A DNA stretch of 64,000 bases from Clostridium saccharobutylicum DSM 13864 (GTDB lineage Bacteria; Bacillota; Clostridia; Clostridiales; Clostridiaceae). The stretch is from the NCBI RefSeq assembly GCF_000473995.1, contig NC_022571.1, positions 1,204,501-1,268,500 of the forward strand. The letters are read 5' to 3'. A program made the translations under genes and the position numbers. Below are positions 1 to 64,000 of the stretch, piece by piece. The notes beneath the pieces were generated by a model, which searched no databases, was not told the DNA's origin, and saw only the letters and a list, made by a program, of their open reading frames with translations. The first letter of the stretch is position 1; every line of letters starts with the position of its first letter.

Positions 1-29
1 TCATAAATAATATATTAAAAGCATAGTCA

Positions 30-56
30 TTAGCACTCAATCTTAACGAGTGCTAA
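30..56. promoter_or_regulatory. CIRCE operator (HrcA binding site)
   Basis: A perfect inverted repeat, TTAGCACTC, nine spacer bases, GAGTGCTAA, matches the CIRCE consensus with no mismatch. It ends 17 bases before the hrcA start codon. In Firmicutes the HrcA repressor binds this element, so the operon is expected to be autoregulated and induced by heat or unfolded protein. The promoter itself is cut off by the window edge. Confidence 0.97.
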
Positions 57-73
57 TAAAAAGAGGTGAGGTT

Positions 74-1105
74 ATGAGTATTGATGATAGAAAGATAAAA
101 ATACTTCAAGCTATTATCAATGACTATATTCGTACAGGGGATCCCGTAGGATCGAGAACTATAGCTAAAAACTATGATTTAGGTATTGGTTCTGCAACAA
201 TAAGAAATGAAATGGCTGACCTTGAGGATATGGGATACCTAGAACAACCTCATGCTTCAGCAGGAAGAATTCCTTCAAGTAAGGGGTATAGATTATATGT
301 TGATAAACTTATGGATAATCAAAGATTAACTGAAGAAGAAGACTTGAAGATAAAACAATATATAATTGATTCTGCAATGCTTGAAGTGGATAAGATAGTA
401 AGGCAAACAAGTGCTCTATTATCAGAACTTACAAAATTAACTTGTGTAATTGAAACACCATCAGTAAAAAAAAGCTTTGTTAAATCCATTCAGCTTATTA
501 AGGTTGATGAGCATAATATAGTTTCAGTATTTTTAACAGATACAGGGCTTATAAAAAATCATATAATGAAGTTAATTAATAAAGCGCCAGATGTTAGAAC
601 TTTAACTAGAATAAATGAAGTCATTAACAATAGACTTGTTGGTCTTTCAATAGAACAAATTAATCTTGAAGTAATTAATAATTTAAAAAGAGATTTAGGT
701 GAATATGAAGAGATATTTAATGCCATTTTACCTATTTTATATGAGACATTAAATGTATCAGATTCATCAGAAGTATTTATGGAAGGTGCAACAAATATAT
801 TCAACTATCCAGAATACAATGACATTAATAAAGCTAAGGAAATGCTCTCTCTCCTTAATGATAAGGAAACTATACTGGATTTATTTAATCCACAGGAGGA
901 TATAACTATTAGTATAGGAGATGAAAATTATAAACCGCAAGCTAAGGAGTGCAGTATAATATCTGCAGAATATTCATTTGGAAATAGACCAATAGGAAAA
1001 ATAGGATTAATTGGTCCAAGAAGAATTAACTATTCAAAAGTAATAACAATTATGGCTGAGGTTATAAAAGAGCTTAACAATATATTAAACAATCAAAAAA
1101 TATAA
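74..1105 (+). CDS. hrcA: Heat-inducible transcription repressor HrcA
   Basis: HrcA represses class I heat-shock genes by binding CIRCE, and GroEL is known to assist its folding. The protein (343 aa) has an N-terminal winged helix ([18 protein letters not shown], then GSRTIAKNY and [12 protein letters not shown]) followed by the HrcA dimerisation and inserted domains. A GTG further upstream lies inside the CIRCE element. The ATG at 74 is preferred because GAGGTGAG lies just before it and the protein then begins MSIDDRK. It is the first gene of hrcA-grpE-dnaK-dnaJ, directly behind its own operator. Confidence 0.97.
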
Positions 1106-1143
1106 TTACTATATTTCGAGAGATGAGGTGTATTTTAAAATAT

Positions 1144-1749
1144 ATGGAAGATAATAAAGAAATTAAAAATGAAGAAATTAAAGAAGAGATAGTTGAAGAA
1201 ACTGAAAATAATACTGAAGAAAATGTAGTTATCGATGAAGCAGAAACTCAAAAAGCTAATGAAGCTTCAGAAGAGGCTGAAAATGCAGAAGAGGATGATC
1301 TTAGTATGTTAAAAGAACAAAATAAGAAATTACAAGAAGAATTAGATGAAGCAAAGGATAGACTTTTAAGATTGACAGCAGAATATGATAATTACAGAAA
1401 AAGAACAACAAAAGAAAAAGAAGGAATCTATAGTGATGCATATGTTGATGTATTAAAAGAAATACTTCCAATTATGGATAACTTAGAGAGAGCTGTAGAT
1501 GCTGAAGGAAGTTTAGAGGATCTAAAGAAAGGTATTGAAATGACAATGAAAGGTTGTCAAGATTCATTTACTAAGCTTGGTGTTGAAGAAATAGATGCCA
1601 GTGGAGAATTTGATCCAAATTATCATAATGCAGTAATGCATATTGAAGATGAAAACTTAGGTAAAAATGTAGTAGCAGAAGTATTCCAAAAGGGATATAA
1701 AAAAGAAGATAAAATTATAAGACACACAATGGTAAAAGTAGCTAATTAA
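1144..1749 (+). CDS. grpE: Nucleotide exchange factor GrpE
   Basis: GrpE releases ADP from DnaK. The N-terminal 60 residues are strongly acidic and low in complexity, followed by a long coiled coil (about residues 60-105) and the beta domain ending in a typical HTMVKVAN tail. The family signature region around ILPIMDNLERA and the NYHNAVMH segment are visible. The start at ATG 1144 gives 201 aa and reads MEDNKEIKNEE. An ATG at 1123 overlaps the GATGAGGTG ribosome-binding stretch, so it is less likely. It lies 38 bases after hrcA in the heat-shock operon. Confidence 0.96.
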   Translation: MEDNKEIKNEEIKEEIVEETENNTEENVVIDEAETQKANEASEEAENAEEDDLSMLKEQNKKLQEELDEAKDRLLRLTAEYDNYRKRTTKEKEGIYSDAYVDVLKEILPIMDNLERAVDAEGSLEDLKKGIEMTMKGCQDSFTKLGVEEIDASGEFDPNYHNAVMHIEDENLGKNVVAEVFQKGYKKEDKIIRHTMVKVAN

Positions 1750-1823
1750 TAATTTGAAAATAAAATTAAAACACAAAATTAAAATTGAAAATAAACTAAT
1801 TAAAGTTTTAGGAGGAATATATA

Positions 1824-3668
1824 ATGGCAAAGATTATAGGAATTGACTTAGGAACTACAAATTCATGTGTAGCAGTTATGGAAGGTGGAGAACCAACTGT
1901 TATAGCTAATGCAGAAGGAGCAAGAACTACTCCATCAGTAGTTTCATTCCAAGCAAATGGTGAAAGATTAGTTGGCCAAGTTGCAAAAAGACAATCAATC
2001 ACAAATCCAGACAAAACTGTTATCTCAATAAAGAGACATATGGGAACAAGTTACAAAGTTAATATAGATGATAAACAATATTCACCACAAGAAATTTCAG
2101 CAATGGTACTTCAAAAAATCAAAGCTGATGCTGAAAGCTATTTAGGAGAAACTGTAACTCAAGCAGTTATTACAGTACCAGCTTACTTTAATGATAGCCA
2201 AAGACAAGCAACTAAGGATGCAGGAAAAATTGCTGGTCTAGAAGTATTAAGAATAATCAATGAACCAACAGCTGCATCATTAGCTTATGGTTTAGATAAA
2301 TTAGATTCAGCTCATAAGATTTTAGTTTACGATTTAGGTGGTGGTACTTTCGATGTATCTATCCTTGATTTAGGAGACGGAGTATTTGAAGTATTATCAA
2401 CTAACGGAGATACAAAGCTTGGTGGAGATGATTTTGATGAAAAGATCATGCACTATATAGCTGATACATTCAAGGCTGAAAATGGAATTGATTTAATGCA
2501 AGACAAGATGGCACTTCAAAGATTAAAAGAAGCTGCTGAAAAAGCTAAAATTGAATTATCATCTTCAACACAAACAAACATTAATTTACCATTCATTACT
2601 GCTGATGCAACTGGTCCAAAGCATATAGATTTAACTTTAACTAGAGCTAAATTCAATGAAATAACTCATGACTTAGTTCAAAGAAGTATTGAGCCAATGA
2701 AAAAAGCATTAGCTGATGCTAAACTTTCATTAAGCGATATAGATAAGATAATCTTAGTAGGTGGATCAACAAGAATTCCAGCTGTTGTTGAAGCAGTTAA
2801 GAACTTTACAGGAAAAGAACCTTCTAAGGGCGTTAATCCAGATGAATGTGTTGCTGTCGGTGCAGCTATTCAAGCAGGTGTATTAACAGGAGAAGTTAAG
2901 GATATAGTACTACTTGATGTTACTCCATTAACATTAGGAATTGAAACAGCAGGTGGAATAGCTACTCCATTAATTGAAAGAAATACAACTATTCCAACAA
3001 AGAAGAGCCAAGTATTCTCAACTGCAGCAGATAATCAAACATCAGTTGAAATCAATGTAGTTCAAGGTGAAAGACAAATGGCTATGGATAATAAGTCACT
3101 TGGACAATTCACATTATCAGGAATAGCTCCAGCTCCAAGAGGAATTCCACAAATCGAAGTTACATTTGATATAGATGCTAATGGTATTGTTAAAGTATCA
3201 GCATTAGATAAAGGAACTGGAAAAGAAGCAAATATTACAATTACAGCTTCAACTAATTTAAGTGATGATGAAGTAGATAAGGCTGTAAAAGAAGCAGAAA
3301 AATTTGCTGAAGAAGATAAGAAGAGAAAAGAAAAGATTGAAGCTGTAAATAATGCAGATCAAACAATTTATCAAATAGAAAAGACATTAAACGAAGTTGG
3401 AGATAAAGCTACAGAAGATGAAAAAGCTGCTGTTACAGCTAAAATCGAAGAACTTAAGAAAGTGAAAGATAGCGATGATGTAGAAGCTATTAAAGCTGCA
3501 ATTGAAGCTGTAAATCAATCATTCTATCCAATAGCTACAAAGATGTATCAACAAGCTGGAGCAGCAGAAGGAGCAGATCCAAATGCAAATGCAAATGCTG
3601 GAGCTCAAAGTGCACCACATGATGATAATGTAGTAGATGCAGATTTTAAAGTAGATGAAGATAAATAA
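1824..3668 (+). CDS. dnaK: Molecular chaperone DnaK (Hsp70)
   Basis: ATP-driven Hsp70 chaperone of the cytoplasm. Visible motifs are [13 protein letters not shown] near the N-terminus (phosphate loop), [21 protein letters not shown] around residue 170 and [12 protein letters not shown] of the ATPase domain, then the substrate domain and an alpha-helical lid ending in an acidic [13 protein letters not shown] tail. The length of 614 aa is normal for Firmicutes, which lack the insert seen in longer Gram-negative homologues. A TAGGAGGAAT ribosome binding site precedes the ATG. Codon use (many CCA, GGA, AGA) looks like that of a highly expressed clostridial gene. Confidence 0.99.
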
Positions 3669-3700
3669 GATTTACTAAAATATATTTATTTAATATAATA

Positions 3701-3732
3701 GGAAGAGGGAAGGCAAGCTCGTCTTCCTTTTT
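3701..3732 (+). terminator. Weak hairpin and T-run between dnaK and dnaJ
   Basis: GGAAG (3708-3712) can pair with CTTCC (3723-3727), or GGAAGA at 3701 with TCTTCC, followed directly by a run of T. It probably attenuates transcription between dnaK and dnaJ, leaving less dnaJ message. The stem is only 5-6 bp, so efficiency is uncertain. Confidence 0.5.
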
Positions 3733-3844
3733 CTAAAGTTACGGGAAAGATAAGTTGTGATGATTTGAATAAAATATTAGTAAATTGTTAACTACAATAT
3801 ATATTTTGTTCAATAAAATAAAACTAGGTGGTGAATGAAAACAA

Positions 3845-4978
3845 ATGGCAAATAAAGACTATTATGAAGTGCTTGGACTTCAAAAAGGTGCAAGTGATGA
3901 CGAAATAAAAAGAGCCTTTAGAAAATTAGCTGTAAAGTATCATCCAGATAGAAACCAAGGAAACACAGAAGCAGAAGAAAAGTTTAAAGAAATAAATGAA
4001 GCTTATCAAGTTCTTTCGGACCCTGAAAAGAAATCAAGATATGATCAATTTGGATCAGCTGCATTTGATGGAAGCGGTGGATTTGGAGGCGGCGGCTTCG
4101 GTGGATTTGATGGATTTGATATGGGTGGTTTCGGAGATATTTTTGAATCATTCTTTGGGGGCGGAGGTGGAAGCTCTAGAAGAAGAAATGGTCCAGTAAG
4201 AGGAAATGATATTGAATATACAATAACATTAACTTTTGAAGAAGCAGTTTTTGGTGTTGAAAAGGAAATCTCAGTTACTAGAAGTGAAAATTGTGAACAT
4301 TGTCATGGTTCTGGAGCAGAACCGGGATCAAGTGTCAAGACTTGTCCTAAATGTGGAGGTTCAGGCCAAGTAAGAGTTCAAAGACAAACACCTCTTGGAA
4401 ATTTTGTTTCAACTTCTACTTGTGATCAATGTGGAGGTTCAGGCAAAATTACAGAAAAGCCATGTAATGCATGTAGGGGTAATGGGAATGTTAGAAAAAC
4501 TAGAAAGATAAAAGTTAACATACCAGCAGGGGTTGATACAGGAAATGTAATGCCTTTAAGAGGACAAGGCGAACATGGATTAAGAGGTGGAAGTCCAGGG
4601 GATTTATATGTAAGAATCAACGTGACACCATCTAAAGTGTTTACAAGAAAAGGAAATGATGTATATATAGACGCTCATATTTCAATGGCTAAGGCAGCTC
4701 TAGGTACGGAAATAACTGTAGCCACTGTAGATGGAAACGTAAAATATACAGTACCAGCAGGTACTCAATCTGGAACAATGTTTAGATTGAAGGGTAAGGG
4801 AATACAAAGAGTAAATTCAAGTGGTAATGGAGATCAATATGTAAAAGTAATTGTTGATATTCCTAAGACATTAAATGAGAGACAGAAAAAAGCACTATAT
4901 GATTTGATGGAAGCATCAGGAGAATCATCTGGTGATGTTACGCCTCATAAGAAAAAATTATTTGGGAAAAATAAATAA
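3845..4978 (+). CDS. dnaJ: Chaperone protein DnaJ (Hsp40)
   Basis: Co-chaperone that stimulates DnaK ATPase and delivers substrates. The J domain is at the N-terminus with the HPD motif (YHPDRN, about residue 34). A Gly/Phe-rich linker follows at about 70-115, then four zinc-binding repeats: [24 protein letters not shown] and the slightly divergent CNACRGNG. The C-terminal substrate-binding domain completes a type I DnaJ of 377 aa. The last gene of the operon, 176 bases after dnaK, with a possible attenuator between them. Confidence 0.98.
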
Positions 4979-4985
4979 AAAAGTA

Positions 4986-5023
4986 TAAGGTACATGGACT
5001 CGTTATTTTTTGAATGTGCCTAA
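4986..5023 (+). repeat. Family 2 intergenic repeat, short form
   Basis: Starts TAAGGTACATGGACTCG, continues with TTATTTTTTGAATGTGCC and ends TAA. The right half matches the right arm of the family 2 elements at 51.3 and 47.1 kb, while most of the left arm is missing. It lies 7 bases behind dnaJ. The T-rich stretch may help to end transcription. Confidence 0.55.
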
Positions 5024-5025
5024 AT

Positions 5026-5079
5026 AAAAAAACTATCTATATTAATTATGATAATAAATTAATATTAGGTGGTTTTTTT
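5026..5079 (+). terminator. Terminator of the heat-shock operon
   Basis: AAAAAACTATCTATATTAATT pairs, with a few G-U pairs, with AATTAATATTAGGTGGTTTTTTT around a short AT-rich loop. It ends in seven T. It follows dnaJ and the short family 2 repeat. Confidence 0.8.
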
Positions 5080-5480
5080 ATTTATATAGATTACATAACC
5101 ATATATATGATTTGCAATAATAAGAAAGTAGTTAATTTCGTGATTCTATGTGAAATGACTTGAAGTTTATGTATTTTTATAATAACATCACAATTATTTA
5201 GTTTAAAATTATTAATATTAGAATCTGTATATGTCCAATATTTTTATTTAGAGATACATGATACTATTACAAATATTATAATAAAATTTATGTGGATTTA
5301 AAAAAGTAATGACTTTGAATAAAAAAATAATAAAAAAACATACAAAGTATTAATAAGTTAATAAATTAATGTATATATTTATTTGGTTATAATATAAATT
5401 TTTAAAACTTATCCGATAAAACCTATAAATGTAGTAAGAATTATAAAATTAGGTTATAATAAATTAAAAACAAATTAATA
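5080..5480. other. AT-rich gap with no recognised feature
   Basis: About 400 bases between the dnaJ terminator and the siroheme reductase. No open frame with a ribosome binding site was found. Two GGTTATAAT copies (ending at 5393 and 5460) look like -10 boxes but no convincing -35 box lies at the right distance. A regulatory leader is possible but was not recognised. Confidence 0.4.
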
Positions 5481-5495
5481 TAAGGGGGAAAAATT

Positions 5496-7046
5496 TTGGA
5501 TAATTTAAAAGAAAAATTATTAGGTGAAGTGGAAAATTTTAAAGAATTGGGAAATAAATTTTTAGATGGCGAAGTTTCAGTTGGAGATTTCAAAAAAGTT
5601 TCTGGTGGAATGGGCGTGTATTCAGAACGTAGTAAGAAGGATTTCATGATAAGACTTAGAATTCCTTCAGGAATAAGCAGTCTAGATCAAATGAATTGGT
5701 TATGTGATATAGCTGAAAAATATGAACTAGAAAAATTTCATTTGACTACAAGAGAGGCGATTCAATATCATAATCTATCAATAGACCAAGTTTGTGGAAT
5801 TATGAAAGATGGAATTGAAAATAATATATATTCTAGAGGTGGAGGTGGAAATTATCCTAGAAATGTTGCTATGTCTCCATTGGCTGGGGTAGATAAGGAA
5901 GAAGCTTTTGATGTAACGCCATATGCTTTATCTGTTAACAATCATTTTTTAAGCAAAATAACAACATATAAGTTGCCTAGAAAATTTAAAGTTGGTTTTT
6001 CAAGCAGTAATAAGGATTTAGGACATTGTAATGCTACAGATTTAGGTTTCTTGGCAGTTGTTAAAGATAATAAAAAATACTTTAAAGTTTATATGGGCGG
6101 AGGTCTTGGAAGAGATCCTAAGATTTCTATTGAATATGATGAACTTATAGAGCCAAGCAAAGTTTTATATCATGTAGAGGCTATGACAAATTTATTTATA
6201 AACGAAGGAGATTATGAAAATAGAAGCAAGGCTCGTATAAGATACATTGTAGAGCGAATGGGAAAAGAAAAATTTATAGAAGCATACAAAGAGCATTTAC
6301 AAGAAATTATGAAAAATGGCGGACTTGATTTGAATGTAAGTTTAAAAGAATATACTAAAAAAGGTAAAGAAATAGATGAAAAGCATCCTAGACTAGTTGA
6401 GCAAAAACAAAAAGGATTATATAGTGTATACTTCCATCCAATAGGAGGGCAAATATATATCAAAAAATTAAGAAAAATTTTAGATGATATAAAAGATATA
6501 GAAGATTTAGAAATAAGATTAACAATGACAGAAGGAATATACTTTAGAAATTTAAATGGTGAAGAAGCTAAGAAAGTTTTAAGTATAACACAAAATATTG
6601 GTGGGGAAACAGCTCTAGAGCAAAGTGTATCTTGTATTGGTGTGCCAATATGTCAGGTTGGAATTTTACAAAGCCAAAAGACCCTTAATGATATAATTAA
6701 TTATTTTAATGAAAAGGGATATAAAAAAGATATATTGCCTAGAATTCACATATCAGGTTGTGGAAATTCATGTGGAATTCATGAAGTAGTTCCAATTGGA
6801 TTGACAGGAAAGCGTAAAAGAGTGGATGGAAATGTTGAAGATGTATTTGAACTTCATATTAATGGATCATTTGAAGCTAATAATGCAAGACTTGGAAAGG
6901 TTTATGGTGACATACTTGCATGTGAAGTTCCACAATTTTTATATGAACTAGCATTACTTGTAGAAAATAAAAATATTAATTTCAGTGAATATGTTAATAT
7001 TTATGAAAAAGAGTTAAACGAATTAACAAATAAATATAAAAAATAA
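5496..7046 (+). CDS. Siroheme/[4Fe-4S] nitrite or sulfite reductase
   Basis: A 516-aa member of the siroheme-dependent nitrite/sulfite reductase family. These cytoplasmic enzymes carry out six-electron reductions of sulfite to sulfide or nitrite to ammonia. The ligands of the coupled siroheme and 4Fe-4S centre are visible as SCIGVPIC (Cys380, Cys386) and SGCGNSCG (Cys422, Cys426), the Cx5C...Cx3C pattern. The N-terminal half contains the ferredoxin-like half domain (IRLRIPSGISS, then HLTTREAIQYH). The start is a TTG with AAGGGGG eight bases upstream. It stands alone with no reductase flavoprotein or cys/nas neighbour, so the electron donor (probably ferredoxin) and the true substrate cannot be read from context. 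Confidence 0.85.
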   Translation: MDNLKEKLLGEVENFKELGNKFLDGEVSVGDFKKVSGGMGVYSERSKKDFMIRLRIPSGISSLDQMNWLCDIAEKYELEKFHLTTREAIQYHNLSIDQVCGIMKDGIENNIYSRGGGGNYPRNVAMSPLAGVDKEEAFDVTPYALSVNNHFLSKITTYKLPRKFKVGFSSSNKDLGHCNATDLGFLAVVKDNKKYFKVYMGGGLGRDPKISIEYDELIEPSKVLYHVEAMTNLFINEGDYENRSKARIRYIVERMGKEKFIEAYKEHLQEIMKNGGLDLNVSLKEYTKKGKEIDEKHPRLVEQKQKGLYSVYFHPIGGQIYIKKLRKILDDIKDIEDLEIRLTMTEGIYFRNLNGEEAKKVLSITQNIGGETALEQSVSCIGVPICQVGILQSQKTLNDIINYFNEKGYKKDILPRIHISGCGNSCGIHEVVPIGLTGKRKRVDGNVEDVFELHINGSFEANNARLGKVYGDILACEVPQFLYELALLVENKNINFSEYVNIYEKELNELTNKYKK

Positions 7047-7067
7047 TGAAGTAGGGAAAAGAAAGAA

Positions 7068-7121
7068 AATAACAAGTCAAATACGTAAAATATAATTTAA
7101 TGAATTGACTTGTTATTTTTT
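7068..7121 (+). terminator. Terminator after the siroheme reductase
   Basis: AATAACAAGTCAA (7068-7080) pairs perfectly with TTGACTTGTTATT (7105-7117), followed by a T-run. The AATAACAAGTC stem resembles the arm of the family 2 repeats, so it may derive from one. Confidence 0.85.
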
Positions 7122-7215
7122 ATAATTAAATTACTAATAAGTTTTGCATAAAATCCTCTAAATTTTTTATCAAAATCAAGTCAATATAAGTCGTTATCCT
7201 AATTTGAATTTGAGT

Positions 7216-7415
7216 ACGAAACAAAAAAATGCACATATATATGGGCAATTATTGAAAAATGAATTGTTAGAGTTGATAAATAAGAGGTTGTTCACTCGTT
7301 GATTGTTTAAAGCTTGCCTTTGGAGCAATCTGTAAGTGATGCAACCTCTCATTTAGTAACTCCTAATGAAATTTTCCTAGTCATGCGAAATATATATATG
7401 TAACATTTCGGTTGG
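7216..7415 (+). repeat. Family 1 hairpin repeat, copy A
   Basis: A roughly 200-bp imperfect palindrome. Pairs include AGAGTT/AACTC, TAAAT/ATTTA, GAGGTTG/CAACCTC, GATTG/CAATC and outer arms ACATATATAT/ATATATATGT. Its reverse complement aligns closely with copy B at 52601-52805 over the whole length, starting CCAACCGAAAT and including GGAAAATTTCATT and AGATTGCTCCAAAG. It lies between the siroheme reductase terminator and trmB. No coding potential was seen. Confidence 0.85.
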
Positions 7416-7527
7416 CATCAGAAAACTTTACTGTTTATTAATACATGTAAAGTTTGTATTAAAAAATTGCAATATAATTTAATATATGTATAATTATTAT
7501 GAATGATAAAAGATGGAGTGAATGAAC

Positions 7528-8184
7528 ATGAGAATGAGAAAAAAGCCATGGGCAAGACCTGAACTGGAAAGTTGTAATTTTTTTGTTGTAAATCCTAAGC
7601 AGTATAACGGTAAATGGAAAGAAGTGTTTGGAAATGATAATCCTATTTACTTAGAGTTAGGTTGCGGAAAGGGAACTTTTATGGCAGTGCATGGTTCTGA
7701 AAATCCAGATATTAATTATATTGCTGTTGACATAAAAGACGAAGTTTTGGGTTTAGCCAAAAGAAATATTGAAAAAGCATATGAGGAAAAACATAGAACT
7801 GTAGATAATGTAAAATTAATGGCTCAAGAAATTAGAATTATTAATGAAATCTTGGGTGAAGATGATTCAATAGAGAGAATATACATAAATTTTTGCAATC
7901 CTTGGCCTAAGGAGAAACATAAAAAGAGAAGACTAACTCATACAAGGCAGTTAGAACAATATAGACTTTTCTTAAAGAATGAAGGAGAGATTTACTTTAA
8001 AACAGATGATGATGAATTATTTGAAGAATCTCTTGAATATTTTAAGGAAGGTAAGTTTAGAATTAAATATATAACATATGATCTTCATAATAGCGATTTT
8101 GTAGGGAATGTAGAAACTGAACATGAAAAGATGTTTACAGAGCAGGGAATTAAAACTAAGTTTTTAATTGCGGTCAAAGAATAA
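7528..8184 (+). CDS. trmB: tRNA (guanine-N7-)-methyltransferase TrmB
   Basis: Makes m7G46 in the variable loop of tRNA using S-adenosylmethionine. The protein begins [13 protein letters not shown], as in the Bacillus enzyme, and carries the SAM motif [11 protein letters not shown], the [16 protein letters not shown] segment typical of TrmB, and [10 protein letters not shown]. Of three nearby ATG codons (7522, 7528, 7534), the one at 7528 is chosen because GGAGTG lies about seven bases upstream and it matches the family N-terminus (218 aa). Confidence 0.95.
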
Positions 8185-8280
8185 AGTTTTCTTTATATAG
8201 ATATAAAGAAAGTAATTATATTAAGTAGAAAAATATGATAATTATAATATATTATTAGAGAAGTAGGAAGGATGATAAAC

Positions 8281-9225
8281 ATGAATGGAATATGGATTGA
8301 GGTTACTGTAATAACTAAAAGTGAGGCTTTGGAACCTATATCAGGAATATTCTATGGATTAGGCTGCCCAAATGTAGCTATTGAAGATCCAGAAGATTTA
8401 CTTTCAAGAGAACAAGGTCCATTAACTTGGGATTTTGCAGATATAAATATATTAGAACATAAGGGGAATGCAGCTGTAGTTAAAGCTTACTTCTCAGAAG
8501 AAGATAATATTGATGAGGTTGTTGAAACTGTAAGACAAAAACTTGAAGAGATTAAGTCTCTTGGACTAGATATAGGTGAAGGAAAAGTAACTTATAGAAA
8601 AATGCACGAAGAAGACTGGGCTAATAATTGGAAACAATATTACAAGCCGGTAAAAATAACAGATAAAATTGTTATTAAACCTATTTGGGAAGAATATGAA
8701 AAGAAAGATGATGAACTAATAATAGAATTAGATCCAGGAATGGCTTTTGGAACTGGTACTCATGAAACTACTAGAATGTGTATTAAGGCATTAGATAAAT
8801 ATGTGAAACCTAATACAACAGTATTTGATGTTGGATGTGGATCAGGAATACTTGCTATAGCAGCTGCAAAGCTTGGAGCTAATCATGTAGTAGGAGTTGA
8901 TTTGGATCCTGTTGCAGTTGATTCTTCTAAGGAAAATATATCATTCAATAATTTGAATAACATTGAAGTTTTAGAAGGAAACCTTTTAGATGTAGTTAGT
9001 GGAAAAGCAGATATAGTAGTTGCCAATATAATAGCAGAAATTATTTGTGTATTAACAGAAGATGTTAAAAAGGCTTTAAATGAAGGTGGATTATTCATTG
9101 TATCAGGTATAATTCATGATAGAGTAGATATGGTTAAAGAAAAGTTTGCAGAATGTGGATTTGAAGTTATGGAAATAAATAAAGATGGAGAATGGAACTG
9201 TATAGTTGCAAAATCTATTGGATAA
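8281..9225 (+). CDS. prmA: Ribosomal protein L11 methyltransferase
   Basis: SAM-dependent methylation of ribosomal protein L11. The class I methyltransferase core VFDVGCGSGILAIAAAKLGA with VVGVDLDPVAV and the ANIIAEII motif are visible in the C-terminal half. The N-terminal half is the L11-recognition domain (GIWIEVTVITKSEALEPISG). An ATG at 8272 abuts the AGGAAGG site directly, so the ATG at 8281 (314 aa, MNGIWIEV) fits better. It is followed after nine bases by rsmE and these genes are probably cotranscribed. In Bacillus prmA and rsmE also follow dnaJ. Confidence 0.95.
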   Translation: MNGIWIEVTVITKSEALEPISGIFYGLGCPNVAIEDPEDLLSREQGPLTWDFADINILEHKGNAAVVKAYFSEEDNIDEVVETVRQKLEEIKSLGLDIGEGKVTYRKMHEEDWANNWKQYYKPVKITDKIVIKPIWEEYEKKDDELIIELDPGMAFGTGTHETTRMCIKALDKYVKPNTTVFDVGCGSGILAIAAAKLGANHVVGVDLDPVAVDSSKENISFNNLNNIEVLEGNLLDVVSGKADIVVANIIAEIICVLTEDVKKALNEGGLFIVSGIIHDRVDMVKEKFAECGFEVMEINKDGEWNCIVAKSIG

Positions 9226-9234
9226 GGAGCGAAT

Positions 9235-10002
9235 ATGCATAAGTTTTTTACAGAGTCTCATAATATTACTGAAACAGAAGGACGTATCCATGGTGATGAT
9301 GTAAAACATATATATAAGGTTTTAAGATTATCTGAAGGAGAAAAAGTAATATTAAATAATTGTGAAGGTATAGAATATCTAGGAACAATAAGCTCTATAA
9401 CAAAAAGTGAAGTTATAGTTAACATAATTAGCAAATTAGATATAGATAATGAGAGTACCGTTAAAATTCATCTTTTTCAAGGGTTGCCAAAAGGACAAAA
9501 AATGGACTTAATAGTTCAAAAGGGAACGGAATTGGGAGTGTTTGAATTTATTCCTACTATTACTTCAAGAGTTGATGTAAAGTTAAAAGGAGAATTTAAA
9601 AAACTTGATAGATTAAATAGAATAGCGTTAGAAGCTTCAAAGCAATCTAAAAGAAGTATAATTCCTAAGGTAAAAGAAGTTGTTACTTTTGATGAAGCAT
9701 TGGAAGAGTTAAAAGACATGGATTTAATTTTAATTCCGTATGAAAATGCAGAAGACTTTGGTATAAAAAGTCTTATAAAAGATCTTAATAAGAATAATAT
9801 AGATTTAAATAAAATAAATAATGTTGGAATTTTAATAGGTCCCGAAGGTGGATTTGAGGAAGAAGAAATTAAAATTTTAAAAGACCAAGGTGCTTATATT
9901 ATAACACTTGGAAATAGAATATTACGTACGGAAACAGCTGGATTTACAGCAACAGCTTTAATTCAATATGAATTAGGAGATTTAGGAGGAAAGTTACTGT
10001 AA
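9235..10002 (+). CDS. rsmE: 16S rRNA (uracil1498-N3)-methyltransferase RsmE
   Basis: A SPOUT-class methyltransferase of 255 aa that modifies U1498 of 16S rRNA. The N-terminal PUA-like domain includes HIYKVLRLSEGEKVIL. The knotted SAM site is visible as ILIGPEGGFEEEE near residue 200 and LGNRILRTETAG near the end. GGAGCG lies just before the ATG. The stop codon overlaps the possible ATG of mtaB (TAATG), which points to coupled translation. Confidence 0.95.
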   Translation: MHKFFTESHNITETEGRIHGDDVKHIYKVLRLSEGEKVILNNCEGIEYLGTISSITKSEVIVNIISKLDIDNESTVKIHLFQGLPKGQKMDLIVQKGTELGVFEFIPTITSRVDVKLKGEFKKLDRLNRIALEASKQSKRSIIPKVKEVVTFDEALEELKDMDLILIPYENAEDFGIKSLIKDLNKNNIDLNKINNVGILIGPEGGFEEEEIKILKDQGAYIITLGNRILRTETAGFTATALIQYELGDLGGKLL

Positions 10003-11393
10003 TGGGAGAAAACCAAATGAAAATAGTTAGATCGAGTAATGATAAACTTAACATTAAGAAACAACTTAATAAAAATGTTGATGGAAAACAACAAGTAGCT
10101 TTTGCTACATTAGGATGTAGAGTAAATCATTATGAAACAGAAGCTATGGCAGAAAAATTCATAAGAGAAGGTTATGAAGTTACAGATTTTGATAATTATT
10201 CAGATGTTTATGTTATAAATACATGTTCAGTAACTAATATGAGTGATAAAAAATCTAGACAAATAATAAGTAGAGCAAGAAGAAAGAACCCAAACGCAAT
10301 AATTGCAGCAGTTGGTTGTTATGCACAGGTTGCATCTAAAGAAGTTTCAAAAATTGAAGGTGTGGATGTAGTACTTGGAAGCAGAAATAAAGGCGATATT
10401 GTTTATTATGTGAATAAAGCAAAAGATGAACAAAAGCAGCAAATAGTAGTTGCGGAGGTACTTAAGAATAAAGAATTTGAAGATTTAAATATAGAAGAAT
10501 ACCAAGATAAGACTAGGGCGTTTTTAAAGATACAAGATGGGTGCAATAGATTCTGTGCGTATTGTTTAATACCATATACAAGAGGAACAACTTGTTCAAA
10601 GAATCCGGAAAAAGTGCAAAATGAAATAAAAAAATTATCAGATCATGGATTTAAGGAAATAATATTATCAGGAATTCATACTGCGTCATATGGTGTTGAT
10701 TTAGATGGAAATATCACTTTAGTAACATTATTAGAAGATATTGAAAAGATTGATGGAATAGAAAGAGTGAGAATTGGATCGATTGAACCAAGTTTCTTTA
10801 CAGATGAGGTTATAGAAAAAATAAAAAATATGAAAAAACTTTGCCCACAATTTCATTTATCTCTTCAAAGTGGTTGTGATGCAACTTTAAAAAGGATGAA
10901 TAGAAGATATACAGCTAAAGAATATGAAGATGCAGTTAATAAGATAAGAAATAATTTAAAAGATGCGTCTATAACAACTGATGTGATTGTAGGATTTCCA
11001 GGAGAAACTGAAGATGAATTTAATGAAACATATGAATATTTAAAGAGAATCAAATTAACTAAAACTCATATATTTAAATTCAGTCCTAGAAAGGGAACTA
11101 AGGCCTCAGATATGCCAGATCAAGTAGATGGTACTGTTAAAGAAAAAAGGAGTAAGGACTTGATTGAATTAAATGCAAAGAATGAATCTGAGTTTAGTAA
11201 ATCTTTAGTAGGAAGAGAAATGGATGTTTTAGTAGAACAAGAAGTTCCTACAAAGAAAGATATATTTGAAGGATATACAAGAAACTATGTAAAGGTTGAA
11301 ATAGTTAATGGTAATGAGGATATGATAGGTAAAATAGTTAATTGTAAAATAGAAGAGGCAAATGGAGATTACCTTACTGGAAAATTAATATAG
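10002..11393 (+). CDS. mtaB: tRNA t6A37 methylthiotransferase MtaB
   Basis: Radical-SAM enzyme that converts t6A to ms2t6A at position 37 of tRNA. The three N-terminal cysteines of the auxiliary cluster occur in LGCRVNHYE, INTCSVTN and AVGCYAQ. The radical-SAM motif is CNRFCAYCLIPY. GCRVN rather than GCQMN separates MtaB from MiaB. A TRAM-like domain ends the protein. Two starts are possible: ATG 10002 overlapping the rsmE stop (AGGAGG 11 bases upstream) or ATG 10017 with GGGAGAA before it. Confidence 0.94.
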   Translation: MGENQMKIVRSSNDKLNIKKQLNKNVDGKQQVAFATLGCRVNHYETEAMAEKFIREGYEVTDFDNYSDVYVINTCSVTNMSDKKSRQIISRARRKNPNAIIAAVGCYAQVASKEVSKIEGVDVVLGSRNKGDIVYYVNKAKDEQKQQIVVAEVLKNKEFEDLNIEEYQDKTRAFLKIQDGCNRFCAYCLIPYTRGTTCSKNPEKVQNEIKKLSDHGFKEIILSGIHTASYGVDLDGNITLVTLLEDIEKIDGIERVRIGSIEPSFFTDEVIEKIKNMKKLCPQFHLSLQSGCDATLKRMNRRYTAKEYEDAVNKIRNNLKDASITTDVIVGFPGETEDEFNETYEYLKRIKLTKTHIFKFSPRKGTKASDMPDQVDGTVKEKRSKDLIELNAKNESEFSKSLVGREMDVLVEQEVPTKKDIFEGYTRNYVKVEIVNGNEDMIGKIVNCKIEEANGDYLTGKLI

Positions 11394-11460
11394 CATTTTG
11401 TATAATTACAATCATAGACAACTAAATTTACGTTCGGGGAAACCAATATATGAAAAAGGA

Positions 11461-11519
11461 AGTTAACTTATATACATAAGTTAACTAAGGTGGAATAACC
11501 AAATGTAAAATTTGGATTC
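11461..11519 (+). other. Two tandem hairpins ahead of the HIT gene
   Basis: A perfect 11-bp stem AGTTAACTTAT/ATAAGTTAACT with a four-base loop is followed by a second hairpin, GAAT-CCAAAT/ATTTGG-ATTC. Both lie in the leader between mtaB and the HIT gene. They lack a following T-run, so they are not ordinary terminators. They may be an mRNA processing or stability structure. The function is unknown. Confidence 0.4.
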
Positions 11520-11546
11520 TCACTTATCATTTAAGGAGGTGAAATT

Positions 11547-11891
11547 ATGGAAGGGTGTATATTTTGCAAAATAGTAAATGGAGAAATTCCAAGCAATAAA
11601 TTATATGAAGATGATAAAGTATATGCGTTTTATGATATAAATCCAGAAGCGCCTACACATTTTTTAGTGATACCTAAGGATCATATTGAAAGTGCAAATG
11701 CTTTGAATGAAAAAAATGTAGATATTATTTCACATATATTTATGGTTATTAATAAATTAGTAGTAGATCTTGGAATATCAGATAAAGGCTATAGAATTGT
11801 AAATAATTGTGGTGAAGATGGCGGTCAAACCGTAAATCATCTCCATTTTCACGTACTTGGAGGCAGAAGTTTACAATGGCCACCAGGTTAA
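11547..11891 (+). CDS. HIT family nucleotide-binding protein
   Basis: A 114-aa protein of the HINT branch of the histidine triad family, which hydrolyses adenosine phosphoramidates and similar nucleotides. The triad VNHLHFHVLGG is near the C-terminus and CIFCKIVNGEIPS near the N-terminus. AAGGAGGTG precedes the ATG. It lies between mtaB and rpsU, as in several Firmicutes. The physiological substrate cannot be told from sequence. Confidence 0.93.
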   Translation: MEGCIFCKIVNGEIPSNKLYEDDKVYAFYDINPEAPTHFLVIPKDHIESANALNEKNVDIISHIFMVINKLVVDLGISDKGYRIVNNCGEDGGQTVNHLHFHVLGGRSLQWPPG

Positions 11892-11942
11892 AAAAAATGT
11901 TGAAAATAAGTTAGAAATCGATATAGATTTTTGCTTAATTTC

Positions 11943-11972
11943 TTGACAGTGATTGTTTAAATGCTGTATAAT
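11943..11972 (+). promoter_or_regulatory. Sigma-A type promoter for rpsU
   Basis: TTGACA (11943-11948) and TATAAT (11967-11972) are both perfect consensus boxes with an 18-base spacer. They sit 63 bases before the rpsU start. This is the clearest vegetative promoter in the window. Confidence 0.88.
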
Positions 11973-12034
11973 ACAATATGTGTTATTAAGCCCATAGCTG
12001 AGTTAATTTAAGCTAGCGGAGGGAGGGATATTAA

Positions 12035-12211
12035 ATGTCAGAAATTAAAGTTGGAGAAAACGAAACACTTGAAAGTGCGTTAAGAAGATTTAAGAGAAAA
12101 TGTGCTAGAGCTGGGGTTATTTCAGAAGTTAGAAAAAGAGAACATTATGAAAAACCAAGCGTTAAGAGAAAGAAAAAATCAGAAGCTGCTAGAAAGAGAA
12201 AATTCAAATAG
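12035..12211 (+). CDS. rpsU: 30S ribosomal protein S21
   Basis: A 58-aa highly basic protein starting [19 protein letters not shown] and ending in a Lys/Arg-rich tail ([15 protein letters not shown]). Length and composition are those of S21 of the small ribosomal subunit. GGAGGGAGGG lies upstream of the ATG at 12035 and a strong promoter lies further upstream. It is followed by yqeY, the usual order in Firmicutes. Confidence 0.97.
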
Positions 12212-12241
12212 TGATGATTTCTTTTGAAAGAAGGTACAAAA

Positions 12242-12694
12242 ATGTCATTAATTAAAGATAGATTACAAGAAGATTGGAAAGCTGCTTTAAAGACAAAAGA
12301 TAAATTCACGGCTAACGTAATTAGTACTGCTAAATCAGCTATATTATTAGTTGAAAAAACTGATAATAGAAAGCTAGAAGATGAAGAAGTTATTACTATA
12401 TTAGCTAAAGAAGTCAAGCAAAGACGTGAGTCTATGGTTGAATTTGAAAAAGGAAATAGACAAGATTTAGTAGATCAGTGCAAAGCTGAAATTGAAATTT
12501 TGTTAAAATACCTTCCTCAGCAGTTAGGTGAAGAAGAAATAAAACAAATAGTAAAAGAATCAGCTGAAGAAGTGGGTGCAAATAGCATTAAAGACATGGG
12601 AAAAGTTATGTCAGTTGTAAGACCTAAAATAGTAGGTAGAGCTGATGGAAAACTTGTAAGTCAAATTATTAAAGAATATTTAAATAATAAATAA
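12242..12694 (+). CDS. yqeY: GatB/YqeY domain protein
   Basis: A 150-aa stand-alone YqeY protein related to the tail domain of the GatB amidotransferase subunit, which binds tRNA in that enzyme. The motif SLIKDRLQEDWKAALK opens the protein and the C-terminus has KDMGKVMSVVRPKIVGRADG followed by a short tail. An upstream TTG at 12224 is in frame, but AGAAGG at 12229 supports the ATG at 12242. Its own function is not firmly known; it is cotranscribed with rpsU. Confidence 0.93.
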   Translation: MSLIKDRLQEDWKAALKTKDKFTANVISTAKSAILLVEKTDNRKLEDEEVITILAKEVKQRRESMVEFEKGNRQDLVDQCKAEIEILLKYLPQQLGEEEIKQIVKESAEEVGANSIKDMGKVMSVVRPKIVGRADGKLVSQIIKEYLNNK

Positions 12695-12736
12695 TAAAAG
12701 AACTCAAGACTTTCTTGAGTTCTTTTATTATTTACG
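12690..12736 (+). terminator. Strong terminator after yqeY
   Basis: A perfect 20-bp stem: AATAATAAAAGAACTCAAGA (12690-12709) pairs with 12713-12732 around a three-base loop, with T-rich sequence at the end of the stem. It overlaps the yqeY stop codon. Confidence 0.93.
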
Positions 12737-12909
12737 AATAATGAAAAGATAAAACTATATAGGAATGGACAATTGTTATTTTGTTATTTGTTCTCATACA
12801 TTTTAAAGATATTACAAAGATAAAATGTGAAAAATTATTCTGTTAAGGTGCTTTTTTCTACTCTAATATCATAAATTACAATGAAGAAGTTTATGTAGGA
12901 GGGAAAGGC

Positions 12910-13188
12910 ATGGAAGAAAAAATTCAAAAGGGAAAAGAGAAAATACTTGATAAATTAGATTTTCCAACAGATATTGCGTTAGATTTACCTAAGATAATAG
13001 TAGTTGGAAATAGAGAAATAACTATTGAAAATCATAAAGGAATAAAAGTATTTGATACTAATATGGTTAAAATAAATTCCAGAATCGGTTCTATTATAAT
13101 AAGGGGTAAAGATTTTGAAATAACCTTTATAGGAGAAACAAGTATTACGATAAATGGAATTTTTAATGGTATTTCATATGAGGGGTAA
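12910..13188 (+). CDS. yqfC: Sporulation protein YqfC
   Basis: A 92-aa YabP/YqfC-family protein. Members are made in the mother cell under sigma-E and are needed for normal sporulation; their molecular role is unknown. The sequence has the family pattern of short beta strands (IIVVGNREITIENHKGIK, then GSIIIRGKDFEITFIGE). GTAGGAGGGAAAGG precedes the ATG. It is followed after five bases by yqfD, the conserved pair. Confidence 0.93.
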   Translation: MEEKIQKGKEKILDKLDFPTDIALDLPKIIVVGNREITIENHKGIKVFDTNMVKINSRIGSIIIRGKDFEITFIGETSITINGIFNGISYEG

Positions 13189-13193
13189 TAATA

Positions 13194-14324
13194 ATGTTTT
13201 TTAATAGAATTAAATCAGGACAAATAACAATTGAAGTCAGTGCTTTGATGCCAGAAAAAATATTAAATGTGCTTTGGAACAATGGAATTTATACATGCAA
13301 AGTAGTTAAAATTAATTTAACAACTATTAGATTTAATATTGCTTTTGAAGATTACAATGAAACAGAGATGTTAATTAAAAAGCAAAAGCTAAAAATGAAA
13401 GTAATCGGAAAAAGTGGTATGATAGTTTTATTATTAAATTTGAAAAGAAGAATGTCTTTAGTTATTGGAGCAGGAGTATTTTTTTTAGTAATATACTGCC
13501 TATCTAATTATATATGGGCTATAGACATACAAACTAAAAATAATTTGTCACCATTTGAGGTTAGACAGCAGCTTACAGCAGTTGGAATCAAACCAGGACT
13601 TAAGAAATCACAGATAAATGTATATGATATAGAAAGAAAATTAGAAGATTTAAATGATCAAATAATGTGGATTAGAGTAAGAATACAAGGTTCAACATTG
13701 AAATTGGTAATAGAAGAAAAAGTAAATCCACCATCTACAGAAAAAACATTACCTAATTCAGTAGTAGCTAAAATGGATGGAGAAATAAAAAGAGTATATA
13801 CTACTTCTGGCAATGCAGCTGTAGTTCCTGGAGATATAGTAAAGACTGGTGATGTTTTAATTTTGCCAGTTCAAGGTAGGGAAGGATTTGAAAAAGAAGT
13901 AAAGCCAAGTGGAACGGTTATTGCTAACACTTTTTATGAAAAATTTATGGAGATTCAGATAAGTGGAGATAAGCTTGAAAGAACTGGTAAAAAAGATGGT
14001 GATATTTATTTAAATATTTTTGGAAAAAAAATTTACTTGAAAAAAGCTATAAATCGTTTTGAATCTTATGATAAAATAGAAGAAAAGAATGGAATTTTTA
14101 ATAAAGTAATTTACTTTGAAAAAAAAGGAAAGCCTGTTAATGTAGATAAAGAAAGTGCAATAAAAGAAGCTTCAGATAAATTAAAGGAATCATTAGGGAA
14201 AACATTAAGTAATAATGCTAAAATTATAGATAATAAAGCTACAGTAGAGGATATTGGAGAAGGAAAGATATTAGTTCGAGTTATATTTACTGTAGAACAA
14301 GATATTGCAAATAATATATCGTAA
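13194..14324 (+). CDS. yqfD: Sporulation protein YqfD
   Basis: A 376-aa membrane-anchored sporulation protein. A cytoplasmic N-terminal part of about 75 residues is followed by one strong membrane segment (MSLVIGAGVFFLVIYCLSNY, about residues 85-105) and a large outer domain with a FtsQ/POTRA-like beginning and the family motif WIRVRIQGSTLKL. It pairs with yqfC. phoH, often the next gene in Bacillus, is absent; pgpH follows after 32 bases. Confidence 0.93.
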   Translation: MFFNRIKSGQITIEVSALMPEKILNVLWNNGIYTCKVVKINLTTIRFNIAFEDYNETEMLIKKQKLKMKVIGKSGMIVLLLNLKRRMSLVIGAGVFFLVIYCLSNYIWAIDIQTKNNLSPFEVRQQLTAVGIKPGLKKSQINVYDIERKLEDLNDQIMWIRVRIQGSTLKLVIEEKVNPPSTEKTLPNSVVAKMDGEIKRVYTTSGNAAVVPGDIVKTGDVLILPVQGREGFEKEVKPSGTVIANTFYEKFMEIQISGDKLERTGKKDGDIYLNIFGKKIYLKKAINRFESYDKIEEKNGIFNKVIYFEKKGKPVNVDKESAIKEASDKLKESLGKTLSNNAKIIDNKATVEDIGEGKILVRVIFTVEQDIANNIS

Positions 14325-14356
14325 TTACTTTATTATGGGATGAAAAGGTGAATAAC

Positions 14357-16477
14357 ATGAAGGTTAAAGAAAATAAGAATAAATGGGAAAATAACAAAGT
14401 TCAAAGAATTATATTGTTCATAGTAGTGTATTGTATTGGGTATATACTGATTGCAACAGCAATAGCTCCGAAGCAATATAATCTAAAAGAAGGAGAAATA
14501 CCAAGAACTGATATAAAGGCACCAAGAGATACTGTAGATGAAAAAGCTACTAAAGAAAAGGAAAATCAAGCTATAGATAAGGTTGGACAGCAATATACAT
14601 TGAGAACTGAGGTTAAGAAACAAGCAGAAGATAATATTCAAGCTTTGTTTAATAAACTAGAAGACATTAACGCTAGTGGGAATTCCACATCAACAACAAC
14701 TGAAGCTAAAGAAAATGAAAAAATAACACAATTAGAGAAATTAACAGAAGTTCAACTAAGTGAAAGTGATTGTAAAGTGTTGGTTAATATTCCTAAAGAT
14801 AATTTGGCTGATTTAGAAGTGAAAATATTAAAGGTAATTGACAAAGCATATGAAAATAGAATAGATGAGAATGATGATGTCGCACTTAAAAATGCAAAAT
14901 ATCTTGCAGTTACGCAGATAGATTCTTTAAATTTATCAGCAGATGTGTCAAATACATTGAAAGCAATTGTTCAGACTCAAATAATGCCTAATGTATTTTA
15001 TGATAAAGAAAAGACTGAAGAAAAAATAAAAGAAGCTCAAAAAGGTGTGTCTAAGGTAATAATAAAACAAAATCAAATTATAGTAAAAGAAGGGGAACCT
15101 GTAACACAGGATCAACTGGATATTTTATCAGATTTAGGAATGCTGAATAATGAGAATGCAGCAGTAAATTTATATGTCTATTTAGTTATTGCAATGTTTT
15201 TAGCAATAATACTGTTCCTTCAATATAATTATCTTAGATTAAATTATAAAGAAATATTTCAAAGTACTAAAAAGTTAATATTGATAAGTGTAATTAACAT
15301 AGTATCATTAATACTTGGAAGAGCAATAGGAATGATTTCGCCATTTTTGATCCCTTTTGCTTGTGCACCTATGTTGCTTACACTTTTACTCAACTATAAG
15401 ATATCACTTATGTTAAGCACATTAAATGTAATAATTATATGTGCGTTAAATGGATTTGATATTCAGATAATGACAATAGGTTTAGTGAATTCACTTTTAG
15501 GAGCTACTCTTTTAAAAAAGATGCAGCAAAGAAATGAATTATTATATTCAACATTATATATTGCGGTAGTTAGTGCAATACTTACTTTATCTACTGGAAT
15601 TTTGGTGTCTAGTAATGTTGGAGATGTAATGCTGAAATCTGGAATTACAGTTATAGGCGGTCTTCTATCTGGTATATTTGCTCTAGGGATATTGCCATTT
15701 TTAGAAGGAACCTTCAATGAAGTTACAACACTAAAATTACTAGAATTATCTAATCCTAATAATCCACTTTTAAAGAAATTGTTAATGCAGGCGCCAGGAA
15801 CATATCATCATAGTATGCTTGTTGCAAATCTTGCAGAAATGGCAGCAGAACATGTAGGGGCTAATCCTGTAATTGCAAGAATAGGTTCTTATTATCATGA
15901 TATAGGAAAAACCGAAAGACCATATTATTTTGGTGAGAATCAAATTGGTGGAGATAATCCTCATAATAATATAACACCTAACTTAAGTACTATGATAATA
16001 ATAGCTCATGTTAAAGATGGGATTGAACTTGCTAAAAAGCACAATTTACCAAAGGTGATTCAGGATATTATAGCAGAACATCATGGTACTACATTGGTTA
16101 AATATTTTTATTATACAATGAAAAATAATTCACAAAATCCAGAAGAAATAAAACAGGAAGATTATAAATACACAGGTCCTATTCCAAGTTCGAGAGAATC
16201 TGGAGTGGTAATGCTAGCCGATAGTGTTGAAGCAGCTGTTAGATCGATTAAGGAACCTAATAAAGATAAGATTACTGAAATGGTTAATAATATAATAAGC
16301 GATAAGTTATCTTCAGGACAACTAAATAACTGTGATTTGACATTAAAGGATATAGAAAAAATAAAAGCATGTTTTTTAACAACTTTAAATAGTATATACC
16401 ATCATAGAATAGAATATCCAAAAGAAAAAATTAAAGAGTTAAATGACAAAGAAAATCAAATTAAAACTAAGGAGTAA
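14357..16477 (+). CDS. pgpH: Seven-TM HD-domain c-di-AMP phosphodiesterase PgpH
   Basis: A 706-aa membrane protein of the 7TM-HD family; PgpH of Listeria hydrolyses c-di-AMP. One N-terminal membrane helix is followed by an extracellular 7TMR-HDED domain (about 50-260), several membrane helices (about 270-465) and a cytoplasmic HD domain. The metal-binding signature is seen as [13 protein letters not shown] and [12 protein letters not shown], with IAEHHGTT further on. AAAAGGTG supports ATG 14357 rather than the upstream GTG 14348. The stop is closely followed by ybeY. Confidence 0.92.
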
Positions 16478-16484
16478 TTTAGCA

Positions 16485-16985
16485 ATGATTTATGTAGATA
16501 ACAGACAAGAAAAAATAGAAGTAAGCGAGATATTAATAGAAAATTTGAAAAAAGTAATACAATTCACATTAATGGAAGAAGAAGTTGATGTAGAATGTGA
16601 AGTTTCGTTATTATTTGTAGATAATGAAGAAATCAGAGAAATTAATAATGAGACTAGAAGTATAGATAGAGAAACAGATGTATTATCTTTTCCTATGCTA
16701 GAATATCAGGATAAAAAAGTATTCAAACAATTGTATAAGAATTATGAATTTTCACAAAGTGATTTTGATGGAAATGAATTAGTACTAGGTGATATAGTGC
16801 TTAGTTTAGAAAAAGCATTAGAACAAAGTAAAGAATTTAATCATTCATACGAAAGAGAAGCATCATATTTAGTTGTACATTCAGTGTTGCATCTTTTAGG
16901 ATATGATCATATTGAGGAGGAAGATAAAGTAATTATGAGAAGTAGAGAGGAAGAAATACTAAACAAACTTAACATAACTAGATAG
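16485..16985 (+). CDS. ybeY: Endoribonuclease YbeY (rRNA maturation)
   Basis: Zinc-dependent endoribonuclease for 16S rRNA 3' maturation and ribosome quality control. The metal motif [11 protein letters not shown] sits near the C-terminus and LSFPMLEY and [10 protein letters not shown] are also family features. The open frame extends back into pgpH, but AAGGAG at 16469 and the N-terminus MIYVDNRQ support the ATG at 16485 (166 aa). It belongs to the pgpH-ybeY-dgkA-era-recO cluster of Firmicutes. Confidence 0.95.
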
Positions 16986-17209
16986 AAAATTACTTCTTAA
17001 ATTTCACTTTTACTTCTTTAGATATATTAAAAAGTAATAAATTTAAATATCAGTATGTTTCATGTTATGCTTTCGTGTCATATTTGAAGAAATAGTCAAT
17101 CATGAAAAAATATATTGTGATATTTACCAGTAAATATATTTTATATTATGAACAAATGATTTTTTATATATCTACCGTATATCAAATATAAAATAAGTAG
17201 GTGAAGGTA

Positions 17210-17911
17210 ATGAAGATAAATAAAACTTTAGATAGCTTTAACAATGCAATAAATGGTATTATAAATACAGTTAGAACAGAGAAGAATATGAAGATACATC
17301 TTATAATTTCTCTTGGTGTCCTAGTTTCATGTTTTTTATTTGATATAACTAGATATGAATTTCTTGTTTTAGCAGTTACGATATCTATGGTTATAGCAGC
17401 TGAATTAGTGAATACTGCTATAGAGGCAGCAATAGACATGACTACTAATTATTATCATCCATTAGCAAAGATTGCAAAAAATGCAGCGGCAGGAGCTGTT
17501 CTTATTACAGCAATAAATGCACTGATAGTTGGATATGTAATATTTTGGGATAAGCTAGCTAATTTATCATATGTATTAATTACTAAAGTTAAAAATTCAG
17601 AGCCATACACAATACTTATTGTATTAGCTATAGTATGCATTGCTACAATAATAGCTAAAGCTATATTTGGAGAAGGAACACCTTTAAAAGGTGGAATGCC
17701 TAGTGGTCATAGTGCTTTAGGATTTTCAATTGCAACAGCAATATCTTTAATAACAGAAGAACCTATTTGTATATTACTTAGCTTTTTACTAGCATTCATA
17801 ACAGCACAAAGCAGGGTTGATTCTGAAGTTCATAGTATCATAGAGGTTGTAGTTGGAGCATCATTTGGAATATTATTAACTTTATTAATATTTACTGTGT
17901 TTAGGCTTTGA
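17210..17911 (+). CDS. DgkA-type lipid kinase fused to PAP2 phosphatase
   Basis: A 233-aa membrane protein with two parts. Residues 1-115 are a diacylglycerol/undecaprenol kinase of the DgkA family (NMKIHLIISLGV, AAELVNTAIEAAID, AKIAKNAAAGAVL). Residues about 130-233 are a PAP2-type phosphatase with GGMPSGHSALGFS and SRVDSEVHSIIEVVVG, carrying the expected histidines. In Bacillus the DgkA homologue phosphorylates undecaprenol; here kinase and phosphatase share one chain, so the protein might control both sides of the undecaprenol/undecaprenyl-phosphate pool (inference). TAGGTGAAGG favours ATG 17210 over GTG 17201. Confidence 0.88.
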   Translation: MKINKTLDSFNNAINGIINTVRTEKNMKIHLIISLGVLVSCFLFDITRYEFLVLAVTISMVIAAELVNTAIEAAIDMTTNYYHPLAKIAKNAAAGAVLITAINALIVGYVIFWDKLANLSYVLITKVKNSEPYTILIVLAIVCIATIIAKAIFGEGTPLKGGMPSGHSALGFSIATAISLITEEPICILLSFLLAFITAQSRVDSEVHSIIEVVVGASFGILLTLLIFTVFRL

Positions 17912-18021
17912 TTTAATAATGTGCTATTGAAAAATAAGTTATTATCTTAATTTATATTAAAATGAACTTATTGGACATTTTAGAAAAATGCTATGGCGAG
18001 TTATTCATTATTTGCTATACA

Positions 18022-18051
18022 TTGTCAATTGGTATATAAATAGAGTATACT
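18022..18051 (+). promoter_or_regulatory. Candidate sigma-A promoter for era
   Basis: TTGTCA (18022-18027) and TATACT (18046-18051) with an 18-base spacer, 92 bases before the era start. Each box differs from consensus at one position. Confidence 0.55.
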
Positions 18052-18142
18052 AATTATAAAACTACGCAAGATATAATTAACTAAAACTTTAGAAAAGAAA
18101 GCTTAATGAGATTTATAAGATTAAGCTAATTAAGGAGGAAAA

Positions 18143-19033
18143 ATGTTTAAATCGGGATTTGTTACAATTGTTGGGAGACCTAATGTAGGAAAATCAACTT
18201 TATTAAATTATATTATGGGAGAAAAGCTATCAATAGTTTCCAATAAACCGCAAACAACAAGAAATAATATTCAAACAATATTAACAGGGGATGATTATCA
18301 AATTGTATTTGTTGATACTCCAGGTATACATAAGCCTAAACATAAATTAGGTGAATATATGGTGAACTCTGCAAAGGAATCAACTAAAGATGTTGATCTA
18401 GTATTGTTTCTAACAAATCCAGATGAGGAGATTGGAAGAGGAGATAAATTTATATTAGAAACATTAAAAGGTAAAAAGTGTCCAATATTTCTTGTGTTAA
18501 ATAAAGTGGATGAAAGTACACAAGATAGAGTTGCAAAGAGTTTGGAAATGTATTCTAAGGAATTTGATTTTAATGAGATAATTCCGATATCTGCAATTAA
18601 AGGGAAAAACGTAGATGCTTTAGTAGAACTTATGAAAAAAGCCATGCCAGAAGGACCGAAATATTATCCAGATGATATGATAACTGATGTACAAGAAAAG
18701 TTTGTTGTATCAGAAATAATAAGAGAAAAAGCTTTGAGAACATTAAGAGATGAGGTTCCTCATGGTATAGCCGTTGATATAATTCAAATGAAGCAAAATG
18801 ATATTGGAACATATCACATAGAAGTAGATTTAATATGTGAAAAGGATTCTCATAAAGGAATAATAATAGGGAAAAATGGTCAAACACTTAAAAGAATTGG
18901 AGAAAATTCAAGATATGAATTGGAAAGATTTTTGAGAGCTAAAGTTAACTTAAAAATATGGGTTAAAGTTAGAAAAGAATGGAGAGATAATCAACTTTTA
19001 TTAAAAGAATTAGGTTATAAGAAAAATAAGTAA
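18143..19033 (+). CDS. era: GTPase Era
   Basis: Essential GTPase that binds the 3' end of 16S rRNA during 30S assembly. GTP motifs are GRPNVGKST (about residues 10-18), [11 protein letters not shown] and LNKVDE. The C-terminal KH domain is visible as [15 protein letters not shown]. The length of 296 aa is normal and AAGGAGG precedes the ATG. It precedes recO; the cdd gene often found upstream in Bacillus is absent here. Confidence 0.97.
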
Positions 19034-19127
19034 AATTAATGAATGATAAAGGATGACAGGATAAATTTAAAAAGCAATTTTATCTTCAATTAATGATTCA
19101 TCATTAATTCTTAATTCTTTATAGGAG

Positions 19128-19877
19128 ATGATTGATCTGTCAGTTTTTGAAACTAAAGCTGTAATTATAAAAACGCAGGATTTTAAAGAAAATGATAAAC
19201 TGGTTTGGTTCTATACTGAAAAATTAGGAAAAATCACTGCAGTAGTTAGAGGTGCTAAAAGAAGTAAAAGTAAATTTTTGGCTCTTACATTGCCACTATG
19301 TTATGGAGAATATATGGTATATAAAGGCAAGAATTTGTATACACTTCAAGAAGGAAAAATTTTAAATTCATTTCAAGGGCTTTTAGATAATTTGAATAAA
19401 CTTACATATTCATCATATTTGTGTGAGTTAATAGATATAGCTTGTACTGAAAATGAAATTAGTAATGAACTTTTTAGAAATTTGGTTACAACACTATATC
19501 TATTAAGTACAGATGCATTAGATTATGAATTGTTAATAAGGTCGTTTGAATTAAAATTGTTGAGAAGTACAGGTTATAATTTAACATTAGATAATTGTAG
19601 TATTTGCAGAAAAAAGATATCAGCTGCAAATTATATAAGTTTATCTTACTATGGTGGGGTGTGTGATGAATGTCCTAAGGAGCATGGGCTATACATATCT
19701 AAAGGCGCATATAATGCTTTGAGATTTTTAATGAATATTAGTGTAGATAAATTATATAGATTAAATTTAAGTACTGAGGTAAAAGCTGAAATAGAGAAAG
19801 TTACAACTTTTCTAATATCAAATAATTATGCTAAAAAACCAAAGAGTTTAGAAATGTTAAAATTCATTAAGGAGTGA
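19128..19877 (+). CDS. recO: DNA repair protein RecO
   Basis: RecO helps RecR load RecA on gapped DNA. The N-terminal OB fold is TKAVIIKTQDFKENDKLVWF; a four-cysteine zinc site is present as CSICRKK and CDECPKE. The start is uncertain. ATG 19128 directly abuts TAGGAG (no spacer), whereas the in-frame CTG at 19137, which begins SVFETKAVII after the initiator like other RecO proteins, lies six to nine bases after that site. No other good start exists. Confidence 0.92.
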   Translation: MIDLSVFETKAVIIKTQDFKENDKLVWFYTEKLGKITAVVRGAKRSKSKFLALTLPLCYGEYMVYKGKNLYTLQEGKILNSFQGLLDNLNKLTYSSYLCELIDIACTENEISNELFRNLVTTLYLLSTDALDYELLIRSFELKLLRSTGYNLTLDNCSICRKKISAANYISLSYYGGVCDECPKEHGLYISKGAYNALRFLMNISVDKLYRLNLSTEVKAEIEKVTTFLISNNYAKKPKSLEMLKFIKE

Positions 19878-19883
19878 TTGTTT

Positions 19884-20507
19884 ATGGAAGATATAACTTT
19901 AGAAAAAGTTGATATAGTGCGTGAAAGAACAGGTGTTAGCTATGAAAAGGCAAAGGAAGCTTTAGAAATATGTCAAGGTAATGTTTTAGATGCCTTAGTA
20001 TATATTGAACAACATCAGGATATAAATAAAGATAAAAAATATTATAGTCAATATGAAGAAAATGAAGTGGAAATTTCTATAGATAAATTAAAAACTTTTT
20101 TAAAGGAACTTATAGAAAAAGGGAATATAACAAGGATAAAGATAAAAAAAGATGATATGGAATTAGCTGATATTCCTGTTAATGCAGGTGTTGCAGCAGG
20201 GGTTATAGCTATTATAATCCCACAAATTCTTGCAGCAGCATTTATAGTGGCAGTAGCAGCTAAAATTACTATAGAAATCACTAAGGAAGATGGTTCTACT
20301 GAAGTAATAAATAAGTATGTTTCTAAAGTTGCCAATGATGTAAAAAATAAAGCGAGTGATTTTGCAGATAAAGTAAAAAATAAAGTTAATGAAGTAAAAT
20401 ATGAGAATAAAAGCAATAATGAAAATACAAATAAAAAGTCATACAAGGGTGGAGAAGCAGTATATAGCTATACTGTTAAATTTGATGATGATAATGAAGA
20501 AAAATAA
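19884..20507 (+). CDS. DUF4342-like membrane-associated protein
   Basis: A 207-aa protein of unknown function. The N-terminus looks like a UBA/TS-N helical domain (DIVRERTGVSYEKAKEALE, about residues 8-45). A central region (about 70-140) has the DUF4342 pattern with a strongly hydrophobic stretch, AAGVIAIIIPQILAAAFIV, and the C-terminus is Lys/Asn-rich. AAGGAGTGA overlapping the recO stop favours ATG 19884. It is probably cotranscribed with recO. The function cannot be assigned. Confidence 0.75.
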   Translation: MEDITLEKVDIVRERTGVSYEKAKEALEICQGNVLDALVYIEQHQDINKDKKYYSQYEENEVEISIDKLKTFLKELIEKGNITRIKIKKDDMELADIPVNAGVAAGVIAIIIPQILAAAFIVAVAAKITIEITKEDGSTEVINKYVSKVANDVKNKASDFADKVKNKVNEVKYENKSNNENTNKKSYKGGEAVYSYTVKFDDDNEEK

Positions 20508-20706
20508 ATGATATAGAAAGAAATATAGAGAAAAACAAGTCTAAAAGTTGTATAAAATTATTATAAGACAAATATTTGATTAATTTATTTGATTTTTCTG
20601 AAAATTAATTGTAGTAAAACAATAATTAAATGATATAATTAGATTGTAATATAAAATTATGAATATTAGACATATATTTCTTATATTTATAGAAAGAGGG
20701 ATAAGA

Positions 20707-21345
20707 TTGAAATTATCACCTAGGCAAGAAGAAATAATAAGCTTAGTTAAAGAACATCAACCGATAACAAGTGAAAGCTTAGCTGAAAGACTTGGTGTCA
20801 CTAGAGCAGCATTAAGAGCTGATTTGGCGGTGCTTACAATGATAGGCACTTTGGATGCTAGACCTAAGGTTGGATATGTATATCTTGGAAAATCTTCTAG
20901 TGGATTAGTTTATCAGCATATTAGTAAAATTAAAGTATCTGAAATAATGTCAAAACCTATTACAGTAAGCGAAGATACAATGGTATATGATGCAATCGTA
21001 TACTTGTTTCTCAATGATGTAGGAACATTATTCATTGAAAATAATGGGGTTTTAACAGGTGCCGTTTCACGTAAAGATTTTTTGAAAATCTCAATAGGAG
21101 GGACGGATATACACAAGGTTCCAGTTGGAGTGATCATGACTAGAATGCCAAATATAATTTGTGCAAACGAAAATGATAATGCTTATGATTTGGCAAAGAA
21201 AATCATAGAACATGAAATTGACAGCATTCCGGTTGTTGAGATAATCAATAATACAGATGGAAAAGATCAAATGAAAATAATTGGGAAAGTTTCTAAAACT
21301 AATATAACAAAGTTATTTGTTAAGCTTGGAAAAAATGAGGATTAA
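20707..21345 (+). CDS. ccpN: CcpN/YqzB-type repressor with two CBS domains
   Basis: A 212-aa regulator: an N-terminal winged helix (LSPRQEEIISLVKEHQPITS, GVTRAALRADLAVLTMIG) followed by a CBS domain pair (VSEIMSKPITVSEDTMV, VIMTRMPNIICANEND). Bacillus CcpN represses gluconeogenic genes and senses adenine nucleotides through its CBS domains. The start is TTG 20707 with AAAGAGGG upstream, matching the CcpN N-terminus. The next gene is ppdK, so control of the pyruvate/PEP node is likely. The ppdK regulatory protein gene (yqfL type), often beside ccpN, is not here. Confidence 0.88.
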   Translation: MKLSPRQEEIISLVKEHQPITSESLAERLGVTRAALRADLAVLTMIGTLDARPKVGYVYLGKSSSGLVYQHISKIKVSEIMSKPITVSEDTMVYDAIVYLFLNDVGTLFIENNGVLTGAVSRKDFLKISIGGTDIHKVPVGVIMTRMPNIICANENDNAYDLAKKIIEHEIDSIPVVEIINNTDGKDQMKIIGKVSKTNITKLFVKLGKNED

Positions 21346-21373
21346 TTATTAAAGGGTAACTACGAAGTCTTGA

Positions 21374-21526
21374 GCACATTTGATAATATGATAAGTAAAA
21401 GAAATAATGTATATTTTTTGCAGCACGAAGTAGCATGGTTAACTCGTGAGAGTATAGTGGATAAACATACTGATGTAGTAAAGCATAAAATAAACTGGTA
21501 TACTAGCTTGTTATTTTTTCAAAGTG
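21374..21526. repeat. Diverged family 2 intergenic repeat
   Basis: The left end GCACATTTGATAATATGAT is partly complementary to the right end CTTGTTATTTTTTCAAAGTG, and both resemble family 2 arms. It fills the ccpN-ppdK gap and may act as the terminator of ccpN. It is the weakest long member listed. Confidence 0.4.
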
Positions 21527-21588
21527 AATTACATAGACATCGATAGTAAATATATTGAGAAATTTATAAGAAAAGAGGGAGTATTGAG

Positions 21589-24216
21589 ATGACAAATAAG
21601 TATGTATATCTATTTAGTGAAGGAAATGCTTCGATGAGAAATCTACTTGGTGGTAAAGGTGCTAATTTGGCTGAAATGACAAACATAGGAATTCCAGTAC
21701 CACATGGTTTCACTGTTACAACAGAGGCATGTACTAAATATCATGAGGATGGTCAATCGATTTCAAAAGAAATACTTGATCAAATTTATGAGAGTCTAGC
21801 GAAGCTTGAAGAAGCAACAGGAAAGAAGTTTGGAGATAATACAAATCCTTTGCTAGTATCAGTAAGATCTGGAGCAAGAGTTTCAATGCCAGGTATGATG
21901 GATACTATTTTAAATTTAGGATTAAATGATATTGCAGTGGAAGCTTTAGCTAAGCTAACTAATAATCCTAGATTTGCGTATGATTCTTATAGAAGATTTA
22001 TTCAAATGTTCTCTGATGTTGTTATGGGAATAGAAAAAAGATTATTTGAAAACAAAATTGATGAAATTAAAGAGAAGAAAGGTGTTGAATTTGATACAGA
22101 ATTAAATGCTGATGATTTAAAGACTTTAGTTTCTCAATTCAAAGAAATTTACAAAAAGGAAAAAGGAGAAGAATTTCCTGAGAATCCAAAAGTACAATTA
22201 GTTGAATCTATAAAGGCAGTATTTAGATCGTGGGAAAATCCAAGAGCTATAGTTTATAGGAGATTAAATGATATTCCAGGAGAATGGGGTACTGCTGTAA
22301 ATGTACAACAAATGGTATTTGGTAATAAGGGAGAAACATCAGGAACTGGTGTTGTTTTCTCAAGGAATCCAGCTACTGGAGAAAAAGGAATATATGGTGA
22401 ATACTTGATGAATGCACAAGGTGAAGACGTTGTTGCTGGTATTAGAACACCACTTCCAATACTTAAATTAAGAGAACAGGATCCTGTAATATATGAGCAG
22501 TTCGAAAATATAGTTAATACATTAGAAAAACATTATAAAGACATGCAAGATATGGAAATAACTATAGAAGAAGGAAAGCTATATTTCTTACAAACTAGAA
22601 ATGGTAAAAGAACAGCTCAAGCAGCTTTAAAAATTGCTGTTGATTTAGTTGAAGAAGGAATGCTTACTAAAGAGGAAGCAATTCTAAAAGTTGAACCTAA
22701 ACAATTAGACACATTATTGCATCCAACATTCTATACCGAAGATTTAAAGAATGCTACTCCAATAGCAAAGGGGTTACCAGCTTCTCCAGGAGCAGCATGT
22801 GGTAAGATTGCATTTAGCGCAGATGAAGCTAAAGAGAGAGCAGCTCTTGGTGAAGATGTAATACTTGTAAGACTTGAAACTTCTCCAGAAGATATAGAAG
22901 GTATGATAGCTGCAAAGGGAATTCTTACAGTAAGAGGTGGTATGACATCTCATGCTGCTGTTGTTGCCAGAGGAATGGGAGCTTGCTGTGTTGCAGGATG
23001 TGGAGCTATTAAAGTAGATGAGGAAAAGAGAACCGTTGAAGCAAATGGTAAAATTTATACTTCAGATGATTCTATTTCACTTGATGGTACTACTGGTAAT
23101 GTTTATGGAGAAAAGATTAAAACAGTTACTCCAGAAATTTTAGGACATTTTGCAACATTTATGAGTTGGGCTGATGAAATAAGAAAATTAAAAGTTAGAG
23201 CTAATGCTGATAGCCCAAGAGATGCTCATCAAGCAGTTGAATTCGGAGCAGAAGGTATAGGACTTTGTAGAACAGAGCATATGTTCTTTGCAGAAGATAG
23301 AATTATGGCTGTAAGACAAATGATTACATCTAAAGATTTAGAACAAAGAAAAGTAGCATTGGCTAAAATATTACCAATGCAGAAATCAGATTTCATAGGA
23401 ATTTATGAAGCATTAGAAGGTAAGCCAGTTACAATTAGATTACTAGATCCACCTTTACATGAATTCTTACCAAGTGCTGATGAAGACATCAAATCATTGG
23501 CGAATGAGATGAGAATAACTTTTGAGGAATTAAAATCTACAGTTCAAGATTTACATGAATTCAATCCTATGATGGGTCATAGAGGATGCCGTCTTGCTGT
23601 AACTTATCCAGAAATAGCTGAGATGCAGGCTAGAGCAATTATAGAAGCAGCTATTGAAGTTAAGAAGGATAAAGGATACAATATTATTCCTGAAATAATG
23701 ATTCCATTAGTAGGAGAAATTAAAGAATTAAAATATGTTAAAGATGTAATTGTAGATACAGCTAAAAAGGTAATGGAAGAAAAAGGTGTGACTTTAGAAT
23801 ATAAAGTTGGTACCATGATTGAAATTCCAAGAGCTGCATTGACAGCTGATGAAATAGCTAAAGAAGCAGAATTCTTCTCATTTGGTACAAATGATTTAAC
23901 TCAAATGACATTTGGATTCTCTAGAGATGATGCAGCTAAATTCCTATCAGCGTACTATGACAAAAAGATTTATGAACAAGATCCATTTGGTAAATTAGAC
24001 CAAACAGGGGTTGGTTCTTTAATTAAAATTGCAGTAGAAAAAGGAAAATCTACACGTCCTGATATTCATCTTGGAATATGTGGAGAACATGGTGGAGATC
24101 CATCATCAATTGAATTCTGTCACAATATAGGACTAAATTATGTATCATGTTCACCATTTAGAGTTCCTCTTGCAAGACTTGCAGCAGCGCAAGCACAAGT
24201 AAAAAATAAGAGATAA
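21589..24216 (+). CDS. ppdK: Pyruvate, phosphate dikinase
   Basis: An 875-aa enzyme interconverting pyruvate, ATP and phosphate with PEP, AMP and diphosphate. Domain order: N-terminal ATP-grasp (LLGGKGANLAEMTN, then RSGARVSMPGMMDTILNLG), central phosphohistidine domain with GGMTSHAAVVARGMG (His455), and C-terminal PEP/pyruvate TIM barrel (GLCRTEHMFF, MIEIPRAALTADEIA, SFGTNDLTQMTFGFSRDD, GICGEHGGDPSS). In clostridia it links glycolysis to PEP formation. The ccpN-like gene upstream suggests carbon-dependent control. Confidence 0.98.
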   Translation: MTNKYVYLFSEGNASMRNLLGGKGANLAEMTNIGIPVPHGFTVTTEACTKYHEDGQSISKEILDQIYESLAKLEEATGKKFGDNTNPLLVSVRSGARVSMPGMMDTILNLGLNDIAVEALAKLTNNPRFAYDSYRRFIQMFSDVVMGIEKRLFENKIDEIKEKKGVEFDTELNADDLKTLVSQFKEIYKKEKGEEFPENPKVQLVESIKAVFRSWENPRAIVYRRLNDIPGEWGTAVNVQQMVFGNKGETSGTGVVFSRNPATGEKGIYGEYLMNAQGEDVVAGIRTPLPILKLREQDPVIYEQFENIVNTLEKHYKDMQDMEITIEEGKLYFLQTRNGKRTAQAALKIAVDLVEEGMLTKEEAILKVEPKQLDTLLHPTFYTEDLKNATPIAKGLPASPGAACGKIAFSADEAKERAALGEDVILVRLETSPEDIEGMIAAKGILTVRGGMTSHAAVVARGMGACCVAGCGAIKVDEEKRTVEANGKIYTSDDSISLDGTTGNVYGEKIKTVTPEILGHFATFMSWADEIRKLKVRANADSPRDAHQAVEFGAEGIGLCRTEHMFFAEDRIMAVRQMITSKDLEQRKVALAKILPMQKSDFIGIYEALEGKPVTIRLLDPPLHEFLPSADEDIKSLANEMRITFEELKSTVQDLHEFNPMMGHRGCRLAVTYPEIAEMQARAIIEAAIEVKKDKGYNIIPEIMIPLVGEIKELKYVKDVIVDTAKKVMEEKGVTLEYKVGTMIEIPRAALTADEIAKEAEFFSFGTNDLTQMTFGFSRDDAAKFLSAYYDKKIYEQDPFGKLDQTGVGSLIKIAVEKGKSTRPDIHLGICGEHGGDPSSIEFCHNIGLNYVSCSPFRVPLARLAAAQAQVKNKR

Positions 24217-24296
24217 AAATAAAACAAATAGCATAAGTTAAGCATGGCTGAAAAGTCTTATTATAAAGGATTGAAGCTATCAAAACTATAAAAAAT

Positions 24297-24350
24297 AAGG
24301 GTATTGTGATTAATTTCATTATTGATTTTAATTACAATACCTTTGTTTTT
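24297..24350 (+). terminator. Terminator after ppdK
   Basis: AAGGGTATTGTGATTAA (24297-24313) pairs with TTAATTACAATACCTTT (24328-24344), with one imperfect pair near the loop, and a T-rich tail follows. Confidence 0.85.
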
Positions 24351-24486
24351 ATATAAAATTAAATTTTAAAAAAGAAAAAGTTATTTAATGAAAAGTTATT
24401 CAATTAAGCATTATCAGAAGTTTGTCTTTGAAACAAATGGTGATAGATTCAAGTTCTCATTTAGTGAATATCAATAAAAGTTTCTC

Positions 24487-24523
24487 AATACTAACAGATA
24501 TGTGTTTTATTTCTGTTAGTATT
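24487..24523. terminator. Perfect 12-bp hairpin between ppdK and the cotS-like gene
   Basis: AATACTAACAGA (24487-24498) pairs with TCTGTTAGTATT (24512-24523). It lies 11 bases beyond the stop of the minus-strand gene and probably ends its transcript, although the T-run on that strand is short. The stretch 24351-24486 holds a weak inner stem-loop (TTTGT/ACAAA near 24420) and nothing else recognised. Confidence 0.5.
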
Positions 24524-24533
24524 AAGAAAATAG

Positions 24534-25601
24534 TTAAAGCAATGTTACATTAAATTCATTTTGAACTATATCTATTATGTTTAGTGAAAAATCATATTGA
24601 GACTTCGTTTTAGATGTTGCATTTGAAAGGAGGCTTAAAAAAGCTGGTTTGTTACATTTATGAACATTTTTATAATAATCTCTTGATATTTTCCAATATT
24701 TTTGTGGAAAACAAATGTAGGATATTAAATATTTTAAATCGGATTGTGTAAATTGACATATTTCATTATAACTTTTTAATATAGTAAGTGCTAATTCAAT
24801 GTTCCATTTAGTATTTTCACGTTTTAAAATTCTACGCATAAAATAAGCAAGATCTTTTGCACAATAATCAGCTTTGCATTTATCAAAATCTATTATCCAT
24901 GGATCTGTAGCACTATTAAAAATTAAATTTTTATTTACATAATCCCCATGGCATAAAGATTTACTTAGATTATTTTTATCAATATTATTAGAGATATCTA
25001 ACGATATTTGAGCAAGCTTTAAATTTAGATCAAAATTTAAGATAAAATGTCTTGAAAATTTATCTTTGTATTTAAAGGATTCATTAGAAGCATGTAATAG
25101 GTCTTGAAAGTGCTTTAAGGTTGTTATGTAATAATCATCAAATCCTTCCCGTAATGAACTGCCTAAAATAGGATGAAAATCTCTAGATATTGAATGGATG
25201 ATAGCAAGTTTTTTGACAGAAAGTTTTACATGATTAATATTATCAAAACTACATTTTTCACCCTCAATCCAAGGAGTAAGTATAAAAAGCATATTATCAT
25301 AAGAGACAAATCTATTTTTGTCAATGGTTGGTATAAGTTTTGGTACTTTTATATTATTTCTATATAGCCATTCAATAGCAGAATATACATATAACAAATC
25401 TTGCAAATCATAATACACTTTTTTTAAACAATAACTTTTTTCTTTAAAATCGACTCTATATACGGCTCTTTGTTTATCTGTATTCTTAAATTTAATTATA
25501 GAAACGTGAGCGTTTTCTAAATTATAATATGGTAAAACATTTTGTTTTATAATTTCAGGTGAAAGATTAGATTTTTTTGAAGGTAAAATCTCAATACTCA
25601 T
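24534..25601 (-). CDS. CotS-family spore coat protein (kinase-like fold)
   Basis: A 355-aa protein of the CotS/YsxE/YutH group, which has an aminoglycoside phosphotransferase fold and is found in spore coats. The catalytic-loop-like SLCHGDYVNKNLIF and the DFG-like WIIDFDKCKAD are visible (about residues 210-245), with an N-terminal nucleotide-fold stretch YRVDFKEKSYCLKKVY. AAGGAGAAT precedes the ATG. It is alone on the minus strand between ppdK and dgt. Whether it phosphorylates anything is unknown. Confidence 0.85.
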   Translation of the reverse strand: MSIEILPSKKSNLSPEIIKQNVLPYYNLENAHVSIIKFKNTDKQRAVYRVDFKEKSYCLKKVYYDLQDLLYVYSAIEWLYRNNIKVPKLIPTIDKNRFVSYDNMLFILTPWIEGEKCSFDNINHVKLSVKKLAIIHSISRDFHPILGSSLREGFDDYYITTLKHFQDLLHASNESFKYKDKFSRHFILNFDLNLKLAQISLDISNNIDKNNLSKSLCHGDYVNKNLIFNSATDPWIIDFDKCKADYCAKDLAYFMRRILKRENTKWNIELALTILKSYNEICQFTQSDLKYLISYICFPQKYWKISRDYYKNVHKCNKPAFLSLLSNATSKTKSQYDFSLNIIDIVQNEFNVTLL

Positions 25602-25624
25602 GAATATTCTCCTTTATAAAGTGA

Positions 25625-25765
25625 TTAGGCATGTAAAACAAAATGATAAATATATATTTTTTAATAGAGGACGTGAACTAGCAATAAAAATATACTTTGA
25701 TATTGTATTGCACAAACGAGACTATAATATAAAAGGCTGACTTGTCATTTTTTTTACTTGCCTTA
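25625..25765. repeat. Family 2 intergenic repeat, long form
   Basis: The left arm TTAGGCATGTAAAAC followed by AAAATGATAA (25625-25649) is complementary to the right arm at 25742-25765 (TTGTCATTTTT...TACTTGCCTTA). It lies in the divergent gap upstream of both the cotS-like gene and dgt. The rest of this 355-base gap is AT-rich with no recognised feature. Confidence 0.6.
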
Positions 25766-25956
25766 GTGTGTGATAAAAATCTTCATTATTAATAATATTA
25801 AATATATTTCGGGAATATACATAAACTGTTTGATAAAAATATAAAATTTTGTAGATTATATATATTATTTTTAAAATATTTGCAAATAATATATATGCAT
25901 TATAAATAGAGGAATATAATGATAAATATAGAATACATAAAAAGAGGTGATAATAT

Positions 25957-26985
25957 ATGAATATAAGAGAAAAAATTCAGAGTTTTGAAAGCTTGACACT
26001 AATTAAAGAAGCTGCTTTTTCATCAAACTCCTTAGGAAGAAAGATAAAGGAAAAAGATGATGATATTAGAACTTGCTATATGGTTGATAGAGATAGAATT
26101 ATTCAGAGTAAATCATTTAGGCGTCTTAAGCACAAAACACAAGTTTATATAAAAACCTCTGGGGATCATTATAGAACTCGATTAACACATACATTAGAGG
26201 TAGCTCAAGTTGCAAGAAATATAGGCGTTGGAATTGGATTAAATGAAAATTTAATTGAGGCAATAGCTTTAGGGCATGATTTAGGTCACGTTGCATTTGC
26301 GCATACAGGTGAAGAAGTATTAAATGGTTATTTAGAAGGTGGATTTAGACATAATGAACAGAGTGCACGAGTTGTAACAAAACTTGAGAATGATGGAAAA
26401 GGATTGAATCTAACTCAAGAGGTTATTAATGGAATAATTAATCATAGCGGACTTGGAACTGTAAAAGATATTATAACTCTAGAAGGCGTTGTAGTTAAAG
26501 TTAGCGATAAAATGGCATATTTGAATCATGATATAGATGATTCAATAAGAGCAGGATTATTAAGAAAAGAGGATTTGCCTAAGGATATTGTTAGAATATT
26601 AGGTGATAATTCAACTGAAAGATTAAATACTTTGATAAAAGATTTTATAAAAACTTCAAATTTTAATATTAAGAATGGAATAAAAGAAGTTGGACTAAGT
26701 AAGGAAATTAATGAAGCTATGATAGAACTTAGAAAATATATGTTTAAAAATATATATTTAGGGAATACATTAAAAGTTGAGAGAAATAAAGCAAAATTTA
26801 TATTATCGCAATTAATAAAGTATTTTGAAAATAATCCTAATGAAATGCCAGATATTTATGTTGATATAGTGGAAAAAGAAGGACTACAAAGAGGCGTTGC
26901 GGACTATATTGCAGGGATGAGCGATGATTATTGCTTGTTATTGTTTAATAGAATATTTGTTCCAAAGGTAGTAATAGATTTGTAA
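25957..26985 (+). CDS. dgt: dGTP triphosphohydrolase-like HD protein
   Basis: A 342-aa HD-superfamily deoxynucleoside triphosphate triphosphohydrolase, which would cut dNTP to deoxynucleoside and triphosphate. Metal ligands are visible as [31 protein letters not shown] and the later [23 protein letters not shown] is a family motif near residue 55. AAAGAGGTGAT precedes the ATG. It lies upstream of dnaG-rpoD, a common clostridial order tying nucleotide pools to replication genes. Confidence 0.92.
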
Positions 26986-27216
26986 ATAGTGCAAATTATT
27001 TCTAATCTCTTAAAATAAATTTTATAATATCAAACAAATTTTGAAAATTAAAGAGGATTTTAAAATAAAAAAAAGAATTATTTAAAAATAGTGCTTTAAA
27101 TAAATTATTATAAATATATTAATTAATATTTTTTTATTATAATTTAGAAGGAAAAATTATAATACTGTCGAATAATATATAATTGTTAAAAAAGCAGTAG
27201 AGAGGGAGATGTCTCC

Positions 27217-28998
27217 TTGCAGATACCAGAAGAAGTAATTGAAAAAATAAAAGATCAAAATGACATTGTAGATATTGTTTCAGAGCATGTAAGACTTAAG
27301 AAATCGGGCAGAAATTATATAGGATTATGTCCATTTCATAATGACAAATCTCCATCATTGAGTGTTTCTCAAGATAAACAGATATATAAATGTTTTTCTT
27401 GCGGAGAAGCAGGAAATGTAATTACATTTGTTATGAAATACAAAAAGCTTACTTTTCTAGAAGCTGCAAAGTATTTAGCAGATAAAGTTAATATTCCGTT
27501 ACAAACATCAGGGCAGGAAAATAATAAAATTTCTTTAAAAAAAGAACTTTTATATAAGGTTAACGTAGAAGCTGCCAGATATTTTTTTGCCAATTTGCAA
27601 AGAACTAAAGATGCAAAAGAATATTTTTTAAAACGAGGAATAAAGGAAGAAATCATAAAAAGATTTGGACTTGGTTATTCACATGATAGTTGGCAAGGAT
27701 TAATAAATTATTTAAGAAAAAAAGGATATAAAGATGATTTATTACTTGATGCAGGTTTGACTTCTAAAAGTGAAAAAACAGGGAAGAACTATGACAGATT
27801 CCGAAATAGAGTTATGTTTCCTGTATTTGATGTAAGAGGAAAAGTTATTGGGTTCGGAGGCAGGGTTTTAGATGATTCAAAACCAAAATATTTAAATTCA
27901 CCAGAAACAATGATTTTTCAAAAAGGAATTAATCTTTATGGATTAAATTTTGCAACTAAGAATGGTTTAGTTAAGGATTATATGATTATTGTTGAAGGAT
28001 ATATGGATTTAATATCACTTCATCAGTATGGTATAACAAACACGGTAGCATCATTAGGAACTGCACTTACTGTAAATCAAGCAAGACTTCTTAAGCGGTA
28101 TGTAAACAAGGTTATAATTTCTTATGATGCTGATGTAGCTGGTCAAACAGCTACTCTTAGAGGACTTGAGATTTTAAGAAATGCTGGATTTGATGTCAAG
28201 GTATTAACAGTACCACAGGGTAAAGATCCAGATGAATTTGTAAGAAACAATGGAAAAGATGCATTTTTAAGATTAGCAAATGAAGCACTGCCATTAATTG
28301 AATATAGGATTAAAAAAGCAGCAGAAGGCATAAACATAAAAGATGGGAATGAGCTTATAAAATATGGGGAAAGATTTGCAGAAATTTTGGCTGACTTAAA
28401 TCCGATAGAAAAAGATGTATATATAAAGAAAATTTCAGAGCAAACATCTATTAAAGAACAGGCATTATATGACTTACTTTCACAAGTAATGGCAAAAAAA
28501 CAAAAACAAGATAACTTTATGAATAAAAAGGAATATTTTGGAACAAAATTATATGTAGAACCAGGATATTTAAAAGCTGAAAGAGTATTGATAAAATTGA
28601 TGCTGTATGATGAATTTTATGATGAACTTAAGGAGTCTGTAAAATATGGAGATTTTGTGTTAGATGCACATAATAAAATTTATTCATTAATATTACAGGG
28701 TAAAAGTGAAGATACTAATAATATAATATCTTATGTAGAGAGCCGATGTGATGACATAGAAAGTTCTAAGGAATTGATTAAAATAAAAGAACATAAAATT
28801 TTAGATTTAACCGATAAGGATAGATTGATTAATGATTGTCTAAGGCAAGTTCAAAAATTTAAATTGCAATTAAAGATTGAAGACTTGAAAAAGCAACAAA
28901 GTAAATTTGAAAAAAATGGTCAAATTGAAGAATCTATAAGGATTGCAATGGAGCTCACTAAATTATCAGTAGCATTGAAAAAGGGAGAGAGAGGTTAA
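27217..28998 (+). CDS. dnaG: DNA primase DnaG
   Basis: Makes RNA primers for replication. The N-terminal CHC2 zinc finger is [10 protein letters not shown] with CFSCGEAGN (about residues 38-65). The TOPRIM core has [16 protein letters not shown] and SYDADVAGQ (about 255-310), and the C-terminal helicase-binding domain follows. The start is a TTG with AGAGGGAGAT upstream, giving [12 protein letters not shown]. The length of 593 aa is normal. It is followed closely by rpoD in the dnaG-rpoD macromolecular synthesis operon. Confidence 0.97.
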
Positions 28999-29027
28999 AG
29001 GTTGTGACGGAAGGAGGCAATAATAAA

Positions 29028-30137
29028 ATGGAACAAAAAGTAAAAGGAAAAGCAGTAAAACCGGTGGATGATAAAAAAGATAAAAACGCTAAAATGGCAG
29101 CTGTAAAGGAATTGCTTGATAAAGGTAAGAAGACTGGTTCATTAACATATAAAGAAATAATGGAAGCAATGGATCATATTGATTTAAGTCCAGAACAAAT
29201 AGAAAAAATCTATGAAGCTTTAGAAATAATGGGAGTCGAAATTATTGGAGGCGAACATGAAGCAGAAGAAGCTCCAGAAGAAATAGATTTATCAGTACCG
29301 GAAGGTATAGCTATAGATGATCCTGTTAGAATGTATTTAAAAGAAATTGGAAAGGTACCTCTATTATCTTCTGAACAAGAAATAACATATGCACAACAAA
29401 TTGAAGAAGGAAATGAAAAAGCTAAAAAGAAATTGGCAGAAGCAAATTTAAGATTAGTTGTAAGTATAGCTAAAAGATATGTTGGAAGAGGAATGTTATT
29501 TTTAGATTTAATTCAAGAAGGAAACTTAGGTCTTATAAAAGCTGTTGAAAAATTTGACTATAGAAAGGGATATAAATTTTCAACTTATGCCACATGGTGG
29601 ATTAGGCAAGCAATAACTAGAGCAATTGCAGACCAAGCAAGAACAATTAGAATACCAGTTCATATGGTTGAAACTATAAATAAATTAATAAGAGTACAAA
29701 GACAATTATTGCAAGAATTAGGAAGAGATCCATTCCCTGAAGAAATATCAAAAGTTATGGAACTTCCAGTAGATAAAGTTCGTGAAATCCAAAAGATTGC
29801 CCAAGAGCCAGTTTCTTTAGAAACTCCTATAGGAGAAGAAGAAGATTCACATTTAGGAGACTTTATTCCAGATGATGAAGCACCAGCACCAGCTGAAGCG
29901 GCTGCATTTACAATGCTTAAAGAACAACTAATTAATGTATTGGATACTTTAACACCTAGAGAAGAAAAAGTATTAAGATTAAGATTTGGGCTTGATGATG
30001 GAAGAGCTAGAACTCTTGAAGAAGTAGGTAAGGAATTCAATGTTACTAGAGAAAGAATTAGACAAATTGAAGCTAAAGCATTAAGAAAATTAAGACATCC
30101 GTCAAGAAGTAAAAAATTAAAGGATTATTTAGACTAA
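29028..30137 (+). CDS. rpoD: Principal RNA polymerase sigma factor (SigA)
   Basis: Housekeeping sigma-70 factor, 369 aa. Region 1.2 contains [17 protein letters not shown], region 2 [19 protein letters not shown] and [20 protein letters not shown], region 3 [10 protein letters not shown], and region 4 [21 protein letters not shown] at 29004 is in frame but GGAAGGAGG at 29009 supports the ATG at 29028. A short Lys-rich N-terminus replaces the long region 1.1 of proteobacterial RpoD, as usual in Firmicutes. Confidence 0.98.
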
Positions 30138-30164
30138 GCACCTTGCACAAGGTGCTTCTTTTTA
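30136..30164 (+). terminator. rpoD terminator
   Basis: AAGCACCTT (30136-30144) pairs with AAGGTGCTT (30149-30157) around GCAC, followed by CTTTTTA. It is compact, GC-richer than its surroundings, and overlaps the rpoD stop codon. Confidence 0.93.
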
Positions 30165-30175
30165 AGTAATATATT

Positions 30176-30411
30176 TTAGGTACATTAAAAAAATAATAAA
30201 TTTATATGCTAAGTATATTTTGAATTAAAGGAAGCTTGATTCGTATATGCTTAATGAGTATTCACAGGGCAAGCAATTATCATTAAATCGTGGGCTTTTC
30301 AGTACATGTTATCAAATTCGTATAATAGTCTGCTATGAGAACAATTTGCTTTTTTCTGATGAAAAATATTCATGACATTTTGGATTTATTATTTCCTTTC
30401 ATGTCTGTTAA
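30176..30411. repeat. Family 2 intergenic repeat, longest form
   Basis: The left end TTAGGTACATTAAAAAAAT with AATAAATTTA is complementary to the right end TGGATTTATTATTTCCTTTC with ATGTCTGTTAA. Both match family 2 ends elsewhere. The interior carries its own partial palindrome (CTTGATTCGTATA and ATCAAATTCGTATA). It fills most of the rpoD-trmK gap. Confidence 0.55.
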
Positions 30412-30513
30412 CAGTTAAAAATGTTAATAATTTGAAAAAAATTCAATTATTAATTAAATATTTTGAATGATAAAAATTCATAGTGTACTACTTTATAAAA
30501 AGGTGAGGTAAAA

Positions 30514-31206
30514 ATGGAATTAAGTAAGAGATTAGATTGGATTGTAGGAAAGCTCAATAAGTGTGAGGTTATAATGGACGTAGGGACAGATCACGGATAT
30601 ATTCCTATATATTTAGTTAAGAACAATATAGCAAGCAAGGTTATTGCATCAGATATAAATAAAGAACCTCTAAAAAAAGCAAAGATCAACGCAACGTTAG
30701 ATGGAGTTTTAGATAAAATAGATTTAAGATTAGGTGGAGGTTTAGCTCCGTTAAATGATAAAGAAGCACAAGGAATAATAATTGCTGGTATGGGCGGAAA
30801 TCTTATTAGAGATATATTAGAAGCAGATTTAAAAAAAGTTAAAAATATGGATTATTTAATCCTTCAACCTGCACAAAATCCAGAAGTTTTAAGAGAATAT
30901 TTATATACTAATAATTATCAAATTATTGAAGAAGATATATGTAAAGATGAAGGGAAATACTACGAATTATTTAAAGTAAAATATAAAAAAGGAGATTATA
31001 TATCATTAGAGCCTATATTTTATGAAATAAGTCCTTCTCTTTTAAATAAAAAATCTTTAGTTTTAAAGGAATACATAGAAGATAAAATTCAGAAGTGTAA
31101 GAAGGTTATAGAATTTATTACTGAAAATACCGAACATGCAATACAAAGAAAAGAAGAATTAAATAAAAAAATCAACACGTTAGAAAAACTACTAAAAGCT
31201 TTTTAA
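30514..31206 (+). CDS. trmK: tRNA (adenine22-N1)-methyltransferase TrmK
   Basis: A 230-aa SAM-dependent methyltransferase of the TrmK (COG2384) family. Motifs are VIMDVGTDHGYIPIYL, VIASDINKEPLKKA and GIIIAGMGGNLIRDIL. The C-terminal helical arm ends in a coiled coil. AAAAGGTGAGG precedes the ATG. Placement after rpoD and before a NIF3-family gene is typical of Firmicutes. Confidence 0.94.
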   Translation: MELSKRLDWIVGKLNKCEVIMDVGTDHGYIPIYLVKNNIASKVIASDINKEPLKKAKINATLDGVLDKIDLRLGGGLAPLNDKEAQGIIIAGMGGNLIRDILEADLKKVKNMDYLILQPAQNPEVLREYLYTNNYQIIEEDICKDEGKYYELFKVKYKKGDYISLEPIFYEISPSLLNKKSLVLKEYIEDKIQKCKKVIEFITENTEHAIQRKEELNKKINTLEKLLKAF

Positions 31207-31217
31207 GGGGTGTTATT

Positions 31218-32009
31218 ATGACTAAGATAAAAGATATTATAAGAGAAATTGAAAAGTTTGCACCTAAATGTCTTCAAGAAGATTATGATAATGTAGGATT
31301 AATGGTTGGAGATGATGAAAAGGAAGTAAAAAGAGTGTTATTATCTTTAGATTGTACTAATGATGCAATTGAAGAGGCAACAAATCTTAAGTGCGATTTG
31401 ATGATAACACATCATCCTTTATTTTTTAGAAAACCTAAACGCATAGTAAAAAAAGATCTTTTAGGGAATAAAGTAATTAATCTAATAAAAGAAGATATAA
31501 CTCTGTATTCATGTCATACAAACTTAGATTCTGCAAAAGATGGTATTAATGAAACAATAGTTAAAATGCTTGGTTTTAATTCATGCATAACTTTAGAACC
31601 TAATGAAAGCAGAAATTATAAAGAAGATGGAATAGGAAGATTGATAAAGTTGGATAATCCAATTTCATTAAACAATCTCGTAGATTTAATTAAAAAGACA
31701 TTAAATATAAATAATATGAAAATTGTTAAAGGAAATGAAAAGGTAACTACTTTAGCAATAATAAATGGAAGTGGGCAAGATTTATTTCCATTAGCTAAAA
31801 GTTTTGGAGCTGATTGTATTATAACTGGAGATACAACGTATCATTTTGCATTAGACTATAAAGAAATGGGAATAAGTATAATTGATGCAGGACATTTCTC
31901 AACAGAGTATATAGCATTTTTAAAAACTTTAGAATTTCTAAAGAAAGAATTTAATGATGTAGAATTTATGGCATCAAAAACATGCCAAGATCCATATGAG
32001 TTTGCTTAA
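31218..32009 (+). CDS. NIF3-like dinuclear metal-centre protein
   Basis: A 263-aa NIF3/YqfO-family protein. Metal ligands are suggested by MITHHPLFFRKPK, SCHTNLDSAKDGIN and the C-terminal DAGHFSTEYIAF. The family binds two metal ions; its biochemical role is debated (GTP cyclohydrolase I type 2 is a common but unproven label). It lacks the CutA-like insert of the longer Bacillus form. It is 11 bases after trmK and cotranscribed. Confidence 0.92.
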   Translation: MTKIKDIIREIEKFAPKCLQEDYDNVGLMVGDDEKEVKRVLLSLDCTNDAIEEATNLKCDLMITHHPLFFRKPKRIVKKDLLGNKVINLIKEDITLYSCHTNLDSAKDGINETIVKMLGFNSCITLEPNESRNYKEDGIGRLIKLDNPISLNNLVDLIKKTLNINNMKIVKGNEKVTTLAIINGSGQDLFPLAKSFGADCIITGDTTYHFALDYKEMGISIIDAGHFSTEYIAFLKTLEFLKKEFNDVEFMASKTCQDPYEFA

Positions 32010-32125
32010 GCTACAGATATTTCAAAACTTTAATCTGTCGCAAACTGCATAAAGTTTAAGAACTAAATCATGGTATATGTGCATATATTATTTTGATAAT
32101 AATTTTATGGAGCTATATAAGCGCG

Positions 32126-32437
32126 ATGAGTAAAGATGATGATTTAAAAAATAGTGCTGGAAATGCTTTGAAAAAAGATTTTTCAAATATATTAAAACAT
32201 AGCAAAAGATTAGTTAAGGGATTTTTTCGAGGGGGAAATAGGGGAAATGGATGTGATAGAAGAAGACCTCCATTTGGAGGACCACCATTTTTTAAGCCCA
32301 GATCACCTTGGGTTATGCTATGTTATCCGAAATTAATTGTTGCAGGAATAATAGCCTTAACATTATTACTTTGTGGTGTTAGCATATATGGATTAATAAT
32401 AATAATTTTATTAATATTAATATTTATTTTGATATAA
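32126..32437 (+). CDS. Small membrane protein, unknown function
   Basis: From ATG 32126 the product is 103 aa starting MSKDDDLKNSAGNALKKD. A basic, Gly/Arg/Pro-rich middle (GGNRGNGCDRRRPPFGGPP) is followed by two hydrophobic segments at the C-terminus (about 70-103). An earlier in-frame start at 32093 would add 11 residues. The ribosome binding site is weak (GGAG 13 bases upstream). The family was not recognised; the gene lies just before rnpB. Confidence 0.55.
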   Translation: MSKDDDLKNSAGNALKKDFSNILKHSKRLVKGFFRGGNRGNGCDRRRPPFGGPPFFKPRSPWVMLCYPKLIVAGIIALTLLLCGVSIYGLIIIILLILIFILI

Positions 32438-32483
32438 TTAAAAAAACATTTGTATAATTAAAAAAAGTATGTTAGTATATATC

Positions 32484-32832
32484 TTGCGAGTAAGACGTGC
32501 AATCGCTGCTAGACTAGATCTAGGAGAGGAAAGTCCGAGCTCCATAGGGCAGGGTGCTGGATAACGTCCAGTCAAGGCAACTTGAAGGAAAGTGCAACAG
32601 AGATATACCGCCTAAGATTTTCTTAGGTAAGGGTGGAAAGGTGATGGTAAGAGCTCACCAGCGTGATGGCGACTTCACGGCTATGTAAACCCCACTTGGA
32701 GCAAGACCGAATAGAGAGGCATTAAGGGGCTGCCCGTCCCGCCTCTGGGTGCGTCGCTTGAGCTTATTGGCAACAATAAGCCTAGATAGATGATTGCTTA
32801 ATACAGAACTCGGCTTATGGCTTATCTCGCAA
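32484..32832 (+). ncRNA. rnpB: RNase P RNA
   Basis: Catalytic RNA that cuts the 5' leader from pre-tRNA. The conserved core GAGGAAAGTCCGAGCTCC is near 32523 and ACAGAACTCGGCTTATGG near the 3' end, together forming P4. The ends TTGCGAGTAAG and CTTATCTCGCAA pair as P1. Other landmarks are GGGTGCTGGATAACGTC and AGACCGAATAGAGAGGC. The length is about 349 nt. The 91-bp direct repeat of the putative element starts at the next base. Confidence 0.97.
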
Positions 32833-32923
32833 CAAGTAATTGCAAGGATTTGAGGAATACCGTTTGGGTATTTTCCCTTAACTTTCCCTTGCTTTTTTTG
32901 TGTACAAAACATTTGATAGAATA
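32833..32923. repeat. Direct repeat, left copy (candidate attL)
   Basis: A 91-base segment that matches 39462-39552 at 83 of 91 positions with no gap; the first 28 bases are identical. It begins immediately after rnpB, contains its terminator, and runs into the 3' end of an integrase gene on the minus strand. This is the layout expected for a junction of an integrated element. Confidence 0.75.
32842..32899 (+). terminator. rnpB terminator
   Basis: GCAAGGA (32842-32848) can pair with TCCCTTGC ahead of seven T, and an inner stem GAATACC/GGTATTTTC adds to the structure. The right-hand repeat copy has substitutions that mostly keep this fold. Confidence 0.7.
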
Positions 32924-33092
32924 TCTGTAGCTTCGGTATTCATTTCTTTTGTTACGTGAGCATAAATATCTGATGTTGTCTGCATTATAGAATGACCTAA
33001 ACGTTCTTGAATTATTTTCATTGATATGCCACTTTTCAATAATATGGTTGCATTACTATGCCTAAGATCATGCCAACGAATATATTTTTCTA
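32878..33092 (-). pseudogene. Tyrosine recombinase (integrase), C-terminal fragment
   Basis: Only about the last 70 residues remain. They carry the core active-site region RWHDLRHSNATILL (Arg and His), ERLGHS (His) and the catalytic tyrosine in SDIYAHV. The frame continues upstream without a stop into ISLre2 transposase sequence, so the N-terminal part has been replaced and the product would not be a working integrase. The stop lies inside the direct repeat beside rnpB, as expected when the attachment site follows the int gene. Confidence 0.85.
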
Positions 33093-33999
33093 TGTCACTT
33101 CTTAATTTGTACGGTGTTAATCCATTTCTATTGTGAACTAAATAATCATATAATTCTATAAGCTTCTTAAATGCAATATATTCTTCATTAGTAAGTATCA
33201 GCATATTTACAATAACTTCTAGACCTTCATCAATTTTACCTTCCCTAAATAGCTTTAGTAATTGCTTTTGAAATCTTTTATCACTTATTTTACGTATAAT
33301 TGATTGGCTTATGTGAAATAGATCTAATTGAAAATGAATGCCTTGATCCTCACAAGTTGCTTTAATCCACTTGCTCCATCACCGTTTAATATTCTAGTTT
33401 GAATTTCATCTACATTGTATTTTTCTGCAATTGTTGCGCCAGTAAGCTTTTTAAAGTGATTAGAATTGCTAAAGCTTGCACAAACAGTTTTATCAACAAC
33501 TACATATTCCTTTTTACTGCCCGGACGTAAAGTCCAGCCGATATATGATACTGCTAGTTTTAACTTTTTCTTTTTATTTTTCCCTTTCGTTCTATCCTTA
33601 CCTGAAGATAGAGCCAAACGCCATCTTGCTTCTGGAATAATACATATATTTCCTTTTTGCCTTTTAATATACCTTTGTCATTTAATTCAATTTTACGATT
33701 TTCTAGTTCTTTAATCTTTTCTCCAACTGTTTGAACTACGTTCCAAACGCCTTGAGCGCTAATTTCTTGATTGCACATAGTTTTAATATTATCAGATGCC
33801 TTTCTAAAAGAAACCTCCGTCACGTTAGTTAAAATAGTTTCAACGAGATTTATAGACACATTTCCTATAGTGTCCATCCTTAAATACTCATCCAAAGACT
33901 TTGATATGCTTTTCAAGACCTTGCAAGCTTCATCGCAAGCATATTTATAAAATCTTTTTTCTAACTCCTTGAAAGTAAATCCATTATCATTAAGAACTA
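33093..33999 (-). pseudogene. ISLre2-family transposase remnant, frameshifted
   Basis: Reading on the minus strand, the pieces NGFTFKELEKRFYKYACDE, EISAQGVWNVVQTVGEKI, KLAVSYIGWTLRPGSKKEY, RILNGDGAS and IHFQLDLFHISQSIIRKI fit one ISLre2 (UPF0236) transposase in order. They lie in three frames. One shift near 33605 fits loss of four bases at TGGCTCTA. Another near 33370 fits loss of one T (AGTGGATT for AGTTGGATT). The C-terminus is cut and joined to the integrase fragment near 33092; the N-terminus breaks at about 34000 against another IS remnant. Not functional. Confidence 0.85.
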
Positions 34000-34002
34000 A
34001 AA

Positions 34003-34390
34003 TTTTAGAGACGCATATATATTGTGGTATTTATGCTATGTTTGTTGAACTTATCAATCCTGAAACTAGACTGTGTGCAATAGATGGCACTGCTTTAAGA
34101 AGTTCAAAATACGATAACAAAGCTAAATCTGGTAAGGGTACACGTCTTGGATACTATAAAGGTTATAAATTGCATTGTATTGCAGCTGTTAGTGATATTA
34201 TAATTCCCTTGGTTTTTGATTTAATAACAGCTAATGTTTATGACAATCAAGTCTCAGATTTACTATATGAAGCTAAATTTATAACCCATTTTTAATACTT
34301 GTAGATGCAGCATATGATTCAGTAAAATGGTTTGAAATTGCTTATAGATTAGAATTTAATTTGTTAACTAAAAAATTATTACTTTTATAA
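34003..34390 (+). pseudogene. DDE transposase remnant (IS4/IS5-like)
   Basis: The piece LCAIDGTALRSSKYD with GKGTRLGYYKGYKLH and IIPLVFDLITANVYDN resembles the central catalytic part of an IS4/IS5-superfamily DDE transposase. A frameshift near 34285 moves to a second frame that continues FLILVDAAYDSVKWFEIAY and stops at 34390. N- and C-terminal parts are missing. The family name is a best guess from the motif pattern. Confidence 0.7.
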
Positions 34391-34531
34391 ATCACTATGG
34401 AAATATTATAAAATAAAGTTGTTCCCTATTTAACATGCATTATTTACATAATATGCTATAATAGTTACATATTTATAAGAAAATCACAATAATAAATTTT
34501 AAGAATGGGAAAGTTTTTGGAGGTATTAAAA

Positions 34532-35121
34532 TTGGAAAGAATGCCATATAAACGACCAACTACACATTATGATGAAAGAATTAAAGAACTAGATGAAAAA
34601 ATATGTGAACTAATTAATAAACGTAAGAATGCTTCAGATAATGATCCAGGTTATCCACCTTTTGAATACATTTCTAACTGGGCAAAAAAATTTGATTTAT
34701 ATGAGGATTTATTAAAATCAGTATTTCAATCGTTTTGGAATGAAAAATTATATAAACCTGTAGTTAGGCCAAAAGAATTTACCAGTGTTAAAATTAATAG
34801 AAAGAGATAACCGCCTTTTTTTCTATAATTTTTATTCGTCAGTATTCAAATTCCAGTGTTGTGGGTTTTTGCATAGATTTGAACAATATAAGCAATTCAT
34901 CCTAAAACCAGCCACGACATACTAGTTTTGGATTGTCTATAAATGAAAACTATGATTGTCGAATACTCGACATGTGTGGAGGTAATGGACATTCTCATTA
35001 TAACTTTGTTGTATCACCTTTACTACCTGATAATATTTCTGGAATTAAATTGATTTTTAAAGAATATAGTTTATCTCGCATTGATGAAACTATAGATAAT
35101 GAGATTGTAATAGAGTTATAA
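34532..35121 (+). pseudogene. Decayed gene of unknown function
   Basis: From TTG 34532 (GGAGG eight bases upstream) the first frame runs to 34810 and encodes MERMPYKRPTTHYDERIKEL onward, with a helical charged N-terminus. After that, fragments in other frames continue the protein: FYNFYSSVFKF and HRFEQYKQFILKPATTY near 34825-34925, then INENYDCRILDMCGGNGHSH to 35121. At least two frameshifts and a stop separate them. It was probably one protein of roughly 190 aa. The family was not recognised. Confidence 0.6.
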
Positions 35122-35168
35122 TAAATGATTTAATTTGATTAACTTATTAAACGAGTATAAACAAATTG

Positions 35169-35183
35169 ATACCTTGTAGGTAT
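35169..35183. promoter_or_regulatory. Perfect dyad upstream of the hydrolase operon
   Basis: ATACCT-TGT-AGGTAT is a perfect 6-bp inverted repeat with a three-base centre, 66 bases before the operon start. Its size suits a dimeric helix-turn-helix protein, so it is a candidate operator for the XRE-type response regulator of the operon. No second copy was found by eye and no clear promoter boxes are nearby. Confidence 0.3.
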
Positions 35184-35249
35184 ATATAAAAAAAGATAAA
35201 AATTGGTAATAATGTAATAAAATGATCATGAAATGTGGGGGATGTTACT

Positions 35250-36194
35250 TTGAAAAAAATTATATCATCCATAGCAGATAGTTATGGATTATGGGACTTA
35301 AATAAAACATATAGCAAAATTAATCAATTTCATTATGATGAAATTGAAATCGCTAAATTAATAGGTGATTATCAAAAGTTTTATTTTAAGCCAGATTTAC
35401 CTAAAATTAAGTTTGAAAATAATAGGATTATATTTAAAAGCCAGGTACATAATGAAGAATGTAATAGGGATGCTATATTTTATACCGATTTATATTCAAA
35501 TGAAACAAAAGAAAATGTAAGTATTATAATGATCCATGGTTGGAGATCTGAAAAGTTAAATAGATTAGAACCTGTGTTTTTAGACGAATTTAAAAAGAAA
35601 CAATATAATACATATAGGTATATTTTACCTTATCACATGGATAGATGTGATAAATTAAATTATAGTGGAGAATATTTTTATAGTGCCAATATTAATAGGA
35701 CATTGAAATCAATTAAGCAGTCTGTTAATGATATAAGGGCTTTAATTACATATCTAAAAGAGAATAATAATAAAGTTGTTATTATTGGATTATCTTTGGG
35801 TGGATTGGTAGCAAATTTAATAGCAGGATGTGAAAAAAATATTGATTTGCTTATATCTATATTTCCAGCAAATAGTTTAGCATTCACAAGTTTTAAATCA
35901 GAAGTAGGGAAATATGTAAAGAGGGACTTTTTAGAAAAATCTTTTGAATTTAATAAGTTAAGTGAAATTTGGACAATTATAAATCCAAGTTTGAACAAGC
36001 CTATAATTGATTTGAATAAAATATTATTAATCCAAGGAGATTATGATAAATACGTTTTATATGAAGATACTAGGAAAATTTCTGAAAATTGGGGAATAAA
36101 AAATGAACTATTAAAATGCGGGCATTCAGGGATTGTTATTAATAAAAAGGAAATTAGAAATAAAGTTATAGACTTTATAAATAAAGAATTGTAA
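35250..36194 (+). CDS. Alpha/beta hydrolase of a signalling operon
   Basis: A 314-aa alpha/beta-hydrolase-fold protein without signal peptide. The oxyanion region IIMIHGWRS is followed by the nucleophile elbow IGLSLGG (Ser182), an acid in IQGDYDKYV and the histidine in LKCGHSGI, so the triad looks complete. The N-terminal 80 residues are a charged extension. GGGGGATG supports TTG 35250 over GTG 35235. The stop is 13 bases before a histidine kinase gene, so it is the first gene of a three-gene operon. The substrate is unknown. It could make or remove an acyl or ester signal sensed by the kinase (inference only). Confidence 0.82.
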   Translation: MKKIISSIADSYGLWDLNKTYSKINQFHYDEIEIAKLIGDYQKFYFKPDLPKIKFENNRIIFKSQVHNEECNRDAIFYTDLYSNETKENVSIIMIHGWRSEKLNRLEPVFLDEFKKKQYNTYRYILPYHMDRCDKLNYSGEYFYSANINRTLKSIKQSVNDIRALITYLKENNNKVVIIGLSLGGLVANLIAGCEKNIDLLISIFPANSLAFTSFKSEVGKYVKRDFLEKSFEFNKLSEIWTIINPSLNKPIIDLNKILLIQGDYDKYVLYEDTRKISENWGIKNELLKCGHSGIVINKKEIRNKVIDFINKEL

Positions 36195-36207
36195 AGGTGA
36201 TACTGTT

Positions 36208-37992
36208 ATGTATATGGTCGGTACAATTTTCGGATTAGTTGTAACTGGAATTATAATATTAATAAAAGATAATGAAACTGAATCTACATGGTGGTTAGCA
36301 GGCTTTTTACTTTTATGCGGTTTAGGTGCATTTTCATCTATAACTACAAATTTATTTATTAATAAAGTAGATTCTAAAACTATGGATTTAGTATATTATA
36401 TTAGTGCATGGTTATCAGTTTCTGCTCATTATTTAGCACCAGTTTGTATACTGATTTATTCAATGATTTATTCAAATTTAAAAAGTAATAAAATAGTATA
36501 TATGCTACTATTTATTCCAGAAATTTTATGCTATATATTATTACCAATAAAAAATAACGATTTAAAAACAACAACAGAATTTTTAAACTACATGAGAATA
36601 TTATGTATTGTTGAGTTGCCTTATTTATTTTCTTCTATTGCGTTATTAATATATTCCTTTGTAAAGGAAAAATCTTATCTAATAAAAAAGTATAAGTTAG
36701 TTAATATAGTTGTTATAGTACCAGGACTTGTTTACATAATTTTATTTAATTTTATATTAAGGGCTATTGGAATGGAAAATTCTTGGAAGGCATTTTCTAT
36801 TTTAATACCAATACATTTTTTGATATTTATTTACTTCGCAAATAAGTTTGCAGTATTTGGGGTTACTATGAAATTTGATAAATATAATTTTGCTTTTGAA
36901 AATATTATTGACTATATTACCGATTCGATTATTATCATAGACGAAAAGTTAATAGTAAAAGAAGTTAATAATATATTTTACAAAAAGTTTCAACTTAATA
37001 AGGAGAAGGAATATCAGGAATATAAAAACTTGATAAGAGAGAGTAGTTTGAGAAATTATGAGGAGTTATTAACTAATTTAATAGATAAGGCTCATATGAC
37101 AAGAACTAATCAATCTATGCAAATAGAAGTTGTAGCTGAGGAAGTTGCTTATTTTGAAGTACAGGTAAATTGTGTAATAGTAAAGGGTGATTATTTTGGT
37201 ACAATAGTCTTCTTTAAAGATATAACTGCTCAAAAGAAGAACATGGAACTTATGATAGAAAAAGAGAGATTAATGTCTTTAAGCCAACTTATTGGAGGAG
37301 TAGCACACAATTTAAAAACTCCAATTATGAGTGTAGCAGGAGGTCTTTCAATAATAAAAAAAGATACTAATAAACTATATCCTTATTTCAACGATGACAA
37401 TAATGATGATATTGAAAAATTAATGGTGGAAATAAATTCCTGGCATGAAAGAGGACAAGCATATCTACGTTATATGACTGATATTATTAACGCAATTAAA
37501 AGTCAGTTAAAAGATTTCGATCAAAATAAGAAAGAAAATTTTCTTATAAAGGATGTTATTAAAGATATAGTTTTATTAATGTCGTATGAATTAAAGAAGA
37601 ATAAATGTAAATTAATACAAGAAATAAATATAGATGATTCAATAGAAATTGCTGGTGATATTAATTCTTTAATTCAAGTATTAAATAATCTTATAAGTAA
37701 TGCTATAAGTGCAGTAAAATATAATACAAATATAACTTTAAGTGTTTATAAGGAAAGTAAAAATATTGTATTTGCTGTGACTAATGAAGGGAATATTATA
37801 CCAGAACACGTTCAGAAGAAAATATTTACAGAGATGATCACTACAAAAGGTAAGGATGGGACAGGACTAGGTCTATATATAGCCAAATCTATTATAAAAA
37901 GTAGATTTAAAGGTGATATATATTTTAATAGTGACAATGAGATGACTACTTTTTTTATAAAAATACCAACAAAGGAGCAGAAAAATGAATAA
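36208..37992 (+). CDS. Seven-TM sensor histidine kinase with PAS domain
   Basis: A 594-aa membrane kinase. Seven hydrophobic helices occupy about residues 2-219 with no large outer loop, which suggests sensing within the membrane or of a small or lipophilic ligand. A PAS domain follows (about 225-345). The phosphoacceptor box is GGVAHNLKTPIMSVAGG with His367, then the N box LNNLISNAISA, and a G box GTGLGLYIAKSI. An acidic loop (FNDDNNDDIE) is inserted after the H box. The last eight bases overlap the response regulator start (ATGAATAA), so the pair is translationally coupled. Confidence 0.9.
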   Translation: MYMVGTIFGLVVTGIIILIKDNETESTWWLAGFLLLCGLGAFSSITTNLFINKVDSKTMDLVYYISAWLSVSAHYLAPVCILIYSMIYSNLKSNKIVYMLLFIPEILCYILLPIKNNDLKTTTEFLNYMRILCIVELPYLFSSIALLIYSFVKEKSYLIKKYKLVNIVVIVPGLVYIILFNFILRAIGMENSWKAFSILIPIHFLIFIYFANKFAVFGVTMKFDKYNFAFENIIDYITDSIIIIDEKLIVKEVNNIFYKKFQLNKEKEYQEYKNLIRESSLRNYEELLTNLIDKAHMTRTNQSMQIEVVAEEVAYFEVQVNCVIVKGDYFGTIVFFKDITAQKKNMELMIEKERLMSLSQLIGGVAHNLKTPIMSVAGGLSIIKKDTNKLYPYFNDDNNDDIEKLMVEINSWHERGQAYLRYMTDIINAIKSQLKDFDQNKKENFLIKDVIKDIVLLMSYELKKNKCKLIQEINIDDSIEIAGDINSLIQVLNNLISNAISAVKYNTNITLSVYKESKNIVFAVTNEGNIIPEHVQKKIFTEMITTKGKDGTGLGLYIAKSIIKSRFKGDIYFNSDNEMTTFFIKIPTKEQKNE

Positions 37993-38611
37993 AGGAATAA
38001 GTATAGCCATAATAGATGATGAAATAGGAATAATTGATACACTAGAATCTTTTCTAGGTGATAAATATTATGTTGAAGGATTTATAAGTTCAAAAGAGGG
38101 ATTGGCAGCATTAGAAAAAGGTGACTTTGACTTATTAATATTAGACTACTTTATTGATGATTTAAATGGCAAGGAAATTGTTGATGAAATAAGATCATTT
38201 AATCCATCAATGTACATAACATTATTAACAGGATACGCAGAAGAAGTTCCAGCGATGAAGTCATTAGATGAAATGGATATACAAGGATACATTGAAAAGA
38301 CAGGGGATTTTGAAAAAATAATCGTATATATAGAAGCGATAATAAAATCAATAGAATTTTTTAAAGGAAATAGCATACCATTGAATAAAAAGATAGGTCA
38401 AAGAATTAGATCATTAAGAAAATCAAATAATTTAAGTCAAAGTGATGTTGCTAAATATTTAGATGTTAAAACAAATTCCATATCGCAATATGAGTCTGGA
38501 TCATCAGGATTAACAATAGAAAATGTTTTGAAATTAGCAGAACTATTTAACGTAACAACTGATTATATACTTTGCTATACGTTAAATGTTAGAAATAGGG
38601 CCTTTCGTTAA
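37985..38611 (+). CDS. Response regulator with XRE-type DNA-binding domain
   Basis: A 208-aa regulator. The receiver domain (about 1-120) has the acidic pocket AIIDDEIG, the phosphorylation site LLILDYF (Asp54), the switch LLTGYAEE and the lysine in YIEKTGD. After a short linker comes a Cro/C1-type helix-turn-helix (about 135-195): IGQRIRSLRKSNNLSQSDVA, SISQYESG, LAELFNVTTDYIL. Most transcriptional response regulators use OmpR, NarL, LytTR or Fis-type output domains; the XRE type is uncommon. It is coupled to the kinase gene and followed by a clear terminator. Confidence 0.9.
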   Translation: MNKGISIAIIDDEIGIIDTLESFLGDKYYVEGFISSKEGLAALEKGDFDLLILDYFIDDLNGKEIVDEIRSFNPSMYITLLTGYAEEVPAMKSLDEMDIQGYIEKTGDFEKIIVYIEAIIKSIEFFKGNSIPLNKKIGQRIRSLRKSNNLSQSDVAKYLDVKTNSISQYESGSSGLTIENVLKLAELFNVTTDYILCYTLNVRNRAFR

Positions 38612-38637
38612 ATTTAGACTATTTTCGTAGATTTATT

Positions 38638-38665
38638 TAGAGTATCTAAAGGATACTCTATTTTT
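38638..38665 (+). terminator. Terminator of the hydrolase-kinase-regulator operon
   Basis: TAGAGTATC (38638-38646) pairs with GATACTCTA (38652-38660) around a five-base loop, followed by TTTTT. It lies 26 bases after the response regulator stop. Confidence 0.9.
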
Positions 38666-39072
38666 GTGATGTTATTTAAGTGAAATAATATAAGTAAATA
38701 TCAACAAAATTGACATTTGATATGAAAATATTTTTTAAAATGATATTTTGTATTGACGTTAAAATTTGGAATTGATATAATGAAAAAAATGAAAAATATA
38801 CAAAAATTTAATATTTATAACAAAATTGTATAAGAATAAAATAATTGAAGTATATTTCTGAAATAAACTAGTAGAAATTTTTATTAAAAAAACATCATCC
38901 GAATTAGATATGTGGAGACACATGTTATATAATACAATAACTAATAATAAAGAATTAAATAATGGTTATATATCAAAATCAAGTAAAAAAATGGGATGCG
39001 GTTATTATTGAAGCATACAAAAAACAACTTGATAGAAATAATGAATAATATTTATAGAAAGGTGAGGCTTTT
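38666..39072. other. AT-rich stretch inside the element, no clear gene
   Basis: No convincing gene. A 28-codon frame starting at ATG 38962 (MVIYQNQVKKWDAVIIEAYK, ending at 39048) looks like the end of a small protein, and an overlapping frame starts MWRHMLYNTITNN near 38911. Together they suggest a frameshifted remnant of a short gene. Confidence 0.35.
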
Positions 39073-39252
39073 GTGGTAATTAGGGAAGTAATAGAAATAT
39101 TTAGGGAAGATACTTCAATTAAAAGGTTCAAAAAAGAAATTGAATTATTAAAGGATGCTGGATATGTAGTATTTGAGGAAAACAATGATTATGTACGTTT
39201 CTACCAATCTGCAAAGGTATTTAATTCACATTTATATGCTGAAAAAAAATGA
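39073..39252 (+). CDS. Small protein of 59 aa, unknown function
   Basis: A GTG start preceded by AAAGGTGAGG (39058-39067) opens a 59-residue frame, VVIREVIEIFREDTSIKRF near the start and ending SHLYAEKK. It is mixed-charge, with no membrane segment. The good ribosome binding site is the main support. It lies between the signalling operon and the right direct repeat. The family was not recognised. The rest of the gap to the right repeat (39253-39461) holds nothing recognised. Confidence 0.5.
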   Translation: MVIREVIEIFREDTSIKRFKKEIELLKDAGYVVFEENNDYVRFYQSAKVFNSHLYAEKK

Positions 39253-39461
39253 AAGTAAAAATCTGCAAGTGAAATTAGCATTAACTATGGAATTTTCATC
39301 ATTATGTATGGTTTGATTTAATAGACTATTATTAAGATATGGTCATCATAATAAAGTTTATCTATTTTCATTATAAATAGTTGCATGTGTAAAGTAATAA
39401 CAAATACTTGATTTCTGATAAAATAAATTTTTATATTTCGTGGTATTCAAATCTGCATGGC

Positions 39462-39552
39462 CAAGTAATTGCAAGGATTTGAGGAATACTGTTTGAGTAT
39501 TTTCCTTTAAATTTACCTTGCTTTTTTTGCGTGCAAAACATTTTATAGAATA
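39462..39552. repeat. Direct repeat, right copy (candidate attR)
   Basis: The second copy of the 91-base repeat found beside rnpB (83/91 identical, first 28 bases perfect). On the minus strand it can still encode the last residues of the integrase (NVLHAKKAR, stop). rnpB sequence itself does not precede it. It marks the right edge of the putative element. Confidence 0.7.
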
Positions 39553-39858
39553 GAAGGATAATTTTTTTGATTCCTCCGACGGCTATTTTTAAAAAAATAT
39601 TTTTGAGGAAAATATTAGATTTTATTAAGAGAATATCATAGAATTTATATTTTAGCTTAAGTGATAGGATAATTATTGAACTTGAAGGATAGCTATTTGA
39701 GCGAATATAAAAAGTTTTGAGAGAAGATTAGTGTATTATAGAAAAATTTAAAAGATAACAGAACTAATTTGCAAAAAAACGTATAAATATTTTATTGACT
39801 TTTATTAGAAAAAAATGGGATTATTATTATATAATAGTTGTAGGAGAGGGATGACAGT
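39553..39858. other. AT-rich gap right of the element
   Basis: About 300 bases with no open frame of note. TTGACT at 39795 and TATAAT at 39830 are 29 bases apart, too far for a normal sigma-A promoter. GTAGGAGAGGGATG just before 39859 is a ribosome binding site for the next small gene. Confidence 0.4.
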
Positions 39859-40089
39859 ATGGATAATATAGAAACCAATGTAAATATAGTATTAGAAAAA
39901 GTAAAAGAATCACCAACAATACAATCTGGTAAAAAATCAATAGCAATATTATCTAGTAATAATGCAAATTTAAGTATTCAGGATTTTGATGAAGCAATTG
40001 AGTATATATGGAAAAATAACTTATTAAAAATATTAAAAGTAGAACGTGAACATATATATATAATGAAAATATATGTAGATGTTGCTTAA
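39859..40089 (+). CDS. Small protein of 76 aa, unknown function
   Basis: Encodes MDNIETNVNIVLEKVKE and onward, 76 aa, predicted mostly helical with no membrane segment. GTAGGAGAGGGATG precedes the ATG and a strong terminator follows the stop. The family was not recognised. It lies convergent to the germination genes. Confidence 0.6.
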   Translation: MDNIETNVNIVLEKVKESPTIQSGKKSIAILSSNNANLSIQDFDEAIEYIWKNNLLKILKVEREHIYIMKIYVDVA

Positions 40090-40110
40090 TGATTTTAAGA
40101 AAAAATATAA

Positions 40111-40172
40111 AGCACAAAGTAAAGACTTCATATTATTCGTGTATGAAGTCTTTACTTTATGCTTTGTATTTT
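40111..40172. terminator. Strong bidirectional terminator
   Basis: AAAGTAAAGACTTCATA (40116-40132) pairs perfectly over 17 bp with TATGAAGTCTTTACTTT (40142-40158), and AGC/GCT extends the stem. A- and T-runs flank it on both sides, so it serves both the 76-aa gene and the minus-strand germination gene. Confidence 0.93.
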
Positions 40173-40191
40173 TATGTAATTAAATTAATTA

Positions 40192-41610
40192 TTATTGAAC
40201 TTTGTTTGAAATTCTTGTTCTAAAAATTAAGTTTTTAAGTTTTATCCAATTGAATGGAATCAAAGGATAAAAATAAGGCTCGCCAGTTATTGTCTTTGAA
40301 CTTGCAGCTACTATAAGACCTATTACCGTTCCAAGTATGAGCCCCCAAAATCCAATTGTTCCGCACAATATTATTAACAGTGTTCTCAGAAATTTAAAGG
40401 CATAATTCAGTTCTATACTTGGTTGTGCAAAGCCTGCGAGTGAAACCACAGCAGAATAAAGTATGGTTTCATTTGTAAACCAACCTGTTGTTACTGCATA
40501 TTGTCCAAGTATCAATCCGCCAATTATTGAAAGTGAACTTCCAAGCGGATCAGGCGTATTTAATGAAGCCAATTTTAAGCCATCAACAGCAATTTCCAAA
40601 ATTATGAATTGTGTGGTTATAGAAACCGCAGAGGGTTTTTCTGGCCGTATAAAATCAAAAGAACTCGGCAAAGTAATATTCCCATTTGCAAATAAGATAA
40701 AGACTGGAATTAAAAATATATTGAAAAATATTACAACATTTCTTATAAGTCTTAAATAATTTCCAGTAAAATTGGGAAAATAATAATCATTTACATCTTG
40801 AAGAAAATCAAAAATTCCAGTTGGAAGAATCATAGCAGTAGGAGAGTTATCAACTAATATAACTATTTTTCCTTCAACAATGTGAGCTGCAGCAACATCA
40901 GGTCGTTCAGTATACCTAATTTTAGGTAATGGATTAAGCCAATTCTTTGAAAGTAGCAAATCTACTAAACTTTGATCACCAACAGTTAGAGCACCTATAG
41001 ATAAGCTATTGATTTTTTGAATTATGACGTCAAGGGCTCTTTTATCAACAACCTTATCTAAATATACTAAACATACATCAGTCTTTGATATATAACCGAT
41101 AGAATGCATTTCACATATTAATCTAGGATCTCTTATTCGTCTTCTAATTAATGCTGAATTAAGAATAATTTTTTCAACAAAACCATCTTTTGAACCTCTT
41201 AAAGTTTTTTCTTTAGCTGGTTCGGATGTACTTCTGCCAGCATAAGCACGTAAATCCATAACTATAGATGAATCAAAACCATCTATAATTATTACTGTCT
41301 GACCAGTGAGCAACCCATCTATCATCTTATCTAAGTCTTTTTGAGGTTCTACTGATACATGAGGAATTTCATTGTCTATAAAACTATTAATATCTGTATA
41401 TGACTCCATTCTCGATTCAGATATATTATTAAAAAAATTTCTTAGTATCTGCTGCATAATATCATCTTTAACAAATCCTGATAAGTAATAAATTAAAGCA
41501 TGTTTTCCACCAATGATTATGGTTCGTTCAATAATATCAAAACTTTCTTTTACAGTTAATCGCGAGTTGATTTGTTCCATATTTTCTAAATAGTTTGATG
41601 AAATTTTCAA
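40192..41610 (-). CDS. GerA-family spore germination protein (SpoVAF-like)
   Basis: A 472-aa inner spore membrane protein of the GerA A-subunit/SpoVAF family. The soluble N-terminal part (about 1-280) includes GFVEKIILNSALIRRRIRDP and RYTERPDVAAAHIVEGKI, followed by the signature DNSPTAMILPTGIFDFLQ and several membrane helices to the C-terminus (RPEKPSAVSITTQFIILEI, GQYAVTTGWFT). The start is TTG 41610 with AAGAAGG upstream. No gerB or gerC partners are beside it, which favours a SpoVAF-like or orphan receptor role. The two csp-like genes upstream on the same strand make a germination block. Confidence 0.88.
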   Translation of the reverse strand: MKISSNYLENMEQINSRLTVKESFDIIERTIIIGGKHALIYYLSGFVKDDIMQQILRNFFNNISESRMESYTDINSFIDNEIPHVSVEPQKDLDKMIDGLLTGQTVIIIDGFDSSIVMDLRAYAGRSTSEPAKEKTLRGSKDGFVEKIILNSALIRRRIRDPRLICEMHSIGYISKTDVCLVYLDKVVDKRALDVIIQKINSLSIGALTVGDQSLVDLLLSKNWLNPLPKIRYTERPDVAAAHIVEGKIVILVDNSPTAMILPTGIFDFLQDVNDYYFPNFTGNYLRLIRNVVIFFNIFLIPVFILFANGNITLPSSFDFIRPEKPSAVSITTQFIILEIAVDGLKLASLNTPDPLGSSLSIIGGLILGQYAVTTGWFTNETILYSAVVSLAGFAQPSIELNYAFKFLRTLLIILCGTIGFWGLILGTVIGLIVAASSKTITGEPYFYPLIPFNWIKLKNLIFRTRISNKVQ

Positions 41611-41813
41611 AAATCTGACCTTCTTTCGTAAATAAATATAATCAATGAAAAAACTCTTGCCTAATTATTGAAAAGCATATTAAATTTGCTTATCATCCAT
41701 TGTAGTACAACACATACAAATATTATGTGTTGTATATTCGAAGTTATGCAGAAATTATAAAAAAATGTTTATTATTTGTAGAAAAAATATGGTAGTGGTA
41801 AAAATTATTAATT

Positions 41814-43547
41814 TTATGTCATATTTTGAAACATTGCTAATATATTTAACATCCCATATCCCCATTGTGGATTAGGATATATATCGCCAACACGTGTAGA
41901 AGTTCCACGTGAAAGATAAGTGGCTATTGTTTGAGAGTACATAAATGGATCATTGCCATCAACAATTCCCCATTCAAACAACATAGCACAAGCACCAGCA
42001 ACTATTGCAGCTGAAACACTGGTACCATTTACTACTGTGGTTTTATTACCAGGAGCGACAGTAACTGCATCTACTCCACCAGCAGCAACATTGATTACAT
42101 TAATGTAATCATTTATAAATGCCATACCGGAATAATCAACAATATTATTATTGTTTTGATTGTAGGCAGCAACAGTGATAGCATAATTCGAAGTCCCTGG
42201 AATTGTAACTGTTCCATAAATATCAGCAGGTATAAATCTAGTACCACCAATGGATATACCACTTTGTGGTATCCAAACATTATATTTACCATCTAAAATT
42301 GAATTGCCAATTAACCTTAGTTTCCATATGCCAGGTTGTAAATCATAAAATCGAATACGTATTAATTCATCACCGGTATTTTCTTCTGGTAAATAATAAT
42401 TAACTTTAGTCGTTGTTTTTTCAAATAAAAATGTATAAACTTCAGTATTATTAATTAAAGCAGTTAGTGTGCCTGTGTTTTCACCAGAAGGAGATATAAT
42501 GTCCAGAGACATAATATTTGGAGAATCAATCCAAATTTCAACCCATAAATCTTTTTGTTCAGGAGCAATATTTAATTCTATAGAACTAATACTATTAACA
42601 CTAGATACTATACCAGAAGCATGTCCACCAGCTACACGTTGGTTTCCAGCACCTGTAACAACGGTTATTCCACTATTTATACAAATAGACTCTATAAATT
42701 GTTCTAAAATACCTTTGCCCTTATGACCACCCAAAGTGCTGCCAAGAGGAAGGTAAATAACCAGTGGTTTATTATTTCTTAACGAATATCTATACAAAAA
42801 CTCTAAAGCTGCAAAAATACTTGTTATATTAAATACTGGAACTGTTACGTTAAACCATGCTTCAAATGGTAAATCTTCAATTAACTTTACAACTACGAAA
42901 TTGCAGTTTGGAACGACTCCTTTTAGATTAGGATTTTGACCTGTTGCTCCAATAATTCCAGCCATACTCGTTCCATGTCCAAGTTCATCTCTGGTTGGAA
43001 CTATTTCATAAGGAGACTTTCCTTCTTTATAAGCGTTTATTGCTTCTTGTATTTGGCTTTTAGTATATACGCTTCCAAATGGAACTATGTTGTTTTCAAT
43101 TTCTGATGCAGGACTTATTGTTTGATCCCAAATATATTCAATTCGAGTTTCACCATTTGAATTCATAAATTCATCACTTAAATAATCAATACCGGAATCA
43201 ATAATTGCTACATTGACTCCTCTTCCAGTTAAATTTAGGGGCAAATCTAGTGTTAAAAATTCAGCCTTAGATGCCTGTAGAGGCGAAATTTCTTCAAGTG
43301 TATACATTTCAGCCGGTTTTACATATACAATAGTTGAAAAATGAGGCCCTGCTAAGTTGATGTCATTACCTTGTAATATTATTTCCCTTTTAACAGTTAC
43401 GATAGCGTATTTATTGTTTATTATTATTACATAATAACCAGGATATTTAGAGACTTCTGATTGAATATCTCCTTGATATTGAACAATATAACTATAATAA
43501 TTTACATCTTTAAAAATGTTTTCTGGAACTTTAAATTTCATTTCCAT
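41814..43547 (-). CDS. Csp-type subtilisin-like germination protease, second copy
   Basis: A 577-aa subtilase of the clostridial Csp group (CspA/B/C), which in C. perfringens activates the cortex lytic enzyme SleC at germination. Asp in VAIIDSGIDY, His in DELGHGTSMAGI, the oxyanion Asn in TGAGNQR and Ser in VNGTSVSAAIVAGA are all present, so it should be active. A jellyroll-like insert lies before the serine. The open frame reaches 43568, but GGAGG seven bases upstream supports ATG 43547 (MEMKFKVPENIFKD). It overlaps the end of the first copy by 17 bases. Confidence 0.88.
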   Translation of the reverse strand: MEMKFKVPENIFKDVNYYSYIVQYQGDIQSEVSKYPGYYVIIINNKYAIVTVKREIILQGNDINLAGPHFSTIVYVKPAEMYTLEEISPLQASKAEFLTLDLPLNLTGRGVNVAIIDSGIDYLSDEFMNSNGETRIEYIWDQTISPASEIENNIVPFGSVYTKSQIQEAINAYKEGKSPYEIVPTRDELGHGTSMAGIIGATGQNPNLKGVVPNCNFVVVKLIEDLPFEAWFNVTVPVFNITSIFAALEFLYRYSLRNNKPLVIYLPLGSTLGGHKGKGILEQFIESICINSGITVVTGAGNQRVAGGHASGIVSSVNSISSIELNIAPEQKDLWVEIWIDSPNIMSLDIISPSGENTGTLTALINNTEVYTFLFEKTTTKVNYYLPEENTGDELIRIRFYDLQPGIWKLRLIGNSILDGKYNVWIPQSGISIGGTRFIPADIYGTVTIPGTSNYAITVAAYNQNNNNIVDYSGMAFINDYINVINVAAGGVDAVTVAPGNKTTVVNGTSVSAAIVAGACAMLFEWGIVDGNDPFMYSQTIATYLSRGTSTRVGDIYPNPQWGYGMLNILAMFQNMT

Positions 43548-45387
43548 TAAAAAAACCTCCGAAATCATTTTGGGGAATTCTTATGAATAATTTATTTACG
43601 TAATATTCTATAAATTTATCATCTTCAAGATTGTGTGAGGTATGAATTGGTATACCACGACTATTATTTCTGTATAATCTGCTAATAACATTAAAGACTC
43701 CTAATAAATCAAAATCTCCATATCCAGTCTCTCTGTTAGGGAATTTGTATAATTCATTTCTATATGCACCATAAATTAAATAGCTTACTATTTTTGGAGA
43801 ATACATAGTAGTATCATTACCGTTAATTATTCCCCATTCTAATAAAAGAGCACAGGCTCCAGCAACTATTGCAGTAGCAGCAGAGCTCCCGGAAACAGCG
43901 GTAGTTCCGCCTGAAACTTTTGTTGTTATAATGTTAACACCTATAGTTGCAATATCTGGATTGATTACATTATTAGCATTAAATCCTTTGCCTGAAGAGG
44001 CTATAAGTGAATTACCAGTTCCATAGTATGCAACAGTAACTGCATTTGCAACTGTTCCAGGGATAGTTAATGTATTAAAAGGATCTGGTTCAAGGAAAAC
44101 TAGATTTTCAGGCAAAGTATTATGGGGAGGAAGCCATATGTCGTATCGTCCATTTACTATATAACTTCCAGTTAGCTGTATTTTCCATATGCCTGGTTTT
44201 ATGTCATTAAATATGATTTGAATAACTTCATGTCCTGTAAAGTGCTCAGGAGTATAATATCGTACGAACATTTTAGTATCTGTAAAAACAAAATTATAGA
44301 TTTCACGTGCATCTATTTTAGATTGTATAACGTTTGATGATTCTCCAGTAGGCGAAATTACATTTATAGAAGCCCTATTTGGTCTTTGAATCCATATGTT
44401 AAATGAAAAGTACTTTAATTCTTTAGGGATTTTTAATTCAGATGTTTTTTTATCACCTTTTGTTTTTATATATCCCGATACATGTCCTTGCGCAGCACCT
44501 TCATTACCAACACCAGTCACTATGCAAAGTCCTCTGAAGTTTCCTATGCTTGTTAAATATCTGGAGATTAGATTTGCACTATCATGACTTCCTTCTGTTG
44601 TTCCGACACCTAAATATATAACCATAGGTTTGTTTAGTTTTAAAAACATATTTTTTAAATATTCTAATGCAGCTACAATTTCAGAACTGTTATAAACTGG
44701 TGCGTATGTTACATTATTTTCTTCTAACATTTTTCTGAAATTAGAGGATTCGAAAAGTTTAACAACTACAAATTCCACATCATTTGCAACTCCCTGAAAT
44801 TTATTAGTATACCCTCTGGCGCCCATAATTCCAGCCATATTTGTTCCATGTCCAATAACATCTTTTGAAGGAACAATTTTATAAGGATCTTGATTATTTT
44901 TAGAGGCATTTATTGCTGCGTTAATTTGTTCGTTAGAATAAGTTTCACCAATATATACAGATTCATTGTTGCTGTTTTGAATAGTTTGATCCCAGATGCT
45001 AGCTATTCTTGACGTACCATCTTCCCTTATAAACTCTTGGTTAAGATAGTCTATTCCGGTATCTACAATTCCTATTAAAACATTTCGTCCTGTTAAATTT
45101 AAATATGGATTCATTTTTATATTATTTATGTTATCTACATAAGAAGGCGAAATATCTTGTAATACAAACATTGGTCTAAAGTCAACGAAAACAATTGTTG
45201 GAACATCCTTTATCAATCTATCTAAATCATTTGCACTCACTGCTACAATTCCAATAGTATCAGTGATTATAGCTCCACAAGCATAAGTAATCTTATCTAT
45301 CTGTTCTTTAAAGTTACCTCTATATTCAATTAAATAATTTTCTACACTTGGATCGTAATATAAATTACAAGTACGTAAATTATACAT
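43531..45387 (-). CDS. Csp-type subtilisin-like germination protease, first copy
   Basis: A 618-aa protein homologous to the next gene. Catalytic residues are Asp in IGIVDTGIDY, His in DVIGHGTNMAGI, Asn in VTGVGNEG and Ser in VSGSSAATAIVAGA, where GSS replaces the usual GTS but the serine is kept. A C-terminal extension of about 45 residues (IPIHTSHNLEDDKF onward) is absent from the second copy. CTGGGAGC precedes the ATG. The two copies form an overlapping pair, probably from tandem duplication, as with cspA/B/C in C. perfringens. Confidence 0.88.
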   Translation of the reverse strand: MYNLRTCNLYYDPSVENYLIEYRGNFKEQIDKITYACGAIITDTIGIVAVSANDLDRLIKDVPTIVFVDFRPMFVLQDISPSYVDNINNIKMNPYLNLTGRNVLIGIVDTGIDYLNQEFIREDGTSRIASIWDQTIQNSNNESVYIGETYSNEQINAAINASKNNQDPYKIVPSKDVIGHGTNMAGIMGARGYTNKFQGVANDVEFVVVKLFESSNFRKMLEENNVTYAPVYNSSEIVAALEYLKNMFLKLNKPMVIYLGVGTTEGSHDSANLISRYLTSIGNFRGLCIVTGVGNEGAAQGHVSGYIKTKGDKKTSELKIPKELKYFSFNIWIQRPNRASINVISPTGESSNVIQSKIDAREIYNFVFTDTKMFVRYYTPEHFTGHEVIQIIFNDIKPGIWKIQLTGSYIVNGRYDIWLPPHNTLPENLVFLEPDPFNTLTIPGTVANAVTVAYYGTGNSLIASSGKGFNANNVINPDIATIGVNIITTKVSGGTTAVSGSSAATAIVAGACALLLEWGIINGNDTTMYSPKIVSYLIYGAYRNELYKFPNRETGYGDFDLLGVFNVISRLYRNNSRGIPIHTSHNLEDDKFIEYYVNKLFIRIPQNDFGGFFNGNEI

Positions 45388-45644
45388 ATTTAGCTCCCAG
45401 AATTGTTTATATTTATAAATATATTTTTATAGAATTAATTCAATGATACAAATTAATTATTTTATGATTAAATAAAAAAGACCCTATTTATATAAAGGTG
45501 ATTGTAATATATAATAAGTACAAGTGTTATTAAATCAAAGCATATATCATAGAAGGAATTATTGAAGATTTTAAATTTAGAAATAAAAGCTCACATACAT
45601 ATGAGAATAGTAAAAGATAAAAATTACTTTAGGAGGACAGCATT

Positions 45645-46412
45645 ATGAAAAGATTCTTTAAGACTATAATAATAACATTAATTATTATGCAAGTTATGAC
45701 AATAGCCGCATTTGCAGAGGGAACCTTTTCTAATTGGAACGACATAGAAAATGATATGTATCATCATTTTGTAAATAGGGATGCAAACTTTTCATTTTTA
45801 TATACAGGAACAAAAGAGGAATTTCAGCAAAACATAAGACAAGCTATAAAGGATGCATATTCAAAGGATGACTATTTGGAAAGATCATGGGTGGAATTGC
45901 GTCCACAAGGAAAAGTTACAACTCAAGGGATTGAAACTACTATAAATGCAACTTATTTAACAACCAAGGAACAAGAGGATTATGTTAATAATGAATTAAT
46001 AAAAGAAACAGCAAAAGTTACTAATTCAGGAATGTCTGATTTTGAAAAGGTAAAAGCAATAAATGATTATATTATTAATAGGTTTGAATATGATTATACA
46101 CTTCAATCAAAAAGTGCATATTCAGCATTAACTACTTCGGTTGCTATTTGCCAGGGATACTCCATGGCAGCATATAAAATGTTAAATTACGCAGGAATTG
46201 AAAATCGAATTGTTGTTGGAACGGCCAGAAACATTTCTCATTCGTGGAATTGTGTTAAGATTGACGGAGAATGGTATAATTTGGATATAACTAATAATGA
46301 TTCAATTAAAAAAGATAAATACTTTTTAGTAGGAGATAATTTTTTGTTAGATAATAATTATGTTTGGGATAGGAAAAGCTACCCATCAGCACCAAAAGGA
46401 TATTATGAATAG
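45645..46412 (+). CDS. Secreted transglutaminase-like protein
   Basis: A 255-aa protein with a signal peptide (MKRFFKTIIITLIIMQV, cleavage near AFAEG). The C-terminal half is a transglutaminase/protease-like domain with Cys in SVAICQGYSMA, His in ISHSWNCVKI and Asp in WYNLDITND. Such domains are often cell-wall or peptidase-like proteins in clostridia. AGGAGG precedes the ATG. The gene diverges from the csp pair. A spore or cell-wall role is possible from context only. Confidence 0.85.
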   Translation: MKRFFKTIIITLIIMQVMTIAAFAEGTFSNWNDIENDMYHHFVNRDANFSFLYTGTKEEFQQNIRQAIKDAYSKDDYLERSWVELRPQGKVTTQGIETTINATYLTTKEQEDYVNNELIKETAKVTNSGMSDFEKVKAINDYIINRFEYDYTLQSKSAYSALTTSVAICQGYSMAAYKMLNYAGIENRIVVGTARNISHSWNCVKIDGEWYNLDITNNDSIKKDKYFLVGDNFLLDNNYVWDRKSYPSAPKGYYE

Positions 46413-46475
46413 ACATATTTAAGTTAAATTATATAGATATCTAAATTAAGTCGTAGACATATGCAATAAATAACC

Positions 46476-46667
46476 GAAATAGAGGTCATGCATTTGTTTC
46501 GGTTACTGAAAACTTTGATAGATGCTTCTAAGATTGCAAGTTGTACCCACAATGCTTGCTTCACAGACATGCTGTGAACAAGCACATGTGGAACAACTTA
46601 CAATCTAAGAAGCATAGCTATCAAAATTTTTTAACGTAACGCTACACAAATGCATGCCCTCTATTTC
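46476..46667 (-). repeat. Family 1 hairpin repeat, copy D
   Basis: The outer arms, from GAAATAGAGGTCATGC (46476) and to GCATGCCCTCTATTTC (46667), pair over 22 bases with one mismatch. Inner pairs include GATTG-AAGTTGT/ACAACTT-CAATC and GATGCTTCT/AGAAGCAT. Read on the minus strand it has GTTGTTCCAC and GTGGGTACAAC, the family 1 core. It starts AACCGAAAT like copies B and C. It lies in a 950-base gene-free gap. Confidence 0.8.
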
Positions 46668-47140
46668 TACTTTTGGATATCATCTATAGATCTATACTAG
46701 AAATCAAATATATTTTTGTGAAATAGATATTTAAAAATTAGTTGAGGAAGTTTATTGATAAGATATTGTTCCATTTCTGCTTATTCTTAATGTACTTGAG
46801 AATAAGGCAGGAATGGGGCAATATTTTATTTAGAAACTTATAATGAATGTTTTATAGTGGTGTGGAACAAAATGTATTTGATTTCGATAAAATTACCACA
46901 TAAGTCAAGATATTAAGTTGTTTATTTAAAATAAACACAAAAATATTCAGAAGATTAACATTATTAAAAAATAAAAGAATATACTATTGTATGCGCCTAG
47001 GTATTTTTAGGTGATAATTATAGATTGATCATATAAAAGAAGATGATAAGTTTATAGCATGATGCATATTTCTAATTAGATAAGGAAGCATACTTGTATA
47101 ATATGAGTTTTAGATAAATAAGTTTTAATCAATCACTAAG

Positions 47141-47300
47141 TTAGGCACATTCAAAAACAAGTCCATTTGCCAGCCTATTTGTCATTATGCTTCGGCCACA
47201 AATGGGACTAATAGGACCGGCTAAGAGGACAATTCACCTTCTTGCCTGAGAAAAAATATCTGCAGCAAATTGGACATGTTATTTATTTTTGTGCGCCTTA
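47141..47300. repeat. Family 2 intergenic repeat, long form
   Basis: The left end TTAGGCACATTCAAAAACAA then GTCCATTTG is complementary to the right end CAAATTGGACATG with TTATTTATTTTTGTGCGCC and TTA. The middle has its own GC-richer structure. It lies between copy D of family 1 and malQ. The stretch 46668-47140 otherwise shows only AT-rich sequence with no gene. Confidence 0.65.
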
Positions 47301-47365
47301 AATGGACTTATATTTTTATTTATTGTATATTATTGTTAAAAAAGTAATGTTTAGGAGGATTGAAA

Positions 47366-48853
47366 ATGGAAAGAGGTAGTGGTGTTATTATGCATATTGC
47401 ATCTTTACCCGGGAAATATGGAATAGGTACATTCGGTAGAAAAGCGTATGAATTCAGTGATTTTTTAAAAAAAGCTGGACAAAGATATTGGCAGATACTT
47501 CCCCTAGGACATACTAGTTATGGAGATTCACCATATCAGTCATTTTCAGCATTTGCTGGGAATCCATATTTCATAGACTTTGATATTCTTGTTGAAGATG
47601 GATTACTGAAAAAAGCAGATTATGAAAAAATAAATTTTGAAGATAATACTGAAATTATAAATTATGGACTTCTATTTAATGAAAAAACAAAAATTTTAAG
47701 AAAAGCATATGAAAACTTTAAAAAAATTAATAATAGTGATTTAGAAAAATTTGAATCAGAAGAATCATATTGGTTAGATGATTATGCTATGTTTATGGCA
47801 GTAAAAGTTAAATTTAATCTAAATAGCTGGCAGGGTTGGGATAATGATATAAAGTTTAGAAGTGAGATATCATTAAAAAAATATAAAGAAGAACTTAAGG
47901 ATGAAATATGTTATTGGAAGTTTATACAGTATGAATTTTTCAAGCAATGGAGAAAATTAAAAACGTATATAAATAATTTAGGTATTAAAATCATAGGAGA
48001 TATTCCTATATATGTTGCAGAAGATAGTGCAGATGTATGGAGTAATCGAAAAATATTTTTACTAGATGATAACACGTTAAAGCCATTAAAAGTAGCGGGA
48101 TGTCCTCCGGATATATTCTCATCTACAGGCCAGCTATGGGGAAATCCTATATATAATTGGAACTATATTGAACAAACTGGATATAAGTGGTGGATAAGTA
48201 GAGTTAAACAAAGTTTAGAGTTATATGATGTAATAAGATTAGATCATTTTAGAGGATTTGAAGCATATTGGGCTGTACCATATGGTGATAAAACAGCTCA
48301 AAATGGTGAATGGATTAAAGGTCCAGGAATGAAGCTATTTGATGCTATAAAAAATGAATTAGGAAAAATAGATATTATAGCAGAGGATTTGGGTTTCTTA
48401 ACAGAAGAAACTATAAAGCTTATAAAGAAAACAGGTTTTCCAGGAATGAAGGTTTTAGAATTTGCATTTGATGGTAAAAATAACAATTTGTACTTACCTC
48501 ATAATTATGAAAGAAATTTTGTAGCTTATACAGGAACCCATGATAATGATACAGTAAAGGGTTGGTTTGATTCTTCGGGTACTAGGAGTGAAGTTAAAAA
48601 TTCAATTGAATATTTAAGATTAACAAAAGAAGAAGGGTATAATTGGGGATTTATAAGGGGGGTATGGAGTAGTGTAGCAAATGTATCCATAGCATTAATG
48701 CAGGATTTTTTAAATCTAGGAAACGAAGCAAGACTTAATTTGCCTTCAACAATGGAAAAAAATTGGACATGGCGAGCAAAAGACGGAAGTTTTACCAATG
48801 AATTGGCAAATAAGATTTATAGATTAACTAAGATTTATGGAAGGTGTGATTAA
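47366..48853 (+). CDS. malQ: 4-alpha-glucanotransferase (amylomaltase)
   Basis: A 495-aa GH77 enzyme that transfers glucan segments between maltodextrins. Motifs are GSGVIMHIASLPGKYGIGT, LPLGHTSYGDSPYQSFS, RLDHFRGFEAYWAVP (nucleophile Asp), IIAEDLGFLTEE (general acid Glu) and YTGTHDNDT (third Asp). AGGAGG lies seven bases before ATG 47366; a TTG six bases upstream is less likely. The stop overlaps the glgP start region (TAATG), giving a maltodextrin-use operon with glgP. Confidence 0.96.
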   Translation: MERGSGVIMHIASLPGKYGIGTFGRKAYEFSDFLKKAGQRYWQILPLGHTSYGDSPYQSFSAFAGNPYFIDFDILVEDGLLKKADYEKINFEDNTEIINYGLLFNEKTKILRKAYENFKKINNSDLEKFESEESYWLDDYAMFMAVKVKFNLNSWQGWDNDIKFRSEISLKKYKEELKDEICYWKFIQYEFFKQWRKLKTYINNLGIKIIGDIPIYVAEDSADVWSNRKIFLLDDNTLKPLKVAGCPPDIFSSTGQLWGNPIYNWNYIEQTGYKWWISRVKQSLELYDVIRLDHFRGFEAYWAVPYGDKTAQNGEWIKGPGMKLFDAIKNELGKIDIIAEDLGFLTEETIKLIKKTGFPGMKVLEFAFDGKNNNLYLPHNYERNFVAYTGTHDNDTVKGWFDSSGTRSEVKNSIEYLRLTKEEGYNWGFIRGVWSSVANVSIALMQDFLNLGNEARLNLPSTMEKNWTWRAKDGSFTNELANKIYRLTKIYGRCD

Positions 48854-51228
48854 TGATGGAGAAACAAAAAATAAAAGAAGGTATTGAAAGATATTTAAAA
48901 GTAAAGCATGGAGTGAAATTAAAAGATGCTCACGATTACCAAATATTCAATGCGCTATCTCTAACGGTATTAGAAGATATTATAGATAATTGGAATAATA
49001 CAACTGAAACTTATAATAAAGGAAGAAGGGCATATTATTTATCAGCAGAGTTTTTAATGGGAAGAGCTCTTGGAAATAATCTAATGAATTTAGGAATATA
49101 TGATGAAGTTAAAGAGGTACTACAAGAATTAAATATAGATTTAAATAAGATTGAAGAAATTGAAGAAGATGCAGGTCTTGGAAATGGAGGACTTGGAAGG
49201 CTTGCAGCATGTTTTGTGGAATCAGCTGCAACTTTAAATATGCCTTTAGTTGGATATGGTATAAGATATAGTAATGGTTTGTTTAAACAAAACATAGAAA
49301 ATGGATTTCAAACTGAATGTGAAGATACATGGCTTAAATATGGAGAAGCGTGGAGCATAAGAAAGGAAGATGAAATTCAAATAATAGAATATTCAGATAT
49401 GACAGTAAAAGCTGTTCCGTATGATGTACCCATAATTGGATACAAAACTAAAAATATAAATACCTTAAGATTATGGCAGTGTGAAGCATTAAGAGAATTC
49501 GATTTTAATCTATTTAATAATCAACAATACATTGAGGCTGTATCTGCAAGAAACAAAGCAGAAGATATATCAAGGGTATTATATCCTAATGATACAGCAG
49601 AAGCAGGTAAAATATTGAGATTGAGACAACAGTATTTTTTTTCAAGTGCATCAATGAAAGATATAATAAGTAAATACAAAGCTAACTTTGGAAATGATTT
49701 TTCACAATTTGCAAAATATAATGTCGCTCAATTAAATGATACTCATCCTACAATTTCAATTCTTGAGTTTATAAGGATATTAGTTGATGAAGAGAAGGTT
49801 AGTTTTGATAATGCACTATCAATTGCAAAAGAATTCTTTGGATATACCAATCACACTATATTAGCAGAAGCTTTAGAAAAATGGGATATAAGATTAATTG
49901 AAAGATTGTTTCCAAGAATATTACAAATTGCATACCAAGTAGATTATGAATTAATGAAAGAACTAAGGCAAAAGGGATATGATGAGGGAGCAATTTGGAA
50001 TTTTAAAATTATTGCAAATAATGTTATGAGAATGGCTAACTTGGCAATATTTGTAGGGAGAGCTGTAAATGGAGTTGCTGAACTCCACACAGAAATTTTG
50101 AAAAAAATCGAATTAAATAACTGGTACAAGTTATATCCTAATAAATTTCAAAATAAAACTAATGGAATTACGCCAAGAAGATGGCTTAGACTTTGCAATA
50201 GTGAACTATCAAAATTTATAACAGATTTGTTAGGAAACGAAGATTGGGTTAAAAATTTAGAATTGCTTAAGGGATTGAAAAAATATAAAGATGATGACGA
50301 AGTATTAAAGAACCTTATGAAAATTAAACATGAAAAAAAGGTACAGTTAGCTTCTTATATTAAACAAGAGGAAGGAATAGAAATTGATCCAGATTCATTT
50401 TTTGATATTCAAATAAAAAGACTTCATGAATACAAAAGGCAATTATTAAATGCTCTCTATATTTTAGATTTATATTATAGAATAAAAGAAAATCCAAATT
50501 TGGATATTCCAAAGACTACATTTATATTTGGAGCTAAGGCATTTCCTGGATATAAAAGAGCTAAGGGAATTGTCAAATTTATAAATGAAATAGCGAGACT
50601 TGTTGATAGTGATGAAGTTGTTTCAAAGAAGATTAAAGTTGTATTTGTTCATAACTATAGAGTTTCTTATGCACAAAAATTATTTCCAGGTTCAGATTTA
50701 TCTAAGCAGATTTCTACAGCTGGAAAGGAAGCATCTGGAACTGGGAATATGAAGTTTATGCTTAATGCAACTCCTACATTTGGAACTTATGATGGAGCAA
50801 ATATAGAAATTGTAAAAGCAAGTGGAGAAGAAAACAATTATATATTTGGATTAAGAGTTGAAGACATTGAAAAAATAAAGCATAGCTATAATCCTAAGTG
50901 GTATTATAGAGAAAATCCAAGCATTAAAAGAGTTGTAGATGCTCTCATTAATGGTACATTAAATGATGGTGGATGTGGATATTTTGAAGATTTATATAAT
51001 GCGCTATTAGAAGAAAGAGATCAATATTATGTACTTGCAGATTTTGAATTATTTAAAAAAGAAGAAGAAAAGGTGTTTAAAGATTATAAAGACAAGAAGA
51101 AATGGGCACAAAAATGTTTTGCTAACCTTTGTAATGCAGGGATATTTTCAAGTGATAGAACAATAAAGCAATATGCTGATGAAATCTGGGACATAAAACC
51201 AATAACTTTTAAAGATGCATCTATATGA
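48853..51228 (+). CDS. glgP: Glycogen/maltodextrin phosphorylase
   Basis: A 791-aa GT35 phosphorylase releasing glucose-1-phosphate. Visible motifs are DAGLGNGGLGRLAACF, LNDTHPTISI, NGITPRRWL, FDIQIKRLHEYKRQLLN and the PLP-lysine site EASGTGNMKFMLNA. The start is ATG 48853, which overlaps the malQ stop; ATG 48856 is equally possible. With malQ it converts maltodextrins to glucose and glucose-1-phosphate. No glycogen synthesis genes are nearby, so maltodextrin may be the main substrate. Confidence 0.96.
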   Translation: MMEKQKIKEGIERYLKVKHGVKLKDAHDYQIFNALSLTVLEDIIDNWNNTTETYNKGRRAYYLSAEFLMGRALGNNLMNLGIYDEVKEVLQELNIDLNKIEEIEEDAGLGNGGLGRLAACFVESAATLNMPLVGYGIRYSNGLFKQNIENGFQTECEDTWLKYGEAWSIRKEDEIQIIEYSDMTVKAVPYDVPIIGYKTKNINTLRLWQCEALREFDFNLFNNQQYIEAVSARNKAEDISRVLYPNDTAEAGKILRLRQQYFFSSASMKDIISKYKANFGNDFSQFAKYNVAQLNDTHPTISILEFIRILVDEEKVSFDNALSIAKEFFGYTNHTILAEALEKWDIRLIERLFPRILQIAYQVDYELMKELRQKGYDEGAIWNFKIIANNVMRMANLAIFVGRAVNGVAELHTEILKKIELNNWYKLYPNKFQNKTNGITPRRWLRLCNSELSKFITDLLGNEDWVKNLELLKGLKKYKDDDEVLKNLMKIKHEKKVQLASYIKQEEGIEIDPDSFFDIQIKRLHEYKRQLLNALYILDLYYRIKENPNLDIPKTTFIFGAKAFPGYKRAKGIVKFINEIARLVDSDEVVSKKIKVVFVHNYRVSYAQKLFPGSDLSKQISTAGKEASGTGNMKFMLNATPTFGTYDGANIEIVKASGEENNYIFGLRVEDIEKIKHSYNPKWYYRENPSIKRVVDALINGTLNDGGCGYFEDLYNALLEERDQYYVLADFELFKKEEEKVFKDYKDKKKWAQKCFANLCNAGIFSSDRTIKQYADEIWDIKPITFKDASI

Positions 51229-51285
51229 AATTTAACTTTTTGATTGTATCGTAACCTCGAGAATGTATAATCAAAGTAACTATAT

Positions 51286-51376
51286 TTAAGCCACATTCAA
51301 AAAAATAACAAGTCCATCTACCAAATCTATTTTTCAGCATAACATTTTGGACTTGTTATTTTCTTTCATGCGCTTA
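51286..51376. repeat. Family 2 intergenic repeat
   Basis: Left TTAAGCCACATTCAAAAAAA then TAACAAGTCCA, right TGGACTTGTTATTTTC then TTTCATGCGCTTA. The arms AATAACAAGTCCA and TGGACTTGTTATT pair perfectly and a T-rich tail follows. It sits 57 bases after glgP, where it can serve as a terminator. It is the cleanest family 2 copy. Confidence 0.75.
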
Positions 51377-51407
51377 GGGTGGAGTTAATTATATTAAAAT
51401 AAAGATT

Positions 51408-51459
51408 AAGACTTATAGTTTTAGTGCAAACACACACTTTCTATAAGTCTTACTTTTTA
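51408..51459 (+). terminator. Second terminator after glgP
   Basis: AAGACTTATAG (51408-51418) pairs perfectly with CTATAAGTCTT (51441-51451), followed by ACTTTTTAT. The remaining sequence to 51628 is AT-rich with no recognised feature. Confidence 0.82.
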
Positions 51460-51628
51460 TAAAAAATATATTTTTTTTATTCTAATTTAAATTGAGTTTG
51501 TTAGAATGGTTTTAGATGCCATATAATGTATAGGAATTCTTATGCCAAAGTTTACAACTAAATTTATTTAAGATATTATTAAATTAAGAGACATTTGAAA
51601 GACAAAAATTTAGAAAAGAGGAATGTTT

Positions 51629-52588
51629 ATGAAGAAAATAGTAGTGTTAGATGGAAAAACATTAGGTAATGTAGACTATATAAAACTAAACGAATTTGGA
51701 CAAGTAATATATTATGATTCAACTTTAAAAGAAGAAGTTGCAGAGAGAGTAAAAGACGCTAATATTGTATTAACAAATAAAGTTGTGTTAAATGCAGATA
51801 ATTTAAAGGATGCAACTAATTTAGAATTAGTATGCGAAATGGCTACTGGATATAACAATATAGATATAGAATATGCAAAATTAAAAAATATTGCAGTAAC
51901 TAATGTTGCTGGATATTCTACTAATACCGTAGCTCAACATACATTTGCAATGTTATTACATCTTTATGATAATATAAGTTACTTCGATAATTTTGTAAAA
52001 AGCGGAGAATATTCTAAATCGGGTATGTTCACAAATATAGAAGTTCCTTATAGAGATTTATGCGGAAAAGTATGGGGAATAATTGGACTTGGAGCTATTG
52101 GTAAAAGAGTAGCAAAAATTGCGCAATCATTTGGAGCTAGAGTGATTTACTATTCAACATCTGGAAAAAATTCTGATCCAGATTATGCAAGAGTAGACTT
52201 TGAAGCGTTATTAAAAGAATCAGATGTTATTTCAATACATGCGCCTTTAAATGAAAGAACTAAAGGGTTAATGAATTATGAAGCTTTTAGTAAGATGAAA
52301 AAGGATGCAATATTAGTTAATGTTGGAAGAGGCCCTATAGTAGTTGATCAAGATTTAGCAAGAGCTATAGATGAGGAAATAATAGGCGGAGCTGCTTTAG
52401 ATGTATTTGAAAGCGAACCAATGCCAGCTGAAAATCCAATACTATCTATTAAAAATAAAAGCAGAATAGTATTAACTCCACATGTAGCTTGGGCAAGTGA
52501 AGAAGCAAGAAATAGATTATTTGCAGATTTATTAGAAAATATAAGTGCATACAATAGAGGCGAACAAAGAAATAGAGTTGAAATTTAA
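51629..52588 (+). CDS. D-2-hydroxyacid dehydrogenase
   Basis: A 319-aa NAD(P)-dependent dehydrogenase of the D-isomer-specific family (lactate, glycerate or similar). The Rossmann motif GLGAIGKRVAKIAQSFGA is followed by IYYSTSG, where the usual acidic NAD-binding residue is replaced. Catalytic Arg in VNVGRGP, Glu in ALDVFESEP and His in LTPHVAWAS are present. AAAGAGGAA supports ATG 51629 over ATG 51623. The substrate cannot be fixed from sequence. Confidence 0.9.
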   Translation: MKKIVVLDGKTLGNVDYIKLNEFGQVIYYDSTLKEEVAERVKDANIVLTNKVVLNADNLKDATNLELVCEMATGYNNIDIEYAKLKNIAVTNVAGYSTNTVAQHTFAMLLHLYDNISYFDNFVKSGEYSKSGMFTNIEVPYRDLCGKVWGIIGLGAIGKRVAKIAQSFGARVIYYSTSGKNSDPDYARVDFEALLKESDVISIHAPLNERTKGLMNYEAFSKMKKDAILVNVGRGPIVVDQDLARAIDEEIIGGAALDVFESEPMPAENPILSIKNKSRIVLTPHVAWASEEARNRLFADLLENISAYNRGEQRNRVEI

Positions 52589-52600
52589 AGTCTCGCAGCA

Positions 52601-52805
52601 CCAACCGAAATATTACACATATATGTTTCGCAGGATTAGGAAAATTTCATTGGGAGTTACTAAATGAGAGGTTGCACCACTTAAAGATTGCTCCAAAGAC
52701 AAGCTTGGGACAATCTTTAAGTGAACAACCTCTCATTAAGTAACTCTAGCAATTCATTTTCCAATACCTACTCCACATATATGTGTAATATTTCTTTGTT
52801 TTGTG
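52601..52805 (-). repeat. Family 1 hairpin repeat, copy B
   Basis: Begins CCAACCGAAATATTACACAT, 12 bases after the dehydrogenase stop. Pairs include GAGTTACT-AATGAGAGGTTG with CAACCTCTCATT-AGTAACTC, and AGATTG with CAATCT. Aligned with the reverse complement of copy A it is the most similar pair in the window (roughly four of five bases by eye), while arms stay complementary. Confidence 0.88.
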
Positions 52806-52874
52806 ATAATTTTAGTAAAATGCGAAGCATTTCGGCTAATGATTAATTATAATTTAAAGTTTAGTACAAACAGA

Positions 52875-53061
52875 GAAATTAGCCACATATTTGTTAAATA
52901 GGCATTGAAAATAAGCTGTTGAAGCATCTTAATGTTAGGTTGTTCCACTTTAGTTTGTCCAAATTTCATATTTGGAGCAAACTGAAGTGGGTGCAATCTG
53001 GCATTTAGATGTTCCCAGCGAAATTTTCTTAGTCCTATGGAACAAATATGTGGCTAATTTC
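52875..53061 (+). repeat. Family 1 hairpin repeat, copy C
   Basis: The outer arms pair perfectly over 21 bp: GAAATTAGCCACATATT (52875 on) with AATATGTGGCTAATTTC (to 53061). Inner pairs include CCACTT-AGTTTG/CAAACT-AAGTGG, CATCT/AGATG and ATAGG/CCTAT; the loop end has CCAAAT/ATTTGG. It shares TAGGTTGTTCCACTT and TTTGGAGCAA with copies A and B but differs in both arms in matching ways. It lies 69 bases from copy B in opposite orientation. Confidence 0.85.
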
Positions 53062-53085
53062 GGTGATGTATCGCAAAACTTGTAA

Positions 53086-53871
53086 TTAAAGAGCGTATTC
53101 TACGATTGCTCTTAGTACACCTTGTTCTACATTACTTGCAGCTTCATATTTTCCATATTGTTTCATGTCTTCAGGAGCATTTTTCATTACAAAGCTATAG
53201 TCACTTTGTTTAAGCATCTCTATGTCGTTATAGTAATCTCCAAAAACCATTGTTTCTTCTTTTAATATATTATCAGTATCCATTAAATTTTTTAAGGCAA
53301 CACCTTTATTAGCCCCTTTGTTAGAGACATCAATCCAAATTTGACCTGAACCGACAACATTAAGTTCTTGTGCAAATTTAGGCTTAAATATATTATTTAA
53401 GTTATCAAGTGAATTTTCTAAATTACAAAAAGTAACCTTAATAATTTCATCATTAACGTTAAATAAATCATCTACAAATTCTAAATTAGTATAATATTTT
53501 TTTATTTCAGCTAAATGAGCATCAGAATATCTTTCTACATAAGCACAAGTTTCAGAACATAAAACTGTTGCATTTCCATTGATAGATTTTGATTCTTTAA
53601 TTAATTGTTTGACAATATTACTATCTATAACACTTTTATATATTGTCTTATTGTCATCAACAACTAAAGCTCCATTTTCACATATGTAAGATAAATGTCT
53701 TCCAACAGGACCAAAGTTAGTTTGTAATGTATAATATGGTCGTCCACTAGCGATAACTAATTTTATGTTTTTTGCGATTAAACGATTTAAAATATCAGTA
53801 AAACCTTGTGGTAAATATCCATTTTCATCTAATAATGTTCCATCCATATCTGTTGCAATTAACTTAATCAT
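53086..53871 (-). CDS. Cof-type HAD hydrolase
   Basis: A 261-aa HAD superfamily IIB phosphatase. Motif I is ATDMDGTLLDE, motif II VIASGRPYYT, the lysine of motif III lies in NKGANKGVALKN, and motif IV is VFGDYYNDIEML. Such enzymes dephosphorylate sugar phosphates or cofactors such as FMN and PLP. The frame reaches 53931, but GGAGGAAG supports ATG 53871 (MIKLIATDMDG). The substrate is unknown. Confidence 0.92.
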   Translation of the reverse strand: MIKLIATDMDGTLLDENGYLPQGFTDILNRLIAKNIKLVIASGRPYYTLQTNFGPVGRHLSYICENGALVVDDNKTIYKSVIDSNIVKQLIKESKSINGNATVLCSETCAYVERYSDAHLAEIKKYYTNLEFVDDLFNVNDEIIKVTFCNLENSLDNLNNIFKPKFAQELNVVGSGQIWIDVSNKGANKGVALKNLMDTDNILKEETMVFGDYYNDIEMLKQSDYSFVMKNAPEDMKQYGKYEAASNVEQGVLRAIVEYAL

Positions 53872-54140
53872 AAAATCTTCCTCCGTCGCGTTAAAATCAT
53901 ATTTAAAATATGCATAATTCAATGATATCATATATTTGTAATGTAAGAAAGCAGTTGAAAATTTCCGTAGTTGTAAAAAATAGATTTAAAATAAATTTAA
54001 TAAGTTGTAGTATCATATAAAAATAATATTAAAGTTTATTATTTTTTCATATATGGTACATTAGTTTAGCTGAGTTTAATTAGTACGTTAATTATGATAA
54101 TATAGTAATTGAAGAAAATATGATGAAAAAAGGTGATTTG

Positions 54141-54872
54141 ATGAAATATGCATTAGATGTACATACTCATACTATAGCTAGTGGGCATGCTTATTCAACA
54201 CTAATGGAAAATGCAAAGGCTGCTTCAGAAAAAGGTATAAAAGTTCTTGGAACAACAGAACATGGTAGCAGTATGCCACATTCTCCACATGTTTGGTATT
54301 TTCATAATTATAAGGTACTACCAAGAGAATTATATGGTGTTACTATGCTTTACGGAATAGAAGCAAACATAATTAATTATGAAGGAAATTTAGACATGGA
54401 AACTAGTACATTAGATAGAATGGATATTGTAATCGGTAGTATTCATGATGAAGTTTATAAAGTAGGAAATAGTGAAGAAAATACAAAAGCATTTGTTAAT
54501 GCAATTAAAAGCGGAAAAATTGATATAATAGGGCATCTTGGAAATCCAGGAATTCCAGTTGATTATGAAAAAGTAGTAAGATGTGCATTGGAAAATGATG
54601 TTTTGATAGAAATAAATAATAGCTCATTCACAACATCTAGACCAGGAAGCAGTAAGAATTGTACTCAAATTGCTTCATTGTGCAAAGAACTTGATGCCAA
54701 GTTAATAATAAATAGTGATGCACATTTCTGTACTAAAATAGGAGAATTTACAGAAGCAATTAATATGTTGCAATCTATAGATTTTCCAGACAGTCTTATA
54801 ATAAACAAAGATCCAAATGAATTATTAATTAGATTAAAGAAAAAGGGAAGATTAAAAGATTTGGAATTATAG
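54141..54872 (+). CDS. PHP-domain phosphatase (YcdX-like)
   Basis: A 243-aa PHP-domain protein. Metal ligands are seen as ALDVHTHTIASGHAYS, GTTEHGSSMPHSPH, IIGHLGNPG and INSDAHFC, the order found in the trinuclear-metal phosphatase YcdX. AAAGGTGATTTG favours ATG 54141 (MKYALDVHTHT). It diverges from the HAD phosphatase gene. The natural substrate is unknown. Confidence 0.9.
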   Translation: MKYALDVHTHTIASGHAYSTLMENAKAASEKGIKVLGTTEHGSSMPHSPHVWYFHNYKVLPRELYGVTMLYGIEANIINYEGNLDMETSTLDRMDIVIGSIHDEVYKVGNSEENTKAFVNAIKSGKIDIIGHLGNPGIPVDYEKVVRCALENDVLIEINNSSFTTSRPGSSKNCTQIASLCKELDAKLIINSDAHFCTKIGEFTEAINMLQSIDFPDSLIINKDPNELLIRLKKKGRLKDLEL

Positions 54873-55079
54873 AAAATTATCTAACGAGACACGAGATATT
54901 GGAAAATTATAATATCCTAGTTTATAAATTATAAACATTTATAATAATAATAAAGTAATGTTAAAGTAATAGTAAAACAATGTTTGAGAAGATATTCTTA
55001 GAAATTACAGATTAAAAGAATATTTTCTCATTTTTCTTATTAAAGATTGCATAAGTATTAAATAAAGAGGAATGATTTT

Positions 55080-55664
55080 ATGTTATTAATGATAGATAAT
55101 TATGATTCGTTTGTATACAATCTTGTTAGATATTTTGAAGAGATTGAAGAAGAAATAGAAGTTGTTAGAAATGATAAAATTAATATAGAGAGTATAGATA
55201 AAGATAAATATATAGGGATAATAATTTCACCTGGACCAAAAACACCAAATGATGCAGGAAGATGTTTAGAAATTATCGATAAATTTAAAGGGAAAATACC
55301 AATATTAGGAATATGTTTGGGTCACCAATGTATAGGGCATTATTTTGGAGGTAAAGTTATTAAAGGGGAGAAGCCAATGCATGGAAAGATAAGTGAGATA
55401 GCGCATAATAATAAGCAAATATTTTTTGGTGTTAAAAATCCGCTTAAAGTAACTAGATATCATTCATTAATTATTGATAAAAAGGAATTTCCAGAGCAAT
55501 TGCAAATTACAGCAGAAACTCTAGATGGTGTAATTATGGGAATTAGTCATAATATATTTCCTATTTATGGGGTTCAATTTCATCCTGAGGCAGAACTTAC
55601 AGAAGAAGGACATAAAATTTTACAAAATTTTATTATAGAATGTAGGAGATTTAATAATGATTAA
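55080..55664 (+). CDS. pabA: Aminodeoxychorismate synthase glutaminase subunit
   Basis: A 194-aa class I glutamine amidotransferase that supplies ammonia to PabB. The N-terminal MLLMIDNYDSFVYNL, nucleophile GICLGHQCIG and the His-Glu pair in QFHPEAELTEEGH are present. PabA and TrpG are close relatives; the downstream pabB and pabC decide the call. The stop overlaps the pabB start by eight bases. Confidence 0.93.
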   Translation: MLLMIDNYDSFVYNLVRYFEEIEEEIEVVRNDKINIESIDKDKYIGIIISPGPKTPNDAGRCLEIIDKFKGKIPILGICLGHQCIGHYFGGKVIKGEKPMHGKISEIAHNNKQIFFGVKNPLKVTRYHSLIIDKKEFPEQLQITAETLDGVIMGISHNIFPIYGVQFHPEAELTEEGHKILQNFIIECRRFNND

Positions 55665-57021
55665 ATTTGAAATAAAGGAATTAGACAAATATTATGATCC
55701 ATTTTATACATATAGCATTTTTAAAGACAGTACATATAGTATTTTTTTAGATAGTTCAAAAGAAGATAGATTACTTTCAAAATACTCGTTTATTGGATTA
55801 AATCGATATAAAAAATTTATTTCAAAAGGAAGAAAAGTACTAATTGATAATGAAGAATATGATGATGTTGATCCATTTGATAAATTAGAAAATCTCATAG
55901 ATAAATATAAACTTAATATTAAGAGTAATATTCCATTTGTAAGTGGAGCAATTGGATATTTTTCATATGACATAGCAAGAGTATTAGAAGAATTACCAGA
56001 CAATTCAAGCGAAGATTTTAGTGTTCCAGATAGTATGTTTATTTTTTTTGATAATTTGATTATTTTTGATTTACATAATAAGAAAACGTACATAACTGCT
56101 ATAGGACAGATTGAAGAATCAATAAATAGTATATCAAGAATAGAAAAGAGTTTGAAGAGTTACAATGATTGCAGTGAAGAGAAGTTAATTAAAGTAAAAG
56201 AATCAAATAACACGTTTTTTTCTAATTTTAACAAAAAGGATTATGAAAGGTCTGTAGCGAAAGTTAAAGAATATATAAGAAATGGTGATGTATATATAGC
56301 TAATATGACGAGGAGAATATGGTGTGAAAATAATGAGCATCCTTTTAAGATATATGAAAAATTAAGAAGTAGTAATAAGGCACCTTTTTCAGCATATATG
56401 AATTTTGAAGATTTTCAAATCATAAGCTCTTCTCCAGAAAGATTTTTATCAATTATTGATGGGGTGATAGAAACTAGGCCTATAAAAGGAACTAGACCTA
56501 GAGGAAAAAACGATGAACAGGATAAAAAATACAGAGAAGAATTGATGAACTCTGAAAAAGACAAAAGTGAACTTTTAATGATTGTAGATTTAGAAAGAAA
56601 TGATTTAAGTAAAGTTTGTAAGCCTAATTCTGTAAAGGTGAAAGAACTTTTTAAAATAGAAGAATATGTTACAGTATTTCATCTTGTTGCAACTGTAGAA
56701 GGAAAGTTAAAGGAAGGTATATCTTCTGTAAAATGCATTAGAGAATGTTTTCCAGGGGGATCTATAACAGGAGCACCTAAAATAAGGGCTATGGAGATAA
56801 TAGAGGAACTTGAAAAACTTAAAAGAAATATTTACACAGGTTCTATAGGATATTTTGATTTGAGAGGAAATAGTGATTTTAACATAGTAATTAGGACTAT
56901 AATTAAGAGAGAGAATAAAGCATATTTGGGAGTTGGAGGTGGAATTACTTGGGAATCTATAGAAGAAGAAGAGTGGTTTGAGACAATTCATAAAGCTAAG
57001 GCATTAATGGGGGTATTATAA
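55657..57021 (+). CDS. pabB: Aminodeoxychorismate synthase component I
   Basis: A 454-aa chorismate-binding enzyme. The C-terminal half has VYIANMTRR, SSPERFLSI, ETRPIKGTRPRG, VDLERNDLSKVC and FPGGSITGAPKIRAMEIIEE. The lysine in PIKGT marks PabB; TrpE has alanine there. It converts chorismate and ammonia to 4-amino-4-deoxychorismate. It overlaps both pabA and pabC (TAATG), so the three are coupled. Confidence 0.95.
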   Translation: MIKFEIKELDKYYDPFYTYSIFKDSTYSIFLDSSKEDRLLSKYSFIGLNRYKKFISKGRKVLIDNEEYDDVDPFDKLENLIDKYKLNIKSNIPFVSGAIGYFSYDIARVLEELPDNSSEDFSVPDSMFIFFDNLIIFDLHNKKTYITAIGQIEESINSISRIEKSLKSYNDCSEEKLIKVKESNNTFFSNFNKKDYERSVAKVKEYIRNGDVYIANMTRRIWCENNEHPFKIYEKLRSSNKAPFSAYMNFEDFQIISSSPERFLSIIDGVIETRPIKGTRPRGKNDEQDKKYREELMNSEKDKSELLMIVDLERNDLSKVCKPNSVKVKELFKIEEYVTVFHLVATVEGKLKEGISSVKCIRECFPGGSITGAPKIRAMEIIEELEKLKRNIYTGSIGYFDLRGNSDFNIVIRTIIKRENKAYLGVGGGITWESIEEEEWFETIHKAKALMGVL

Positions 57022-57749
57022 TGAGAAAAATAATATATAATAGTGATAAAGTAAGTGTTGATGATGGTGTGTTTTTCGGAAGAGGAGTATTTGAAACAAT
57101 TCTTTGCAAGGATGTACCAGTATTTTTAGATGAACATATAGATAGACTAAGAAAATCCATGGACAAAATAGGATTATTGCCATTAGAGGAAACGACTCTT
57201 AAAGAATATTTAAGTAAGCTAAATATAAAGGATAAAGCTTTAAAAATAACTGTTACTCCTTCTAATATTATAATTACACAAAGAGAAATTAATTATGAAA
57301 AAGAACATTATGATAGAGGTATGTCTTTAACTATTTCAAAAGTAAGGAGAAACAGCACATCAATTTTATCTTACATAAAATCTACATGTTATATAGAGAA
57401 TTTAATTGAAAAAGAAAAAGCTAAAAAAAGTGGTTATGATGATGTTATTTTTTTAAATGAAAATGGCTATGTTACAGAAACAAGTTGCGCAAATCTTTTT
57501 ATTCTTTGCAATAAAGAAATTTTTACTCCTAAAATTGAAGATGGATTATTAGATGGGATAATAAGGAGAAGAATTATTGAAAATTGTAGTATCAATGAAA
57601 AAAGTATAACAGTACAAGATTTAAAAGAGGCAGAAGAAGTAATTATAACAAATAGTTTAATGGAAATTATGCCTATAAGAAAAATAGATGAAGTTGAATA
57701 TGACAGTCAAAATTTAAAAGCTAGATTAATGAAAATATTAAAATTTTAG
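57021..57749 (+). CDS. pabC: 4-amino-4-deoxychorismate lyase
   Basis: A 242-aa class IV PLP enzyme that releases pyruvate to give p-aminobenzoate for folate. Family features are DDGVFFGRGVFETIL, YIKSTCYIENLIEKEKAK (PLP lysine in YIKS), GYVTETSCANLFI and EVIITNSLMEIMPI. Its position directly after pabB supports PabC over a D-amino-acid or branched-chain aminotransferase. The 3' end overlaps the convergent acyP by four bases. Confidence 0.93.
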   Translation: MRKIIYNSDKVSVDDGVFFGRGVFETILCKDVPVFLDEHIDRLRKSMDKIGLLPLEETTLKEYLSKLNIKDKALKITVTPSNIIITQREINYEKEHYDRGMSLTISKVRRNSTSILSYIKSTCYIENLIEKEKAKKSGYDDVIFLNENGYVTETSCANLFILCNKEIFTPKIEDGLLDGIIRRRIIENCSINEKSITVQDLKEAEEVIITNSLMEIMPIRKIDEVEYDSQNLKARLMKILKF

Positions 57750-58018
57750 TATTTAATTAAATATTTTTTCTCTTTTAAAACTAAAGGAATACTGTTTAAA
57801 GTTATATTTGTAACTTTAGAGAATCCAGCCCCTTTTTTTATTTTAGTGATAAATTTATTAACGTTTTCCTCTGTACCTTGGACTTCGATTTCAACTCTGC
57901 CATCATAAAGATTTTTTACCCATCCTGTTAAGTTTAAATCGCATGCAGCCATCTGTGAAAAAAATCTAAATCCAACGCCTTGAACTCTACCATCGACTAT
58001 TAAGGAATTTCTAATCAT
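57746..58018 (-). CDS. acyP: Acylphosphatase
   Basis: A 90-aa acylphosphatase that hydrolyses acyl phosphates. The active-site motif DGRVQGVGFRFF (Arg) and GWVKNLYDGRVEIEVQG (Asn) are typical. AGGAGG precedes the ATG. Its stop overlaps the end of pabC tail to tail, so no separate terminator fits between them. Confidence 0.95.
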   Translation of the reverse strand: MIRNSLIVDGRVQGVGFRFFSQMAACDLNLTGWVKNLYDGRVEIEVQGTEENVNKFITKIKKGAGFSKVTNITLNSIPLVLKEKKYLIKY

Positions 58019-58175
58019 TGTTGTTCCTCCTAAGTATTAATATAATAACAAATTATATCATATATTAATATAAATTATAAAATTATTTTAAATTTTCTGA
58101 ATTATTAGTATAATAAGAATATGGTGGGTAATAATATTAGGATGGGAAATATATTACAGTATTGGAGGGTGTAAC

Positions 58176-58610
58176 ATGATGCAAAGAAGTGTGGTATTAA
58201 TTAAACCTGATGGAGTTGAGAGAAATCTAATAGGAAATATTATAAGCTGTTATGAAGATAATGGATTAAAGGTAATTCACTTAAAATTAATGCAAGCCAC
58301 AAGAGAAATTGCGGAAAAGCATTATTCTCAGCATAAAGGAAAAGATTTTTATGAGGAACTTATAACATTTATAACAAGAAGTCCATTATGTGCAATAATA
58401 TTACAAGGGGAAGATGTAATTGCAAGAGTAAGAAAGATTAATGGAGCAACTAGTCCAACGGATGCAGAAGAAGGTACTATAAGACATAGATATGCAAGGA
58501 GTAAAACTGAGAATTGCGTTCATGCATCAGATACTTTAGAAAGTGCAAATGATGAAATAAAACTTTGGTTTTCTGAATTAAAAAATATAGATGAGTTGCT
58601 TAATAAATAA
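58176..58610 (+). CDS. ndk: Nucleoside diphosphate kinase
   Basis: A 144-aa enzyme balancing NDP and NTP pools. SVVLIKPDGVERNLIG opens the protein, INGATSPTDAEEGTIRHRYA is the nucleotide site, and the phosphohistidine is His116 in ENCVHASDTLESA. ATG 58176 or 58179 may be used; GGAGGGTG lies upstream. It stands alone with its own terminator. Confidence 0.97.
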   Translation: MMQRSVVLIKPDGVERNLIGNIISCYEDNGLKVIHLKLMQATREIAEKHYSQHKGKDFYEELITFITRSPLCAIILQGEDVIARVRKINGATSPTDAEEGTIRHRYARSKTENCVHASDTLESANDEIKLWFSELKNIDELLNK

Positions 58611-58618
58611 ATTATAAA

Positions 58619-58661
58619 AATAAGCTATCTTTAAATTATTTTTATTTAAAGATAGCTTATT
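58619..58661. terminator. Bidirectional terminator after ndk
   Basis: A perfect 18-bp stem: AATAAGCTATCTTTAAAT (58619-58636) with ATTTAAAGATAGCTTATT (58644-58661) around a seven-base T-rich loop. It lies between the convergent ndk and XRE-cupin genes. Confidence 0.92.
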
Positions 58662-58750
58662 AAAACAATATAAAATTAATTTTAATTATATAAGAGAAAA
58701 TGATAATATTCATTAAAATTTGTACTAGCTATAGAATAGATACCTAAAGT

Positions 58751-59290
58751 TTAAAATGCAGGAGGAGTACTTATCCAAATTACTTTTGCAGGTAATTTGT
58801 TGGGATTAGAAATATAATGATTTACTTTTGCTTTATAATAAAAGCTTTCTCCTTTTTTTACTCTATATTTCTTTTTTCCTAAATGAAGAACTATAGAACC
58901 AGATAATACATAGCCAAATTCTTCACCTTCATGAGGTTCTTCTTCAATATATTGACCACCAGGTTCAAGCGTAATCATAATTGGTTCCATTGCATTTTTT
59001 TGAGCGTTTGGAATTAACCACATTAAAGAGTATTTCAATTCGTCATCATCTTTTTCAAACATGTCATCTTTAGAAAATGTAACTCTTTCCTCTTTTGTAT
59101 CACTAAAGAAATCAGGGAGATTTGTTCCGAGAATTTCTAGGATATCGATTAAGGTAGCAATAGATGGAGAAGTTAAATCATTTTCAACTTGTGATATGAA
59201 ACCTTTGGATAATTCACATCTATTGGCAAGTTCTTCTTGAGTCAATTGTCTTTCCATTCTTAATGTACGAATTTTTTGTCCAATTTCCAT
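58751..59290 (-). CDS. XRE-family regulator with cupin domain
   Basis: A 179-aa repressor-type protein: an N-terminal helix-turn-helix (IGQKIRTLRMERQLTQEELA, SKGFISQVENDLTSPSI) and a C-terminal cupin_2 domain (about 105-179, PHEGEEFGYVLSGSIVLHLG). Relatives often control polyamine or amino acid genes next to potABCD; no such genes are adjacent here, so its targets are unknown. AGGTGAAATT precedes the ATG. Confidence 0.92.
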   Translation of the reverse strand: MEIGQKIRTLRMERQLTQEELANRCELSKGFISQVENDLTSPSIATLIDILEILGTNLPDFFSDTKEERVTFSKDDMFEKDDDELKYSLMWLIPNAQKNAMEPIMITLEPGGQYIEEEPHEGEEFGYVLSGSIVLHLGKKKYRVKKGESFYYKAKVNHYISNPNKLPAKVIWISTPPAF

Positions 59291-59510
59291 AATTTCACCT
59301 ACTAAATTAATATGTAATAATAACTTTTACTAAACAATCAGTTTAAAATTACTAAACAAACAAGGATATTATATAAAGTTTAAATTGAAAAATCAATATG
59401 TTTAAAAGTTTTTAGCTTAAAATAATATTATAAATAATATTAGAAAGATAATATAATCATGGAAAATTATATCACATTTGATGTTATATAGACAAATTGA
59501 TTAATTAATT

Positions 59511-59552
59511 TGTGCTTGGTAAATGAACCGGTTATTTTTTCAATGCGTCCAA
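59511..59552 (+). repeat. Possible short family 2 repeat
   Basis: TGTGCTTGGTAAATGAACCGG followed by TTATTTTTTCAATGCGTCC resembles the short family 2 forms at 4986 and 60493. It lies in the 348-base gap between the XRE-cupin gene and the PepSY-like gene; the rest of the gap is AT-rich with no recognised feature. Confidence 0.4.
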
Positions 59553-59638
59553 TATAACATACATTTTAAAGGTAAAATACGTAAATAAGAATAATATGAT
59601 ATAATAAAATTACACTAATTTAAATTAGGAGGGTATTA

Positions 59639-60496
59639 ATGAAATTAAAAAAAGGTACTATAAAAGCAAGTATTGTTTTAGTTTTTCTTCTCATGGTTAT
59701 AGGCATCGTAGTATACAATTTTATTGGACCTGGTGCAAAAGATATGAAAGCGTCTAAAGATTTCATTGCTAAGTTATATTTAATTAAAGCAATAAATACT
59801 GATCAGCCTTTAGATAGCATGAAATATGACAGGATTAAAATTCTGACAAGTAAAAATGAATTAGGACATAAAACTATAGTGACTCAAAATTTTGGCATAG
59901 ATTTAGATAAGGAAGATAATGTAATAGGATTTGCTAAAAAAGAAATACCTAAAAATATAACTAAATTAAATATTGAAGAGGGAAAAGAATTAGCAGATTA
60001 CTATCTAAAAAATATATATGATGGAGATGTGATAATAAAAGCATCTAAAAGTAATGAAGATAATGAATCTTTGCCATATTATTCATTTGTATATACTAAA
60101 GAAGAACATGGATATCCTCTTTATTTTGATGAAATAAAATTGAATATTGATAAAGAAAGTGGAGTTTTAGACGGATATTCGAACTCTACAATGCAAAGGG
60201 AATGTAAAGAACCAGTAATAAATATTTCTAAGGAAGAAGCAGAAAAAATAGCATTAGAATCATTTGAAAAATATAATAAAGATGGAACTTTAGAAGATGA
60301 AATACCATTAGTATATGCAGATAATACTATTGATACAGATTCTAAAACAATATCGGAAGTTTGTTATTTGGTAAATATAAAAGGTAAAGATAAAAATAAT
60401 AAAAAAGTTGAATGGAAGATATTTGTGAGTGCTGAGACTGGAAATATACTAAATACATTAAAAGATGGAGCAGAAAAGGAAGTGACAACAAGTTAG
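59639..60496 (+). CDS. Membrane-anchored PepSY-like protein
   Basis: A 285-aa protein with one N-terminal membrane segment (VLVFLLMVIGIVVYNFIG, about 14-32) and an outer domain. The C-terminal two thirds has repeated PepSY/YcdB-like pieces: NIEEGKELADYYLKN with later YPLYFDEIKLNIDKESGVL, and NISKEEAEKIALESFEKY with KIFVSAETGNIL. PepSY-type domains often inhibit proteases or sense wall conditions. No lipobox is seen. TAGGAGGG precedes the ATG. The function is not known. Confidence 0.7.
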   Translation: MKLKKGTIKASIVLVFLLMVIGIVVYNFIGPGAKDMKASKDFIAKLYLIKAINTDQPLDSMKYDRIKILTSKNELGHKTIVTQNFGIDLDKEDNVIGFAKKEIPKNITKLNIEEGKELADYYLKNIYDGDVIIKASKSNEDNESLPYYSFVYTKEEHGYPLYFDEIKLNIDKESGVLDGYSNSTMQRECKEPVINISKEEAEKIALESFEKYNKDGTLEDEIPLVYADNTIDTDSKTISEVCYLVNIKGKDKNNKKVEWKIFVSAETGNILNTLKDGAEKEVTTS

Positions 60497-60529
60497 TGCA
60501 TGGACTTTTATTTTTTGAATGTGCTTTAA
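60493..60529 (+). repeat. Family 2 intergenic repeat, short form
   Basis: TTAGTGCATGGACTTTTATT then TTTTGAATGTGCTTTAA, nearly the same layout as the short copy behind dnaJ. It overlaps the stop codon of the PepSY-like gene. Confidence 0.55.
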
Positions 60530-60578
60530 GTCGCATTTAAGAAAAGTAAGTCAGTATGACAGATTATAATATAAGAAT

Positions 60579-60624
60579 AAAAGCCGTTTAAAAGCGTAAT
60601 TAAGCTTTTAAACGGCTTTTTAAT
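60579..60624. terminator. Strong bidirectional terminator
   Basis: AAAAGCCGTTTAAAAGC (60579-60595) pairs perfectly over 17 bp with GCTTTTAAACGGCTTTT (60604-60620). A- and T-runs on both sides suit the convergent PepSY-like and penicillin-binding protein genes. Confidence 0.93.
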
Positions 60625-63161
60625 TAATTCATGGGCATAATTGTTGTATTATTCTGTGATGGTGAAGGTCCTGTATCACCTGGTCCCATGGAATTATGAC
60701 TATTTTTATTATTATTAATTATAGTTTCATTTTTACCACTATTATTGGTGTTGGTATTGGTATTAGTATTAGTATCTTCTGATTGTGACTGTGAATCAGA
60801 TTCATTACTGTTAGAATTATTACTATTATTAGCGGGTGTAGATTTATTATGAAATATTGAATTCCATTTATTTGTGAAATTACTTGTAGTCTGACCAGAT
60901 CCAGATCCTCCTAATACTACAGAATAGTCTTCTGTAACTGGGTTTGGATGATCTTTTTTTATATACACACCACCTCTAGAAGATACATGAGTAGTGCAAG
61001 TTGTTGTTGGCTCTGTACCATCAATAAATAATTCCTCTGTTATTCTATTTCCTCTAGGATCACGATTGCATAGTGATCCAGGGAGATCTCCTGAATCTTT
61101 ACATACGTCAACTTTTGTTATGCCAGTAGGTTCTTCGATGTCTTTGGCATCCATGCCTTCATGAGCTTTGGCCATTATTTTTCCCCAAAGGCTGGCACAT
61201 CCACTAGAACTACCCATAAGTTTTGTTGGTTTATCATATCCAATCCAAACAGAGCCAGAAAGGTATGGTGAAAGTCCTGCAAACCATAAATCGGTTGAAT
61301 TAGAAGTAGTACCAGTTTTACCAGCAACAGGCATATCGCCCCATTTAGCACCAGTAGCATTATATTCATTTACTGGACCTTTTAACATATCATATAAGAT
61401 ATAAGCTGTTTGAGGTGAAAATACTTTAGTTTGGTTAGGCTTAGTGTTATCAAGTATAACTTTACCATTTGAATCAACAACTTTTGTATATAAAATAGGT
61501 TTTGTATACATACCACTATTACCAAAAGTAGCATATGCTCCAGCTAAAGTATAAGTATTACCACCATCTCTATCATTAGGATCATTGTTGAATTGACCTA
61601 ATGATAGAGCAGCAATTGATGATTTAGATGCTGAATTATATTTTAGGCCTAACTTTTCTCCATAGGAGATACCAGTTTTTAATCCGATTTTATCTTCAGT
61701 TAGAACAGCAGCAGTGTTTTTAGAATGAGTAAGGGCTTCTCTTGCACTTATTAATCCTGAATATTGATTAGGAGAATTTAAAGGATTATAAGGTTCGTTA
61801 GCTGAGTATTTCTTACCAATTTCTTCGGGAATTGGAGCATCATCTATAGGCGAAGCAGCTGTTATAATTTTTTGATCAATTCCAGGTCCATATACCGTTA
61901 ATGGCTTTGTCGAAGAACCAATAGGTCTTAAATCATTATAAGCTCTGTTAGTTGATTGAGGTTTCTGTTTACCTCTGCCTCCAACCATTGCAATTATATG
62001 ACCATTTCTATAGTCCATAATTGTTGCAGAGGCTTGTAGTAAAGGAACACCATCTTTATCATAAGTTTCACCATTACTAACTCCCAAATTCTTATAATTA
62101 TCCAATGTAGCCTGTGTATAATCTTGAAGCTGTCTATCCATTGTGGTATAGATTTTAAGGCCGCCATTTACCATTAATTTTGAAGCTTCTTCATCAGTAT
62201 ATTTATACTTTTCTTTTAAATCTTCTTTTACTTGAGAAACAGCAGGGTATACAAACCATTCATAGTTTAATTTATAATCCTTTTTGGTTTGTTTAAATAC
62301 TAATTTGCCGCCTTTAACATCACTAACAGCTTTAGTGTATTCAGGATCGGAAATATATTGTAATTTATGCATCATCTCTAGTACAGTAAGAGTTCTTGTA
62401 ATATATGGTGTTGAGTCTTTTTGATTGTTCTCATTATAAGCACTATAATATGATGGCGCTTGTGTTATACCAGCTAAATAAGCACATTCTATTAATGATA
62501 AATCAGATGCACTTTTACTAAAATATAATTGGGATGCAGCTTCAACTCCGTATGCATGCCCACCCATTGGAATTGTATTTAAGTAAGCTGTTAAAATTTG
62601 ATCTTTTGTTAATTTTTGCTCTAAATTAATAGCTAAATAAATTTCTTTTACTTTTCTTTCGATTGATATATCATTAGTTAAAATTGTATTTTTAAGTAAT
62701 TGTTGAGTTAATGTGGAAGCACCATGCAATCCTTTTTGTCCTGTCAATAACCTTCGTGCATCAAGTAATGCAGATCCTAAAATTCTTTGAATATCTATTC
62801 CTTTATGTGAATAAAATCTTTCATCTTCTATGGACACAAAAGCATTTTTTAACTTAGTAGGCATTTTGCTAGAATCAATAACATACCGTTCCTCATCTGT
62901 TTGAAGATTATCAATAAAGTCTTCTTTGCTATCATATACGCTTGAAGCTTGGTTAAGTGATAATACAGCTTTAACATCTAGAGGAGGTGTAGTCTTTATA
63001 ATAGCAAAAGCATATCCTGCTCCTACAACAAAAATTGCTAAAAAACAAAATAGTAAACCAAAGATTATACCTCTAAAAATTTTTTTTGATTTTTTTTGTT
63101 TAGGTTTCTTTTTTTTTCGAGGAGTTACATTTGTTTTTTTTGCGTTATTGTTAACTGCCAT
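60624..63161 (-). CDS. Class A penicillin-binding protein (PBP1A type)
   Basis: An 845-aa bifunctional peptidoglycan synthase. A Lys-rich cytoplasmic start and one membrane helix (about 30-52) precede the glycosyltransferase domain with SIEDERFYSHKGID and GASTLTQQLLKN. The transpeptidase has GSSTKPL (active serine), SKNTA and VAGKTGTT. The last 100 residues are a low-complexity Ser/Asn/Thr-rich tail outside the cell, with NTNTNTNTN runs. TAGGAGG precedes the ATG. It diverges from yunB. Confidence 0.95.
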   Translation of the reverse strand: MAVNNNAKKTNVTPRKKKKPKQKKSKKIFRGIIFGLLFCFLAIFVVGAGYAFAIIKTTPPLDVKAVLSLNQASSVYDSKEDFIDNLQTDEERYVIDSSKMPTKLKNAFVSIEDERFYSHKGIDIQRILGSALLDARRLLTGQKGLHGASTLTQQLLKNTILTNDISIERKVKEIYLAINLEQKLTKDQILTAYLNTIPMGGHAYGVEAASQLYFSKSASDLSLIECAYLAGITQAPSYYSAYNENNQKDSTPYITRTLTVLEMMHKLQYISDPEYTKAVSDVKGGKLVFKQTKKDYKLNYEWFVYPAVSQVKEDLKEKYKYTDEEASKLMVNGGLKIYTTMDRQLQDYTQATLDNYKNLGVSNGETYDKDGVPLLQASATIMDYRNGHIIAMVGGRGKQKPQSTNRAYNDLRPIGSSTKPLTVYGPGIDQKIITAASPIDDAPIPEEIGKKYSANEPYNPLNSPNQYSGLISAREALTHSKNTAAVLTEDKIGLKTGISYGEKLGLKYNSASKSSIAALSLGQFNNDPNDRDGGNTYTLAGAYATFGNSGMYTKPILYTKVVDSNGKVILDNTKPNQTKVFSPQTAYILYDMLKGPVNEYNATGAKWGDMPVAGKTGTTSNSTDLWFAGLSPYLSGSVWIGYDKPTKLMGSSSGCASLWGKIMAKAHEGMDAKDIEEPTGITKVDVCKDSGDLPGSLCNRDPRGNRITEELFIDGTEPTTTCTTHVSSRGGVYIKKDHPNPVTEDYSVVLGGSGSGQTTSNFTNKWNSIFHNKSTPANNSNNSNSNESDSQSQSEDTNTNTNTNTNNSGKNETIINNNKNSHNSMGPGDTGPSPSQNNTTIMPMN

Positions 63162-63200
63162 TTTATCCTCCTAAAAATTATACGGTTTATAAAATTTAAT

Positions 63201-63228
63201 AATATTTTATACCATTATAGCATAATTA
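63201..63228 (+). promoter_or_regulatory. Candidate sigma-E type promoter for yunB
   Basis: AATATT (63201-63206), a 14-base spacer and CATAATTA (63221-63228) resemble the sigma-E pattern (ATATT, then CATACAAT). yunB of Bacillus is in the sigma-E regulon, which supports the call. The -10 box is not perfect and the region is AT-rich. Confidence 0.35.
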
Positions 63229-63269
63229 TATTATGAGTAAATAAATAACTCAATATAAAGGTGTTGAGA

Positions 63270-63980
63270 ATGCAATATTATACAAAACGTAAAAGTCACA
63301 AGTATATATCATTAATATTACTTATTATTGTACTTATTGTTGTATTTAATTTGATAATAGCGTTTTTTGATACGCGAGTCATGCCATCAATAATAGACAT
63401 TGCAAAAACAATGGCGAAATCTCAAACTTTAGAAGTAATAAATGACGAAAGTATAAATATTTTATCAGATGAATTTAAATATGATGAAATGATAAAAATT
63501 CAAAAAGATAAGGATGGAAATATAATTTTAATTCAGGCAGATACTGCAAAATTAAATTACATAGCAGCAAAATTGGCTACAGAGTGTAATAAAAAGTTAG
63601 GGGATATGAACAATTCTACAATAAAAGTTCCTTTGGGATGGATGACAAATAAAAGTGCATTTTATAGTTTAGGACCTAAAATAAATATGGAAATAGAGCC
63701 TATAGGTAATATTACTACAAGCTATGAATCAAAATTTGAAAGTGCAGGAATAAATCAAACAAGGCATAAAATATATCTAAATGTTGCTGCTAAAATAAGA
63801 ATGAAATTGCCATTGCAAAGTCAAGATGTAGATGTCACAACTCAAATACCTGTTTCAGATACAATAATAGTAGGTAAAATACCAAATACGACTCTTGGAC
63901 TTGGAGATTTAACTAAAAACACCAATAATAACGATAATGGCAATAATAATGATAAGAGTAATGATCAAAAAAATAACTAA
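63270..63980 (+). CDS. yunB: Sporulation protein YunB
   Basis: A 236-aa YunB-family protein, made in the mother cell in Bacillus and of unknown molecular role. One membrane helix (ISLILLIIVLIVVFNLIIAF, about 15-35) is followed by the family domain with PSIIDIAKTMAKSQTLEVIN, VPLGWMTN and TRHKIYLNVAAKIRM. An Asn/Asp-rich tail closes the protein. In-frame GTG 63261 and TTG 63264 overlap AAAGGTG, so ATG 63270 is preferred. Confidence 0.9.
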   Translation: MQYYTKRKSHKYISLILLIIVLIVVFNLIIAFFDTRVMPSIIDIAKTMAKSQTLEVINDESINILSDEFKYDEMIKIQKDKDGNIILIQADTAKLNYIAAKLATECNKKLGDMNNSTIKVPLGWMTNKSAFYSLGPKINMEIEPIGNITTSYESKFESAGINQTRHKIYLNVAAKIRMKLPLQSQDVDVTTQIPVSDTIIVGKIPNTTLGLGDLTKNTNNNDNGNNNDKSNDQKNN

Positions 63981-64000
63981 AAAAATAAACTGAACCTATT

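What the first reader, a model, noticed from the sequence alone, without database searches (positions are those of the whole stretch)
35250..38611. Candidate new signalling system: hydrolase, 7TM kinase and receiver-XRE regulator in one operon
Seen: three genes in the same direction (13-bp gap, then 8-bp overlap), closed by a clear terminator. The products are an alpha/beta hydrolase with a full triad, a kinase with seven membrane helices and no large outer domain, and a response regulator with a Cro/C1-type output. Known: membrane-embedded sensors are used for lipophilic or peptide signals, and hydrolases can make or destroy acyl signals. Inference: the hydrolase shapes a small ester, lactone or lipid signal that the kinase senses. 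I do not recognise this gene set as a described system.
Basis: partly seen in the sequence, partly recalled or inferred. Interest (0 to 1): 0.75.

Follow-up and report, generated by a model that had tools for sequence, protein, structure and literature searches.

The report
Plasmid-transfer signalling cassette stranded in chromosome
Three neighbouring genes, for a predicted enzyme, a predicted membrane sensor and a gene switch, form a set that recurs on bacterial plasmids next to DNA-transfer genes and so likely decides when DNA is passed on; here the set sits alone in the chromosome, and the chemical it would sense is unknown.

Summary
In detail: hydrolase 35250-36194, kinase 36208-37992, regulator 37985-38611, then a terminator. 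The gene set is real. In the host's order, 10 of 218 genomes carry the seven-helix sensor domain; in all 10 the hydrolase lies directly upstream (11 of 11 loci). A second form recurs on plasmids, nearly all of Bacilli: 24 of 30 with the homologous sensor have the hydrolase beside it, and five of the other six a HAD-type hydrolase in that slot. Between the forms, kinase core and regulator output differ; hydrolase and sensor are best conserved. In 8 of 9 such plasmids inspected, and in Clostridium algoriphilum, the cassette lies upstream of conjugation (type IV secretion) genes, a position like that of Rap-Phr/Rco on pLS20. Distant relatives of the hydrolase (RcgR) are published repressors of rhizobial plasmid transfer. 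I infer a plasmid-borne cassette that controls conjugation through a small molecule whose level the hydrolase sets. In the window it is stranded between 91-bp direct repeats behind rnpB, beside a broken integrase: likely a decayed integrative element. Shown: co-conservation, context, repeats. Inferred: conjugation control, ligand, enzyme chemistry. The papers searched do not describe this Gram-positive cassette.

The parts
32487..32833 (+). RNase P RNA gene (rnpB); the island starts at its 3' end
   Evidence: Rfam RF00010, 299 bits
32833..32923 (.). left 91-bp direct repeat (attL-like)
   Evidence: 91% identical to 39462-39552; no other full-length copy in the genome, the third match is 23 bp
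32878..33204 (-). remnant (C-terminal part) of a tyrosine recombinase whose stop codon lies inside the left repeat; named by likeness to the G063 integrase, not searched by itself
   Evidence: ORF; DNA of 32357-33093 is 77% identical to the rnpB-integrase region of relative G063, where the integrase is intact (387 aa, Phage_integrase 103 bits)
33324..34295 (.). decayed transposase-like fragments (33324-33617 -, 33560-33916 -, 33969-34295 +); assigned by eye, no family search made
   Evidence: ORF translations
35250..36194 (+). alpha/beta-hydrolase-fold protein, distant RcgR relative; nucleophile S182 at 35793-35795
36208..37992 (+). sensor histidine kinase: seven predicted membrane helices (36208-36855), weak PAS, HisKA with H367 (37306-37308), HATPase_c
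37985..38611 (+). response regulator: receiver (phospho-acceptor D54, 38144-38146, by motif) and Cro/C1-type HTH_3 (38405-38569)
38638..38660 (+). intrinsic-terminator-like hairpin closing the operon
39462..39552 (.). right 91-bp direct repeat (attR-like)
39539..39590 (+). sequence like that which follows rnpB closely in relative G013, here 6.7 kb away from rnpB
   Evidence: 78% identity over 55 columns, 13 bp behind the rnpB match in G013

Best explanation
The three genes are a conserved cassette of a predicted alpha/beta-hydrolase, a predicted seven-helix membrane kinase and a response regulator that likely controls conjugation genes of plasmids in response to a small molecule whose level the hydrolase would set, and this copy sits in what looks like a decayed 6.6-kb integrative element behind rnpB. 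Shown: the hydrolase and the seven-helix sensor domain travel together in Clostridia and Bacilli while kinase core and regulator output differ; on 8 of 9 hydrolase plasmids inspected the cassette lies upstream of conjugation genes, usually with Cro/C1-type regulator genes between; the window copy lies between direct repeats at the 3' end of rnpB. Inferred: the hydrolase makes or destroys a small, probably acyl-type signal (likely reporting donor density); the ligand acts on the membrane helices; the kinase phosphorylates the regulator, which, directly or through the neighbouring Cro/C1-type proteins, switches the conjugation genes. In the window no transfer genes were seen, so this copy is either an orphan or has been turned to another target; its three frames are intact beside broken mobile-element genes.
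For: Co-conservation: 10 of 218 genomes of the order have the sensor domain, all 10 among the 17 of 225 with the hydrolase (hypergeometric about 4e-13), adjacent at 11 of 11 loci by the coordinates. Plasmids: of 72,556 records 30 hold the Bacilli-type sensor domain (E 1e-5), 25 the Bacilli-type hydrolase (E 1e-25), 24 both and adjacent, one of them a degraded copy. Homology of the two sensor groups: hhalign probability 99.9, E 1.8e-35, 211 columns. Mean identity between the groups is highest for hydrolase (38%) and sensor (29%), lower for kinase core (22%) and receiver (21%). Conjugation: transfer genes downstream on the same strand in 8 of 9 inspected hydrolase plasmids (exception pBS72); C. 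algoriphilum has TrbL (1e-40), a VirB4/TraG-like and a VirD4-like ATPase behind the trio. Relatives: RcgR is a shown repressor of plasmid transfer (PMC9601222, abstract and part 1 of 2 of Results and of Discussion; PMC13055273, abstract and part 1 of Discussion). Insertion. Constraint: dN/dS 0.14-0.28, and 0.33 for the truncated C. puniceum kinase (dS is 1.3-1.6 in the L008 and L009 comparisons, near saturation).
Against: No ligand, substrate or regulated promoter was shown. The window copy has no transfer genes by eye, and no candidate operator near it. Only 2 of 10 clostridial trio loci mapped lie beside transfer genes (L015; L062, degraded, by eye); the other eight, the window included, show none by eye in the stretch held. 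7 of 18 hydrolase loci of the order lack the sensor (three of the seven truncated or with a stop). RcgA, RcgR's rhizobial partner, shows no homology to the sensor (hhalign probability 0.05, two-sequence alignment). One plasmid has the kinase pair without an enzyme, five have a HAD hydrolase instead, and one has the hydrolase without the pair. The C. puniceum copy is broken.
Confidence: 0.6

Rival explanations
1. An envelope or metabolite sensor: the hydrolase remodels a membrane lipid or cell-wall ester and the kinase reads the resulting membrane state; plasmids carry it as cargo and it does not control transfer.
Against: Repeated position in front of transfer genes on several plasmids (L015); RcgR relatives regulate transfer.
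Confidence: 0.2
2. A variant of the main reading: the hydrolase is a signal destroyer (quencher) rather than a maker, removing a self-made or host signal so that the kinase sees only recipients or density changes.
For: Deleting rcgR raises transfer in rhizobia (6.05e-5 against 1.55e-6), which fits loss of a destroyer of an inducing signal; I saw no separate signal-synthase gene in the cassettes mapped.
Against: The same result fits loss of a maker of an inhibitory signal, as on pLS20, where loss of Phr raises transfer; the slot can hold an unrelated HAD hydrolase.
Confidence: 0.3
3. In this window the cassette is a neutral relic that no longer does anything.
For: The surrounding element looks decayed (integrase remnant, transposase-like fragments); no transfer genes; a close relative's copy (C. 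puniceum) is broken.
Against: All three frames, ribosome sites and the terminator are intact; window against L008 and L009 dN/dS is 0.19-0.28, although that average, at near-saturated dS, cannot date the last part of the lineage.
Confidence: 0.25
4. Chance neighbours: the hydrolase is an unrelated gene next to a two-component pair.
For: The hydrolase occurs without the sensor at 7 of 18 loci of the order.
Against: 11 of 11 sensor loci of the order have the hydrolase directly upstream; 24 of 30 plasmids likewise; distances of hydrolase and sensor correlate (Mantel r 0.69 in 10 clostridial, 0.84 in 9 Bacilli-type trios).
Confidence: 0.02

Closest known systems
RcgA/RcgR of rhizobial plasmids (Castellani et al., PMC9601222, PMC13055273)
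   Same: A hydrolase of the same wider family sits next to a many-helix membrane protein on transmissible plasmids, beside transfer genes; RcgR represses transfer.
   Different: The window hydrolase scores 86 bits against the RcgR cut-off of 182, L002 88 and L015 79, while three alphaproteobacterial RcgR score 585, 584 and 288. RcgA-like proteins show no homology to the sensor, and the parts of the papers read describe no kinase or response regulator.
Rap-Phr/Rco quorum sensing of Bacillus plasmid pLS20 (PMC3814332, passages read)
   Same: A regulatory cassette beside a Cro/C1-type (Xre) repressor gene divergent from the conjugation operon; 7 of 8 plasmids with adjacent transfer genes here have an HTH pair, one member divergent, in that place.
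   Different: pLS20 uses a Rap anti-repressor and a peptide; here a membrane two-component pair with an enzyme. On pBS72 a TPR-repeat gene follows the trio; its relation to Rap was not tested.
4z8z, hypothetical protein of Ruminiclostridium thermocellum
   Different: Named hypothetical or uncharacterised in both listings.
Acetyl xylan esterase / cephalosporin C deacetylase group
   Different: 9-13% identity; a shared fold shows no function.

Membership tests
RcgR family (NCBIfam NF047337) | score at or above the curated cut-off of 182 bits | tested here: not met
   86.2 bits, E 2e-24; so a distant relative, not a member by that rule
RcgA/RcgR system | RcgA-type membrane protein encoded beside the hydrolase | tested here: not met
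   sensor alignment A4 (16 sequences) against two RcgA-like proteins: hhalign probability 0.05; the neighbour is a kinase
RcgA/RcgR system | hydrolase lowers conjugative transfer | not testable with these tools
   published for rhizobia; not known here
Two-component system | phospho-acceptor His with HATPase_c, and receiver Asp | tested here: met
   HATPase_c 65.7 bits, Response_reg 57.3 bits; HNLKT at 367 and LLILD ending at D54; HisKA itself below its cut-off (17.5 against 26.9)
Known membrane sensor domains of Pfam | a Pfam match in residues 1-220 of the kinase | tested here: not met
   none up to E 0.1
Rap-Phr (RRNPP) conjugation control | Rap-type TPR receptor and Phr peptide gene in the cassette | tested here: not met
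   window cassette holds hydrolase, kinase and regulator only; no special search for short peptide genes was made
Conjugation-control cassette (working class of this report) | upstream of transfer genes | tested here: inconclusive
   met in C. algoriphilum and in 8 of 9 inspected hydrolase plasmids; in the window no transfer genes were seen
Quorum lactone hydrolase (name given by NCBIfam) | cleaves acyl-homoserine or other signal lactones | not testable with these tools
   name only; the RcgR plasmid pLPU83a does not respond to acyl-homoserine lactones (PMC13055273 abstract)

The most novel reading that the evidence does not exclude
A non-peptide pheromone system for plasmid conjugation in Gram-positive bacteria: a plasmid-coded enzyme (alpha/beta-hydrolase or, interchangeably, a HAD phosphatase, on one plasmid both) shapes a small diffusible signal that a seven-helix membrane kinase reads, replacing the Rap-Phr peptide switch in a like genetic position, with output domains swapped freely between Clostridia (Cro/C1 type) and Bacilli (LuxR-like).
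Probability: 0.35. Interest if true: 0.87.

Novelty: new variant of a known kind. Interest (0 to 1): 0.66.

Why it matters
The Gram-positive conjugation switches met in the papers here (pLS20, passages; pCF10, abstract in the listing) use peptides. A cassette in a like position with a membrane kinase and an exchangeable hydrolytic enzyme would point to a small-molecule language for plasmid transfer in Clostridium, Bacillus, Priestia and Paenibacillus, and would tie the unexplained RcgR effect in rhizobia to a wider enzyme family. It can be tested directly in laboratory strains, and it brings to light a group of orphan seven-helix sensors with no Pfam family.

Tried and rejected
Rejected: chance adjacency. 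Rejected: RcgA as homologue of the sensor (a weak test with two RcgA-like sequences). Sensor fold: model pLDDT 70.8; Foldseek 0 matches at E 0.001, best E 0.046, to class B receptors, so no fold claim. Promoter scan uninformative. A tRNA as insertion site: none found in 28000-42000.

Operator search: the palindrome GTNAGTTWAACTNAC (at least 11 of 13 fixed positions) occurs in pairs 0.14-1.1 kb behind the regulator in 4 of 11 clostridial loci scanned (L015, L016, L062, L063); L014 and L017 hold little or no sequence there. Single or looser matches were also seen in L013, L002 and L034. With the exact paired pattern, 3 of 14 genomes with the hydrolase are positive: C. akagii (G559) has 2, both within 5.3 kb of its trio although the small HTH gene of L015 is absent from that genome; G561 has 3, two beside its trios; G513 has 1, on another contig; C. 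algoriphilum has none because one half-site differs. Against: the pattern occurs in 10 of 116 family genomes (these three among them) and the reversed control pattern in 15 of 116, so its rarity is at chance level and only its place is notable. In the window, one match with two mismatches lies far off at 19635, against 2.25 expected. Kept as a lead only.
Full report
WHAT IS THERE. The three ORFs are as described: hydrolase 35250-36194 (TTG start), kinase 36208-37992 after 13 bp, regulator 37985-38611 overlapping by 8 bp, hairpin terminator 38638-38660. The window lies in a single-contig 5.1-Mb genome with one hydrolase copy.

SENSOR AND REGULATOR. The kinase N-terminus has seven hydrophobic segments and no Pfam match. 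Its model is of middling confidence (70.8) and has no significant fold match (best E 0.046). The rest is a PAS and a HisKA match below cut-off and a clear HATPase_c. The regulator joins a receiver to an HTH_3 domain.

CO-OCCURRENCE IN CLOSTRIDIA. Hydrolase: 4 of 68 genus genomes at E 0.001, one of them a weak 28%-identity match; 17 of 225 order genomes and 5 of 398 phylum genomes at E 1e-20; the window's own genome is counted each time. Sensor profile at E 1e-10: 10 of 218 order genomes, all 10 among the 17; the coordinates put the hydrolase directly upstream at 11 of 11 loci. Seven of the 18 hydrolase loci have no sensor: four with an open frame (G518, G521, G522, G536) and three truncated or with a stop (G484, G588, G481) (contexts of solo genes). 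A separate scan of named genomes, overlapping with this set, gave 18 loci: seven full trios (L008, L009, L011, L013, L015, L016, L017), one cut by the contig end (L014), one broken (L007, C. puniceum), one of Bacilli type (L019) and eight without the pair (L010, L012, L018, L020-L024).

CO-OCCURRENCE ON PLASMIDS. With the window hydrolase, 252 of 72,556 plasmid records match at E 1e-5, most of them rhizobial and relatives. With the sensor domain of a B. subtilis plasmid, 30 match at E 1e-5; with a Priestia hydrolase, 25 at E 1e-25. The coordinates show 24 records with both side by side, one a degraded copy; one of the 24 is filed under Arthrobacter. The hydrolase record without the sensor is Niallia taxi. 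Of the six sensor records without the hydrolase, five carry a HAD-type hydrolase in the same slot (Pfam HAD families for four of the five proteins, the fifth has the same protein accession as one of these) and one has no enzyme gene directly upstream (Niallia Man26). P. filamentosa pBEH1 has a HAD hydrolase and the alpha/beta-hydrolase in a row.

WHAT IS CONSERVED. Clostridial and Bacilli sensors are homologous (hhalign 99.9%, E 1.8e-35). In 19 trios (10 clostridial, 9 Bacilli-type), mean identity between the groups is 38% hydrolase, 29% sensor, 22% kinase core, 21% receiver. The regulator output differs: HTH_3 in the two clostridial proteins searched, a weak LuxR/GerE-like HTH in three Bacilli-type ones (21.8-26.8 bits against 23.5). 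The His boxes differ as well (HNLKT against H[TS]IKN). So hydrolase plus sensor is the stable core.

CONJUGATION CONTEXT. I inspected nine hydrolase plasmids over long stretches, of the 25 found. In eight, transfer genes follow on the same strand; the first annotated VirD4-type or secretion-ATPase gene begins about 4-7 kb behind the regulator (about 14 kb in one with group II introns). Seven of the eight have an HTH pair between, one of the two divergent; in the Arthrobacter record none is annotated. In pBS72 the trio is followed by a TPR-repeat gene and the transfer region is some 28 kb off on the circle. Among the plasmids without the hydrolase, Paenibacillus has VirD4 2.4 kb and Niallia Man26 a VirB11-type gene 3.2 kb behind the regulator; in the other four the 5-kb view shows no named transfer gene. 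In C. algoriphilum the trio lies between replication/partition genes and a small HTH gene followed by DUF3852, TrbL (1e-40) and a VirB4/TraG-like ATPase, with a VirD4-like protein further on. The plasmid contig of G561 begins the same way, by eye, and is then cut by transposase-like genes. The other eight clostridial trio loci mapped, the window included, show no transfer genes by eye in the stretch held; one of them (L017) ends right behind the regulator.

RELATION TO KNOWN SYSTEMS. In rhizobia, rcgR deletion raised transfer from 1.55e-6 to 6.05e-5 and rcgA deletion abolished it (PMC9601222); RcgR represses traR (PMC13055273 abstract; Discussion part 1). How it acts is open; in the parts I read the authors propose binding to a promoter or to TraR and no enzyme product. 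pLS20 uses Rap-Phr and the Xre-type repressor Rco, divergent from the conjugation operon (PMC3814332, passages). A paper that treats pBS72 has none of the words hydrolase, histidine or two-component in its main text (word search in PMC8708921). No paper holds RcgR together with Firmicutes. My searches for a described Gram-positive cassette (listings and starts of abstracts) found none in that library, which lacks most subscription papers.

THE WINDOW COPY. rnpB ends at 32833. A 91-bp repeat begins there and recurs at 39462-39552, 91% identical, with no other full copy in the genome. An integrase remnant ends inside the left repeat. In relative G013, rnpB is followed after 13 bp by sequence like window 39539-39590 (78%): the likely empty site. 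Of six relatives compared this is the only one with that match; G063 has an intact phage-type integrase there, and the other four gave no match at 39539-39590. I conclude that a mobile element probably entered behind rnpB and decayed around the three intact genes. dN/dS against L008 and L009 is 0.19-0.28 (dS near saturation) and against C. puniceum 0.14 for the hydrolase and 0.33 for the truncated kinase, which shows past constraint but not present function.

MECHANISM, STEP BY STEP. Shown: gene order, co-conservation, domain make-up, plasmid context, repeats. Inferred from families: the kinase phosphorylates the regulator. Inferred from position and relatives: the output controls transfer. 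Least certain: the hydrolase makes or removes the ligand. That a HAD hydrolase can stand in the slot argues that the enzyme acts on a signal rather than as a fixed structural partner, but is also compatible with another role.

SCORES. Best explanation 0.6 overall (co-conservation near certain; conjugation control about 0.65; enzyme sets the ligand about 0.4). The rivals are not exclusive: signal destruction is a variant of the main reading, and a relic in the window is compatible with function on plasmids. Novelty: new variant of a known kind, plasmid-coded conjugation control.

Noticed in passing
L117, L118, L119, L121, L153, L128: A HAD-type hydrolase takes the place of the alpha/beta-hydrolase in front of the same seven-helix kinase on five plasmids; a sixth plasmid (L128) has both.
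   Followed up: partly
L015:11816-11860; L016:12548-12592; L062:4634-4679; L063:11034-11069: Paired palindromes GTNAGTTWAACTNAC behind the trio; in C. akagii the two exact pairs of the genome both lie near its trio though the small HTH gene is missing. Possible operator of the regulator; base rate 10 of 116 genomes, reversed control 15 of 116.
   Followed up: partly
L113:3127-4290: In relative G063 an intact phage-type integrase, with phage-repressor-like and ImmA/IrrE-like genes by eye, sits behind rnpB: the site seems a repeated integration target.
   Followed up: partly
L068, L069: Distant hydrolase relatives lie inside what looks by eye like polyketide clusters (FabH-like, acyl carrier, ligase, large synthase), hinting at acyl substrates.
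   Followed up: no
L004, L007: The C. puniceum copy is broken: a stop in the hydrolase frame and a truncated kinase.
   Followed up: partly
L010, L012, L024, L018, L020-L023: Hydrolases without the kinase pair; by eye three lie behind ABC-transporter-like genes in the C. zeae group and three in contigs of B. subtilis relatives.
   Followed up: partly
L124 (CP053689): A plasmid filed under Arthrobacter citreus (Actinomycetota) carries a Bacilli-type cassette and transfer genes; the species name may be wrong.
   Followed up: no
window 40192-45387 (-): A GerA-type spore germination protein gene and two subtilisin-like protease genes lie right behind the island; by eye.
   Followed up: no
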